From contig NC_079888.1 of the NCBI RefSeq assembly GCF_029227915.1, positions 2,431,001-2,495,000 on the forward strand: a stretch of DNA of 64,000 bases, read 5' to 3'. Source of the DNA: Hydractinia symbiolongicarpus. Lineage: Eukaryota > Cnidaria > Hydrozoa > Anthoathecata > Hydractiniidae. Each line of letters begins with the position of its first letter. The first letter of the stretch is position 1. The position numbers and the translations under genes were made by a program. A model generated the notes under the pieces. The model saw only the letters and a list, made by a program, of their open reading frames with translations, ran no database searches and had not been told where the DNA came from. Shown here one piece after another: positions 1-64,000 of the stretch.

Positions 1-780
1 TCTTTTGAAAGTCGCAGAAATTCACTTTTAGTGTGTCCTGGGTCTTGGAAGTGATATTATATCTGGTCTGGCATCTTTCAAATTCTAAATTAAGGCCTGA
101 TTTTCACCGAAAACCGTTTGTTGCTTTTTATATAGCTTGTTAAGGTATACTTTTTACATGTTTTTGGTAGATCGCACGCTTATGTTATAGTGTAATGATG
201 CGATTACTATGAAATAAGATGACTTGTATGGCTAGTTAATAGAATCAAACGAGTCTATAGATTTCCAATGTTTATATAACGAGATATCTTACGAAAACAT
301 CATCCACTTCCTTCACCAGTGGTTCAAAAAGTACTCAAATATGATAACCATAGCAGTAAAATGGACGCAGGGATTATAGCACTTTCCCAATATGTTAATA
401 TTTCCACATCTTTATATGCAAATAAGCATGCAGAACGTTGGAAAAGCTAGTTTAGGCTACGTAGCCAAAATCAAAACAAACATAGGAGAGGAAAGCTCAA
501 CGTGCAAAACAAAGACCAGAACGGACGCTCGCTCGAGAACCAATCAAAAAATGCCACGTCATTGGACTCGACAGAAAATGGCGGGGTCTTGGTGAATCTC
601 TTTGGTTTGTTGTTAGCAAGAAGTAAGTAAGGAGGTAAGTAATATATTTCCTTTTTTATAATGTACAGGTGGTGTAAAAACTATATACCCAAAAAACAAC
701 CATTATATATGGCTTTCTGGTTGTGCAAATAAATATAGTTACAAAACTGATTATTTGATATGCTTAAAACATAAATATGT
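1..780. other. Non-coding stretch, no gene recognised
   Basis: AT-rich sequence with no domain-like translation. A 67-codon frame at 392-595 has no recognisable motif and no splice context, so it is not called. Nothing else is supported here. Confidence 0.5.
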
Positions 781-781
781 A

Positions 782-1016
782 GAGAAATAATTTACAAACA
801 GGTGGCAAGCCAGCACAGTGAACTCAACCTGTTAGGTCTTTGGAAATAAGCTAGAGGTTGTACTCCTCTAGAGAAAATGCCTCTAAAAGCACAATTCTCC
901 CTTTTTACAAGGAATTAATTTAAAAAATATATAAAAAAATAAAAAGGACACAACACATTTGAAAAGATGAACAGAACTTTAACCAAGGGCAGGTAGGTTT
1001 AGACCCATTAATACTG
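782..1016 (-). repeat. 5'-truncated 3' end of RLE-USP retrotransposon, subfamily 1
   Basis: About 235 bp nearly identical to 9829-10070 and to part of 39913-40110. In those copies the same sequence lies downstream (minus-strand sense) of a USP reading frame or forms a solo 3' end. It contains the subterminal hairpin at 851-871 (arms CTAGAGG/CCTCTAG). Homology ends abruptly near 1016, which fits a 5'-truncated insertion; no coding part is left. Confidence 0.75.
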
Positions 1017-1019
1017 CTT

Positions 1020-1860
1020 AAGAACAAGATGTTTTTTTGAGTTGATGAGACGGAAACGCAGGGTTTTCTTTTGCAGGTTTGGGTTTATTGTATATTTTAA
1101 GCTATTATTATACCCCAAACATTGGAATCAGTTTGGTAAAAGGATAACGACTAGAAGGATAACGAAAAGTATTCGTTTTAAGTTTAGCTATTAAAAAACT
1201 TTGCAGTCAGGTCACTAAAAAGTGAAATAAACAGATAGTGTTCTAGGATTGAAAGATTAGATGCTCAAAAGATTACATAAAAGTGTTTTCATCATGAGAA
1301 AAAATATAGCCAGACATATTTTTATTATTACTAGACAATATATTTTTTGTTTGTTTTGAATTTTGCAGGTAAAATTTTAAAGCCTTGTATTTTCAAATTA
1401 TGATTAATGATGCACGAGGGTGCTGATAAGCAATAGTTTTTACTGGAGTTCGCCTGTTGGAGTGTTGCCAAAAGTGTTTCTGGAATCTATATAGCTAGCT
1501 AGAGTCTCTTGCACGCAGACAGTATATACATAAACCATTATTATTCACTGCAAGCGTCACTTTTTTGCCAGCAACTGTTCTACGGCTTATCGGCATCCTC
1601 ATTATGATGCATAAACAAGCTTGTGGGGTGTTGTGGTCAAACCTGGAAAGGAAATGAGAATATGTTTTTTTTGTTTGTTTATAGTTAAATATCTTAACAG
1701 TTATGTTCTTGGATCCTTTGACATGTGGTTTTGAAGGACCAACATAAACTTGGAAAAAACGTCTCGCAGTCTGATGCATCAACAGTTTATCATGAACACT
1801 TGAGTGGTTTCAAGTTTTACAAAAAAATGCTATCAAACTGAAAGAAGCTAAATTATTTTA
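1020..1860. other. Non-coding stretch
   Basis: AT-rich. A short imperfect direct repeat (aggataacga) lies at 1140-1170. The minus-strand frame at 1495-1782 has no recognisable motif. Confidence 0.4.
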
Positions 1861-4800
1861 TTGTTTTTAAAAACATTGTCATTTGAAGCATGGGAGAAAC
1901 CGTGTATCAAAGAAAAGAGAAAACATTCTTTTATAAATTGTAAGGGATGTATTTGCGATGAAAAATACTGCATACCACTTGCCTTATTTCCAATTAAATC
2001 TAGACCATTGAGAAGAAAAGCGACAGATGCTGAGTTATTTAAACCAAAAAAGAAAATTTTGTTAGAGATAACTGATGAAACTTTTGCTTCTTTGGATCAG
2101 AATTTCAAATAAGATCACTCCATCTCTTTTAAAAAAACCTTTACGCTCTCAAAAAGGTCAAAGAGAAGGCAAGAAAGGCTGAAATTTGCAAAAATATCAA
2201 GTTGGATATAGAGAATCAGTGGAAGGAAACTTCTGTTGCAAGGTATATTCAACAGTATATTATATTGAAAATGAAAATGCAATTTTTAGCATTTTTTTAT
2301 TCAACTTGCTTGAGAAAAACTTCTGAAATAGCTCAATATTTTTCAGATGAAACCATTACTTCCATCGCATCTGCAAAAATGTGTTCTAGAGAATCATTTT
2401 CGTTTTTTCAATGAACTTGATAATTGAATTCATTTAGATTATATGGCACGACAACTTCAAAGAAACGACATAATAGACTAAGAATAGCTAGGTCATTTGA
2501 GAGCTATGACAGTACATTAGAAAGATCAAACAATACTTTGAATGAAATTGCTGCTGGCTTAAAGCAACCACATGACCAGTTGGGTAGACGTGTTAACTAT
2601 AGTTAGGATTCAGCTGGCTGTCTCAAAAAAGTTAGCAGTTTACCTGATGGTCATCCAATCAATTATGCCCAGCTTGCCATGAATTCAACTCATTGAATGC
2701 ACAAGGAGAAAAACCAAAAAACTCTGGACAGGTAGTTAAAACATTGCTGGATGAAAGTGGTTGTGACTTGGATCGCTTCACACCAGTTAGTATGAAAACT
2801 AAGTTGAAAGATCAAAAGGAGGTATAAGTTGTGGTGCAGCGTAGTCTTCATAGTATTGAACCTTATAAGACAGTCTATATAGTCTGTAGAATAAGTGAAG
2901 AAGTTATGGATTTTTCCAAATTGATATGAATATGAAAACTCAAATTCTTGTTTTCATTCATTTTAGGCTGACTGGTACAAATATCTCAATACGAACAGAA
3001 GAAAGAAGTGCGGAGGTTGAAGCTCAATTGAAAGAACAGGTTGCTAAGGTAACTCGCTTAAACGTACATAAAACGTCGGTGAATATATTCTACTTTTATT
3101 TATTTTATTATGGTATAGGGTGTATATTCGATTGGAGAGGCACTGGGCCCGCAAGAATTTGACAGACAGAATTAGAAATGAAAAGATTGTAGTTGAAGGT
3201 ATTTGATTTTATACCGTGGATAAATTTTCGCGAATTTCGGTAAAATATCAGCCAAACTTTAAATAACTGACTATTCGCCAAATTAAATAATCACCAAATT
3301 TAACACAATTTACTTTTCGCCAAATTTGAAAAAAAATTGTTTTGTTTTTTAAATTATGAAAAGAAAAATGTTTTTTCCCAAAAAACGAACTTTTTTTATA
3401 TTCACAAGTTTTATAAATACAAGTATTTTTTTACTCTCTGACAAACCTTTTTTATAAAACATTTCAAGACGCAAAAATTTATATCTTTGTGTCATTCGCC
3501 AAAATAAATCCCTGCCAAAATAAACATCTTTTTCGCATTTGCTAAGTTAAATCCTCGCCAAATATTCCATTTTGATCATTTGCCAAATTAAACACTTTAT
3601 TTTTAAATATTTATCCCCTTAAGGAAATTTTTTGTATTTACCTTACTGTATTTTGCAAATACACAAAATCCCATTGTTGAATGGTTCAAATGCTGTTGTA
3701 TACTTGATTGTATTATAAACATTTTACTTGCGAGTAACTTTATCTATGCTCATATTCTTGTAGGAGAAGAGAAAAACATGGATGTCGTACGACAAGCATT
3801 GACAAGAAAGCATGGGCCATATCTTCAACCACATCCAGATTCATTTTATGAAAACATGGACAACAGAACATTGGAATTGGAATATAAAAGATTAGGTCAG
3901 TATTGTATTTTCTGTTGGCTGTAGCAAACGCATCCTTTAAACCTAAAGAACAGCAAACCTTGTGTATTCTTCTTCTTCTTGAGGTGAGGAAAACGATCAT
4001 ATACAAAATAATACAATTATATATATTAAATGAACAAATCTTCACCATTATAGGTGATTCTCCTGCATGGCAGTTTGAAGCTCGTCACAACAAGGTGGTC
4101 ATTATTTTTGCTGGACTTGTGGACTATTTGCAGAAAGGTCCAATGAATTAGATCATGTATTCATTCTAAAACACATCACTTCAAGAAAAAATCTTTTACA
4201 TAATGGCAACAACACATGGCCAAAGAGTGATTGGAAACAAAATCCTTCATTACACTGAAAACATGTCAAAAGAAGGTATTGTTACTGATTTACACGAACG
4301 TGATGTCAAACTGCAATTGGCATCCAAAAAAGAAGATTATTTGAAATTGCTTGATCGTACATTGTAGGGTGCACAACGTGCTGCAGCTTTGATGTACCAA
4401 ACAATAAATTCTTCTTTGAAAGAGCTAAACTTGGCCAATCATGAAGTTCTTCCATGTGAACCACTGCATGATATAAGTGGACACATTCAAAATCTTTTGC
4501 ATGACCTCCCGTATCATCTACACAGTGAACGGAAGCTGTTAGAGCAAACAATAAACGCGCCATTTAGTGGAAAAAAGCCAAACGTGGCAGACTACAGATT
4601 GTGTTTAATTGACTGTACACGAAATATTTGTGGAAAGATGTGATCATTGTCGTGCCCCAACAATTATTCTGCGTTTACACAATGTGACATTTCTCCATGG
4701 ATTAAAATTGGGAAAAATTATTACCTGTCCAAAGTGATTGACAAAACGAAAGTTATATGGGCAGTATTTCCGTTCATTGATAGCTCATGCACCAGAGCAA

Positions 4801-5520
4801 TACCGGCTGTTTTCCGGTCCAACAACAAACATTGATAATGAAGAAAAAATTTTCAATTTTTTGAAAACATCGAACCACTGGGTTGTTAAATGTTATTTTG
4901 AATGCTTTTTTGATATTGCAAGGCAAGGAAAGCACATCAAGTACCATTATTGAGGCGGGTGTGTCAACGAAAATTGGAAAATAGTAAAAACTTAAGACAC
5001 CAACCAACACTTTGATACCATATTATTTCATTAAAAAGAAACCATGGTTATACCAATCACACTTAGAAAGAATCGCAGATTATTTGTTGATTCCAGAATT
5101 TTGGAAGGAAAGCGACAGAATTCTTGGACACTGAAAAAAATTTTGACACCCTGAAAAGTATTCACCACTTCAGAGAGTATACGATCAAAACAGAAAAAGA
5201 ATATTTGGCTACCTATTGAAAAAAGTGCTTAGTAAACCCAGGCAGAATACCCGCATTTAAAGTAAAAATCTGCGTCAGTGACGAAATATTTACACAACAG
5301 CTAGCTACTATCAGCTTTTCCCAAACTATGAAGCAAGAAGATGAAATACTTACCAATGAAAAGATTCAAATCAAAATGTTGGATTCGGTGAATTTAGAAT
5401 CTTTCATGGATGTTTCCAAAGGTGAGGATACCATTGATCTTGCTAAAGGATCAGTTTTCCATTTAAAAGGATCATCCATTATTGTTCCAAATGAAGAAAT
5501 GCCTGAAATTGCGTGAATGA
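1861..5520 (+). pseudogene. Decayed multi-exon gene of an unrecognised repetitive family
   Basis: A chain of plus-strand fragments in changing frames (1861-2112, 2430-2610, 2640-2830, 3100-3205, 3765-3900, 4050-4640, 4735-4955, 5100-5516) reads like one broken protein. Recognisable phrases are LPCEPLHDISGHIQNL near 4450 and RKLYGQYFRSL near 4745; from memory these resemble uncharacterised multi-copy cnidarian proteins, but I cannot name the family. A donor-like GTATTT follows the fragment ending near 3200, and another follows 3895. Stops and frameshifts in almost every segment show that it is dead. The 3205-3640 stretch lies in an intron position and is a separate repeat. No function is proposed. 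Confidence 0.45.
3205..3640. repeat. MITE-like repeat rich in CGCCAAATT motifs
   Basis: The motif (C/T)GCCAAA(T/A) with an AAATTAAA context recurs many times between 3280 and 3600. The two ends carry GGATAAAT in opposite orientation (near 3218 and 3608), suggesting short terminal inverted repeats. There is no coding capacity. Confidence 0.35.
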
Positions 5521-6120
5521 GAAAAATGAAGAACAACAAAAATATAATTTAAATTCGAAAAAACTAGCCATCACAAACAGTTGGAGAACCACTTTCAAAC
5601 TAATTTCAATGAGAAGAACGAATGACTTCCATTTCCAATTTTATTGATTTCTATAAAGTTTTTTCAGATTCACTTTTTGAACGGCACAGATCACAATTTT
5701 TAAACATAGTGGGGCCTGGTATGAGACAGAGGGGGCAATTATATAGACCAGTGGCACATTAAATATTTTTTAATTGTTCTTACGAAACAAGGGTGTGGAT
5801 AAGACCTAGAAGTTCCTCCATCGGTGGAATACTAACAGGCAGATTTTAGACTATTTTTTCGCTGCACTTGATAAGTGCTGTGGTAGTTTTCACATATCCT
5901 GCACTAAAGGTATGGCAAAATGAAAATCATTTTGAAAACGCTGTACCCGTCTGCAGCACTTTAGCCAACTTACATGATGTCATGAATGACTGCTCCTGCT
6001 ATTTCTATAACTTCTTCAACTTAGAGAATAATAAATGGAGCTACTTTAATTTCTTGTTTTTTTATTGCAAGTTTATATTATGAATTCATTTACAGTTGAT
6101 GTGTTAATTTTTGATGGTGA
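5520..6120. other. Non-coding stretch
   Basis: No domain, RNA or repeat recognised. A 71-codon frame at 5868-6083 ends in low-complexity hydrophobic codons and is not called. Confidence 0.4.
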
Positions 6121-6121
6121 A

Positions 6122-6540
6122 TCAAGTTGCTAGATATATTTCTTTTATAGATATATTTTAGATATATTTTTCCTATATTTGTGGCGCCGTAGATTAGTGG
6201 TTATAGCTCTCGCACTCTGTGCGGGAGACCGGGGTTCGATTCCTGTTGACGGCGATTCAACATGGGCGAGTGAATGTTACCATAGCCTCGGGTTAACCCA
6301 AGCCATGTGAGGAGATGGCACATTGTGTGGGCTGTTGGATGTTGCCAGGAGTTGTCTAGTGGAGCGCGGGCCCTAATTAGGTCTGCGTAGCTCAAAAAGA
6401 GCATTAAATACTCTAGGACTCTCCATCTAAGCCATGGACCCTCCTGGAAATAATAGACAGCGTATATCCCTCGATATTTGTGAGGCTAGCCATGTAAAAA
6501 ATGCACATCTATCATCTATCAAATTGCTAGATATATTTCT
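6122..6540 (+). mobile_element. tRNA-derived SINE with target-site duplications
   Basis: The head at 6181-6255 is tRNA-like. It has an A box (TAGATTAGTGGTTA), an anticodon-like arm and a B box (GGGGTTCGATTCC) with flanks that closely resemble tRNA-Asp/Glu. The body runs to about 6518 and ends in an ATCT-type tail. A second copy lies on the minus strand at 21741-22131, so the boundaries are supported by comparison. Matching 22-bp direct repeats with one mismatch lie at 6122-6143 and 6519-6540 and look like a target-site duplication. The 38 bp between the left repeat and the tRNA head is a degenerate TAGATATATTT run. The anticodon loop is not canonical, so this is not a functional tRNA gene. 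Confidence 0.8.
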
Positions 6541-6559
6541 CCGGTACTTTTTATATTGG

Positions 6560-7090
6560 TGGTTCTCATATTATATGTGACAAAAATATATTTAGCTAGC
6601 TAGCTATACAAGTTACGAGACTTTTAAGAGTTATTCCATAAGAAGCTACAAAATATTTGCAAAGCCACTTGTTAAGCTGGTGTGTTGGTATGAAAACGTT
6701 TGTATACAAAACTAGTAAAATTACCAGGAAATATATAAAAAATGACAATTTTACTGAGGATTAAAAAGCTTTCCACAATATGGCGCTTCTATCCTTTTCA
6801 CAGTCAAAGCTCTAACAAATCTTCACACGAGGCTTCATCTTTAAAATAGCGGACCTCGCTATCGTGGTTTCACGTGCAATATAAATATTCTGTATACGGA
6901 AAAATGAGTGCGTATACCACTAGGCCACGCATTAAGACGATTACGTCATTTGATTGCCGTATTTATTTGCTTATTTATTTTAATTTATTTTATTTTTATT
7001 GAAAACCCGGGGCAGCGAAAAACCTGAAATTGCTTCCTTAATTGCGTCGTTAAGCGTTTTTACAAGTTCGCATTAGGAGGGAACAGCGTG
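6560..7090. other. Non-coding stretch
   Basis: AT-rich sequence with a TTTATT-rich run at 6960-7000. No gene or repeat recognised. Confidence 0.4.
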
Positions 7091-7107
7091 ACTCGCTTAG
7101 ATTCCAA

Positions 7108-9709
7108 TAGATGGAAGACCAAACTTCATTACGCATCAGGGTTCTACGATTCACTGGGGCGGTTTTCCGTCTAGTGCGGTTTTCATACAATCGCCTTTTT
7201 TACTTGGAGGAACAATCGAGTGTCATTTGGAATAATACCAGGAAGACTATCGGAAGGTGGTGCAGCAGCTTAGGTATGGCATTTATGTCGATGACATTAT
7301 TGCAGGGAATAAACGGCAACAGAGGTTAAGAAGCTGAAACAGTTGATCAAAAAGATTCTTGGGGACGCCAAATTCCAACTTCATGAATGGCGTTCGAATG
7401 TCCCTGAACTTGTATAGGATGAAATGTTGAGCGACATCACACGCGATTAAACGTATACTAAACAACAACTCGACAAGGAGAATACAGAGTCTGCGATATT
7501 GGGAGTAACTTGGGATTAGAAAGACGATACTATCGGCGTTAGAATTGAGAAGAAAGAAATCAACCCAACTAAGAGAGGCATGCTACAGGAAACAAAATCT
7601 TCCAACCGAGATAAAAGTACCGCGTTCTATACCATCCTTCCAGACGGAAATCCATCCAGTAAGTCTCACGCCATTGCCGATGTGAATAAAAAAGGCACAT
7701 AGGTTGATTTGTACGAAGTTTGCTATCAAGATTCAGGTGTTAGCCAAGGGTTGTTGGGATCGAAATCGCGACTGGCTAAAAAAAATTGGACTATTCCGAG
7801 GTGGTAGCAGCAATTATGGCGGTAAACCTGATCGGGAATGTAAACCAAGCTCTATTACGCTTCGCAATCGCTTAAACAGTTGCATGGTCAGATAGCTCTG
7901 CGGTTTTGCAATGGATCAAGAGAGGATGGCAGTACAAGTAGTTTGTGCATAATCGTGTCGAAAAGATGGAAGCAAAGGGTGACATAGTTTGGCGTCATGT
8001 TGGAATTAATGAAAATCCGGCAGATATTGACAGCCGAGGTTGTCGAGTAGACAAGCTAAAGGAAATCTGGTGCAAGGGAAATTGGCCAGCTGATATCTCC
8101 ACCACATCTTCAAAGGAGTCAGAAGCAGAAGCAAAGATTGTAAAAGAGATTATTATGACAACTACAACTGGGGCGAAGACAGGATAGGGGCATTACTCGA
8201 AAAATTTTCTCTGTGGAAGACTTTTCCTCTTAAATATGGTGGTTTACAACGGACAAAATCGAAAACCAGAGAAAAAGAAAGGACCTTTAACAACAGAAGA
8301 AACAGAAGCAGCGATGAAGTTTTGGATCAAACGAACGCAAATCCATTGTAAAAACACCGACAAGTTCAAAGAAGACAAGGAGCAATTAAACCCTTAAAAA
8401 AATAAAGAAGGGATCTACCTATGTATGGGGAGAGTTGAAGGAGATTACCCCGTGTATATGCCTCCTAAAGAATTGTTCACCCTAAAGATTGTCATGATGG
8501 CGCACGTGAAGACTTTGCACGGTGAGTTGGATTTGCGATGTAAGTACTGGATATCTCAGCTACCACGAACAGTGAAAGGTGCAATTCACAAATGCTATGG
8601 ATGTAAACGTTTTCGGGCTATGGCACTAACAAGACCAAGAGAAGCCAACCTGCCGAAAGATCAAGCACAAGGAAATAGTTCGTTTCAGGTTGTTGGGGTA
8701 GATTTCGCGGGACTTTTTGCGTACCGGAAAGCCGCCTAGTGTAAAGGTAAAGCTTACGCTTTTCTTTACACTTGCAGCTTAACCAGAGCTGTTTACATTG
8801 ACGTGTTATTGGACCAATCACTCTATCCAGTTATCGCAAGCATTAAATCATTTATTGGTAGAAGTAGATCCGAAAAAACTACTCCGATAATTTTTCGAGT
8901 TTTGTAGCAGCAGCGAAGTGGATTAAAAGAGTCAAGCAGTTCAACCTTGGTGGGGTGACCAATTCGAAAGAATAGGGGGTTGATGAAGCAGACTCTGTTC
9001 AAAGCAATGGAAAAGACGAAATCAACTTTGACAGAATTAAAATTGTTGTTTCTAAAAGTTGAAACGACAGTTAATAATTGTCCACTTGGATATATCGAAG
9101 ACGATTCAGTCAGTCATCTTAACACAGAACGTTATGATGTTTGATTGTCCAATTCACATTCCAAATAAAGATGTAGATAAAGACGCAAGTCTAGATGTCA
9201 AGACCAGATTTAAGTTCTGAAGAGCATGCAGAAAGCGAATAAGGGGACGATGGACGAACAAATACCTGAGATATCTAAGGGAAAGACACAATGTGGTTCA
9301 TCAAAAGAAGGAAATGAGGTTAGAATTAGGCAATGTAGTTGTCATTAGAAAAGACGAGAAGAACAAAGCATATTGGAAGACAGGTATTGTGGAGAAATTG
9401 ATCACCGGAAGGAACGACATTGTTAAAAGAGCACGGTTACGAGCAGGAAGAGATCATTTGGAGTGAGCAGTGGAACACTTTTATCCATTAGAGTTGATGT
9501 CTGAACGCCAAAGAGACAATCAACAAATGAGAAGGTATGAACAGACGAACAGCAACAGCGATTCGTTAAATCCTTCAGCACTCGAACTTAGACCGAAAAG
9601 AAACGCAGTCGCAATGGCTAAAGTTCTGATAAAAGATCAATTTGACGAAGAAAACAGGCCTGTTGCAATCGAAACGTGAAGCTAACTCTGTTATCAAATT
9701 GGGGCAGTC
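7108..9709 (+). pseudogene. pol: BEL/Pao LTR retrotransposon pol relic
   Basis: A 5'-truncated pol gene with many stops and frame changes. Reverse transcriptase is seen at about 7150-7340 (YVDDII near 7287). RNase H follows at about 7885-8090, with phrases such as WRHVGINENPADIDSRGC. The integrase zinc-binding region is at 8425-8740 (CYGCKRFRA, then VVGVDFAG), the integrase core follows to about 9130, and a C-terminal DUF5641-like segment lies at 9265-9490 (WKTGIVEKLI, HFYPLEL). Domain order and wording are those of BEL/Pao polyproteins. Gag, protease and the 5' LTR are absent. The element is certainly dead. Confidence 0.85.
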
Positions 9710-9828
9710 TGTTGAATTTGAACCGGAGTAGTAGATATCGGTGAGCATGCGCAAAAGTATCATTTGTTTTGATTGGTAGCTAGCAAGGAATCATTTTAAT
9801 ACCTCATACTTATAGTAACAATATGAAG
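9710..9828 (+). repeat. Start of BEL/Pao 3' LTR, truncated
   Basis: A polypurine-like tract (TTGGGGCAG) is followed at 9710 by TGTTGAA, the usual position and start of a BEL 3' LTR. About 120 bp later the sequence gives way to the RLE-USP 3' UTR repeat, so that insertion probably cut the LTR. No second LTR exists for comparison. Confidence 0.5.
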
Positions 9829-10650
9829 AAAATAATTTACAAACAGGTGGCAAGCCACCACAATGAACTCAACCTGTTAGGTCTTTGGAAATAAGCTAGA
9901 GGTTGTACTCCTCTAGAGAAAATGCCTCTAAAAGCACAATTCTCCCTTTTTACAAGGAATTAATTAAAAAAAAATATAAAAAAATAAAAAGGACACAACA
10001 CATTTGAAAAGATGAACCAAACTTTGACCAAATGCAGGTTGGTTTCGACCAATATTTTTGAACCTAAGTACCCTGGATGTTTAGCTGGGTCACCTCGAAG
10101 AGGTCCGCCGACGGTCATCAGCAGAAACTAGACATCCCTATCTTCCTAAAGTAAACTTTGACCGCTTTCTGTTCAACTGTGCTATTCTTTGTTTTCAACT
10201 CAGGTAATAAGTGGATTCGTTACTCTCCTAAAAAAAATTATAAAAAAATAAAAAGGACACAACACATTTGAAAAGATGAACAGAACTTTGACCAAATGCA
10301 GGTTGGTTTCGACCCATATTTTTGAACCTAAGTACCCTGGATGTTTAGCTGGGTCACCTCGAAGAGGTCCGCCGACGGTTATCAGCAGAAACTAGACATC
10401 CCTATCTTCCTAAAGTAAACTTTGACCGCTTTCTGTTCAACTGTGCTATTCCTTGTTTTCAACTCAGGTAATAAGTGGATTCGTTACTCTCCAAAGACAA
10501 GACCTAGTATGATCAAACCCCCTTGCTAACTTAATTTTTATTTGATTTTGTTTTACTTTTGGCTGGGGTAATAAGTGGAGTCGTCACTCTCCAAAGACAA
10601 GACTGAGTGTAGTCAAGCCCCCTTGCTGACTCATTCTGCTTAAAATATTC
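9829..10650 (-). repeat. 3' UTR of RLE-USP retrotransposon, with 264-bp tandem duplication
   Basis: Subfamily 1 3' UTR lying directly downstream of the USP fragment at 10651-11155. The subterminal hairpin is at 9896-9916. Two units of 264 bp (9965-10228 and 10229-10492) are almost identical. Each holds a foldable segment in which a 10-bp stem (GGATGT.../...ACATCC) encloses the hairpin ACCTC-GAA-GAGGT. The conserved box GGGGTAATAAGTGGAGTCGTCACTC, written as seen from the plus strand, is at 10565-10590 and is followed by a CCCCCTTGCTGAC tract. Confidence 0.75.
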
Positions 10651-11155
10651 TTACCTCAGCTCTTCTAAAAAGAAAACATATGACTCGTGACTGTTAATAA
10701 GGCGGTCATCACAGAAAATTACTGCTCTATCGTTGCAATGTATCCACCTGTGAACCATTTGGTCAAAGGCTATGGTTGTGTAGTGACCATTATTTAAGTT
10801 GCCGCAAAAACGAAAATTTTTTTTTACGAAATTTCACTTCTCCATCTACGGTAAAAGGTATGGAAAGGGTACCAGGGTAAGCAGTAATACGAGAGGCAAT
10901 TTTTGACACAAGGCCGTTGGCACTGGCAAAACGTTTTAGCTGTAAAATGAGATGGGAACCGCACGACACTACCTCTTTTTCAACTAGAGCAGTTTGATGA
11001 GCGTTGCAAACATGGCAGAAGTAGGCATTGGTGTCTGACAACTCCTCGCTTTCAAAGAAATCATCTAAGGAAGATTGTAACGTAGGGTGCAGAGAAAGTT
11101 GGATGCATGGTGCTATAACTTCTAAGGAGCTGGTAATATGACATGAATTGCAAGT
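10651..11155 (-). pseudogene. USP (peptidase C19) domain, C-terminal half, of RLE-USP retrotransposon
   Basis: The minus strand reads the second half of a ubiquitin-specific protease. A CHVC zinc-finger half is near 10985-11020, followed by LILQLKRFA, then the catalytic histidine box (GNLNNGHYT) near 10790 and CNDRAV near 10730. The frame ends with a stop at 10651. A frameshift lies near 10800. The N-terminal Cys box is missing because the copy is 5'-truncated at about 11155. It matches the other USP copies in the window and was the C-terminal part of a retrotransposon protein. Confidence 0.8.
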
Positions 11156-11159
11156 GGTT

Positions 11160-13595
11160 GATGTCTTGATGCCAATACTAAAAAGACTTCAAAGAAATGG
11201 AAAGCCCAAATTTTTAAGAAAAAAAAACGGTTCTTTTAAGAACTACATATTTATATTAAAATTTAATAGTTATTTTAACTACATAATAGTGACTCACGTT
11301 GAAGCCACACAAGATCTTTGCAGATTATGTGGTTCAGAAATTGTTTTAAAAAATGGATATAAAACAGCCAAATATGTAGAAGATTTTTCCAACTTGATAA
11401 ATGAATTGTATAGTATTACAGTGGAACAGGAAGATTCTGAAATCTATCCAAAATTGTTATGCAGTAGCTGCTGTAGCAAAATAAGGAGATTGGATAGTAA
11501 AAATCGTTTAGAAGCTTTCATATTTTAACCATGTACTAACACTTGTAAAGTTCGTGAAATGAAACCTTTTTTTTCTAAAAATTACATCTGAAGGAGCTGG
11601 ATTACTTTTTCTCTGAGAATAATTTTGTCAAGTCAAATTATTATTTCTTATTGAGAGTTTATTTTCGTCAGAAAAATAAAAAAAAGGTGCTGTTAATGAA
11701 ATAATTGTGTTTATTGACCATGATGATGCATGGTTTTGTAATGTCTACAACAAAAAATAGAAAAAGATATGAAATTTCTTGCTAAATTGTCCTATGTGTC
11801 TTTAGATTCGTCTGTTGGGATGTTTGCGAGGGAGTTAGGAGCAATTAAAATTTGGAAATCCTTACCAGATTATGGCAGTGTTGTTAAGTCTAGACTTGAC
11901 ATCAAACAACCTTTTTGTAATGCAAACAATGATAGTGTTGTGGCATTTGTTGAAGACGAATGTCATACCTCTCTTATCCAAAAAAATTATAAAAACGTGA
12001 GGCATGCAGTTTTTGCGTTCTTGTGTGGCACAGCAGTCTTGCTCATCACAACCGGAAAGAAAAAAAAAGCCAAAATTGCGGATAGCTCAAAAGCCAATTA
12101 TCGATACTTGATAAATGACGAACTGCAAGAACGTTTACGAAATGCGCAGAAACAAAATAGAGAAGCAGTGATTAGCTGTAAAAGCTGAAGAACAAGAAAC
12201 ATTAAAGGAAATAATGAATAACGAAAAAGTAGATTTTAATGTAGAAAGTGTGCAATGGTTGTTGTGGCAGCAACAAAAAGAGCAAGTAAATAAAAAAGAT
12301 AATAGAGGCATGAGATAGCATCACTTCGTACTACGTTGGTGTTTAAGCATTTATTATACATCTGCAAAAGAACACAATCAAATGTCAAAAAAGAGATTAC
12401 ATTTTTAAGGATTGCCACATGTGAATACTTTGAGAAAGTATGCCTAGTTTACTACAGCTAGCTCTGGCTTTAATGCAGATATAATTTTAGCAACGTATCG
12501 AATAATCAGATTTCTTAAACCTGCCAGAGTCAGATCTGGTATTTAAAAGAACAACTGGCCAGTTAGAAGGTTTTACTGAAATTGTCAACTTGAAGTAAAC
12601 GAAGAAGTCAGTGTTAGTCATGTTGAAATGAATAACGATTTTGCCAGACATGTTGTTACAACTTATTTGGTTCGAGGGATTCTTCTTTATTCACGTACCC
12701 ATTTGGATATTTTGCAGGTACAGGATTTACATCTGCGTAACTTTACCCATGCACTTTTGAGGCAACTAGATTTCTTCCAGACATAGGCTTTCTTTCGAGT
12801 TTTTGTTTGTGATAGTGCAAGCCCTAGTAGAAAGTTTTTTAAAATATTACTAACTGATGTTGATAACAACATGCATTGGACATGAAACCCTTTTTGTTAT
12901 GATCAGAAGGTTTACTTTATGTCAGATGCACCACATCTGTTTTAAAACAACAAGAAATTGCCTTGAAAATTCAAGTTGGAACAAAAACATGAGAAATCTT
13001 CATGCATGCCTTATTTTTTTCAAATCAGTAGCCCTATCACATTTACCTGTCAGTACTCTATATTAAACTTCTCAGTGTTGTTACTTAGAACATGTTTTTT
13101 CTTTATTTTACCCTTGCTTTCAATGCTTTTTTATATATTTTTTATAGTTTAAAGGTCACAATATTTCTTGTTGATCTTTTTTAATGGGATTTGGGATTGA
13201 ATCGTGGAGCTCCAGGGTTGCGAAATCTGCAGAAAATCACTGAAGAACACATACAGTCACCAAGATTAAGAATGCAAGTGAAATTGGCGGCACAGGTACT
13301 TTAACATTATAACATACAGGACATATGATTGTATAAACAATGCAGTTGTTGAATATTGTTTATTCATTTTTTTCCAGTTTTGTCATTATCTTGTTATATG
13401 TTTAGGCGCTAAGCGAAACAGTGGCAAACGCTCTCAAACTACAAGGCGGCGTGACACAGTATCCCTTATAAAGTTTATACGAATGATAAATCGAGTGTTC
13501 GATTCTTTAAATGTATCAACTATGCGGGAAAACAATCATGGAAGAGCCGATTTGCTGCCTTATATAAGTGTTGACGACTGGCGATTCATGGCATT
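11160..13595 (+). pseudogene. P-element-like transposase relic
   Basis: Fragments in several frames follow the order of P-like transposases. An N-terminal zinc domain (LCRLCG ... LLCSSCC) is at 11305-11480. A helical segment with the phrase WLLWQQQKE is at 12080-12320 and its continuation reaches about 12540. The catalytic-region phrase SDAPHLFKTTRNC is at about 12920-12960. Segments at 13200-13310 (MQVKLAAQ, followed by GTACTT) and 13406-13595 (SETVANALKLQGG, FDSLNVS, DDWRF) look like spliced exons. Stops and frameshifts are frequent. The same N-terminal half occurs on the minus strand at 18300-19549. Confidence 0.7.
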
Positions 13596-13756
13596 TTTTA
13601 AATTGCTTTTATTATAACTTATTGCAATGACTTACATATACATGTCCCACAAAAAATCATGCAAAGATAATAACATTATTTATATACTTTAATTCTTTGA
13701 ATAAGATTTCTTCCAGAACTACTTGAGTAGATGTAGGCTGTTTAGTCACGTGTTAA

Positions 13757-13805
13757 TGAGGTGACAAAACAGCAAGCTGTAATGATAATACTTGTCTAAA
13801 GACAG
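13757..13805 (-). repeat. Mini-copy (about 48 bp) of RLE-USP 3' terminus
   Basis: The sequence from AATGAGGTGACAAAACAGC to TTGTCTAAAGACAG matches the extreme 3' end of subfamily 2 elements seen whole at 42232 and 59370. Nothing upstream of the terminus is present. It is an extreme 5' truncation. Confidence 0.65.
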
Positions 13806-13809
13806 ATTT

Positions 13810-14429
13810 TCCCGAGATTTTTATTAGGCATATTTCGATAAGCACCTCTTTGCACAGAGTACAGAGTTTGTTTTGATTGATGATAGAAGTTTGATGTTGA
13901 AGAGTTTAAGTTTGCGATTATTTTTGTATTGCATGGCTATTTTATCACTATAATTGCTTCTAGTATGGATGCTAAGGTATGTCTAGCTAGTCTTCACAGC
14001 TTGTTTAATGTTTTTATCGATTAAAATTTTTTATTAAAAATAAAAAATAAAGTGTTAAACTGGTGTGTTTCTGTGGGATCAGGGCTCAATCATTTACAGC
14101 TTTAAGATTTCCTGACAGAGTTTAATGTTCAAGTAGAGTGTGATTCCTGTAGTTTATTGACAACAATTAAAAGATTAGCCATTATTAAACATTATTAAAT
14201 TGGGAACAGGGAAAAGTTAAGAGCTTAAGTAAGATTGCTAAGAATGTTAAAAGATCCGAGTATTGTGTGCTGTACGCTTCTGAACCCGACGACGTTTGGA
14301 AATTTCCATTGCTTATGGATTTTGAAAGGGGAGATTGGATATTGCTGTAGTTTGCTTATTCTGTCGTTAATTCGGTATATATATACTAGTTTATGTTCAC
14401 ATAATAAAAACTAGTTTTGTTGATATATA
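13810..14429. other. Non-coding stretch
   Basis: AT-rich sequence between the P-like relic and the inverted-repeat transposon. No gene recognised. Confidence 0.4.
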
Positions 14430-14654
14430 CTTGGAGGAAAGAATAAGAAACAACTTTTTTAATTCTATTGAAACACTGCGTGAGGTTCTAGCAGGTGTCT
14501 GTATGGAAACTTAATTTGAAATTTTGGCGGTTGTGTGACTAAATTATTCGTGATTAAGAATTCGCAACTATGATTGGTTATAAAAACAATTAGATAATTT
14601 GATGATGAAAGATTGGATTCTCCCAACCAGGCGAAAATCGTGCTCATTAGAAAG

Positions 14655-16320
14655 ATGGCGGATGAGGTGGTACACGAGGTGGATTTTGATATAGACAGCG
14701 AACTTATTATTTCAGATGAAATTTTAACAACTTTTAATGAGTATGAAGATGTGGAGATAGATATCGAAGATGATTTAACCCTTGAAGACTTGAGGGGTAT
14801 CGAAGAAGAAAGTTGTTCTGTGGTATTTCCAGTCTTACAGTTCGTAGATGACAACAATGCGGAAGACGTTACTTGTCAAAGTCAAGTAGAAGAAAATAAA
14901 GTTTTATTATGTCCTGTCTGCTCTACGAAGTACAAAAAAATAACATACCTGGAGAAACATGCAGCGACATGTGGTATGTTTTCATTAATTATTTGAAGGA
15001 TTGCATTTTTCCGTTATTATTTACACCTCTGACACATTATTTCTATTATAACTTTTTAAGGTGCAGCAGAGAAGGTCAGTGAACCTTCAGTAAAAAAATT
15101 AAATAGCTCAACAATCAAGCAGGAAAGGAAAAATCAACATGGTATGTGGGTAGCTAAATTTTATTTAATTTAAGAAATATGTATTTTAAATTTCCTTATA
15201 ATTCATTTTCATTAGACCTATACCTCTAGTCACATAATTTATTTTTATATTTGTGTTTATATGGTCAGATTCTATAAAATGCCTGATGAAGAATTAAATG
15301 TAGCACAAACAATGGTGTTGGATTCGTTATCTGGTCTTCTCAAAGATAGAAATTTGTCGAAACAAGTTGGAAGTAGTCCAACCTTGGGAAACAATGTGCA
15401 ACATTTAGTTTGTCAGCAAAGAATTGCAGAAGCAACGTGTTCATCCTGTTTCTACAAAATTAGTATCAGCAATCGTCGAAATAATGAAAGTATCAACAAT
15501 CTCAAGGGAAAGTGGAAGAGAAAAATTTTGGAGGGAAATACACAATTTTATTTTAAATTCTTGTATAAAGAAGGAGATTGCTGTCTTGGCAAATGTAACT
15601 TTAGAATGCAGACCCATTAATATGCTATTTTACACCATGGTAGTTGATATTGCAAAATATGTTTTGCAATATGACAACAAAACAACGGCAAAAAGATGTT
15701 ACCCAACTTAATGTTAAATTAAGTGATGAAGAGCAGAAAGTATTGTACTATGTTTCAGGTTATATTGTATTCTCTCTGTGTCAAAAATATCAAAAAAATT
15801 TGAAAGGTAAGAATGAAAAGTCTCGTATCATTGCAGTTTCAGCAATTCAATTTTTAAATACATTAAAAACATCGCGATTGGATCAAACATCGCACAATTC
15901 CTTAAGGTTCACAAGGGAATGGATTGATCTTGTAAACAGAGGTGGATTGGTATATGTGAACGATGACATGTTTATTTTTTGTCGAAGGATCAAAAATGCT
16001 ATTAGAACCATTCTAACTATTCATTTTCTAAAGAATTACTATGGGCAGGACATCCGTGAGTCATTAGAAAATAATTTAAATAGTGATAACTTAGTGGATT
16101 CTGCCCAAGACAGTTACCCAACCGTCATCTTGCTACTATCCTGAAAAGACAAATCTTAAAAGAATGGATTGACATTCGAGCACGAGCTTATATCGCTAGT
16201 TATTTACAAATTCTTAAAAGAAAAGTTGCTAAATGTAATTCAGAAAAGATATTAAAGGTGGTTTTATCTGACAAAAGAGAGCCAGCTATGAGAAAAAAAC
16301 TGACTTAAAAGCTTTAGGAT
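14655..16320 (+). pseudogene. Zinc-finger protein gene of the inverted-repeat transposon
   Basis: Exon 1 (14655-14973) starts at an ATG, encodes an acidic segment and ends in a C2H2-like finger (CPVCSTKYKKITYLEKHAATC). It is followed by a GTATGT donor. Exon 2 (about 15061-15139) continues in phase and again ends at GTATGT. From about 15265 the protein goes on through three frames (breaks near 15430, 15690 and 16140), with the phrase YVSGYIVFSLCQKY at about 15750 and RGGLVYVNDDMF at about 15945. That C-terminal wording resembles uncharacterised multi-copy cnidarian proteins. Function is unknown; it may be a second transposition protein. The frameshifts make it a pseudogene. Confidence 0.55.
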
Positions 16321-16375
16321 TTTATGTATATAATTGATTTTTATTTCCTTGTATATATTTGTAAAAACAAAAGCC

Positions 16376-16442
16376 CTGTTGGTCTAATGGTATGACACTC
16401 ATGTAAATGAGAAATCTAGGTTTAAATACTGGACAAATTAAT
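16376..16442 (+). repeat. Degenerate tRNA-like sequence
   Basis: An A-box-like TTGGTCTAATGGTATGA and a B-box-like GGTTTAAATACTGG have the spacing of a tRNA-Pro-like gene. The acceptor and anticodon stems no longer pair properly. It lies just left of the Penelope-like element. Confidence 0.4.
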
Positions 16443-16692
16443 ACTAGACTTAATTTCTAAAAAAATAAAATGCAACAATATATATATATACAACAAACAA
16501 GAATGCCTATTTGTAAACTTTGACATTGTGAATTTCTATCCATCGATAACATCAAATCTGTTGAATGATGCTCTGATCTTTGCCAAATCATACATTGAAG
16601 TCACTCCAGATGATGAACAGATAATTCTACAATCAAGAAAAACATTGCTTTATTATAACAAACAACCATGGGTTAAAAAATCTGGAAATTAA

Positions 16693-17912
16693 GATTTCGA
16701 CGTCCCAATGGGCTGTTTTGATGGTGCCGAATTATGCGAACTCGTCGGATTATTGATTTTGAACAAATTGAAAAATATTGTAGATGAGGGCGATATAATG
16801 GGATTATACAGGGACGATGGTCTTGGGATCTTTCGAAACACTACAGGCCCACAGAGCGATCGAAAAAGAAAAGAAATCATTAAATTATTTAAAGATTGTG
16901 GTCTCTCGATCACAATAGATACCAATATGAAAACCGTCAACTTTCTCGACGTTACTTTTGATATTACTAATAACACCTTTAGACCCTATATGAAACCAAA
17001 CAATGAACCCTTTTATTTTGACACTAACTCGAATCATCCATCAACCGTACTGAAACAACTGCCCGTCTCTATAAACAAACGCGTATCAGAACTCAGTTCA
17101 TCTAAAGAAATATTCGAAGAATCATTCAAATATACGAAAACGCCTTGAAAAATTCTGGACACAATGTAACCCCAGAATATGTGGAAAAAGTAGAAGACAC
17201 AGAGCTTTTACAAAACGAAAAACAGGAAAAAAGAAGACGTAAACGACGTATAATTTGGTTCAATCCACCTTTTTTCAAGAATGTCGCCACAAATGTTGGA
17301 AAAATTACGTTAAAATTAGTCAAAAAACATTTTCCAGAAACATCAGATCTCCACAAACTATTCAACAAAAACACAATTAAAGTCAGCTACTCCTGCATGA
17401 CTAATGTCGGCACGATAATCTCCGGGCATAATAAGCAAACTTTTTTCCCATCGGATAAAACTTTCGGATGCAACTGCAGAAAAAAAGGAGAATGTCCTAT
17501 GCAAAATCAATGCTTAATATCGAAATTAATTTACCAGGCAGAGGTCGGTAATAACAAAGATGAAGAGAAAAGGATATACGTAGGCGCCGCTGAAACTACG
17601 TTTAAGGAAAGATATCGAAATCACAAACGAGATATAAAATCATCGGGGTATAGAAAAAGTACCGCATTGTCAAGCTACGTTTGGAACTTGAAAGATCAAA
17701 ACAAAGAGCCAATTATCAGTTGGAAAATTATCAAAACCACGAACGCTAAAGCCAGATTGAATTATTGCAAATTATGTCTAACAGAGAAAATTGTGATTTT
17801 GAACTCCCTTGACGACCCGAAATTACTTAACTCAAAAAACGAATTTATCAGTAAATGTCGTCATGACAACAAATACTTGTTAAAGAACGTTAAGAGAATC
17901 GGTGTGGATTAA
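16693..17912 (+). pseudogene. Penelope-like RT / GIY-YIG endonuclease reading frame
   Basis: Two overlapping frames, 16708-17148 (end of RT) and 17145-17912 (finger plus GIY-YIG nuclease), belong to one protein. The second frame reads back upstream of its first possible start to about 17133 in agreement with the family, so the overlap is a frameshift and not a two-gene design. The GIY-YIG module keeps its Tyr-Val-Gly, Arg and His positions. The upstream RT region from 16510 is also present but is separated by the TAA at 16690. Confidence 0.75.
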
Positions 17913-18006
17913 ATATAAGAGTTCAAGATTTTAAGATATGTTTATGATTTTGTATTAATGCTTGTTTTGTTTTATCTTATAGATTTAACAAAATATTTAG
18001 TAACTT

Positions 18007-18045
18007 GTACCTGATGATTGTTTAACATGAAACTTAAAGTCGTAC
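18007..18045 (+). ncRNA. Hammerhead ribozyme of the Penelope-like element
   Basis: All hammerhead core parts occur in order: stem I strand GTAC (18007-18010), CTGATGA (18011-18017), a short stem II segment (TGT/ACA within 18018-18028), GAA (18029-18031), a 3-bp stem III with loop TAA (ACT/AGT, 18032-18040), C at 18041 and the second stem I strand GTAC (18042-18045), extendable by one T-A pair. Predicted cleavage follows C18041. Penelope-like elements are known to carry small hammerheads in their terminal repeats, which fits the position 95 bp after the coding end. Stem II is weak, so activity is uncertain. Confidence 0.7.
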
Positions 18046-18079
18046 ATATATATATAAAAAGAAAAATTTAAATTTAGGC

Positions 18080-18155
18080 TGAACAATTTCTAAAGCTGGG
18101 ATTTGCACCCAGGCTGCCTAACATGGCATTCTACTATTTAGACCTCAGACATGCG
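18080..18155 (-). repeat. Degenerate tRNA-like sequence
   Basis: The minus strand has an A-box-like GAGGTCTAAATAGTAGA and a B-box-like GGGTGCAAATCCC with tRNA spacing. Together with 16376-16442 it brackets the Penelope-like element, in the opposite orientation. It is not a functional tRNA by pairing. Confidence 0.35.
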
Positions 18156-18299
18156 GCTTACAATAGCTGTTTTTTATTATTTTCACAGTTAAAAAAATCA
18201 TACAAGTTAGCCACTATAGTAAAAGATAACACAACATATATATATATCTATAACTTTTTTTGTGGTAGTTTCCTCTTGCCGTTATTAAATCATTTCACA

Positions 18300-19549
18300 T
18301 TACATTAAGGGCAAGCTCTTGAAAACCAGACTGATGTAATGTAGGGTTATCGTTAGATCCACCAGCACTTCTTTGCTTGCTAAAGTGCTGCTCCAGTGGC
18401 TCTTGGGAAAATCTTTTACTTAAAACGAACTGAACACCATCTTGCTGTAACAATAGTTTGGTCAATGCCACAAATGATCCTACTAAATAAGAAGACAATA
18501 AGAGGGTGCCACCTCATGCCACGGGCGTCATTTTTTGTGGCAAGTTCTTTCTGCTGTTGCCACAATAACCACTGAGGGCTGTTCTCTTTAAAATCACATG
18601 TTTCTTTGCTTGTTAGAATTGTTTTTACTAATGTTTTTTGACATGTGTTCAACACAACACCATCTTTCTCAATAGCCTTTTTAACTTCTAATATTAATTT
18701 TGCTAACTGGTGTATGGTTAGCCGTCTTTCCTTTTGAACTTGCTTGTACCTATCTTCCAAATCATCACGAGATAGATACCTTATGTTACTTTTCAAGTGT
18801 TGATTTTTATCATTAATTGGTTGCCTGCTACGAATTGTGTGCAGCTTCTTTCTGACAAGAGAGCAATTTTCAAAAATCTGTATTTCTTTTGTGTGTAATA
18901 GGTGACAAGTGTTACTTCTAATTACACTGAAGTTATTTTTAGAAATAGTGACCATTGTATGGGTTTCAACCTTAGCAAATGGTAAGCCATCTGAATAGTT
19001 GTTAAACAGCTCCTGAAACTCAAAGCGTCTATGCAGAACATCTGAAAAGTCTCTAATTCCGTAGCAATTGGTGGTATTTTCCCATAAGGACACAAAGGTT
19101 TCTAAATTGTCATTGCATAATGTTATAGGGTATCCAAACTTTCTAAACACTGAATTTTCTATTACACGTTCATAGACAAAGCAAGACCATGTATGGTCAA
19201 GGTTAATTGTGATCAAAAATTTATTTACAATTGTCCCTGATTCTAATTGTTCTGGAAATATAAAAACTCGTTTTTTATTTTCAACATTTAGGACTGTGAA
19301 TCCTTTTTCCATCATCAATTTGTCCAATTTTGTGATATGAAAATCGTTTTTTCCAGTAGACTCCTCATTAGCACAAACACATAGTGAATCTTCATTATGT
19401 TGCCACACAAAAACTGCAGCATTTTCAACTTTCGGTTTTACCTCAGGGTTGACTAAGCATAACTTTGGATACCCATATTTCTTATCTGTCTTTATTTTAA
19501 AACCACAAACACGACACAATTTTTGTACATAAACTTTATGATCTTCCAT
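18300..19549 (-). pseudogene. P-like transposase, N-terminal half
   Basis: An open frame of 377 codons starts at ATG 19549 and runs to 18416. It opens with a zinc motif (LCRVCGFKIKTDKKYG), has a long middle region, then a helical segment and the phrase SPQWLLWQQQKELA followed by RGMRWHPLIV. The same wording occurs at 12240-12320 in the plus-strand relic, which continues into P-like catalytic motifs. Here the catalytic half is missing: homology stops near 18300, close to the Penelope-like element. It starts about 770 bp inside the right terminal repeat, so it is probably the transposase gene of the 14430-20320 transposon. Confidence 0.65.
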
Positions 19550-19559
19550 AATATTGGCT

Positions 19560-20200
19560 ATGAAAACAGCCGTTTTTATTAAGAATTAGTAAAAAGTAAA
19601 ACTAGGTACTTTATAAAATACTTCGTCAGTTCTATGTTACATGCGCTCACAACTAAACGATTTACTAAACTACATAAATCTTTGACTTCGAGTAATTCGC
19701 CCAGCTGGCGAAGCTGTAGAGCACTCTCTTGATAATATATTATCAAAACAAGAAGCCATATTGAAATCGGTAAAATTTCTTTTGTTCTTATGTTAACAGA
19801 ATTAGCGAAGAAGCACATGCTCGACGCTTTCGTAAACAAAAAGGTAAAGTTTATATCTCGTTTTAAAACGACGTTCTGTTACAAGAACTTATTTCTTTAG
19901 TTAGAATAAACATTAATCAAGCACACATTTTGTCGGCACTCGTCCGGCGCATATCTATCTATATTGTTTTTCATGATCAAAGTGGTATACTCAAGCCTGT
20001 AAAAATAGGTTAATATTACGGTCAAACGCTTTTTTTCAAACATATTGTTGAAGTTTTTAACAACAATGTTTACCGACTTATATTAGGCACACTTTCCATA
20101 CAAATTTCACGTGCCTGGAGCGTGTTACACTCAGATTTCAATAGAAAAATATTAGCACCTATTAAAGGCGAATATGGAATTTGATCATTTTTTTGCGAAA
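19560..20200. other. Non-coding right flank inside the 14430-20320 transposon
   Basis: No coding or repeat signal recognised. It probably holds the promoter of the minus-strand P-like gene. Confidence 0.35.
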
Positions 20201-20329
20201 AAGACTCGGTCGAGCACCTCACGCACTGATTCTTTTGAAATTAAAAACAATAGAAAATTAGAAAATAATTAAAGCGTACAGAAATGAAGTTGTTTCTCCT
20301 TCCGTATTCTTTCCTCCAAGATATATAAT

Positions 20330-21478
20330 ATCTTAATGGGAAAAAGTCTAGTCTATTTTAGTCCATTTAATTTAAGTGTATACAAGTTTTGTATTAGCAT
20401 TTGTAGACTGTAGGAGATTTTGTTCTGAGATTTTGTTCTTTGAAATATGCCACTCTCCCTATATGCTTTTTTATTACTAACTAGAATTTGACATCTGAAT
20501 GCAGTGGTTGTACAGTTAAACGTGTTTATATACTTTGTAAAAAAATGGCATTTCTGGCATGACTATAAAATGCTTATATTATGCCAATGATTTATATTGA
20601 AGTTTTTATTTAGTTAAATTTCATGATTTTGATAATTGTTTCTTACTGGATTTTTATAGTTTAATTTACTCTTTTTATCACAATTCTAATAATAACCTAT
20701 GCAAACTTCGCGGATGGCTTATATACCTGGTTTCTTTTTTACCCCTATCGTTTTTAAATTTAACAATCTGGTCTGTAAATTACACATATTTATCAAAAGG
20801 AAAATTCCTAAAATCGTGAGAACAGATGCAATAAATTGTTACTGTAGTAAGAACTAATGCTAAAAACATTTACAAACACAATTATATTTACAAAAACACT
20901 AGGTTAGTTTTTTCCGCATAGGTGGTTCAGTCTTTCTTGAAATTTTCATGTCCTTGAACTTTCATTCTGTATTTGCACAAAACAAATGCTTTCACAGATG
21001 CTTTTGCGCGAATATCGACCCGCTTTAGAATAATGTGTTTTTTCAGGAAATACGACAAAATCGTGATAAACATTGCGATCCTGCTTACTCTCTAACAGTT
21101 TTTTTGATGGTGTCTCTGATATCTTCACCTTGATATGTTTGTAGAAATTTAATATTTAAATGCTGTGTACAACGCTTTCAATTCTCCTTACGAAAATGTG
21201 CACATCATTTTTAACTTTTACTAACCCTCCACATTTGACCTCCTCAACCCATTTTTGCGTAAAGTATTAAAATGATTTAGACTCTAAGCCTTATTCACCT
21301 TTTATCTGCAGGCTACATAAAAGTTCTAAAGATGCTGACGTAACTACACTACATCTACTTGCTCTATCTATTCTTTGGAATTCTCATCTGATGAATTTCG
21401 CTCCATATATTTTCCAGCTTGTTTTGGTTTATTAAATCAATATTAAAAATATTAAAAATATTGCATAGAATCTAAGTC
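20330..21478. other. Non-coding stretch
   Basis: AT-rich, without recognisable genes or repeats. Confidence 0.4.
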
Positions 21479-21740
21479 CGATGTAATACTGGTGTAACGC
21501 CCTTTCAGGCTGAAAGTCATTACTCACGACCCCTTTCGCCAATTCACGCAAAACAAGATGGACGCTTCGTAACTTTGTTTTTTTCTATTCTGAGTTTAAA
21601 TCCATGAATGTCTCTACATTCATTCCGTGTTTGGTAAGAGATACTATTTCAATACTGTGCTTAGTTATGTTAGATACATATATCATTACTATTTACGATT
21701 TTGATGATGTTTAAACGTTTGTGTCATAGATTTGATCACG

Positions 21741-21743
21741 GCA

Positions 21744-21793
<50 letters not shown>

Positions 21794-22131
21794 GTGCATA
21801 TTTTACATGGCTAGCCTCACAAATATCGAGGGATATACCCTGTCTATTATTTCCAGGAGGGGCCATGGCGTAGATGGAGAGTCCTAGAGTATTTAATGCT
21901 CATTTTGAGCTACGCAGACCCAATTAGAGCCCGCGCTCTACTAGACAACTCCCAGCAACATCCAACGGCCCACACAGTGTGCCATCTTCCCAATTTCCCT
22001 TACATGGCTTGGGTTAACCCGGGGCTATGGTAACATTCACTCGCCCATGTTGAATCGCCGTCAAGAGGAATCGAACCCCGGTCTCCCGCACAGAGTACGA
22101 GAGCTATAACCACTAATCTACGGCGCCACAA
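21741..22131 (-). mobile_element. tRNA-derived SINE, second copy, with (GATA)n tail
   Basis: The reverse complement of 6181-6518, with the tRNA-like head at about 22055-22131 and a long (GATA)n run at 21745-21793 forming the 3' tail. A second partial copy of the head (about 17 bp ending GGCGCCAC) follows at 22132-22148, as if the 5' end had been duplicated on insertion. It lies in the 5' part of the DIRS-like element. Confidence 0.8.
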
Positions 22132-22149
22132 GTAATCTACGGCGCCACT

Positions 22150-22960
22150 AATAGTACCACTTTACCAGCTAAAGAGCTGAATCCCGAGACTATATTCGGT
22201 GATTTGCCAGATAAAGACGAACAGCCCCCTCCTAAGAGAGCACTGTTTGCACTCGACTCAGAGGAACAAGATTCCTCTTGGAAACTTCCTTGTAACTTTA
22301 TTGACTACATTTATAATACATGAATTGCCATGTATCTGAGAAAGATATTAAAGACAAAGTGTTGTCTGGAAATCCAGTGCCTTCGAATAACAAGAGGGCT
22401 CCAGAACTGGACTCGTACATAAAATCTAGTTGCAAAATAATGCTAAATACGCAACTTCGAAAAGTGAGAAGGTTCTAAAAGATCTTCCCGATAAGGTCTA
22501 TACCGTGTTTGGTCTATTAACAAGAATATGGACCATCATGGATGCCGTCAAAGACTCTAACCACAATGACGAGGCTTTATCGGAAATGGCATGTTTGTTT
22601 GAACAGACCATCCTCCTGCTTTTCCAGACATGCAACTCTCTCGCATATCACATAAGGGAGACCATCCTATCAACGGTAATGGACTGTATCGCAAAGGCGA
22701 AAGACATAAAAAATCAGTCCAAAGACCTTGACGAGATCACTAACAGCCAACTATTTGGTGAATCTTTTGAAGGAAAACTTATTACTGATTCAAAGGATTT
22801 GAAAAAGTCTGAAGCAGTGTTTACTAGTTTAAAAACAACACAGTCAGCCTCGTCGAGAGCATCATAAGTACAGCTTGCAACCGGCCCTATCAAAAAGGCC
22901 CTCTGTTTCAGGGACGAGGCAAAGGGTACAGTTTTTCAAAAAGCAACTTCCCGTTCAATA
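22150..22960 (+). pseudogene. DIRS-like gag-type reading frame
   Basis: A frame at 22430-22867 encodes a helical protein (LPDKVYTVFGLLTRIW, LFEQTILLLFQTCNSLAYH) that resembles the first ORF of DIRS-like elements in wording and position before the RT. Upstream sequence from 22150 (a proline-rich segment, then a WKLP...DYI phrase near 22280) belongs to the same protein in another frame. Role: capsid-like or nucleic-acid binding, by analogy. Confidence 0.55.
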
Positions 22961-23039
22961 ATCAAGAAAGAGGTAAGAATACTTCATGTGTTTTTAGTGC
23001 CAGCAGTTCTTTCAAAGGTCTTAGTGTGTCCACCCCTTT

Positions 23040-23395
23040 CAAATGTACATCCTTCGTTAAGAAAATTGTTTCCGCAAAGCTTGATATCAAATCTGCCACA
23101 AACAGGAGACTGAAGTTTTACCTTCAAAATTGGAAGGTAAAACTTAAACAACTTTACAGTTTGTACAGGGGTAAGATTCCATTCCTGTCATCCCCCTTAT
23201 CAATCGCATATTCCCTGTCAGCCAAAGTTGACTGGGTATGATGTGCAAAGGAGCAATAGAAAGTGTAGATTTGCCACTTCAGGGTCAGTTTTTAAGTTTA
23301 ATATTTCATGTGCCCAAGAAAGCCGGGGAGGGGGGAAACAGACTTAAAACAGTCATAAATCTGAAAAGTCTGAACAAACCTATCCCATACCAAAT
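23040..23395 (+). pseudogene. DIRS-like reverse transcriptase, N-terminal part
   Basis: RLKFYLQNWKVK, GKIPFLSSPL, then VPKKAGEGGNRLKTVINLKSLNKPIPYQM, written across frames, match the start of the DIRS-like RT domain. The reading stops at about 23395, where a minus-strand insertion begins. Confidence 0.7.
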
Positions 23396-23914
23396 GAATG
23401 AATGAATGAAAGTTTCAAAGTCCACGCACTATGATAAACTCGATCGGTTAAGTTTTAAAATTTTATCTAGAGGTTTTGCTCCTCTAAAGAATATGCTCAT
23501 AACAGTCTTCAGCAGGAACTAGACATTTCTTTCAGCCGTAACTTTTTATCTGTTCTACTCTGTACTATCATCTTGTGTGACTAGGGTAAAAGTGGAGTCG
23601 TCACTCTACAAAAATAAGACCAGTGCAGTCAAACCCCCTTGCTGACATAATTTCTATTTTGTTTTTGGTTTTGATTCGACTGGGGTAATAAGTGGAATTG
23701 TCAGTCATCAAAGATAAGACCTGGTACATTGAAACACCCTTGCTGGGGTACTTTTTATTTTGTTTTTATTTTGACTAGGGGAGTAAGTGGAGTCGTCACT
23801 CTCCAAAGACAAGACTCCAAAAAAAAAAATTAAATAAATAAATAAATAAAAAAAAGTAAGAATAGTCAAAGCCCCTTGCTGACATAAACCGGAAGTTGTG
23901 GTGTTGACTGCAAT
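23396..23914 (-). repeat. 3' UTR of RLE-USP retrotransposon copy in the DIRS-like element
   Basis: It contains the subterminal hairpin (23467-23486), three successive relatives of the GTAATAAGTGGAGTCGTCACTC box (about 23585, 23680 and 23780) each followed by a CCCTTGCTG tract, and a GAAT-type tail (23396-23410) at the 3' terminus. It lies directly downstream of the USP stop codon. Confidence 0.7.
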
Positions 23915-24785
23915 TTACCTAAGCTCTTCAAGGAAAAGGATGTGAGATTGTACACGATTTAGCAAGCCTTTTTGGCAAGGGACCACTGTTCCGTCGTTGC
24001 AATGAAATCACTTACCATGCTTGTTTATAGGCAACAGTAGTGTAATGGCCATTGTCCAAATTTCCAGAGTGGTTGATTACAGCCCTAAGTTATAGTGCTT
24101 GCGACAAGAGACTTCAGTTTCTACAGTGATAGGTATAGAAAGGGTGCCAGGGTAAGATGTGACAGGAGAACAAACCGTAGATACAAGACCTTTGTCATAG
24201 GCAAAGCGCTTTAATTGTAGAATCAAAAGTGAACTGCACTCTGCTACCTCTTTTTCAACTGTTGCAGTTTGGTAACTGTTGCAGTTTGGTAACTGTTGTA
24301 GTAGTGACAGAAGTACGAGTTAACGCCTGACAATTGTTCGCTCTCCAAAAAGTTACCTACTGACGATTGTAAAGTTCATGTCAAGGGCAGTTGACGAAAT
24401 GGACTTACTTGCTCAGAGGTGCTAATATTATTGTAAGTGTTGCAGGTAGTACAGAGATTCACACAAGTGTTGAAAAATGTACCAAAGAAAGGAAAGGATA
24501 AAGACAACTCTGGTATGGGATACTCAAGAATCTCTAGGGCATCTTGCTGAGTGAACGGCTTAAAAGCAGTGTCCTTTTCATTAGAAACATAGCCTTTAAT
24601 GCATTTAGAAATGGAGAAGGGTTCACTGGAACCTTGGAGGTGGATAATTTGCGTAGAATGCTTATAAGACTTCTACCTATCGCCATATTAGAATCATTTG
24701 CAGAGATGGTTGTGTCAAGTGCGGATAAAACATAAAAACATTGCAAGAGGGAATTGATGTAACATGTGTTGCCCAAATTTAGCTG
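23915..24785 (-). pseudogene. USP domain of RLE-USP retrotransposon (copy in DIRS-like RT)
   Basis: The Cys box is intact (LGNTCYINSLLQC at about 24735-24780). The His box region lies at about 24030-24080 and the protein ends with a LEEL-type C-terminus and a stop at 23915-23917. The middle zinc-finger part is frame-shifted and has a short internal duplication near 24260-24295. Directly upstream, in the same direction, is the endonuclease segment, so the order endonuclease then protease is kept. Confidence 0.75.
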
Positions 24786-25205
24786 TTCAGTGACTCGTGT
24801 GCAGGCAAGGTAGTGGAGCTCTTTGTTGCGCCCTGGGCGTGTCCTTAAAGCTAGTGGTCGAAGTTGCTTGACTTTGTGACTTGGATGATTTCTTTGAAGC
24901 AGTTGGTGTCAATTAAGTGGTATGCTGTGGGTCCCTACCAGGATGAATCCAAGACAAAGAATCTCGAGATAGCCAGAAGCAAAACGACGAACGCATAGAT
25001 GACTCAGACGGAACAAAGTGACGAGTATTTATCAACCTTAACTCCATGCCAAGTCTCCAAGTTCTCTTCGCTTGAGCAAGTTAATTCAAGGATAATTACA
25101 GTTTTGGTCAAGGCAGAAGTTAAAAGTATGTCGGAACGAAGTTGAGTTACTGCGAGAAAGGTGGTACTATTAAAGTTGAATCTAAGTCTGACAATACTCT
25201 CCAAT
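24786..25205 (-). pseudogene. RLE endonuclease C-terminal part of the same retrotransposon
   Basis: At 25004-25204 the frame reads SDILLTSALTKTVIILELTC, then EENLETWHGVKVDKYS, the core of the restriction-like endonuclease with the ELT strand and K..KY motif. Downstream linker sequence (SSMRSSF, then a Ser/Thr-rich tract) matches 44354-44720. The copy is 5'-truncated at about 25205, where DIRS-like RT resumes. Confidence 0.7.
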
Positions 25206-26285
25206 CAGAGGCCAGGGAGAGTTTGTCACTTCTGAAAGAATTGATGAGAAAGGGGGAATTTTGTGCAAAATAGATCTGAAGGACGCACACTTTTAGTACC
25301 TCTTCACCACAACTCACAGAAGTTTGTAATGGAGGGAGAAGGTCTATCAGTTTCTATGTCTCTTCTTTTTACGAAGCTCAAGAACGATCCAATTGCCTTG
25401 CTGAAACACCTAAACATACGTCTCAAAATTTATTTGGACGATTGTATAATCTTAGCAGCGACAGCTCAAGAAGCAAAGCTGACTCGGAATTCTCTGTTTT
25501 TCATACTTCAGCACTTAGGATTTTCTATAAACTTCCAAAAATCAATTTTGAATCCAACCCATGCAATTCAGTTTCTAAGAGTGGAGGTCGACCCAATGAC
25601 TTTAAAACTGAGTCTACCACAGGAAAAGTACGGCAAAAGAATTTCCCAGTGCAAGAGTCTATTAACTGTGCCAAAAGTCTTAGTGAGGAAGTTAATGAAA
25701 CTGATAGGTCATCTTTCGTCAACAGCAATTGCAGTACTTCAAGCATTCCTTCGATGCAGAGCTATGCAAAGACAGAAAATTCAGGAACTATCTTTCAGCA
25801 AAAATTACGACTCTCTAATAATCTTAGCAAAGGAAGTGAGAAACGAAAATAAAAAAAATAAAAAAATATGTGATGCCTCAACCTGCAGTTGTCAAAAGGT
25901 CGGCAACGATAAGCAAAGAGATCTGGATCAGATCACGATTACTGTAGAGTATTTACCAGGAGTTCTCAATGTGGAAGCAGATGCAATGCCACGAAATGCG
26001 AGGGACTCGAGTGAATGGATGTTAGATCCAATGGCATTTCAAGCCTTGTGCAAGGCAAGAGGGGCTCCGTGCACAGTCCTATTTGATTCCAAATTGACTG
26101 ATCGGGTACCACTGTATTATGCTTAGAAAGTAGACCCTTACAGCAAAGAACAGGATGCTTTTTAAGCATGCTGGACACTTCTACGAGAGTATGCTTTTCC
26201 TCCATTTTGACTGATCGGGAACACTCTTTGGAAAGTCCATTCAGATTGCACAACAATTGTAATAGTCACTCCAGCTTGGCAAACT
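25206..26285 (+). pseudogene. DIRS-like reverse transcriptase and RNase H
   Basis: The start (LLKELMRKGEFCAKIDLKDAHF) matches the expected continuation of the RT piece ending at 23395. The catalytic box reads IYLDDCIIL at about 25425. A connection region (FSINFQKSIL, LSLPQEKY) follows, and the RNase H/substrate segment YLPGVLNVEADAMPRNARDSSEW is at about 25945-26020. It ends with VTPAWQTQ just before the second insertion at 26290. The frame is open across 25263-26126 apart from a few earlier shifts. Confidence 0.8.
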
Positions 26286-26289
26286 CAGA

Positions 26290-27098
26290 TTGATGTTGAG
26301 GTGACAAAACAGCAAGCTGCAATGATAATACTTGCCTAAGGACCGTTGGTTATGGCAATGTAGAGGTTGTACCCTCTAAAGATTCCGAATCAATCCAAAA
26401 TCTTCCTTGTTGTAAGGATTTGGCGAAATATACATTGACCACTTTGACTAACATAAAAGTAACACAATACACAAGAACAAAAAAGAGCAAACTTCGAATA
26501 CAAATACTTGTCCACGAAAGACATTGAACAAAACAATGATCAGTCAGAAACAATAAAAACAAGCGATTCAAATTGATTTAAGGAGTATATAAATAAAACT
26601 TATTATAAAGTGAATATCCTTGAACGGATCAATGTTGATGGATTTCATAACGAATTCTTAGGATAAAAAAAAGCAGGTAACGATCGCACCAGAACTTGTG
26701 ACTCTGGCAGTAGCTTTACACGTGTTAATGGTCCCAACACTCAGGCCTACACAGATCATTGATGCAATGGACTAATCTAACGACAGGACCAGCATGTCGT
26801 AATTGAGATTTTATGCTGTCAAGGTCGAAAAAAGAGCACAAATGGAAAAAACTTATAACCCCATTTGGCTCTTTTAAAAGTAACTCGGGTCAGCAGGATC
26901 GTCAATCCTATAGGCCAAGTGAGCAAACTTGGTCTCCCTACTGAAGACAATATGTCAAGGCCCCTTGCTATGCTTCTTATATGGTCTCAAGAAAGAGAAG
27001 GGAGTGAGCAAACTTCACTTTCACGATGAGTTGACCAATCAATCAATGGTCAGCCGGGGTAAATTGCAACCACTAGGAAAGCTTCCTCCCCCGATAGT
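26290..27098 (-). repeat. 3' UTR of RLE-USP retrotransposon, subfamily 2
   Basis: The complete 3' end starts at GATGTTGAGGTGACAAAACAGC, with the hairpin at 26361-26378 and the structured segment at about 26680-26765 (stem CCAGA 26689-26693 / TCTGG 26703-26707). The conserved CAAGGCCCCTTGCT tract is near 26955. The USP stop codon at 27099 marks its start. Confidence 0.75.
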
Positions 27099-27965
27099 CT
27101 AACATTTACTAAAGAACAGTGTGTAAGCTGAGCGATTGTTAAGTTGCAATGAATCTACCGAAGTAATGGCACGGTCGTCACACTTAAGCTAGGTGTTATG
27201 CTTGTCTTTGATAAAGCCCAGTAATGGCCTGCCCTTAGAGTGCTGGAGTGGTTGATGGTCGCAACTTAATTGAATGTGTTATTAAAACATACATCCTCAG
27301 AAGGATGGGATGGTACTTTCAAGAAGCGATTTTTCTTTGGAAGGCACGAAACCAACCTGTTGTCTTTAAACGATGACCCATTTAGAGATGCATACCAAAG
27401 CAATTGGACAACTAGAACACTTCCACAACTTGATATTTTCGTCTTAACTGTTGCTTCCTAATGAGACAATCACTGCGGACAATACCATTTGTTGTCGCCT
27501 GAAAGTTGCTGGGGTTGGAAAAGATAATTAAAGGAGTCTGATATTGACATAAACGTTGGCAAGATTAGAATGGGCTTCTTTTCGGCTCTGGAAAATGAAT
27601 AAAAACCGAAATTACAGGACGTTGTTGTGGTTGCAGAGAGAATCTCGTCCACCAATGATGAAGATCCGATCAACTCATCAATAAGAACTTGTAAAATTTC
27701 AGGGAAATCTTGTTGGTTATTGTAGTAAAATTCTGTCCTACCTAGAGCGTGCATTTCATTTTGCAAGGACCGCAAATAATATGATAGGTCATTTGTCGAA
27801 CGTGAGCGACTTAAAAGGGACATATTAATGACTAAAGATTTCTCTAGTGGCAACAACAAACAAGTCTGTGATGACAACTGAGCCCAGAGTTTTGGGAAGA
27901 CAGTTCATGCTTGAGGAATAGAGTTTGTATAGCAAGAGTTGCCCAGGGTAAATGTTAGGAACGGC
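27099..27965 (-). pseudogene. USP domain of RLE-USP retrotransposon (second DIRS insertion)
   Basis: The Cys box reads LGNSCYTNSI at about 27935-27960. A QQDF box (YYNNQQDFPEIL) is near 27715, and a zinc half with YCPQ is near 27475. The His box (HYW/AFIKD in another frame) is near 27215, and CDDRAI follows near 27180. Several frameshifts are present. It matches the USP frames at 43033 and 61548. Confidence 0.75.
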
Positions 27966-29335
27966 ATTTTTAGTTGGTGTTTGGTTAGGAAGCGTGGTTG
28001 GAGGTTGAACATTTTCATGTAGTTTTAAAGTTGAAGAATTTGCAACAGGGGAGTGATTATTTTGTGTTTGGGATAAAGAGGACCATTGTGTCGACTTCTG
28101 GGACCATTGTGTCGACTCTCTGGCAATTCAGATACAAAAGAAACATTTCGTGCTCAAATCATCAAGTTTGTTTGTAATTGAAAATGCAGCACGGCTGCTA
28201 AGACCAAGAGATTTTAGAGAGCAAGTTACAGACTTTCAGAGAGTAACATCTAGCACCTACCTCAATGGCAAATATATGTGGCAACCACCCGTTACCGCGT
28301 ATTACCTCAACTAGCAGAGAATATTTATATAGCTTTAGGGAGTGCCAAGATTCCATATTTTCCTCATAAGGACAAGTAAGCTCAATTAGGATGACGTGCT
28401 TAGAACAGTTAGAACATATCACAATATCAGGTCTTAAAGAGGTGATGGCTATATGGCCTGGAAAAACAAACTCGTTGCGTAAGTCTGCTAAACAGACCCA
28501 GTCGCCGGCAAGGTGCAGGACCTGTTGGTTTTGATCTATTGTCAGATGTGTAGGCACCTGCCTTGACAAAAGGTATTTTGCGAACACGCTGTTTAGTAGA
28601 TGGTATTACTTGGGAATGGAACTTTTGGAGATGGAGAAGAAGCTCGCGACAGGGCAACCTTACAGGCTCCTAAGACATATGTTGTTGTGCACATCTCCTT
28701 TCTGCATAGAAGGCAAGAAGATTCTTACAAAATTTTCCAGCGCTTTAAATTACTGGGAGAAAGGACGTCGTACGCAGAGGCAAGACAGAAAGGCAACAGA
28801 TTTGGAGACATGGCTAGAATGGATTTCCATAACAGGTCTTTTTTGACAGAATTCTTTTATCTAGTCCACTGTCCCTGCACTTGTAACTGCATAGGTCTAC
28901 TCATTTCAACTTCTTTATTGATGTTCTTTGCTGTTTTAGAAATTAAATTTCGATAAGCATAGCACTGCTTTGTACTTGGAATATTTAACTCTTTGTTCAT
29001 GCCTAGTCCGGCTCTGCCATATTGAAGAGTTTCCATGACAAATTTAACTGCAGCCTCAGCCTTGGCGGTTTTAACTGAATCCTTAACCTTCCACAAACCT
29101 GTTTTCAAAGCGGGGGCATTGCCAGACACTAATGGATCCTTCGAATCTCTTAATAATAAGTGGCCGTTGATCTTAGAACACTTAAGCAAGGTGGTTAGAC
29201 TCTTAATAGGCAAAGGGCAGGGCGAACAGTTACTTCACTTGTCAGTTCAAAAACCAACACTGTTACCTCAGAGGGTAGACCTGTTCTCAAACCCCTGGGA
29301 GAGTATCATCAACTTCTTCTAAATCAAAGTCTTTA
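27966..29335 (-). pseudogene. RT thumb, zinc knuckle region and RLE of the same retrotransposon
   Basis: Read on the minus strand from 29320: the thumb (SGHLLLRDSKDPLVSG, LQVQGQWTR), a damaged knuckle region at about 28600-28800, then the endonuclease at 28198-28587. The endonuclease phrases are SLRPDIVICSNCSKHVILIELTC, then EENMESWHSLKLYKYS and IFAIEVGARCY. The PD and ELT residues of the PD-(D/E)XK fold are kept. A low-complexity linker leads into the USP domain. The 5' truncation is at about 29335, where the DIRS recombinase begins. Confidence 0.75.
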
Positions 29336-29339
29336 GTTA

Positions 29340-30044
29340 GTGGCCTTGACTGTTTTAGGGAAAGACTCAAAACAGATGGAATTTCGCAAAAAGCTGTCAA
29401 TAGCATTACAGCAGCAAGAAGGCCCAGCAGGTTGATTTTTGATATTCTTTGAATTTTATCCTTGAGTTTGTGTCAGACTCGTTTTACCAGGGCTTAGATT
29501 ACAACACTATTGCTGGGTTTAGGCCTTCCAATTCAGCTTTTTAGGAACCAGTATATGGAATTGCTGAAAGAAAGCACCCTTTAGTCATTGTTGACAGGGA
29601 TTCACAATAAAAGGTTTCATCAACCGAAATAAATTTTATACGGGATGTCATCAGTGGATACTCAAAATATTTTTGATAAGATGTTAACCCTGAAACTAAC
29701 TATGTTACTAGCTTTAACATCTGCAGAAAGGGCACAGGAGTTCGCCTACTTAGATATCAAGTTTTTGGTTAAACATCATTCAGGGTATTCCTTTCATTTC
29801 GGCAAGCCTACAAAAACCGATACGTGAAGTAAAGCTCGTCCACCTAATAAATTGTCACACTCCAATGAAAATACTAATTTATATGTTTGCCATGACATAG
29901 ACATTTATTTGGAAAGAAGTTCTTCATGGAGATCTGAAAGTTTTCAACTAATGTTAAGCTTTGTTAAACCGCATAAACCAGTTAACTCTTGCACAATTTC
30001 TAGTTGAATAATAGAAGTTCTTTCGTTATCTGGCATAGATACTA
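29340..30044 (+). pseudogene. DIRS-like tyrosine recombinase
   Basis: Pieces are FRERLKTDGISQKAVNSI (about 29355), DSFYQGLDYNTIAGFRPSNSAF (about 29470), a KHPLV phrase (about 29570), then LKLTMLLALTSAERAQEFAYLDI at 29690-29765 and LSFVKPHKPV...LSLSGIDTK up to 30044. This is the usual reading of DIRS-type recombinases up to the segment before the C-terminal catalytic HxxR-Y part, which is missing. A stop at 29825 and other breaks are present. Confidence 0.7.
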
Positions 30045-30172
30045 AAGGGCGCTACACCAGTATTAGATCGGGCGTAGATTTTATGCAATGAAATTGTGCA
30101 AGGGCGCGAAGCGCCCGCAGTGCAATCCCAATTTTATAAATAAAATCGAAGCCAACGATCTAATACTGCCCA
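30045..30172. repeat. Palindromic MITE-like repeat
   Basis: Three nested perfect stems: AGTATTAGATCG 30059-30070 with 30156-30167, GATTTTAT 30077-30084 with 30139-30146, and GGGCGC 30102-30107 with GCGCCC 30111-30116. The outer left edge (GGGCGCTACACCAG) recurs as GGGCGTTACACCAG at 30456-30470. Confidence 0.6.
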
Positions 30173-30513
30173 CCCACCAAGTAGGGGTGTCTGCCATATT
30201 TACTCATTTTTTTTACAATTTTTCAGGTAGAGAGAGGTTCCTTTCGTGGTGCATTTTGTGTTAACCGTGGTTGTGGGCGTGGTAGTGCATAGTTTTCTGT
30301 AGTTTGTTGTTCTCAAAAAAATATTGCTTGTTTTGATATGAGTTGTTATTTGTTAAATAAATGTATGATTTTACATTAGCGTTCAAAACTTAAGAGAAAG
30401 CGAAATATAAAATCGGAGCTCTTGTTCATAATGACTTACTTCCTCAAATCGTGAAAGGGCGTTACACCAGTTTGCTTTCTTTATAAAATCGGAACCAACA
30501 TGGATTCACTTAC
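30173..30513. other. Non-coding stretch with second copy of the GGGCGTTACACC edge
   Basis: No coding signal. The 18-bp match to 21490-21507 (inverted) lies at 30452-30469, followed by TATAAAATCGGAACCAAC, which resembles 30135-30155. Confidence 0.5.
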
Positions 30514-31023
30514 TTTCTTAAAAATAACTGTTTCCTTCATCGGTAAAATGTCAATGCTTATGTTTCTAACCATGTAACAAGGTTTTACAATACTTCCAAC
30601 TTTTAAATTGTTAATTGGATCTTTACAAATAGCATCAAGCGTTTTAACAACCATATCCATTGCTTTTTCTGTTACGTCAAGGACAGACAATTGTAAGTAT
30701 CTTAAAAGGAAAAAAGGAACCAAGCAAAATACATTTTCCGCACAATCTTACCTGGGTATATCTACCTTGCTTTTTTCCGAAATTAACTATTTAATTAACC
30801 TCAGCATCATTAGTTTACCAGAAACATCTCAAAAAGAACATAATACTATGTTTACACAACTTACCCTGACATGTTTTTCATGCTTTTCAAACATTTTTTA
30901 CCTGCTGTACTTTTTACCACCTGTAACGCAAACTAGACCATAAACGTCTTCGTCATCGCCCACCACAATAGCTTCAATGTGTTGTTCGTCAACAAAAGTA
31001 ACACATGGAATGGAAGTCAACAT
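30514..31023 (-). CDS. Unrecognised gene fragment, two spliced exons
   Basis: Exon 31023-30902 starts at an ATG just after a CAG acceptor-like site. It encodes an acidic segment (VTFVDEQHIEAIVVGDDED) and ends AGCAG before GTAAAA. The next exon, 30700-30514, follows a polypyrimidine-AG and keeps the reading phase across the junction (KKYSR then YLQLSVLDVTEKA). It is open to a GTAAGT donor. Phase agreement and strong splice signals suggest a real gene or a recent relic. No family is recognised, and no further exon could be followed to the left, where the palindromic repeats begin. Confidence 0.45.
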
Positions 31024-31289
31024 CTGCATGAACTTTCATAATTATTATAGCGTTCTAAAAATATTTCGTCCACGGAGAAGTCTTTAGATAAACCAATTTA
31101 TAATCCTAAAAGTTGTATTCTCCCACTTCAGCCATCTTCTCTTTTTCAGATTCAAACAAGAAACATATTTTACGGCATCTAATGAACCTTTGCAAGAATC
31201 AGTTTGATTGACAGTGGGTCTGAATTGGATAATCACAATTTGCGTTTAAACAATCAAACTAACTTGCCGCGGGCAAATTTAAGCTAAGT

Positions 31290-32330
31290 TCGTTTTTTTG
31301 ATTGTAGCACCTGTTTTTGCATTACAGATGATTTCAATAGTTCTAAAGACGTTGTATCGCTTGTTCTTTCATACCTCCATGATATATATGGATTTTTTTA
31401 TTTCTAAATTATTTAAATGGAATTTATATTTAAATATTAAATGTTTATTCAAGGTGCCTAGATGGAGTGTGAGGGCTATGTTACGCCATTTAGACCCCAT
31501 AGGGACTGCTCTACGTTATTTAAGAACTTTGTCAGAAGAAAGTATAGCATTGCATGTCCAAACGCATTGTGGCATATAGACGGCAATCACAAATGATAAA
31601 GTGGTGATTCGTTATTTAGGCTGCTATCGATGGTTACCCCCGATTAATCCCTATTTATACTGTGCTGATAACATAGAATTAATCCAGAAAGGTGGTCGCG
31701 CCGTTCTAGATCAATTCCAAGTTGCTACTCGGTCATATGGACTGCCATCAACAGTTAGGAGCGACCGTGGGTTAGAAAACATAAAGGTTGCTGAGTTCAT
31801 GATAAAGTATCGAGGATTGAACAGAGGAAGTATAATAACAAGTAGTTCTGTGCACAAACAAAGAGTTGAACGCTTGCAGTGCGACGTTACTAGTGGAACA
31901 TTGCGTAGTTTCATAAATCTTTTTCAAGATATCGAAAGAGTAGGAGTGTTACATCACACAAACGAAGTGCATTTATTCGAATTACACACAGCTTATATGG
32001 CGCAGATAAAACAATCTCTCTCGAAATTCGTTTCTCAGTGGAATCACCATTCTCTTAGTACAGAAAATAGTTCAAGCCTGTTGCAATTCCCTAACTAGTG
32101 TATCACCATTCGAAGTTGTTGATCCTGATTTTTTTATTTCAATTAATGGGGCAGAGAATCTGTAGGCTGGAAGAAGTCGAAGAGCCGGAAGTAGCAGTTC
32201 TAAAGATAAGATTCCTATTCACAGAAGAGCAAAATACTGCACTTGCAGACCACTTAAACAACATGGAAAAAATCGATAGTTTATCTAAGGACGTGGAAAC
32301 TTTGAGCTTCACAGAACTGTTTAAAAAATG
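31290..32330 (+). pseudogene. Transposase with integrase core (rva_4-type) relic
   Basis: The segment at 31460-31600 reads VRAMLRHLDPIGTALR, then, across a frameshift near 31555, CPNALWHIDGNHK, the start of the integrase-like core. Next come LYCADNIELIQKGGRAVLDQF, STVRSDRGLENIKVAEFMI and VHKQRVERLQCDVTSGTLRSF, with the usual ERLQ/RDV phrase. The last part (FVSQWNHHSLSTENSSSLLQF) is open to 32098. The frame continues weakly to 32330. This core type is found in uncharacterised multi-copy genes of fishes and cnidarians. Stops and frameshifts make it inactive. Confidence 0.6.
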
Positions 32331-32582
32331 AGTATATTACTAAATTACAAACTATGCGATGTAGAAAATATATACAAAAGATATATAGCTTTTTTCAACC
32401 TCAACTATTTATACTATTCATTTCTGCTGATGTTGAAGCCCCACCTCGTTTCAGTGAGAATTCATTCAGCAAAGTTCCCCACACCCAAAAAAAGGTTTTT
32501 GTGTAGCACAGTAATAGGCCGAACGGTTAAAACTAAAAAAGATAAAAATTAAAAGGACACTTTTAGAAGAGTTACTCAAATG

Positions 32583-32644
32583 ACCTTTTTACCTCGATAC
32601 TCTAATAGCCTTTCCTAGGCTATTAAAGTATCGAGGTAAAAGGT
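32583..32644. repeat. Near-perfect long palindrome (28-29 bp arms)
   Basis: The left arm (32583-32611) and right arm (32617-32644) pair almost fully, with one mismatch and one bulged base around a 5-base loop. The arms include TACCTCGATACT and AGTATCGAGGTA. It lies between the integrase relic and a retrotransposon 3' UTR fragment. Confidence 0.75.
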
Positions 32645-32900
32645 ATTTATGATTGTGAGATAACTAGACAGCAAGCTACACCCTCTAAAAATCAAAATGC
32701 AGTGCAACATCTCCTATTTTGCAAGGACAGTCTGTAGATTCAAGGAAATTGAACCAAACAACACTCTCTACACAATATAATACGTACAACTAACGATCTT
32801 TACAAATAAACAGACAATATCGAAACAGCAGACAGACATTACGACAACAGTACAACAAAATAGCACACCATCCATCTCAGAATTAAATGTTGTTGAGCTT
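32645..32900 (-). repeat. Diverged RLE-USP 3' end fragment
   Basis: GACAGCAAGCTACACCCTCTAAAA and TTTTGCAAGGA correspond to the 3' terminal region of subfamily 2, with part of the hairpin lost. There is no coding part. Confidence 0.4.
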
Positions 32901-33099
32901 GCAGGATCCTCGTTGCTGATTGATTGATTTATTTAGTTATACAATAGTTTCTTAAAAAATAAAATTTTTGCAATAAACTAATCAAAACCGACCAAATATT
33001 TTTATATTTTTACAATTTAGATGAAAACTTAGTAAATAAATAATGATTAAATAATAAATAAAAAGATAAACATCTCCCTCTCCCATTTTTGTATTGATT

Positions 33100-34995
33100 A
33101 CGCAAGTTATGGAATCAATTGCCGACACTTTGTGCATGAACAGTGAGAGCCATTCCATTTTTTAATCATTTGCTTAAATTTAACTAGATCTTCACAACTT
33201 TTCGTATGAAAAGGAAGTTTATTCCAAACTTTTGGGGCTAAACATAGCAAACTGTTTAGAACAAAGGTGCTTGTTTTTACAAAGATGGTTCTTAGGTTGT
33301 TCATGCTTTGATTTCTTACTGGCCTATCAGTTTCCTCAAAAAGGAAAATATCTTTGATGAAAAAAGGACTGATGTTTCTCAGAATTTTAAATATTTCTAT
33401 ACATAAATGTCTATGCCTTAGTAATTCCATATAATGTTTATTTGGGAGGGAATTAACTGGTCTTGGGTCATCATGAATAAAAGCCCTTTTGTGGAGTTTT
33501 TCAATTCTTAAAAGAGATTTTGAAAAAGAGAAATGCCAAACTAAGGGACAATAATTAAAATTTGCATCCACGATGCTTTGTGCTATATTAGATCTTGTTT
33601 ACAAAGACAGTACATTTTTAAATCTAAATAATGCATTCAGCTGGTCTAACGCTTTTCGACAAAGATTACTAATGTGCAAGTTGATATTGGATTTATCATC
33701 AATTGTTACTCCTAAACGTTTTACGGACCTTTCTGATTGTATGGTTCTATAGCCAATGTTTATTTCAAGCTTCGAGTTGGCAAATTTGGCTCTTGATAAA
33801 ATGATCAAATAAGATGTGTTTGAATTTGCTATCATTTTTTTATTATTTCACCAAGAAAGAGCTACTTCGGATTCCCTTTCTAAAGTCTTAATGAGATATT
33901 TAATAGTGTTTGAAAAACTGATATCGCATTTTCGTCTGCGTAATTATGTAGGTCACTATTTACGATAAAATAAAATAAATCATTCATAAATATAATAAAA
34001 ATAATTGGGCCCAACCCAAAACCCTGAGGCACACATGGCAAAATTAATTCAAATATACTATACTCCGCATTTACACGTGTTGGATTGTTCTCTTTTTCTA
34101 AGATACGATAGAATATACTCAAGTGATTTTACATTAAAACCCTAAGCATGAAGTTTGGGTATAAGTAGATCGTGGGGGACACAGTCAAAAGCTTTAGATA
34201 AGTCCATTAATATTGAACCAACCACATAATTCAGATCCAGTTTTTTTTCCAATCCTCTAATAGCATATTAATACGCTGCAGTTTTTCCTGTAAGCAGATA
34301 AGTACACAGAAAGATTTTTTTTCCATGAAAGACATTATTTGCTCTTTGATGATCATTTCAGAAAACTTAGAGAAAAAATTTAATACACTAATAGGTCTAA
34401 AATTATTGAGACTGTACTTTTCCTTGCTTCCCTTGTCAATTGGTGTAACGGCATGCTTAGCTTTAATTGGTAAAAAACTGGCACGGATGCTACTATTTAA
34501 GGCATTTTTGAGAGGCAATATTAAGTGTTCACTAGCTAGTTTTGCAAGTTTTGGCGGTATCTTGGCTTTGCCAGCAGACGCTTTAGTGTTTATTTCTTTA
34601 AATACTTTTTTGATTTCTTCATCACCTATTTCCTTAAATTGAAAATTTTCAGACACATTTTCAGTATTTTCTTTGATCTTTAACATACTTGGATAAATTT
34701 TTTAGGTTTTTAAATTTTCTCAATCAAATTTTTATTATCTGTAAATGATTTAAAATCATAGAGGTAGGTTTAATACCACTACTACTTTCAACAATATTCA
34801 ATGTTTTTGCCACTTCATTTGCATCTGTAATCAAATTATCGTTTTGGATTATCCCAATATTTGCATTACTAAGGTTTCATAACTTTCCAAAAAATTTTAT
34901 TTTTGACTGCTCCGGCCTGGTTTATTTTTTTAAGTATTTCTTATTATTCGTAATTTGTGCTGCTACTGAGCATGCTGGATTTCTGTACCCTGTAA
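33100..34995 (-). pseudogene. CR1/L2/Jockey-like non-LTR retrotransposon RT relic
   Basis: Minus strand. An RT N-terminal part is at about 34686-34231 (KASAGKAKIPPKLAKLA, NNFRPISVLNFFSKFSEMI). The middle, at 34122-33880, has LPCVPQGFGLGP and the catalytic box degraded to YADE. A thumb at 33835-33599 (RLGVTIDD) and a C-terminal part at 33571-33107 (NYCPLVWHF, APKVWNKLP, ending CSCTKC) follow. The sequence before 34690 also fits (up to about 34995). There are frameshifts between all segments, and the endonuclease is absent. Confidence 0.75.
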
Positions 34996-34999
34996 TATC

Positions 35000-36590
35000 G
35001 CTTGAGCTTGGTGAGCTATGGAACTCAAAGTGTTCCGCATGTTTACTGTTTCATCCGCCAATATTACTTGTAGCGCATTGCAGTCACGTTGTTGCTTTAA
35101 GGCAAGCACCGTGATTATAACAAGCAGATCTCATATGGAGTCTCGTCAGGGGGCTAGAAACCCTGGGGCAGAATAATATGTCGAATCTCTTCTACGTGGA
35201 GGATATTATGCGCACAATGCATCATACCATACGAAATTCCTTTTTTCACCATACCAAATTGTTTTTCACCATACCAAATTGGCACATTTTTTAACATATT
35301 TAAAAAAACGTCATGTTTTAGTACTTTGGTACATGAAATAGATATTTTCTTAAGGTTATGAACAAAAGTTTATCATATTTCAGAACTTCATCATTTAAAA
35401 AATTAGATAAGCAACCAATTAATTTTTAATCGATACTGTCCACTATGACGCCCCATAACGTTTAACGTGAAAAGTTGTACTTATTTCCTGAATACAAAGA
35501 TAAAAATGACTCTAATGGAACAGAACAGTAGCTTCAAAAAAATTAAAGAGCGCATTGAAAAATATAAAGCTGAACACACAAAATGAAGGTGAGAAGGATT
35601 TCTTACACATGTATGCGATTGTTTTACCATAGTTCTCTGGTTTAATGGTCATATCATATTTTTTAAGGTACGGAGTTACCAGAAACTTAGAGATGGGCGT
35701 TGGCGTATCAACCTGACGACCTTATGTTATGTAACACTAACAGCAATAAAAAAAATTTAGGCAAAGATATAAAATATGATGAGCTTAAAGGTCGCCGTTC
35801 TTGTACCATAAGTAATATTTGGAAAATAATTATAGAAAGTTTTTTGCCCAAACATTATGACAAATACATCAAGATGAAAGTCAAGTACACCTCGAGATAC
35901 AAGAAATATCAAGTAAATATATGAGAATAGGAGTAACTACATCGCAATGCAGATATAACTAGCCTTTTAAGACAGAGATTTTAATGAAAAAAAAGGAGGT
36001 TTCTCTCCAAAAAATAAGAAGCCACTAGAAAACTTCTGAATTCTCCCCTTTACAGGGGGGATCGAGAAGCTAATGGATTTCGGCTGTACTGAAACAAACA
36101 CCTATAAATGTGGAAACATGAGGATTGGTGAAATTCACTCATGCCTGGGATCTAGTGTGGGCCGTCCCTTGCCTCCTGCAAGACACCAGTTGCATTCCTT
36201 GACACTATCGAGCAAAACCAATAACTTTTGGTAAACCTTGGAAAAAGAAAAATCAACAACTACAAATCGTATCGTTGTTGCTTTTACCTGCTGACACACA
36301 CACGCCCGGGACTAAGAGAGGTAGACTTGGAACCCAGACCTTAGAAAGGATGTGACAAAGAATGAAAAGCAGCAACCTGGAAACAGAAAAGCTATAACCT
36401 AAGACATAACCCCTTAAAAAGGTAGACTTGGAACCCAGCGTCCACAAAAAACCATTACATATCGTCTCGAACTTAAACAAGTAATTCACTTCACCACCCA
36501 GTCAACTTTTACGCTTCGAAATCTGCTACGTTCCATTCTTTGGAAGGAGTTATCAATCGTCTCGAGATTGAACACATATCCTAATCAACA
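35000..36590. other. Mostly non-coding, with small direct repeats
   Basis: TTTTTCACCATACCAAATTG occurs twice in tandem at about 35242-35281. A 19-bp direct repeat (AGGTAGACTTGGAACCCAG) occurs at 36324 and 36421. The segment 36010-36065 resembles an RLE-USP 3' end (CTAGAAAACTTCTGAATTCTC). A 74-codon frame at 35700-35924 is unrecognised and is not called as a gene. Confidence 0.4.
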
Positions 36591-36639
36591 AATAACACAC
36601 ACTCTTCAGTAACCAAAAGCAAATAGCCTTAACTATCTA

Positions 36640-37170
36640 TGGTCTTTCCCACCGTCGATGATTTAATTGAATAAGTACACATGAGATAAATGCAACTTAT
36701 CATAACGTGAATATTTTTAAACGGATAAATTTAAAATCCGTCTTAACGAACGTGTGTAAGTTAAACCAAACAACTATCTGTGCGCCAGGACTTGTGACCC
36801 TGGCTGTAGCTTTTCACATGTGTTACGGAGCTTAAACATTCAGCTTTACACAAATAATTGTTGCTGTTGACCTGCCCAATGACATTACCAGCCTGTCGTA
36901 ACTGGGGTAATATGCGTGGGCGTAACACCACGAAGACCTGAACCCCTTTTGAAATTTTCTTCTAAAATGACTAAGGGCAGCAGGATCGTCAATCCTAAAA
37001 GCAAAGTGAGCAAACTCTGCCTTCCTACTGGACTGGGGTAGTAAGTGGGATGATCAAGCCCCCTTTCTGTGCTTCTGTAGAAAGAAAGGAGTGAGCAAAC
37101 TCCGGTTTTACCGTACAATGACTAACATAAATCAGCTGGGGTAAATAAAACTGCTAGGGTCATAAATTCC
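36640..37170 (-). repeat. RLE-USP subfamily 2 3' UTR, 5'-truncated copy
   Basis: Closely matches 42450-43000. It includes the structured segment with stem GCCAGG 36784-36789 / CCTGGC 36799-36804, and ends with the CAGCTGGGGTAAATAAAAC element. No USP remains. Confidence 0.7.
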
Positions 37171-37179
37171 CATTATTAC

Positions 37180-38470
37180 TCTCTTGTGTAGTTCTATAAC
37201 ATCGCCACACACGCAAAGCCTTTGTATTTGTCTTAACAAAATATTTATATTTTTAGCAACAAACACCAAGAAGAAAAAGAAAGCAACGAGATTACGTTTG
37301 CCACAGCTATTCTTCATCCTGAACTGCCTCCAAAACCTTATCACGGTAGGCTGGACAATGCCATGCAAGATGAAATACTGAAGGGCAATCAATTGACATA
37401 CGACACTATTATTTGGCTCAAGTCATCATGAAGCAGCAAAAGTGGCGTAAATGGCTTTAAAGACACCGGCTTATACTTCTTCTGCTATTCACGTTGTAAA
37501 AATAACTTCATTCAAATACCGTACGTAAAGCAACGTCGACACTGGACATCCGTCACCGTTTACGGAGATGATAGTAATTGGACAAAATATTGGGTGAGAA
37601 GTAAAACCGGCTCAGATATTAACCTTGTGAAATATGTAACATGAATAGTTACGGATGATGAATTAGATATTATAGAGGTTGTAACTGTCCGAAGATTCTG
37701 CATAATAACAAAACCATCCCATTTAACAAGGATTCTCTCAGAAAAAATACTATGACCATTAAACAGGATGCGTAAAACAGGGCGCGTAAAACAGTGGCAA
37801 AGCACAAAACACTAATAAAAAAATATAAAAAGACAACAAACAAACACTTTAATTAAAAGTTGCATTGATAAACATGCTCCACTCAGGAGAGTAAAGTTAT
37901 CCAGACTACCTGTCCCGTGGATAAAGATCCGCAAACTACAGCAATCCGAAATTGAGAGACGATTTGAGAACTCAGGCTCAGATTCAACGCAGAGAAAATA
38001 TTTGGTCGTGGTACAAAGCAGCAAATATACTAAATGGTATTTTTTTGAAAGGCTATCGTCAGAACAACCGAAAGTAGTATGGGATACAATCATCGTATTC
38101 TAAAACAAAACCATACTCGAATCCAACTGCATCCGTTAGAACCAAATTACCATTTATGCACGATTGCGTCAAAATTAACTGATAAAGAAACTTTCACGAT
38201 ATAACAAATTTAATCGATAGTTTTCCTTCTAACCATGGTAGCAGCTTTATGATAAAACATACAAAATTTGAGGATGTCATTTCAACCGGATTTAATAGTA
38301 TTCCTGTTTAAATTTCCTAAACACAATGGCAGATAGCTTGGTATCATCATTATTTCCTGTGATAAATACATTTATAGACAAATCAACCTTTCCTATTTCC
38401 TGGAAAATTGCAAGAATCTGTCCAATACTAAATATTGACAAACCTAGCAAAACTTAGATTAGCGAAGAAG
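37180..38470 (+). pseudogene. Second non-LTR (EN-RT type) retrotransposon relic
   Basis: On the plus strand at 37865-37950 the phrase DKHAPLRRVKLSRLPVPWI is the linker usual before the RT in CR1/L2/Jockey-type elements. At 38345-38460 a second piece reads PVINTFIDKSTFPISWKIARICPI, the beginning of the RT. Frame changes and stops lie between them. The upstream part, 37250-37700, is open in places but unrecognised. Confidence 0.55.
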
Positions 38471-39912
38471 AAAAATTACAAAGTGCAGGTACAATGATTA
38501 GCTCGACGAGTTAAAAAAATCTAAAGGTCGTAGCTTGCAAAAAACAAGTGAGTGTTTTAAAAATAAGAATCTGGGTTCATCACCTAACAAATTATTAAAA
38601 TTATATAAATAATAATACAAAATAAGTGTACTCCTTCAGAGTGCCTGTGTAGTGATAAGAGTTTATTTTAGTTATTATGGAATTTCTTTTTAAAGTTGGA
38701 GAAATTACCAATACTAAAAAACCACTAAACAGTGTGTATCCGAACAAGCTCTTACAAAAAGAGATACTAAATAAGCCTGTTTTCTTGTCTGTTTCGTAGA
38801 ATGGCTGTGAACGAATCGCATCCCTAGATTAATACCGTCAATATTCAATCAACCGAAAAGAAGGTACCTGTAACAAAGTTTCCGCCAGAGGAGAGAGTGA
38901 AAAGAACTGTAAGCCACCCTCAAAAAGGGAAGGATTTAAGTTAGATGTTGTACAACGAAATAGTTGACAACTCGCTTAGTCAGCTAGGACTTACCTGACT
39001 ATGCAAAAAAATAGATGAATATTTTTCAACTGAATTTGAATGAGAAAGAGGTTTATTTGATAACCCAGTTCCAGGAAATGTTCAGAACGAAATGTTGCTT
39101 GATGTAAAAGAGTTGACTTAAAAGAGCTTATTCTTGAACAAGATAACAAAATAAAATTGAACAAAATAACACTTAATCGCTAAAAATTAACGCTTAAGAC
39201 CGCATGGTCACAAACATTCAACAGCGAAAAAGCTTTACTATGGGGCCACTGTGTCGCCTTTGGTCAGTCATGGAAAGAGAGGAGACTTTCGTATCCGACT
39301 CGTCAGATGTCGACCAGAATCAACTTTAAAGTATTAACACAAGGTATCAATTATGTGATCAAAATATCTTGCTTCTAGGGCACGCTCACACGTGAGAAGG
39401 TTCAATGAGCTGATGTTCTTCATGAGAGATAAAAAGAAAGTAGAGAGTTTATGAAAGGAAATGCCATCGAGTTTTCTCCCCCTCCCTAAGAAAACTGAAC
39501 CAAGCTTTGTTTGGTCCTTAATATGGTCAAAATGTTTTTCATCAAAGAAAAAATCGAAAGTAAAGGGAGGTAACAAAATTATGGATCCAGCTTTGCAGTC
39601 TAGTTATAAGTTTAATATCTGTGGATATTACTGCGTATTGATTTTACTGTCTCGTTTTACAGGCCTCAAAAGTGATGATTTAGCTGAATCGAAAATTGAA
39701 AGCGGAGTTTTGTATGATAAAACATAAATTTACTGCAATATGACACTGTGTTGTGCGAAGAAAGAATCAAGTGAAGATATTTAGATATTATTAACATATT
39801 GTGCTATACCCAATCTTTCTTCTTTACTCTTGTCATGTAGCAAACTCATATATAATCCTCGTTTGTGGCAAACTAAGAATTCATGTTGATCAATAAAAGA
39901 AAAGAAAAAATG
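38471..39912. other. Stretch without recognised features
   Basis: Short open stretches only; no family recognised on either strand. Confidence 0.4.
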
Positions 39913-40250
39913 ATGAACTCAACCTGTTAGGTCTTTGGAAATAAGCCAGAGGTTGTACACCACAAATGCCTCTAAAAGCACAATTCTCCCTTTTTTCAAG
40001 GAAGTAATTAAAAAAAAAGGACACAACACATTTGAAAAGATGAACAGAACTTTAACCAAGGGCAGGTAGGTTTCGACCCATATTTCTGAACCTAAGCACC
40101 CTGAATGTCTAGCTGGGTCACCTCGAAGAGGTCCGCAGAGGTCATTAGCAGAAACTAGACATCCTTATCTCCTTAAAGTAAACTTTGACCACTTTCTGTT
40201 CAACTTTGCTATTCTTTATTTTTAACTCAGGTAATAAGTGGAGTCGTATA
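39913..40250 (-). repeat. RLE-USP subfamily 1 3' end, 5'-truncated copy
   Basis: Matches 9845-10220. In the foldable segment (40100-40165) the outer stem reads ATGTCTAG/CTAGACAT, fully paired, where the 10 kb copies have a G-T pair. Homology ends in the GTAATAAGTGGAGTCGT box at 40250. Confidence 0.75.
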
Positions 40251-41729
40251 TAATAATAAAAACAAAAGGGTATAGAACATTATATTTCTGCTGGTACGAG
40301 CAATCCTACGTTGCAAAAAGATATTATCCATGGATAGGCATGTGATAAATAACAATGGAATTTTTAAACATTTTTGGCTGAAGTTTCTAGCTCTTAAATA
40401 TATATCATCGCTATCATTCATTCAATCCTATTTATGGTCAAAAAAGGAACCAAGAACATCACTTGTGATTCATATGCAACTCATTGCTTTGCCGAAGTAT
40501 TCCTGGGCCCCAGAGAAAATGGTAGCACTATAATTAGGACCATTAAAGATTGCTTTCAAGGTTTACATGTATATGTCTATCTATGTATTTATATATATCT
40601 TGTATTTTGTGTTTTATGTAATGAAACCACGAATCTTCAGTATGACTATATGACTGATCCATATCCATCTAGCAGCTAACATTTTATTTTTATAGAAACA
40701 CATTATATCAGCTCAACGCAACATATGAACAAAGATTCTGAAGCAGATCAGATATCTGTAACAGAAAATTTAGAAGGTAGTTAAAATTAGAGTTTCACAA
40801 ACCACTTGTGTGATGCAAACAAAAAGGTTTTCAACGGCATTTTTTGACATAGTACCACAAGCAGCTCATACAGAACACTTTTGTAATCCAATTTTTTATT
40901 CTAAAAAATTTGTCTTCCTTTGGTCTTCTCAAACTGTAAATTTAGAAATATATTGAAATATATGTAAATGAGGATGATGCGAACTTACTTTTAAAGGAGC
41001 TGCCTAACCAAAACAATGGTACTTCTTTCAGAAATTAGAATGTTCCTTAACACATTCTACATTTTATATTTTCAAGCATGAAGATTCTAAGCAAAGGGAA
41101 AACTTATATATTTAAAAATTATTTGTAGAAAGAAATGTCACACCTGATGTTGTGGAAGAGCGCGTATGGTGGAAACTTTGTGTATGGTGGAAACTTTGTG
41201 TATGGTGTTTTTTTTAGTTTAGTGTTACCAAAATCAGATAAACTATTGGGCATATATTGTCTGTATATGCTCAATCTGATGACAATGAAACGTTTTGGCT
41301 TCTAAATGTAGTGTCTTCAACTGGGTGTAAAATTGAAGGCATGTGGCTGAATAAGCTATCAGAATGTAGATATAGCATTGGTGGCCCATGTAAGGTTGTG
41401 TGGAACATCATTGTCAGAGTTTTGAAGGATGGTAAAACATGCTTTGTCTTGTATGATCTGTATGAGGCTGGTGCGCTCCATATGTAAGGAGAAGCTGAAT
41501 TGTATACTTTCCTCTGTATACTTGTGCAATTGTTTAAGAATATGCTTTCACAAATTTGTACATGTTACAACAGATATTGTTACATTATCATACGTAAATC
41601 CAAATTGATAAATCCAAAAGAGAAACTGTTGATGTAAATTAAAAGGATGTATAATGAAATACAAATGATGTAAATATATATGTTTTTGATCTTTTATTTG
41701 TTCATTAGTGTTGATAAATTTTAAAAGGT
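40251..41729 (+). other. Unclear stretch with weak exon-like segments
   Basis: Segments at 40697-40775 (after a TTTTATAG acceptor, before GTAGTT) and 41230-41487 (open frame with WLLNVVSSTGCKIEGMW) could be exons of a decayed gene, but no phase-consistent chain could be built and no family is recognised. Confidence 0.25.
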
Positions 41730-41879
41730 AATGAGGTGACGAAACAGCAAGCTGTAATGATAATACTTGTCTAAAGAAATGTTAAAAAAGAAAGGCATGT
41801 AAAATTTGCTCACTGTTAACAAAAGAAAAATGTTACTTGAAACAGTTGGCTGTAATGATAATACTTGTCTAATGACAAA
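41730..41879 (-). repeat. Two mini-copies of RLE-USP 3' terminus
   Basis: 41730-41778 and 41842-41879 each match only the last 40-50 bp of subfamily 2 (GTAATGATAATACTTGTCTAA), about 110 bp apart in the same orientation. Confidence 0.65.
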
Positions 41880-42231
41880 CGGTATCGAAATGAGGGAAGT
41901 CCTGTATTTACTGTGAATAACATTACCCTAAAAGTACTATATGTGTTTTTATTATTTTATTATTTAGAACAGCCATTTATTCACAACATTCCTGCTGACA
42001 ACAATCCAAGGTAGTTAAATAATCCACTCTAGTTGTTTTTTTGGTTTATTTTACATTGCCAAAATTTTAATTTATTTTAAATTAAATGTGCAAAAATTAA
42101 CGCTAAAAAGTTTGTTTTTTACCTTGAAAATTTCAGGCTATAAACTTTGTACGTAGATGGTGCACTAAGATCCTAAGTGATCTACAGAATCATCTTCGTA
42201 GTACAGATCCTGTAAAGTTCATATAATGATG

Positions 42232-43032
42232 ATGAGGCGACAAAACAGCTAGCTGTAATGATATTTCTTGTCTAATGACAGCTGGTTCTACTATAGTTAG
42301 AGGTTGCAACCCTCTAGAGATTTTTCAAAAAAGCAAAATCCCCCTTTTTGCAAGGATTTCCTAAAAACATTGACCGTAAAAGGCAGAAAAATACAACAGC
42401 GACAGAACACAACACTAAACAATAAATATTAAAGCAATTCAAAATGAATTGAATAGGTACAAATGAGATAAATAAAACTTATCATAACGTGAATATCCTT
42501 AAACGGATAAATTTAAAATTATTCTTTAGAGAATGTGTTTAAGAAGCAAACAACTATCTGCGCGCCAGGACTTGTGACCCTGGCTGTAGCTTTCCACATG
42601 TGTTATGGAGCCTTAACACTCAGCCTTACACAGATAATTGTTGCTGTAGACCTGCCTAATGACAGTACCAGCCTGTCATAACTGGGGTAATATGCGTGGG
42701 CGTAACACCACGAAGACCAGATAAGAAAATCTAACTCCATTGCAAAGCTTCTTCTAAAATGACTAAGGGCAGCAGGATTGTCAATCCTGAAAGCAAAGTG
42801 AGCAAACTCTGCCTCCCTACTGGACTGGGGTAATAAGTGGGATCGTTAAGCCCAAAGACAAGATATGATATCAAGCCCCCTTGCTGTGCTTCTTACAGTG
42901 TCTCTATACAAAGAGAGGAGTGAGCAAACTCCGGTTTCACGGTGCACTGACCAACATAAATCAGCTGGGGGTAAATAAAACCGCTAGGGTCATGGATTCC
43001 CTCCCCCATTTGTTGTGTGACATACAAATAAG
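42232..43032 (-). repeat. RLE-USP subfamily 2 3' UTR, full length
   Basis: It starts at the 3' terminus (GATGAGGCGACAAAACAGC), with the hairpin at 42298-42316 and the structured segment at 42550-42640 (stem GCCAGG 42564-42569 / CCTGGC ending 42584). The GGGGTAATAAGTGGGATCG box is near 42826. The USP stop lies at 43033. Confidence 0.8.
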
Positions 43033-43395
43033 CTAACTTCTGGAAAGGAAAAGTATGTATGACGAAGAATTATTCAAGTGGAATGTGTCTACTTGAGAAA
43101 TACAGCGATCGTTGCATTTGAACCAGGTGTTTTGTTGGTCCTTAATGAAGGCCCAGTAATGACCTGCTTTTAATGTACCTGAGTGGTTAATGGTAGCAAC
43201 CAAGTTATACTTGTTGTTGAAAGACACATCGTCAGTTGGGTGAGATGCTACCTTTAAGACATGATGTTTTTTAGGCAAGCAATTGACTAACTTGTTGTCT
43301 TTAAAAGAAGACCCATTTACTGATGTGTATCTTAACAAATGTACAACAAGGAAGTCGCCGCAATTAGAAATCTGAGTTTCAATTGTGGCCTTTTG
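43033..43395 (-). pseudogene. USP domain C-terminal fragment, subfamily 2
   Basis: An open frame with the catalytic histidine box (ATINHSGTLKAGHYWAFIKD) and CNDRCI, ending SSSYILFLSRS and a stop. The Cys box half is gone because the copy is cut at about 43395, where the 3' UTR of another copy begins. Confidence 0.8.
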
Positions 43396-43664
43396 ATTAA
43401 GAAGTGGAGTCGTCACTCTCCAAAGATAAGACCAGTGCAGTCAAACCCCCATGCTGACACAATTATTATTTTGTTTTTTTGTTTATTTTTCCTTTTTGAC
43501 TGGGGTAATAAGTGGAGTCGTCACTCTCCAAAGACCTGGTACAGTCAAACCCCCTTGCTGGTGTAATTTTTATTTGTTTTTCGCTTTTATTTTGCCAAAA
43601 AAAAAGAAAGAATAGTCAAACCCCCTTGCTGACATAAGCCGGAAATTGTGGTGCTGACTGCAAT
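43396..43664 (-). repeat. RLE-USP subfamily 1 3' UTR, proximal part
   Basis: Three relatives of the AAGTGGAGTCGTCACTC box (43396, 43510, weak near 43600), each followed by a CAAACCCC(C/A)(T/A)TGCTG tract. The distal part with the hairpin is missing. Confidence 0.65.
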
Positions 43665-44480
43665 TTACCTAAGCTCTTCAAGAAAAAGGATGTAAGGTTG
43701 TACACCATTAAGCAATCTTTGTTTGCAAGGGACCACTGCTCTGTGGTTGCAATGAAACCACTTAGCATGCACTTGGTTATAAGCAAAAGTAGTGTAATGG
43801 CCACTGTTCAAATTTCCAGAGTGGTTAATTACAGCCCTTAAGTTGTAGTACTTGCGACAAGAGACTTCACTGTTTACAGTGATAGGTAAAAAAACGGTGC
43901 CCGGGTAAGATGTGACAGGAGAAAAAACATTAGACACAAGACCTTTTTCATAGGCAAAGCGCCTTAATTGCAGAACCAAAATCTTTTTCAACTGTTGCAA
44001 TTTGGTAACTATTGCAGTAGTGACAGAAGTACGAGTTAACACCTGGAAATGCTTCGCTTTTCAAAAAATCTACTGAAGATTGTACAGTCGATGTCAAGGG
44101 CAGTTGAAGAAATGGACTTACTTGCTCAGAGGTGTAACATTATTGCAAGCGCTGCAAGTAGTGCAGATTTTCACACGAATGTTAAATAATCTACCAAAGA
44201 AAGGAAAGGCTAAGGACAACTCTGGTATGAGATACTCAAGAATCTCTAGGGCAACCTGCTAAGAGAACGGATTAAAGCAGCGCCCCTTGCATTAGAAACA
44301 TGGCCATTTAGAAATGCAGAAGTGTTCGCTGGAACCTCGGAGGAACAAAACTTTTAACTATCGCCATATTGGAAACATTTGCAGAGATGGCTGTGGCGAC
44401 TGCAGGTAACACATAAAAACATTGCAAGATGGAATTGATGTAACATGTGTTGCCTAAAATTAGCAAGCCGCTGTTGCTGC
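43665..44480 (-). pseudogene. USP domain of RLE-USP retrotransposon, subfamily 1
   Basis: Cys box LGNTCYINSILQCF at about 44430-44465. A damaged middle region has a CHYC zinc half near 44010. LVLQLRRFAYEKG precedes the His box (NHSGNLNSGHYTTFAY) near 43815 and CNHRAV near 43745, and the frame ends LEELR with the stop at 43665. The upstream endonuclease frame overlaps the Cys box in a different frame, a frameshift at the junction. Confidence 0.8.
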
Positions 44481-45060
44481 CTAGTGATTTCTTGTGCAGG
44501 CAAGGTAGTGGAGCTCTTTGTTACGCCCCGGGGATTCGTGTCCTTAAAGCTAGTGGTCGAAGTTGCTTGTGACTTGGATAATTTCTTTGAAACAGTTGGT
44601 CTCAATTGAGCAGTATGTTGTGGATCCCTACCAGGATGAATCCAAGACAAAGAATCTCGAAATTGCCAGATGTAAAACGATGATCGCATAGATGACTCAG
44701 TAAGAGATTTCAGAGTGGAACGCACAGACATGTTAGAAAAGCAGAGGCGACGGAGGCATATTCTAACTGTTTCGGAACAAAATCCCCTAGCTCCTACTTC
44801 AACAGCAAAGAAATGCACAGTCCAATTGTTTAATCTCATGACGGAACAAGTGACAAGTGCCCATGTTCTCTTCGCATGGGCAAGTTAATTCAAGGATAAC
44901 TACAGTTTTGGTCATGGCAGAAGTTAAAAGTATGTCAGGACGAAGTTGAATTACAGCAAGATAAGGCGGTACTATTAAGGTTGAATCTAAGTCTGACAAT
45001 AACCTGCAATCAGAGGCCAGGTGAAGGATTCCTTGAATTTTTAACGCTTTTTGGTGGGAA
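44354..45060 (-). pseudogene. RLE endonuclease and linker, subfamily 1
   Basis: From 44999: LAVIQLRPDILLTSAMTKTVVILELTC, with the PD...ELT motif, then a frame change and FFAVEVGARGF near 44800. The SMRSSFYIW phrase and a Ser/Thr-rich linker that runs into the USP Cys box follow. Two frames are needed to read it. Confidence 0.75.
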
Positions 45061-45199
45061 GTTTACCAGCTGGAACAAAGGATATTTTATGACATCTAGA
45101 GGGTTTTGCTGGCCCATAATCGGATAAGAACTTCTGAATGGCTGTCACTAACACACGTAGAACAGTATTGTGGCGGTACGTGAATCTACCTTGTGAAAG

Positions 45200-46320
45200 G
45201 TCTAATTTACAAGCGCCTAAAATGACATGTTACGAGAGGGTTTTTTACATAGGGTGCAACTTTTGTCATTTTGAATTCCCCACTTGACAAGATTTGTAGG
45301 AGAAGGAAGCGTGTCATAGGTTGCGCCGATGCAAAACGAAGATAAACTTTGCGGTACAGACAACAGGTTCTTCCAAGAAAGATCGCATTTAATAAACGAG
45401 CACCACTTAATCCAGTTACCTTGGACATGAAGCTGAACGGCTCGAGCATAATAGTTGTCTTCCTCATTGTGCTGCACAACATCTGATACAAGTTTGCGGT
45501 AAGAATGGGTACCAATTGGTGGGACGCTCTTATGGCTCACCAGTCCTAAACCTGCTCCACCAAACTGGTGGAAACCAAGTATTTTCTTGAACTCGACTTG
45601 ACTCTCTCTCTGATTTTACTATCTGATCTACCTTCCAGTGTCCAGCCAGTCTGGTGGAGAGTCCGAGACTAGAGGATCAGCCGAATCTCGCAGGAGAAGA
45701 TGACCGCTGATCTTAGCAGATTTTAGTACAGAGGATGGACTTTTTAAAGGTAACGGGCATGGCAATGAAACGGAATACAAACTTATGTTGAAAATAGAGT
45801 GATGGAGTCTCAGCCACTTTCTTATGAAGAAAGACAGCTTTTGTTCTAGTGAAACGAAACTAGATATCAGAACTTCGTAAATTAAAAATGGCCATCGTAT
45901 TCGGGGAATTAGAAGATGATGCAAAAACCATACTTTGTGAATGCCTCTATGGGAAGACTTATCTATGAGTTTGACTTGCTCTACAACGTTAACAATAACC
46001 TGTTGGACAACAGCTGAATCTGACAATGCTGAACTTATTGTCCGGCCAAGAAACTTAACTGGGATTGCGTGAATAGATATGATTGGTTCTTGAAGGACAC
46101 AAAAAGGACACTGATCTAAAGCTTGTCCATTAGCTATAACAATGCTTCGTGATTTTGAAGGTCTAAAGCCCATTCCAGCCCAATGAAGGGCTGTTACACA
46201 ACGATCCAACAAGTTCTGAGTTTGAGGGACACTCGAAGACATTAAAAATATGTCATCCATAAAGGCCTGAAGCGGAGGATGGTCTGAATCGCCAGGCGGA
46301 ACACAACTTCTTTAACTCTT
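45200..46320 (-). pseudogene. RT catalytic part and thumb with zinc knuckle, subfamily 1
   Basis: The only copy here that keeps the RT active site: AFMDDIFLM at about 46245-46275. The RT continues with FRPSKSRSIVIANG, PVKFLGRTI and LIPRIRWPFLIYEV to about 45628. At 45540-45217 it goes on with VQLHVQGNWIKW, a TYDTLPSP phrase and the start of the zinc knuckle (CTLCKK). Homology ends at about 46320, so the N-terminal half of the RT is missing. Confidence 0.75.
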
Positions 46321-46464
46321 CTTCGGCACACACATATTCAATGATAACATTTATATAATGTACATCCAATAAAAATACCATCCTCGTCCCCAGGGTCTTG
46401 TGGCCCCTGAGCCGTTATTTCGGAGTGGCCAACAATGACCCTGGAACAGGCTGGTCATGTGATA

Positions 46465-46495
46465 CAAAAATGCCCAGATATACTGGGCATTTTTG
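46465..46495. repeat. Perfect 13-bp inverted repeat with 5-base loop
   Basis: CAAAAATGCCCAG (46465-46477), loop ATATA, then CTGGGCATTTTTG (46483-46495). It lies 93 bp before the start codon of the RecQ-like gene and could be part of a transposon end or promoter region. Confidence 0.6.
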
Positions 46496-46587
46496 AAATT
46501 CCAGAGATAATGAGATGCAAATTTGACGCTCGTCTCAAGCTTTAACAGAGACGCATTAATACAAGCGAGATAAGAGACAGCCAAAAG

Positions 46588-48588
46588 ATGGATGTGTTGA
46601 AACGTTTGGATTTTGTATTTAATTTGCACGAAGGTTTTCCTTCTCACTGCCTTAAGCCTAAACAAGTTCAATGTTTTGAAGCTCTTTTAAAGGGCAGGGA
46701 TGTTGTAGCTGTCCTTCCTACGGGTGATGGAAAGTCGTTAATTTTTCAACTTCTTCCTGACGTTATACCACAAAAAAGTACAAGGAATATCGTTATTGTG
46801 GTGTGTCCTTTATCTTCAATTATAGAAGACCAAGTGCAGTTTTTAAACAGTGTTGGTATTTCAGCAATGTCACTTCATTGCAATAATAGTTCCACAAGCT
46901 CTTATGAAAGTTTGTTTGCCGAAATGAAAACTCATAAAGAAATCAATATATCAAAAAAGGTGCAAGAAGGGGATATAAATCTACTCTTCGCTCATCCAGA
47001 GGCAATACTTTCCGAGCAAGGCAGAAATTTATTAAAGTCAACTGTGTATCAAGATAATGTTGTTGGAATTGTTATTGACGAGGCCCATCGTGTAGAATTT
47101 TTGTAAGTATATATATACTGTGTTTTTTCTTCTCATATATATATTTAAGAACAAGTTAGCTACATCTTAGAAACATTTTTGACTAACTTAAAGTAATTTA
47201 CAATGTTATGACTAGCTATGTATACTGTATTGTGGAAAACCTAAAGTAGATAAGCTACCTGCAACTCTGCAGTTCGGGTGCCAGTCCTGATTGGGTTTTT
47301 GTACAATAGCTGGTCATGTCATTAAATTACCTCGAATAGCTAGCTATGCATATGAAGTCAAAAAAAACTATTCATTTCATTTTGATTTTACGTTTCGATT
47401 ATTTCTTTGTCAGGTTGACAAAGAAAATAATTATTAAAAAATATATAACAAAATAAATTAATAAGATGCTGCTCTAAAAAGGACTATGTACTGTTATATA
47501 TAAAAAAAAATTAACCAATAAAATATCTAAATATACATTTCAGGGGAGAAGAATTTAGAAAAGATTTTAAAGAACTTTCCACAGTGCGCACTTATTTTCC
47601 AAAAGCATCTATGTTAGCCCTTACTGCAACTGCCTCACCTCATCATATAACAAGTTTAGTGAAGTCATTGAATATGTCAACAGCAAAAGTTATCAGAGTA
47701 AATCCCAACCGCAAAAACATATTTCTTGACAAAAAGATCCGCAAAAGTAATGCTTCTGGATTCGAAAGCTATGAGAATATATTGTTACCTATAGCAAATT
47801 CATTAAATTCAGTAAGAGAACAATTTCCAATGACAATCATTTATATGAAATTATAATATTGTGGTCTTGCCTTTAATATATTTGAAAGAATTTTAAGCAC
47901 ATTTCAATACGTGGGATTTGAAAAAACACCATCTAGTCGTTTGTTTTGTCAATACCATGCACCGCAGACAAAAGCTATGAAACAAATTATCATAAAGGAA
48001 ATTTCTAAGAACTCACGGATCAGAGTTATCTTTGCTACCACTGCGCTCGGAATGGGTGTTAATATTCCACATGTAGAAAATGTTTACCACATTACCCCAC
48101 CCAGCAATCTTGAAGCTTATGTTCAAGAAATAGGACGAGCTGGCAGAAGTGAGCAACCTGCAACAGCTATTTTGTTTTACAATAATTCCGATGTTTCGGC
48201 AAATAAAACAAATGTGGATAAAAATATGAAATTGTACTGCCAGACATCAACTTGCCTAAGGGAGCATATTCAAAAACATTTTGGTTTCAAGCACGAACTT
48301 CAAGAAAAATGTTGTTCAATCTGTGAAAAAGTGGAATTGGTAGAAAAACCAACCACTGTAAGAACTCGTTTAACAGCAAAATTAAGAAATGAATTAAATA
48401 AGGAACTATGTATGGCCCTATCCAACATTAGTGAAGAAAATTCGATATTTTTGTTTATGACTCCCAAAGAGCTTGCCGCTGACATTTGTTACACAAGCTC
48501 ACAATCAAACACAGGTACCCCTGATTTATCCATGTTAGATGAGAACATTGCTAAAGAAGTTCAAAATATTTTGTCAAAGTATTTTTGA
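46588..48588 (+). CDS. RecQ-like DNA helicase with one internal stop
   Basis: A 3'-5' SF2 DNA helicase of RecQ type. Exon 1 (46588-47104) has Walker A (LPTGDGKSL), the motif CPLSSIIEDQV and the DEAH box (VIDEAHRVEF). The intron is 47105-47543 (GTAAGT...CAG). Exon 2, from 47544 in phase (GEEFRKDFKEL), has ALTATAS and then, past a TAA at 47854-47856, RVIFATTALGMGVNIPHV and the arginine-finger motif QEIGRAGRSEQP. A Cys cluster (CLREH...CCSIC) resembles the RecQ zinc-binding region. The stop is at 48586-48588. Without the single TAA the frame would be complete, so the copy is young. It converges with the DUF6589 gene, 250 bp away, and is probably a mobile-element accessory helicase rather than a host RecQ. 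Confidence 0.8.
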
Positions 48589-48837
48589 GAAAATACATAT
48601 ACACTTTGTTTCATAAAAATACCAAAAGTCTTCCTACAGAGGTCAGTAAAGTATTATATTGTTTAAAGAAGAGTATGACCAGCCTTTTATATCTATTTTT
48701 TTTCTTGATACTAGTTTCACGCAACAAACTGTCCAAAAATTTGAAATAAAAACATATATATAGAGAGTAAAAGTTTAGTAAAATATATAAAGTAGAAAAA
48801 AACCCATCCAAAACCATCACAAATAACTTATATACTT

Positions 48838-51800
48838 CTAATTTTCTGGTAGTTCACTTAGATGTTTTTTAATCCATTTTTGAACTTCCATGACGTTGAT
48901 ATATCGAAGTGGAGATCGTCTTATATTCGGAAAACTAGAATGGTGGCGCAATGGTGCATGGTCAAAAGGCTTAATTGTCAGCAGATCAGCAATCATTTCC
49001 TTTTCGTCTTGACTTGAATCACGGGTTTGATGTTGTATTGACAGAGGATGGATCCCTGATGTGTTGTCATAATTTTCTGAGATTTCTCTGATACCACTTA
49101 CAGCTTTACATACCTTGCTAATAGATTGAACAGTTTTATTAGGGCCCATTCTTTGAACAATGCTCTTGCTTAACTTGTTGCAAATTTCCTGAGCAAGATC
49201 TTCTTCCATATTATTTCCAGGACCACCTCTCCAATTAACAAAAAAGCCATATTTAAACTGTTCTGATAAACGTGGTGTCAACATACATTCAATTTGTGCA
49301 ATGCTAACGAACATTTCAATAGAATACTTACTAAAACCTCCTAGTGATCTGAATACAGTTAACAAAAGCTTTTGATTAATAAGGTTACGTTTACCATCAC
49401 GCTCTTTGGCTGTATCCTTTATTTGCAAAATTAAAATAGTAAGAAAAAATCGAACATAACCCATAGTTCTTGACATAATCATCCCCTCCTGTGACATTTG
49501 GATTTTTTAGGAACAAAAAATTTTAAACAAATGTACCTAACACATCATCAAAATACCTTCTTTGCTTTTCTTTGTCATGTGTAATGTTGACTGGAAACGG
49601 ATAATTTGATGGTCTGTCTTCTAGAGAGCTCATACCCAGAAATTTCATTAATGCGACGATTATGTAGGCACGACCCGTACTTAAAAATAATTGTTCACTA
49701 CCTTCATATGAATCTAATACTTTAGACGGTTTCGCATCCTTTCGGTTATACTTTTCCCTGAAATATTTAAGAGTTCCAATTTCTTTGACTGATTCAGGTG
49801 CATAAAGCAGGGAATAACTGTACTGCAATAGTGACGCTTTGCAATGCCACATCACAGGTTTAAATGGAGCACAGTGGTGTTTTGCACCAGCAAACCTAAC
49901 TCTTGTGAGCTGGTCTCCAGAAAAAGGTATTTTCATTTCCCTCATGGGATCGTCTTCAGTAAAAACAACATGACCAATGGTCTGACCAGGATCTGCTTGA
50001 TAGTCAACATCTACTGTATTTGGTAACCGCTGTGGGTCTGGTAACTTCTCTAACTGTCCCGCTTGATAGTAGATTTCTGCAATCCAATTTTCAAATGTTC
50101 TAAGAATTTCAACACAGTCTGAATATTTTGATTCGTTTGCGTTAATAATTGGCATGGAAATAATGGTTGATTTTTGTTTCATGCATTCATTATGTGGGTG
50201 AGGTAAATGCACTGGCAGCACGTTTTTTAAAAACTTAAATTGTGAAAGAAATTCCAACATTATTCTCCCAATTAAAATTTTCGAGGTGTCAGCATGATGT
50301 TGCCATTCTTGAACATTTGGCATAAACAAATTTGGTGATGCAGTACGTACACTTTTGATTAAAGGAATATCATTAGACAGATGTTGCAATGGTATTCGAT
50401 TTTCAATTAGATTACTGGCCATCATGTGGAGGTCGTTATTGTCAACATTTTTCCTTGTAGCCACAAGCACCCTCATATCCCAGTTATCTGATGTACCACG
50501 CAAAGATCCACCATTTCTGATAATATTAACAGCCTTTTCCATAAAATGACCACCTGCTAATTTTAACAAAACATCGCGCATTGAATTCGATAAGCAAAAT
50601 CCAACTTGATTTAATCTTCTTTGGAACTATATAAATTGTATATGTATGTAATATCAAATAAACGACTTGGAAGTATTTAATTTACCTCTAGTCTATCTAA
50701 GCCAATATAAAAATCTTTCTTTAAAGTTTTGATAAAGCTACTTTATAACACATTTTTTAGGTTTAGGTCATACTTTTTAGGTTTAGTTTGATACTTTTTT
50801 AGAACGGTTTAGAGCTGACCCGTCCTTTAAGCCTTTAAAATGCTTTTCCAAGCCAATTAATTTAATTTTTCAATTTTCATAATACTTTGTGAGTTAGCAG
50901 TTAAAATTACCTATATAATCTCAGCCTTTTGTTTCATAATAATTAAGTTTCTTATTAAAAATTTGTGTACATGTGGTAAAATTTATTGCTGTTGTTATGT
51001 TATGTTACTATAATTTTGATTTTTTGATTTTTTTGTAAAGTTTAATTTAATTGTATATAGACTTTTTTATTTTTGATATTTTGATTTGGATAAAAACTAA
51101 AGTATGTTGAAATAGAGTTGTATATATAATACCTGTCTACTGCAACCTCCTTCAATTGCAAGAATGGTGTTAATTCTCTGTAGTCGACTTAATTCATGCC
51201 ATCTAATCTGCATTAACACTGAATAGACAAAACAAAGTTTAACTTTTAAACTATTACTCAAGGGTTGGTGTAATTTACCAGTGCTTGCTAGCAAAATTTT
51301 TAACAATAAAGAATGATTTGATTCTAACTCTTCCCACAAACTTTCGAAATCAAATGTCTGTAAGCCATTGTAGCTTGTATCATGTAAGTATGATGGCTTA
51401 GTTCTCCTACAAAGTTTTGCAGAATCACTTTCAACCTCCAGCAACATTTTACTTTCAAAGTCTACCATGGAATTTTCACAATTTTCTTTATTTCTTTGTA
51501 TGTTTGTGACATCACAGAGAGCAGGTTTATTTTCAAAAAGCTTCTTTTTTGCCACAGATGTGGTTTTACTTGGTGAAGAAACTGCACAACGTTTAACTGA
51601 AACATTTTGTCTATGTAAACTTTGATTTTTTTGGCACTGACATCGGTATTCATGCATTTTTTGAATTAACGATATACATTTACGACATATAGCATCAGAC
51701 ATTCTATCATCTTGTGACACTCTTATTCCACATGTTTGCTCAATTTTAAATGTTAGGTAAATTTTTTCTCCACTTTTTGAAAAACATTTTGTCACATGGT

Positions 51801-51903
51801 TTTGAGCAGTGACAATACAGCATAACCGACAAAGCACTTCATTTTTAGGTAAAGTGGCATGTTTAGTATATATCTTTGTTGGTGTATTAACAACTTCAGC
51901 CAT
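48838..51903 (-). CDS. DUF6589-type protein with N-terminal zinc domain, three exons
   Basis: Exon 1 (51903-51133) starts at ATG (MAEVVNTP) and holds a ZAD-like zinc domain (LCRLCC ... CRKC), then a low-complexity segment; it ends ...GGCSRQ before GTATTA. Exon 2 (50626-49537) follows a TATAG acceptor in phase. It contains DNWDMRVLVATRK, LPIHLPHPH-like and SMPIINANESKYSDCVEILRTF phrases, GDQLTRVRFAGAKHHCAPFKPVMWH and YREKYNRKDAK-like wording, typical of DUF6589. Exon 3 probably starts at 49488 after a 48-bp intron. The C-terminal frame (to 48838) is one base out of phase, with a T6 run near 49447 as the likely shift. Function is unknown; the context suggests a transposon protein. Confidence 0.7.
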
Positions 51904-51909
51904 TTCAAT

Positions 51910-52345
51910 GTGAAGATGACATTGACAAAAGTACTTCAAAACTGACTTGAAACATTTGCACTGTTATCACTACTAACTTAGCAATATGTAGCTAGCTAAA
52001 CTAAAACAAAAAAACAATATAGTTACTATATTCCTTTGTACACTCAACATAAAGTAGTTTAAACATAGTAGGCTGTTTCATATACAGAAGGAAAAAAAAG
52101 GCTTATTACTTATTGCATTACTTTAGCGAAAAGGTAGCTAGCTACCTTTATGTCTAATCTGCTACAACGTCAACAGATCAGTAAAGCTAGTGATATTTGC
52201 ATCTTTATGTCTGGTCTGCTACACAACAAATCAGTAAAGGTAGTTACATTTGCCTGTATTTTACATGCAACTAAAAACTTAAATTTCTATCTATTCCTGG
52301 TGTCTTATGTTACATATAATAATAACTAGCTATATATATAACCCT
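51910..52345. other. Non-coding stretch with an imperfect tandem duplication
   Basis: Upstream region of the DUF6589 gene. Units of about 56 bp at 52141-52200 and 52201-52256 share TTATGTCT..TCTGCTACA and ATCAGTAAAG. No terminal repeat matching the left side of the RecQ gene could be seen. Confidence 0.4.
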
Positions 52346-52346
52346 A

Positions 52347-52795
52347 TTCGGTCCGGGGTTTTTCGAACATACTATGACCGGGGGGGGCGGATTCCGCCCC
52401 CCCTCAATAACTTTTCATAGGGTTGTTCAAATTGAATCAAACTTGGCACACTTATAGTATGTCAAAAAAGGAACAAAATGGCGCCAAAAAATATTTGCTT
52501 GCGTCAGCACATTTTCTGTGACGTCATCAAAAGCTTGAAAATTGTTAAAAATGCCACTATCTGCTTAAAATATAATTACTTTTGTTCTAGAGCGAAATTT
52601 TACATTCTGTTTGAAGTTTCTGAAAGCTAAATAAAAGTTATTTAACATATCTTCCGGTTTTTACATGGATCGGATGAAAAATTGCCAAAAATTGCCCGAA
52701 AATCCGGGTTTTTCCGATTTTCGGGTAAAATCCGACAAAATCGGGAAATCGGATTAGTCACGTGTATGAAGGATGGTTTGAAAGTCCTTGAAATT
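52347..52795. repeat. MITE-like repeat with G/C-rich palindrome
   Basis: It begins CCCTATTCGGTCCGGGG and contains the palindrome GGGGGGGCGGA-T-TCCGCCCCCCC (52381-52403 region), very unlike the AT-rich surroundings. The body continues through GACGTCATCAAAAGC to about 52795. No coding capacity. Confidence 0.5.
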
Positions 52796-52855
52796 AAACT
52801 TTGAGGATAATATACGGAAGTGACGTTGGGAGTGTGATGATGAAAAGGGTTTCCA

Positions 52856-53480
52856 ATTATACAAGCTGCACTAAAGTATCTTGTCTACAGGGACGGTGGG
52901 TGTAAATAAAATTGGGATTAGGCTCCAAGAAGAAGGTGTTGAATACACTTTCTTGCTTATTACAAGCACGAGTACTGTCCAACTTGGACCTAAAACTATT
53001 CTCTGAGAAAATCTTAAAGAGAAAAAACAATCCTTCAATCACAAACAATACGACACATGACAGAGCTAACAACATACACGGACTGGTTACAGAACAAACA
53101 CAAATAGAAAAAAATGTATATCTCCAAAATATATAATATAAAAAAGAATTAAATAAAAACCCTCCTGTGCGCCAGAACTTGTGACTCTGGCTGTAGCTTT
53201 CAACATGTGTTACAGGGCCCCAACACTCAGCCTTACACAGGAGGTTGTCATGACGGGACCAGCCTGTACATATTCTGACTAAGGATAGCAGGGTTGTCAA
53301 GCCTGAAGACCAAGTTAGTAAACTTGGTCACCTTACTGAACTGGGGTAATAAGTGGGGTCGTTACACCCAAAGACAAGCTAAAAGCAAACCTCCTTGCTA
53401 AGCTTCTTTTAAGTTACCAGAGAAGAGTGAGCTGAACTCTTTACCCTCTGGGTATTGACGGTAAACTGGTTCTGGAATGA
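52856..53480 (-). repeat. RLE-USP subfamily 2 3' UTR, near-identical to 60815-61440
   Basis: About 625 bp that match the 3' UTR of the best copy with few differences. It includes the structured segment 53161-53243 (outer stem CCTCCTGTG/CACAGGAGG; inner stem GCCAGA/TCTGGC at 53171-53191). It is 5'-truncated before any USP codon. Confidence 0.8.
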
Positions 53481-55229
53481 ACTAAAGAAAGCTTTTTATG
53501 CATAACACAAAATTAGATTTTCCTATCAGCGTCTTTTTCAACTTACTGCCCTCGTGTTTTTCTAATTTTCTGACAGTAAAATATATCCCGAGTCTGAGAC
53601 TAGTAAGATGAATCCTTTAGTACCATATTATTTATATACTAGTCGATTAGGCCCGTGGAAAAATCCACTTAGGCAGAAAAACAATTGAAAAGTTCTGTCA
53701 TTTGAATTTTGATGACATCAGCAAATATTTCAGTATATTGAATATGCCTTTTACTAAAAAAAATAATCTGAAAATGCATAAAAAGAAAGTATTTAACAAA
53801 AAAGTTCTTAAAATCTAACACAAAATATCAAATGTCAAATTGCATGAAATCCTCCCAACAAAACTTCAGACAAAATATGAAAAACAATGGCATGCAAGGT
53901 GTAAAATCTAGTTAGTAGAAAGTTACAACATTGACAGTCACAACCCCCGCAAAAATATGCACAAATGTAAAAATTAACCGGTTAACAAAATAATTTTTTG
54001 TCTAATGATCCGTACTGACTTTACCAAACATTTTAACCTGAAATGTCGAAAAAGCAATGAGCAAGGAGTAAATTTCAAATCAACAAAAATCATTATTTTG
54101 AAAACATTGTATATATATATATGGTCCTTCCTCACATAAGTTTACAATAAATGTAGAACACAAAGGTTTATGAGGAGCAAATCAAAATATGAACAAAAAT
54201 CAGTTCAATTGGCATGTTCTATATTGTCTTCAGCCATAAAATCTTCCACAAAATTGATATGAAACCCATCAAATTCAACTCAGAAAAAGCCGTCTTTTAA
54301 GTGCATACAAAAATACAACTTGTAGAATATCAAATTATTATTTTTAGTATATATAATTGCATATGGTCCTCCCTCACAACAGTTAAATTTTTGCACTAAA
54401 TTTGCAACACAAAATACAAATTCTAAATAATTCCTATGGTTTTCCTCAAAAGTTTAATCAAAATATAAAAGATGAGAGGTAAACGACAAAATCAAAGTTT
54501 GCAGAATTTAATTATTTTGGTATATATATGTCTATTGATATATGCCCTTTATAACAATATTTCAATCCAAAATGTGAAAAAGAAAAACAGTTTGCAACAA
54601 AATCAGTTATTCTGATGATATTGCATACACTTTTTCTCCACAAAAGTGTAAAAAAAGAATGGTTGTAGGAAATACTTCTGATTCAACAAAAATCAGCATT
54701 TGCATCTTGTACTCATTAAATATTACCCAAAATGTCAAAAAACTGTGATTTGGAACGCATCAAATTTATAAATAGAGAGGGATCAGTCATTTCGGTATGT
54801 TGTACAGAGTCCTGCCCGGTAAGAATTTATACAAAATATAAAAAAAAACACAAGTTTTTTCGGTGTTGTACTCCCTCAAAAAAGTTGAAACTTTTCTTAA
54901 AGATAATTAACTCCTATATGTATCGAGCTCAAATCTTCGTCTAGGGGCTTGGAAATAGCAAAATACGATTTATTCGCCTAATAACGGAATACGCAGAGTG
55001 AACGATAATACCACTTTTTGAGACTTTATGTACAGGATGTTTAGGTCGCATTGACATAGAAAGCACCTGTTTCGCTTGGGTACATAACATTTTGTACCTA
55101 ATAAATTAGAAACGCTGGAAGGTTCAAAAAAGGGACAACTTTGACGTGGTTTGACGTTGTTCTTGAACAGGGAGTTTAACCAAGGCTACCCTAGTCTGTA
55201 TATATATATTTGAATAAAAACTTGCTATT
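53481..55229. repeat. AT-rich stretch with degenerate repeats
   Basis: Degenerate units recur around TATATATGGTCC(T/C)(T/C)CCTCACA (54115, 54360) and CAACAAAAATCA(G/T) (54080, 54690). No gene is recognised. A 70-codon frame at 54732 is not called. Confidence 0.35.
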
Positions 55230-56824
55230 ATGTGGGATATACCAAACATGCAAGATAATGATGACCATGATGATATACCCATTGGTAATTTGTTTGCAAG
55301 AAGGATGTTATCCAGGCCCACAACAACAAGAAGGTAGCTATAGCTAAAACAGTATTTATAGGTAGCTAGATGTAGGTAGAGCCAATTTTAATACAATACA
55401 TCACTAGTCAAATGTAATATAAAAAATATATATATTCCAAAAATAAATTCAGTTAGCTATGACATACATAAAACTAGTTACATAGCTAGGTAGTTAACAT
55501 ATTGGTAGCTTATATTTAGCTAAACAAAAATGATTATTTATAGTTTATTGTATAATTTATATATAGTTACAGAAATCCAAAGTCGTCAAACAACTCCGTA
55601 ACTGACTATGCTGTTTAAGATTTGTCAAGTGAGATCAATGCCATGTTTACCTTGCTACCCATTTGGGTAAAAGTACGTATACACTTGAAGACTAAATTAC
55701 AAAGCACTTACATTATATAGTGTAAAAATTATCAATGTGATTATGGTATGGCTTTGCTTTTAGGCTGCTGTAGTTAGTTCAAATTTAGTAGATGGGAATA
55801 GTTACAATGATACAACTAGTAATGGATCAACAGAACCAGAAGTCAGTATATACATTATAGCTTGCAATAAAAAACTTAAATTATAAGACTAATGTAGTAA
55901 CATTTTCAATATATATATATAGGATGCAGTGGAAAATATTTCCTGTAAGTGCAAAGGTCGTTGTATCCGATGTCCTTGCAGAAATAATGGCAGCAATTGT
56001 GATAATCAGTTTTGTGCTTGTGACTTAACAAAATGTAAAAATAAAAACGAAATAGCAAGTACCAGCACATTTCTGTGTATAATACCTATAAAACAAAATA
56101 TAAAAAAGTGTTAATAAGTATTTATATGTGTATATGGAATATGGTAGGTCACATCCAGTAGAAAACAAAAATATATTAGACCAGCTGATGTTGGTGATTT
56201 ATTATCAAAAAGATCAGCAGACACAAAGGATGAATGTGTTGTATGTATTTTTTTTTAATTATATACTTTAACCTTATCCACATCCATTATTAGTATATAT
56301 ATTAAATTTATAATGGCATTAAATTTCAGAAGTATTGTGAAAGTCTTCAAAGCGAACAGTTAAGAGAAATATTAGCTGATATGGCAGAAAAATCACCGAG
56401 CACTTGGAAATTAGTGAAATCTGACATTGAGGGCCATGGTAATAGGAGGACAGAGGACACCCCAGGCTGGTGTGTATGTGGCCAATGTATAGAAATGGAA
56501 GAAGAAAGGGATCAAGTTTGCTGCCAAAATAATATAAAGAACCATGAAAATGCTGAATTCAGGCATCTTATTCTTGATGACAGGGTTCTAGACCTTGCAA
56601 TGCATGGAAACAGTGATTGGCTTCAGTACCCATTCGATCCTGAAGAAAATGCTTGCTGGTGATACACTGCCTATCGGCAGTACATAATGTGGTTTTGGGG
56701 ACACTTAGGTAGTGGTAATAGAAAAGTCATACCCTCTTGCATTTTACGAAAAATCAGAGAACGTTTTCCTTCTGTAGATGGAATTTACAGAGGTTTTATG
56801 GATAGGTATGAGGCTTTACGATAA
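55230..56824 (+). pseudogene. P2X7-type (P2RX7 C-terminal domain) cysteine-rich protein gene
   Basis: Exons are 55230-55333 (ATG, acidic), 55573-55672, 55764-55841, 55923 to about 56030 and one near 56147-56240, then 56330-56824. Phases agree across the first four. Exon 4 is rich in cysteines (CKCKGRC, CPCRNNGSNC, FCACDLTKC). The last exon has GWCVCGQCIEM, QVCC, then YRQYIMWFWG and KVIPSCILRKIRERFPS, the wording of the P2X7 intracellular zinc-binding domain. It has no channel part. Two in-frame stops (TAA 55616-55618, TGA 56660-56662) break it. The P2X7 ballast-like domain occurs in many multi-copy cnidarian genes. It converges with the next gene, 59 bp apart. Confidence 0.65.
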
Positions 56825-56883
56825 ATTATAAAATAATGAAAAATATAGGCAGAAAAACTACACTACATACCAACAGATAAGAG

Positions 56884-58247
56884 TTATTGGAGTTTCATTT
56901 CTTCTCTTGCTTGATGTTTTTCAAGTAATAATTCCATTGGAGGAGCAGCTGTTGCAGCAATATTTTGACGTAATGCTTTAGTACATTCTCGTCCAATCCC
57001 TACGCGATTAACATTTCCCTTGTCAACATGACGTCTCCATAGTATTTCTGCCATGAGTCCTATAATGCACATATATAGATATACATTTTTATTCCTTTTT
57101 TATATATACATATATTTTACCATATGTTTTAGTTTTACATAATTTTATTATTGTATATAACTATTGTAAAGATAACTATTGTAAAGATAATAAACGTTAG
57201 TTGAACTTAGAACATACTTCGTATATAGATATAGTCCTTTGGTTTAGGTACTGCTACTAAAAACCATTGCTTTGTCCTCTTTCCATATCTGCGGACATAA
57301 ACAAGTGAACCATCTTTTTTTTGAAGCTGTCCTCGATTTAAATGACGGTTAAAGTCCAAATATGCTAATTGATATCATTTTTGTACCCAATGCGCTTTGG
57401 ACAGTAGGCTAACACAAAACATTGGCAAAAGACTTGCACCTGCAAACAGTAAAGCTTTGAAATCACATATAGCTATATATATATATATATATATATATAT
57501 CATGCTTTCCAGAAACAAATCAGCCAGCTACTCTTGTATATAATTTACAAATTTGCTGTATATACTTTAATATTTCCATCGATGGGAAATTTGAATCTTT
57601 TTTAGTACATTCAATCTCCATTTCAGTTTTAGCCTTTTTTGAGCTAACAATAACAACACGTGGTGTATCATTAGGACCAGTTATTGAAGACTTTGTGTTA
57701 CTGCTGCTATCATATGTTGGCGAAAATAAGCATGAGAGAGGTGAAGTAAAAGAAATCGATGAATCTTTAGACGAGCTACTTGATGACTGTCTGTTCTTTT
57801 TTAGTACTACAACTTCACCTAAATAAATAAAATAAAATTTTATGTAACTTTCTATAGCTAGCTAGAAGCCATCATGTCAATAACTATTTTTATAAGATAT
57901 CTGATGTTTCTTTTTACTTTTTATACCAACTAAACTTAGCTAGCTAGGCAGTCTGACAATCTGATTAAAGTTAGATCACAGTTTGCAATTATTTTCTTAC
58001 TGCATGGAGTATGCACCATTCTCTTTGAAGAGTTTAGTAACATAATACTGTTTCTGGAATCTTTATTGTGGTGTGCCCTCAAAACTTCATGAACCCAAGT
58101 GAAGAAATATTGGTTGTATAAAAACTTTAACTCTTCTTTTAGACGTATTAAGTTCTCGTAGCACTCCTTTGCCTTCTCTCCAGTTCCAAGGTAAACTCTA
58201 TACTTGCTTCCCCTAACAATCTTTGGTGCTTTTGAGGAGCTAGCCAT
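56884..58247 (-). pseudogene. Unrecognised four-exon gene paired with the P2X7-type gene
   Basis: Exon A 58247-58001 starts at ATG (MASSSKAPKIVRG) and ends before GTAAGA. Exon B 57818-57532 continues in phase with a Ser-rich segment and ends at GTAGCT. Exon C 57439-57218 has CPKRIGYKND, then after a one-base shift near 57365 YLDFNRHLNRGQLQKK and YGKRTKQWFLVAVPKPKDY; it ends at GTATGT. Exon D 57059-56884 (RLMAEILWRRHVDKG ... LRQNIAATAAPP) ends with TAA. All four junction phases agree. No family is named with certainty; the basic C-terminal half suggests nucleic-acid binding. The single frameshift implies a recent copy. Confidence 0.55.
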
Positions 58248-58259
58248 GTTGAAACCCTA

Positions 58260-59369
58260 GCAGTTTGACATGAGCTATCGCACGCTTCAGTGCTGGCCAA
58301 AGCTATCAAAACTACACTTAGCCCTGGGTAATTTTAAAAAAAATGTGGTTTTGCCTTATGATTTTCAAATTTTTGCTGCTGATATCAGCATATTTTGGGC
58401 CTCGAGTGCCACACCTCCGTATATATAGGAGTAAATTATCTTTAATTGAGACAAAATGCCATAAACAAAAACATTTTAGTCAGAACATCTAGAACAACAA
58501 AAATCACTACACTTAAGGTACCAGAATTACTACATGTTAAATAAAAATTGTTTCGTCATATTGCATGTAACCGATGTATATAGCTAAGTTTAGTTACACA
58601 AAACGTGAAAAATACATTATTTGCATACACAAATTGTGAAAAATACATTATTTGCTTAAAAACAGTCCTTAAACTCTTCTTAAATATTATGTAATACTTT
58701 TTTAAAAGTTGTTGTGGCTTGTTAATTTAAGCTTAGAATGTCAATTAAAATAAGTTACAGTCACATTCTTAGCAAAGACCACTAAGATTAGCTTACATGT
58801 AAAAAGCAACATAAAACTGAAGCTAACATAAGGTAGCTAATAGCTGGTCACTTAAATATAAACTGGAGACTTAGCTAGGTATAAAGAACATGGCTACATA
58901 TTTATAAATTCCTAGCTACCTAGCTAGTTGTTGTTGGTGTGGTTGATGCTAGCTAACAAACATGTCTCGCATCAATAATATCATCAAAACTTTAAAAAAC
59001 ATAAACAAACCTTACAGAAACCTTTCTATACTTCATTTATATACCATGCCCCTTTTTAAATGCTTTTGTAAAGATTTATTTTGAAGGCAAGAGAAGACAA
59101 ATGCTTAAAAAGGACAGCCATCTTTTTTGCAAACACAATTTCCGTTACTTTGTGCTTGAACTTCATTTAACAAACCACACAAAACTCGCGGCTTTTCACG
59201 ACAAAGAAGACATATTTTTTTCGGCAACATCAAAAATTTTTTTCGGCAACATCAAAGGAAAATGACGATATCAACTTTGCCTGTCACAGAGACACGGAAC
59301 TGGCGTATTATTATATAGATGAGACATTTACATATGAGACCTTTAAATTATAGCCCCCTTCTCATAGAT
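58260..59369. other. Non-coding stretch
   Basis: AT-rich with many AGCTAGCT motifs. A tandem pair of TTTTTTTCGGCAACATCAAA lies at about 59212-59256. No gene recognised. Confidence 0.4.
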
Positions 59370-59648
59370 GATGATGTGACAAAACAGCTAGCTGTAATGA
59401 TATTTTTTGTCTAATGACAGCTGGTTCTACTATAGTTAGAGGTTGCAACCTTCTAGAGATTTTTCAAAAAAGCAAAATCCCCCTTTTTGCAAGGATTTCC
59501 TAAAAACATTGACCGTAAAAGGCAGAAAAATACAACAGCGACAGAACACAACACTAAACAATAAATATTAAAGCAATTCAAAATGAATTGAATAGGTACA
59601 AATGAGATAAATAAAACTTATCATAACGTGAATATCCTTAAACGGATT
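59370..59648 (-). repeat. RLE-USP subfamily 2 3' end, 5'-truncated copy
   Basis: Almost identical to 42232-42515, with the hairpin at 59437-59455. Homology stops at TTAAACGGATTAG near 59648. Confidence 0.8.
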
Positions 59649-60794
59649 AGTAGAAATGAAAATTGAACAATTTATTAGTAGAGCTGTCCTACATTAGAAA
59701 AGTAATGAGTTGTAGCATCATTGACGCAGAAGTAGGGCTAGGAAAATACAGTGCGCTTACAATACATTGCAAATAAATTACAAAGTAATTGGGCGAATGA
59801 AAAAGCTATTTTTGATTGTGAATTCTTTTCTCTCAAAGTTTCTTTATTTTATTCTCCGCACAATTCTGATAACTTAGCGCTCTTTTGGCTAATCATGGCA
59901 GTAAGAATGTACAAACACACGGGACAACAAGTCCTGAAAATTAGCGTAGACATTGATACTAAGTAAAAGTTACAGGAAAAAGTTTATCAAATTTTTTTTC
60001 TATTTTATACCCCCTTTTAACCTCATTCTAGGAATAATAGACACCCCTTTTAACCTCATTCTAGGAATAATAGACACCCTCTCAGAGGTCTCTTCAAGTA
60101 ATGGAAGACGGCTGTGACTGTTTATATGAAATTAGTTATACTCCAAAAAAATTTCCTTGCAACTTGCGAAATGCTTTACAACTTGTTTTTTAATTTCTAG
60201 TTGGACATTTTCCATTTTTTTTATAAATTTTTTTGACTGTTGTTGCACATGCTTATATTTTTAAACGCTTTGTTTTAGTGGTTCTAAACATAGAATAATG
60301 CAAATTGTGAGCAACCTCAATCGCATTGCATTTTTTTATCTTTCTGCCATCCCGTTATAAAAGAGACAAAGAACCTTGGGTCGAGGTTGAAATGTGAGTT
60401 TTGAAAATTCAAATAACTGTGTTGTATGTTTTTGATTGGTATTCCTTACATCGGTTGAATGAGAGATTCGGTGGATGCTCCCACGGGCATTCAGCTAGTC
60501 TTGTAATACTTTTCCGAAGTACTTGAATGCCGCAGTGTTTCAAACGTTTTGCTACACGATTTTGTCTAAACAGTTATGAGTCGAAGTCCACACGTTATGC
60601 GATAGAAAGAAAACAACGACCCCTGCGGTCTGAAAGATTTTGAAATTTCAAGTAGACCTTGAAGACGGAGATTGATTGGGTGAACAAATCACAAATATCA
60701 CAATTCCCAAATATTTTTGTAACTAACCCGCAATGATAAAATACAACTTAGTAAATAAAAAAGTATTCCAAAATAACAGTTAAAACTGTAACTA
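59649..60794. other. Non-coding stretch with a 33-bp tandem duplication
   Basis: 60011-60043 and 60044-60076 are identical units starting CCCCTTTTAACCTCATTC. A 71-codon frame at 59751-59966 is unrecognised. Nothing else. Confidence 0.4.
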
Positions 60795-61547
60795 GATGAA
60801 AAAGGTTTACAATACAGCAAGCTGCACTGAAGTATCTTGTCTACAGGGACGGTGGATGTAAATAAAATTGGGATTAGGCTCCCAGAAGAAGGTGCTGAAT
60901 ACACTTTCTTGCTTATTACAAGCATGAGTACTGTCCAACTTGGACCTATAACTATTCACTGAGAAAATCTTAAAGAGAAAAAACAATCCTTCAATCACAA
61001 ACAATACGACACAAGACAGATCTAACAACATAAACGGACTGGTTACAGAACAAACACAAATGGAAAAAATGTATATGTCAAAAATATATAATATAAAAAA
61101 AGAATTATATAAAACCCTCCTGTGCGCCAGAACTTGTGACTCTGGCTGTAGCTTTCCACATGTGTTACAGGGCCCCAACACTCAGCCTTACACAGGAGGT
61201 TGTCATGACAGGACCAGCCTGTACATATTTTGACTAAGGACAGCAGGGTTGTCAAGCCTGAAGACCAAGTTAGTAAACTTGGGCACCTTACTGAACTGGG
61301 GTAAAAAGTGGGGTCGTTACACCCAAAGACAAGCTGAAAGCAAACCCCCTTGCTAAGCTTCTTTTAAGTTACCAGAGAAGAGTGAGCTGAACTCTTTACC
61401 CTCTGGGTATTGACGGCAAACTGGTTCGAATGAACTAGCTGGGGTAATATAAAACCGCTCGGATTTACATTTTCCTCCCCCATGACCCTGGAAGTACAGG
61501 TTTTATAAACGTAATGATAAATGTATAAGAAAGAAAGAAAAAGCGGA
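60795..61547 (-). repeat. 3' UTR of the best RLE-USP retrotransposon copy
   Basis: Directly follows the USP stop at 61548. It contains CAGCTGGGGTAATATAAAACC near 61440, the GGGGTAAAAAGTGGGGTCGTTACAC box near 61300, the tract CAAACCCCCTTGCTAAGC near 61340, and the structured segment with stem 61126-61146 and outer stem CCTCCTGTG/CACAGGAGG. The 3' terminus is at about 60795-60815. Confidence 0.8.
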
Positions 61548-62402
61548 TCAACAGCGAACGTAACAAAGAATATAACATGAATTGTTGTTGAGAATAGGTG
61601 GAGAGCATTTGCAAACCGCTCTATCATTGCAGTGGTACCAAGAATTTGTGGCAGGATCCTTAACATAAGCCCAATAATGACCTGCGGTTAATGTACCGGA
61701 GTGATTAATTGTTGCTAACAATGAGTAGTTCTGATTAAACATTGTGTCCGTATCACTGACGAGAGGTAGTTGCAGGAGAGAGTCACGTAAAGAAACACAT
61801 TCAACAACTCTGTTGTCTTTTACCAGATGTTCACCATGTTTTAAAAACCTTTTAAGATGCAGGAATACGATTTCACTACTCCTGCTGATTTGCGTTTCTC
61901 TAGTACTCTCTCTATGTGCAAAGCATTGCGGACAAAACCACTTGTTTCCATCAGTTAGAATTTCCGGTTCTAAAAATTTGCTGACACAAGATTGGATTTT
62001 AGATGTCATTGGCAGTGTTAAAATGTCCTGCATTTCGACATTTACCGAGGTGCACAGGCAGGTGTTACAGCTTACGGACATTGAGATTTCAGTTGAGATT
62101 TTATCTGCAGCAATCGGGGAAAATCCCTTAAGGGCGTCCAAAACCACAAACAAAATCTCTGCTACATCTTGCTGAGTATTAAATTGGAAGTCCAGTTTCC
62201 CATCAGAGTGCATTTGACGTTCAAGGGCCCAGAGAAAATTCGAAGGGTCAACAGGTGACAATGATTGCTTCAGCTTCGCCATGTTAAGCGAAATAGACCT
62301 CGCAATAGGTGATAAATGAAACGATTCTGACCCACTCTGGCACCAGAGTGTTGGAATGGTACTTAATACTTGCAAAATGGCGTTGGCGTAACAAGTTTGC
62401 CT
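61548..62402 (-). pseudogene. Ubiquitin-specific protease (peptidase C19) domain of RLE-USP retrotransposon
   Basis: A cysteine protease of USP type that would remove ubiquitin from proteins. The Cys box (TCYANAILQVL) is at about 62366-62398, upstream of the first possible start in this frame. Within the 275-codon frame the QQD box is at residues 68-70 and the zinc ribbon uses C103/C106 and C148/C151. LHLKRF is at 173-178, the catalytic His is in AGHYWAY (H233), and Asp is in CNDRAV (D251). The domain ends the protein 24 residues later. GFLNKG, the first half of the Cys box, is in the upstream endonuclease frame; one base is missing inside the box, so the two frames were one. All other catalytic features are intact. 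Confidence 0.85.
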
Positions 62403-64000
62403 TTGTTTAAAAAACCGATGTTTTTATAGACACTAATTGGTTGAGTGTCATTTTTATTTTGGCTAACCTTTTTAGATGGCCCCTTTCGGCGAGATGAAAC
62501 ACCCTTGGTCTCCACAATGGGCAAAGCCTGCTTGGATTTGGGTAATTGCATTAAGGAGTCAGTTGACCAAACATTGGATTCACGTGCCAGCCAGATACAA
62601 AAAGAAGACCTCATACTGATTTTACCGAGATCATTTGCAGTGGAATAAGCAAGTTTGTTGGTGAAACCCATTCTTTTTAAACAGGCAGTGGTGGTTCTTG
62701 CACAATATCCTCTTGCTCCTACTTCCACTGCGAAGAAATCAACTTGCCAGCCATTAACCATAATCACATTCATTAAACAGGAATATTTGGCAACTTTTGT
62801 GGAGTGCCAAGCATTCATGTTTTCCTCACATGGGCAAGTGAGTTCTACAATAATAACGCGCTTAAGGTCATTTGAATATAACACAAGGTCCGGTTTAAGC
62901 TCAGAAATGGCAATATGGCTAGGAAACACATAGTTCGAGTGTGTGTCAGCAACAATCTTCCAATCTTTGGTAAGGTGCAGTATACCTGACACTTTAGATT
63001 TTGTATGTGCCTTTGACCCGGCTCTCAGAAAGGTTATTTTTTGACAATTTTTAGGAGGTTCAGAAGGAAGCTCAAAAATGAACTTTTTCAAGGTTTCTAC
63101 CAAATGGGTAAGTACAGAATCGTGTCTAAAGGTATATCTACCCTGGGAAAGAGCAGTTTTACAAGCACCAAGAATGTGAGCAGAAGTGCAAATTTCTTTG
63201 TGACATAGGAAACATGATGGTTCTGTATTTATTTTCCACCTCCTTAGGTTACTTGGTGATGGCAGAACATCGTAAGTGGATTGCAGGCAGAAAGATAAGA
63301 GATTAGGAGGAGTTGCTAGGATGTTCTTCCATGAAAGATCAAACTTTACGTAGTTCTCCCATCTTGTCCATTGGCCCTGCACCTGAAGTTGCAGTGCCTT
63401 AGATAGATAGCTTTCCTCGTCAATCTCAGCCGATGTTTTTGCGATTAACTTTCTGTACTTGTGAGTGGTTTTTGGTGGTATTACTTCCACTTTACAAATG
63501 CCAAGACCGGTTCGTCCACGCTGTACAGGACCCCTTATGGTCTTGTACTTTAATTCACCCTCAGCTATGTTAACTGCATCGCTCACCTTCCAAGAACCTG
63601 CCTTTAAAGATGGATCGAGTGTTGACAGAATCGGATCTTTGGAGTGACGCAAAAGTAGGTGGCCGCTAATCTTTGCGGATTTTAAAATAGAAGTGAGGCT
63701 CTTAATGGGCAGAGGGCAAGGAGAGGAGTCAGCATATAGGGAAATGTTTGTGATGGAACTGTGTAAGTTCAGCCATTTTCGTATGAACACTGAAACCTTT
63801 TGCTCTAGGCGCCCAGCAACAGACATCGAGACCTCGTATATTAACAGTGGCCACTGAATTCGCGGGATCAAAAGATGTTGCAAGATCCAAAGTTTTTGCG
63901 CTCCAGTGTATAAGGACTTATTAATGACACCAAGCCCTTCTATCAGCTTTTCCTCCAATTCGTTGATGGACTTCCTGTCTGAGATAGAACAATCAATAAT
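62363..64000 (-). pseudogene. Non-LTR retrotransposon RT thumb, CCHC knuckle and restriction-like endonuclease
   Basis: The longest frame (531 codons, 63958-62363; the 5' part lies beyond the window). Residues 1-100 are the end of the RT (LIPRIQWPLLIYEV). LQVQGQWTRW is at 191-200. The knuckle CFLC...H...C spans 249-266 (CX2CX8HX4C) and RHD is at 278-280. The PD-(D/E)XK endonuclease has PD at 356-357, E372 in ELTCPCEEN and KVAKY at 388-392, followed by EVGARGY at 412-418. This is the R2/NeSL/Hero type of organisation, where the endonuclease nicks a DNA target for primed reverse transcription. After a basic linker the frame reads into the first half of the USP Cys box. It is listed as broken because of the junction frameshift. 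Confidence 0.85.

Follow-up and report, generated by a model that had tools for sequence, protein, structure and literature searches.

Among the non-LTR retrotransposons that encode a restriction-like endonuclease (RLE), R2 is represented by solved structures (PDB 9nl3, 9dou), in which a thumb, a CCHC knuckle, and the RLE follow one another. Utopia-1_TSP and nematode NeSL elements, which also encode an RLE, carry an N-terminal Ulp1-like domain, and HERO elements, again with an RLE, are in many cases not site-specific, with some families residing at microsatellites [according to an excerpt of PMC4640811]. For DNA transposons, Ginger1 transposases with a C-terminal Ulp1 or OTU domain are described, as is a Trichomonas protein, reported in 2010, that joins transposase_11 to Peptidase C19 (cd02657); the authors propose that transposition involves the ubiquitin pathway [an excerpt of PMC2836005]. 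Helentrons, in addition, contain OTU ORFs [an excerpt of PMC4067079].

The window, that is, the whole 64,000-nt stretch of Hydractinia symbiolongicarpus DNA that was analyzed (GCF_029227915.1, NC_079888.1:2,431,001-2,495,000, forward strand), has a G+C content of 31-42% in 2-kb steps and contains many broken mobile elements. Judged by motifs and alignments, the window contains several broken copies of an RLE-type non-LTR element family whose protein is fused at its C-terminus to a USP-type deubiquitinase (peptidase C19). Both the fusion of the USP to the RLE element and its conservation are, in our assessment, very probable, a judgment that does not include the role of the domain.

With R2, the family shares the order of thumb, CCHC knuckle, and RLE, and with NeSL and Utopia the combination of an RLE element and a cysteine protease of the ubiquitin/ubiquitin-like type. 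It differs from R2, whose chain has no USP and whose 28S rDNA target was not seen in the window by Rfam, and from NeSL and Utopia, where the protease is Ulp1-like and N-terminal rather than C19 and C-terminal (the N-terminus of the Hydractinia element lies outside the window). We know of no protease in the HERO clade. Ginger1, the Trichomonas transposase_11-C19 protein, and Helentrons are DNA or rolling-circle transposons, whereas the family in the window is a retrotransposon. The closest solved USP domains are those of the cellular USP8, USP15, and USP2, host enzymes that have neither a reverse transcriptase (RT) nor an RLE. The sequence-only reading knew of no peptidase C19 fusion; our searches likewise returned none for retrotransposons, but a broader precedent exists in a DNA transposase that carries a C19 domain [excerpt of PMC2836005]. 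Our search for a C19/USP fusion in a retrotransposon covered the open-licence literature (outside Repbase) and returned none, a weak negative because the phrase search also missed the Utopia paper. Within the reach of these searches, no earlier description of a C19-RLE fusion is apparent, and the one in the window, if true, would be the first report of a C19 protease in a retrotransposon.

Domain organization of the least broken copy

Copy C occupies the minus strand between the window end at 64000 and about 60795. Its upstream part is a 545-codon open frame (62366..64000, minus strand) that comprises the thumb region, the knuckle, the RLE, and a linker and that, according to the ORF listing, is still open at the window end. 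The best PDB matches of this ORF are R2 proteins (9nl3_A, E=2.3e-5; 9dou_A, E=4.4e-5). Three stretches align co-linearly with these chains: the RT thumb region (residues 27-113; 63662..63922, minus strand), the knuckle (231-315), and the RLE (368-467; 62600..62899, minus strand). Taken singly, the same stretches match only weakly (i-Evalue against 9nl3 of 1.1 for the thumb, 26 for the knuckle, and 32 for the RLE), and the R2-like assignment of copy C is instead based on the order and the motifs that it shares with R2. In the co-linear alignment, the motifs of a CCHC knuckle (C263-x2-C266-x8-H275-x4-C280; 63161..63214, minus strand; CRHC..AHIIGNC in R2) and then of a PD-(D/E)XK RLE (PD370-371 .. 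E386-L-T .. K402/K405-Y) are kept, with PD370-371, E386, and K402/K405 as the putative RLE motif residues.

Pfam matches only zf-RVT in the 545-codon ORF, at E 1.4e-5 and slightly under the cut-off, while the knuckle-RLE piece alone has no PDB match at E up to 10, and NCBIfam has no match for either piece of copy C. The RT of copy C would fall beyond the window end. RT sequence was seen only in copy A1, in a piece at 45.6-46.3 kb with an FMDD motif and similarity to the end of RVT_1 (positions 150-204, E=1.9e-4, below the Pfam cut-off); this RT-thumb piece has no PDB match at E up to 1. AlphaFold2 models of the A2 USP (6 rows) and of the A1 thumb-RLE ORF (5 rows) had mean pLDDT values of 35.7 and 37.2, too poor for a fold search. 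In the aligned R2 protein, the matched RLE stretch covers residues 1051-1153, and the chain ends 16 residues further, at 1169. Since the R2 chain stops just past the RLE, the USP is an added C-terminal domain.

The USP domain of copy C (61551..62423, minus strand), an open stretch of 291 codons, matches Pfam UCH with 102 bits (cut-off 23.9; E=4.6e-29) over profile positions 7-254 of 254. Its PDB matches are USP8, USP15, and USP2 (about 8e-21 to 1e-17), mainly over residues 112-290, and the Cys box adds almost nothing to them. On the minus strand, the Cys box is located at 62399-62370, the QQD box at 62180-62166, the two CxxC motifs at 62069-62058 and 61934-61923, and the His box at 61703-61668. 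The catalytic motifs are TCY, GHYWAY, and CND, with the Cys box crossed by a frame change. Of the USP features named in the sequence-only reading, the Cys, QQD, CxxC, and His boxes are present, but the expected Asp is an Asn in copy C (CNDR). The order that it proposed for 61.5-64 kb, thumb, CCHC knuckle, and RLE and then USP, is borne out on the minus strand by the UCH match together with the co-linear R2 alignment. The comparison with the UCH/UCH_1 and RT profiles that it advised also gave UCH matches for copies B1 (7.3e-8) and B2 (4.6e-19) and for the C-terminal part of A1 (8.6e-16); the middle piece of the A2 USP and the N-terminal piece of the A1 USP match no Pfam family.

Recurrence, junction, and 3′ regions

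The window was searched by tblastn with the two pieces of copy C and then with 13 pieces from other copies. USP sequence is found at six places, all on the minus strand: 62423-61551 (C), 27952-27105 (B1), 43422-43039 (B2), 44473-43677 (A1), 24783-23924 (A2), and 11209-10660 (A3). Copy A1 (43676..46311, minus strand) contains the RT end, thumb, knuckle, RLE, linker, and USP with several frame changes and stops, and the broken copy B1 (26292..29234, minus strand) contains thumb/knuckle, RLE, linker, USP, and 3′ region. Copy A2 (23924..25216, minus strand), also broken, comprises the C-terminal part of the RLE, the linker, and the USP. The 5′-truncated copy A3 (10660..11209, minus strand) has part of the USP only (UCH_1 E 0.0016, UCH E 0.046), while B2 (42228..43422, minus strand) has 128 open codons with the C-terminal part of the USP, 111 of them matched by UCH, and a 3′ region; the USP pieces of A3 (10.7-11.2 kb) and B2 (43.0-43.4 kb) are both cut off inside the domain. 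The recurrence of the RLE-USP order that had been read at 27.1-29.2 and 43.7-46.3 kb is confirmed by these searches, and at 23.9-25.2 kb the USP does follow an RLE, of which only the C-terminal part is there. An RLE is located upstream of the USP in all four window copies that reach that far, and the distance from the RLE end to the Cys box is 167 (C), 163 (B1), 190 (A1), and 178 nt (A2).

The copies fall into three lineages, A, B, and C. In the thumb-RLE part, identity to C is 49-50% for A1 and 57-58% for B1, and in the USP it is 27-34% for A and 36-41% for B. Between tblastn pieces of A and B, identity is about 38-40% in the thumb-knuckle part and about 24-45% in the USP. C is nearer to B than to A in the thumb-RLE part and in the USP alike, as expected if both domains travelled together. 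Searches of two contig collections gave no confirmed relative: USP, knuckle, and RLE queries returned 3, 36, and 12 pattern-matching stretches in viral_contigs, and the knuckle alignment returned 26 in genome_contigs. A degenerate pattern for YDVLPSPSNL found one stretch in each collection. One candidate relative, stretch L001, was rejected, as its best match to the RLE query (E 0.054) is at chance level. Since both collections consist of viral and prokaryotic sequences and might omit the genome of the window itself, the lack of relatives there says little.

The sequence-only reading had the USP following the RLE "without a gap". The USP is indeed directly downstream, but RLE and USP are in different frames and do not form a single clean ORF. 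In copy C, there is only one frame change in 2.45 kb, located inside the Cys box (62391..62423, minus strand), where the RLE frame reads ..YKNIGFLN and the USP frame ..TCYANAILQ; by coordinates, the USP frame is -1 relative to the RLE frame. The 55-codon linker of this copy (62400..62566, minus strand) is open in the RLE frame. The linker is stop-free in that frame in three of four copies, C, A1, and B1 (chance 0.030, 0.044, and 0.086, from base composition), whereas that of A2 has two stops and, compared with A1 by eye, a further frame change. In the USP frame of copy C, a stop is found ten codons before the Thr codon of TCY with no ATG between, so the USP could not be started there on an ATG of its own. 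A separate start codon, which would have spoken against a fusion, is likewise lacking in A1 and A2 in the interval that runs from the closest stop upstream to the Cys codon, but ATG codons are present in this interval in B1. No copy in the window has an uninterrupted RLE-USP frame, C being the least broken. We infer that RT, RLE, and USP are made as one chain.

The 3′ region of copy C (60795..61550, minus strand) follows the USP, has an end-motif at 60800-60851, and closes with TCATC. A second, 5′-truncated C-type 3′ end at 52839..53484 (minus strand) is about 95% identical to 60795-61437, and a 5′-truncated B-type 3′ end at 59367..59647 (minus strand) is 98.6% identical to 42228-42508. A B-type 3′ region fragment lies at 36665..37171 (minus strand) and isolated short B-type 3′ ends at 13751..13806 (minus strand), 41728-41781, and 41830-41879. 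A motif common to the B and C ends includes TAGACAAG and CAGCTTGCTG in most copies; several of these ends close with TCATC or ATC runs, to be compared with the HERO families at microsatellites. By eye, the flanks past the B-type 3′ ends share only short ATC runs and give no sign of a fixed insertion target, and Rfam at gathering scores has no match in the window. An RNA hairpin at the 3′ end was considered and rejected (five of eight aligned end-motif sequences folded, z -0.25 to -1.17). B- and C-type ends recur alone in the window, as 5′-truncated copies with a common 3′ end. Such a pattern is usual for a non-LTR element, and it links the USP with the element and not with a host gene. Moreover, the high identity within the B and C end pairs suggests fairly recent activity, and in B2 and C long stretches of the USP remain open.

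Tail units are repeated in the A lineage as well. A tandem unit of 264 bp (97% alike) occurs at 9820-10495 after the A3 USP and in part at 39913-40247 and 774-1008, in the same orientation, and is probably the 3′ tail of this lineage. All 14 tallied family fragments (774-64000) are on the minus strand, whereas other coding remnants are found on both. This bias could stem from the direction of the target, from nesting, or from selection within a plus-strand gene; the fragments are perhaps not independent, as B2 appears to be inserted in the 3′ region of A1.

Constraint on the USP and its possible role

Selection on the USP was assessed by simple Nei-Gojobori counts on broken copies, with no codon model. 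Between B2 and B1 (118 codons), differences at codon positions 1/2/3 number 31/17/70 (P 5e-9; pS 0.85, pN 0.19), and between A3 and A2 (146 codons) 55/35/85 (P 2e-5; pS 0.80, pN 0.28), with synonymous differences saturated in both pairs. C and B1 differ in the USP (285 codons) by 137/113/176 (P 8e-4) and in the RLE (341 codons) by 131/98/205 (P 1e-9), the USP having evolved faster (pN 0.43 vs 0.32). The third-position excess in two within-lineage comparisons and one between-lineage comparison suggests that the USP was kept by purifying selection in the past. The close pair A1 and A2 (126 codons) differs by 15/14/19 (P 0.65), with dN/dS of 0.43-0.87 in four stretches; weak or no constraint there would fit copies that died soon after insertion. 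The dN/dS analysis proposed by the sequence-only reading accordingly speaks for constraint in B2/B1, A3/A2, and C/B1, but shows little of it in A1/A2.

The following model is consistent with these data. An ancestral RLE-encoding non-LTR element of the R2 group would have gained a cellular-type USP at the C-terminus of its RT-RLE protein, and the USP would then have been inherited vertically by at least three lineages. Predicted to be catalytically active, the USP would accompany the RT-RLE protein on the element's own RNA and strip ubiquitin in cis from this protein or its neighbors, so that the proteasome would not degrade the complex before target-primed reverse transcription is complete. 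Such protection of the ribonucleoprotein is the mechanism that we tentatively favor as the most likely one, although we would put it slightly short of an even chance. The same caution, with belief and doubt nearly in balance, applies to the wider proposal that the captured USP is active and required for integration, that the ubiquitin it edits is that of its own ribonucleoprotein or of the nicked target, and that its loss stops retrotransposition. Both protein decay and target-site chromatin restrain retrotransposons. An element with its own selected deubiquitinase would provide a handle on the ubiquitin step that limits target-primed reverse transcription, and it would show repeated capture of ubiquitin-editing proteases (Ulp1, OTU, C19) by unrelated mobile elements. 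In addition, gene-insertion tools are under development from R2-type proteins, and a USP-type domain might matter for these.

Other readings of the fusion concern where the USP acts and whether it acts at all. It might work at the target and strip ubiquitin from histones or repair factors (e.g., H2A/H2B, PCNA) at the nick, changing repair there in favor of second-strand synthesis and joining. The domain order is in keeping with such a role, as the USP adjoins the RLE, the target-nicking domain of R2, but the nearest solved USPs, USP8, USP15, and USP2, act on varied substrates and do not point to one here. For DNA transposons, a part of Ulp1/OTU in repair during transposition has been proposed [excerpt of PMC2836005]. 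We regard action at the target as rather unlikely, and the sequence does not choose between it and protection in cis. Another reading accepts the fusion but holds that the USP has lost catalysis and has a structural or ubiquitin-binding function; we consider it more doubtful still. In line with lost catalysis, five of six copies have Asn at the third catalytic position (Asp only in B1, by eye), and the frame change of copy C cuts through its Cys box. Active USPs with Asn at this position do occur, and against the loss, the catalytic residues are, by eye, kept wherever they are covered (Cys in 4/4, His in 6/6, and Asn or Asp in 6/6 copies).

The junction of copy C could be read in two further ways. 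A programmed -1 frameshift at the T TTA AAC that starts at 62411 in the Cys box would restrict synthesis of the USP to a fraction of the ribosomes and yield both RT-RLE and RT-RLE-USP products. This heptamer is a classical -1 slippery site, and the sole frame change of copy C coincides with the one TTTAAAC that is in phase within the 545 codons. The frameshift product would, however, drop the Gly before TCY, which is kept in A1, A2, and B1 (LGN[TS]CY), and A1 and B1 shift frame nearby in the opposite direction. Nor does the RNA downstream fold unusually (z -0.9, pseudoknot-free model). There are five in-phase slippery heptamers in the 545 codons, two of them overlapping here, so that a chance overlap in the shared 61 nt is not rare, and T and G runs are prone to indels. 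The lost Gly, the opposite shifts in A1 and B1, the lack of a strong fold, and the five slippery heptamers make a lesion the more likely cause of the frame change, and a programmed event appears quite improbable. Finally, the USP could be a host gene, or a fragment of one, that lies beside RLE remnants by chance. The same order with similar spacing across three lineages, the 3′ regions behind the USP that recur without it elsewhere in the window, and, for C, A1, and A2, the lack of an ATG of its own ahead of the Cys codon leave this reading hardly credible.

Other elements in the window

Several remnants in the window belong to other elements. A fragment at 25248-26126 (plus strand), between A2 and B1, resembles an RT (RVT_1 E 0.0031, below cut-off) and is presumably of the DIRS-like class, and a Penelope-like fragment at 16693-17909 (plus strand) was assigned by eye, without Pfam support. 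An inverted repeat pair at 6176-6520 and 21779-22134 (about 350 bp, 92-93% identical) is unrelated to the USP family. An integrase core domain (rva_4) is found at 31580-32095 (plus strand) with E=4.9e-41. Pieces of a RecQ-like helicase at 46546-48588 (plus strand; DEAD 9.9e-16, Helicase_C 3.1e-14) face DUF6589 pieces at 48838-50626 (minus strand; 4e-16, 1.6e-11), and a zf-AD protein lies at 51097-51963; the helicase, DUF6589, and zf-AD pieces are perhaps parts of another mobile element.
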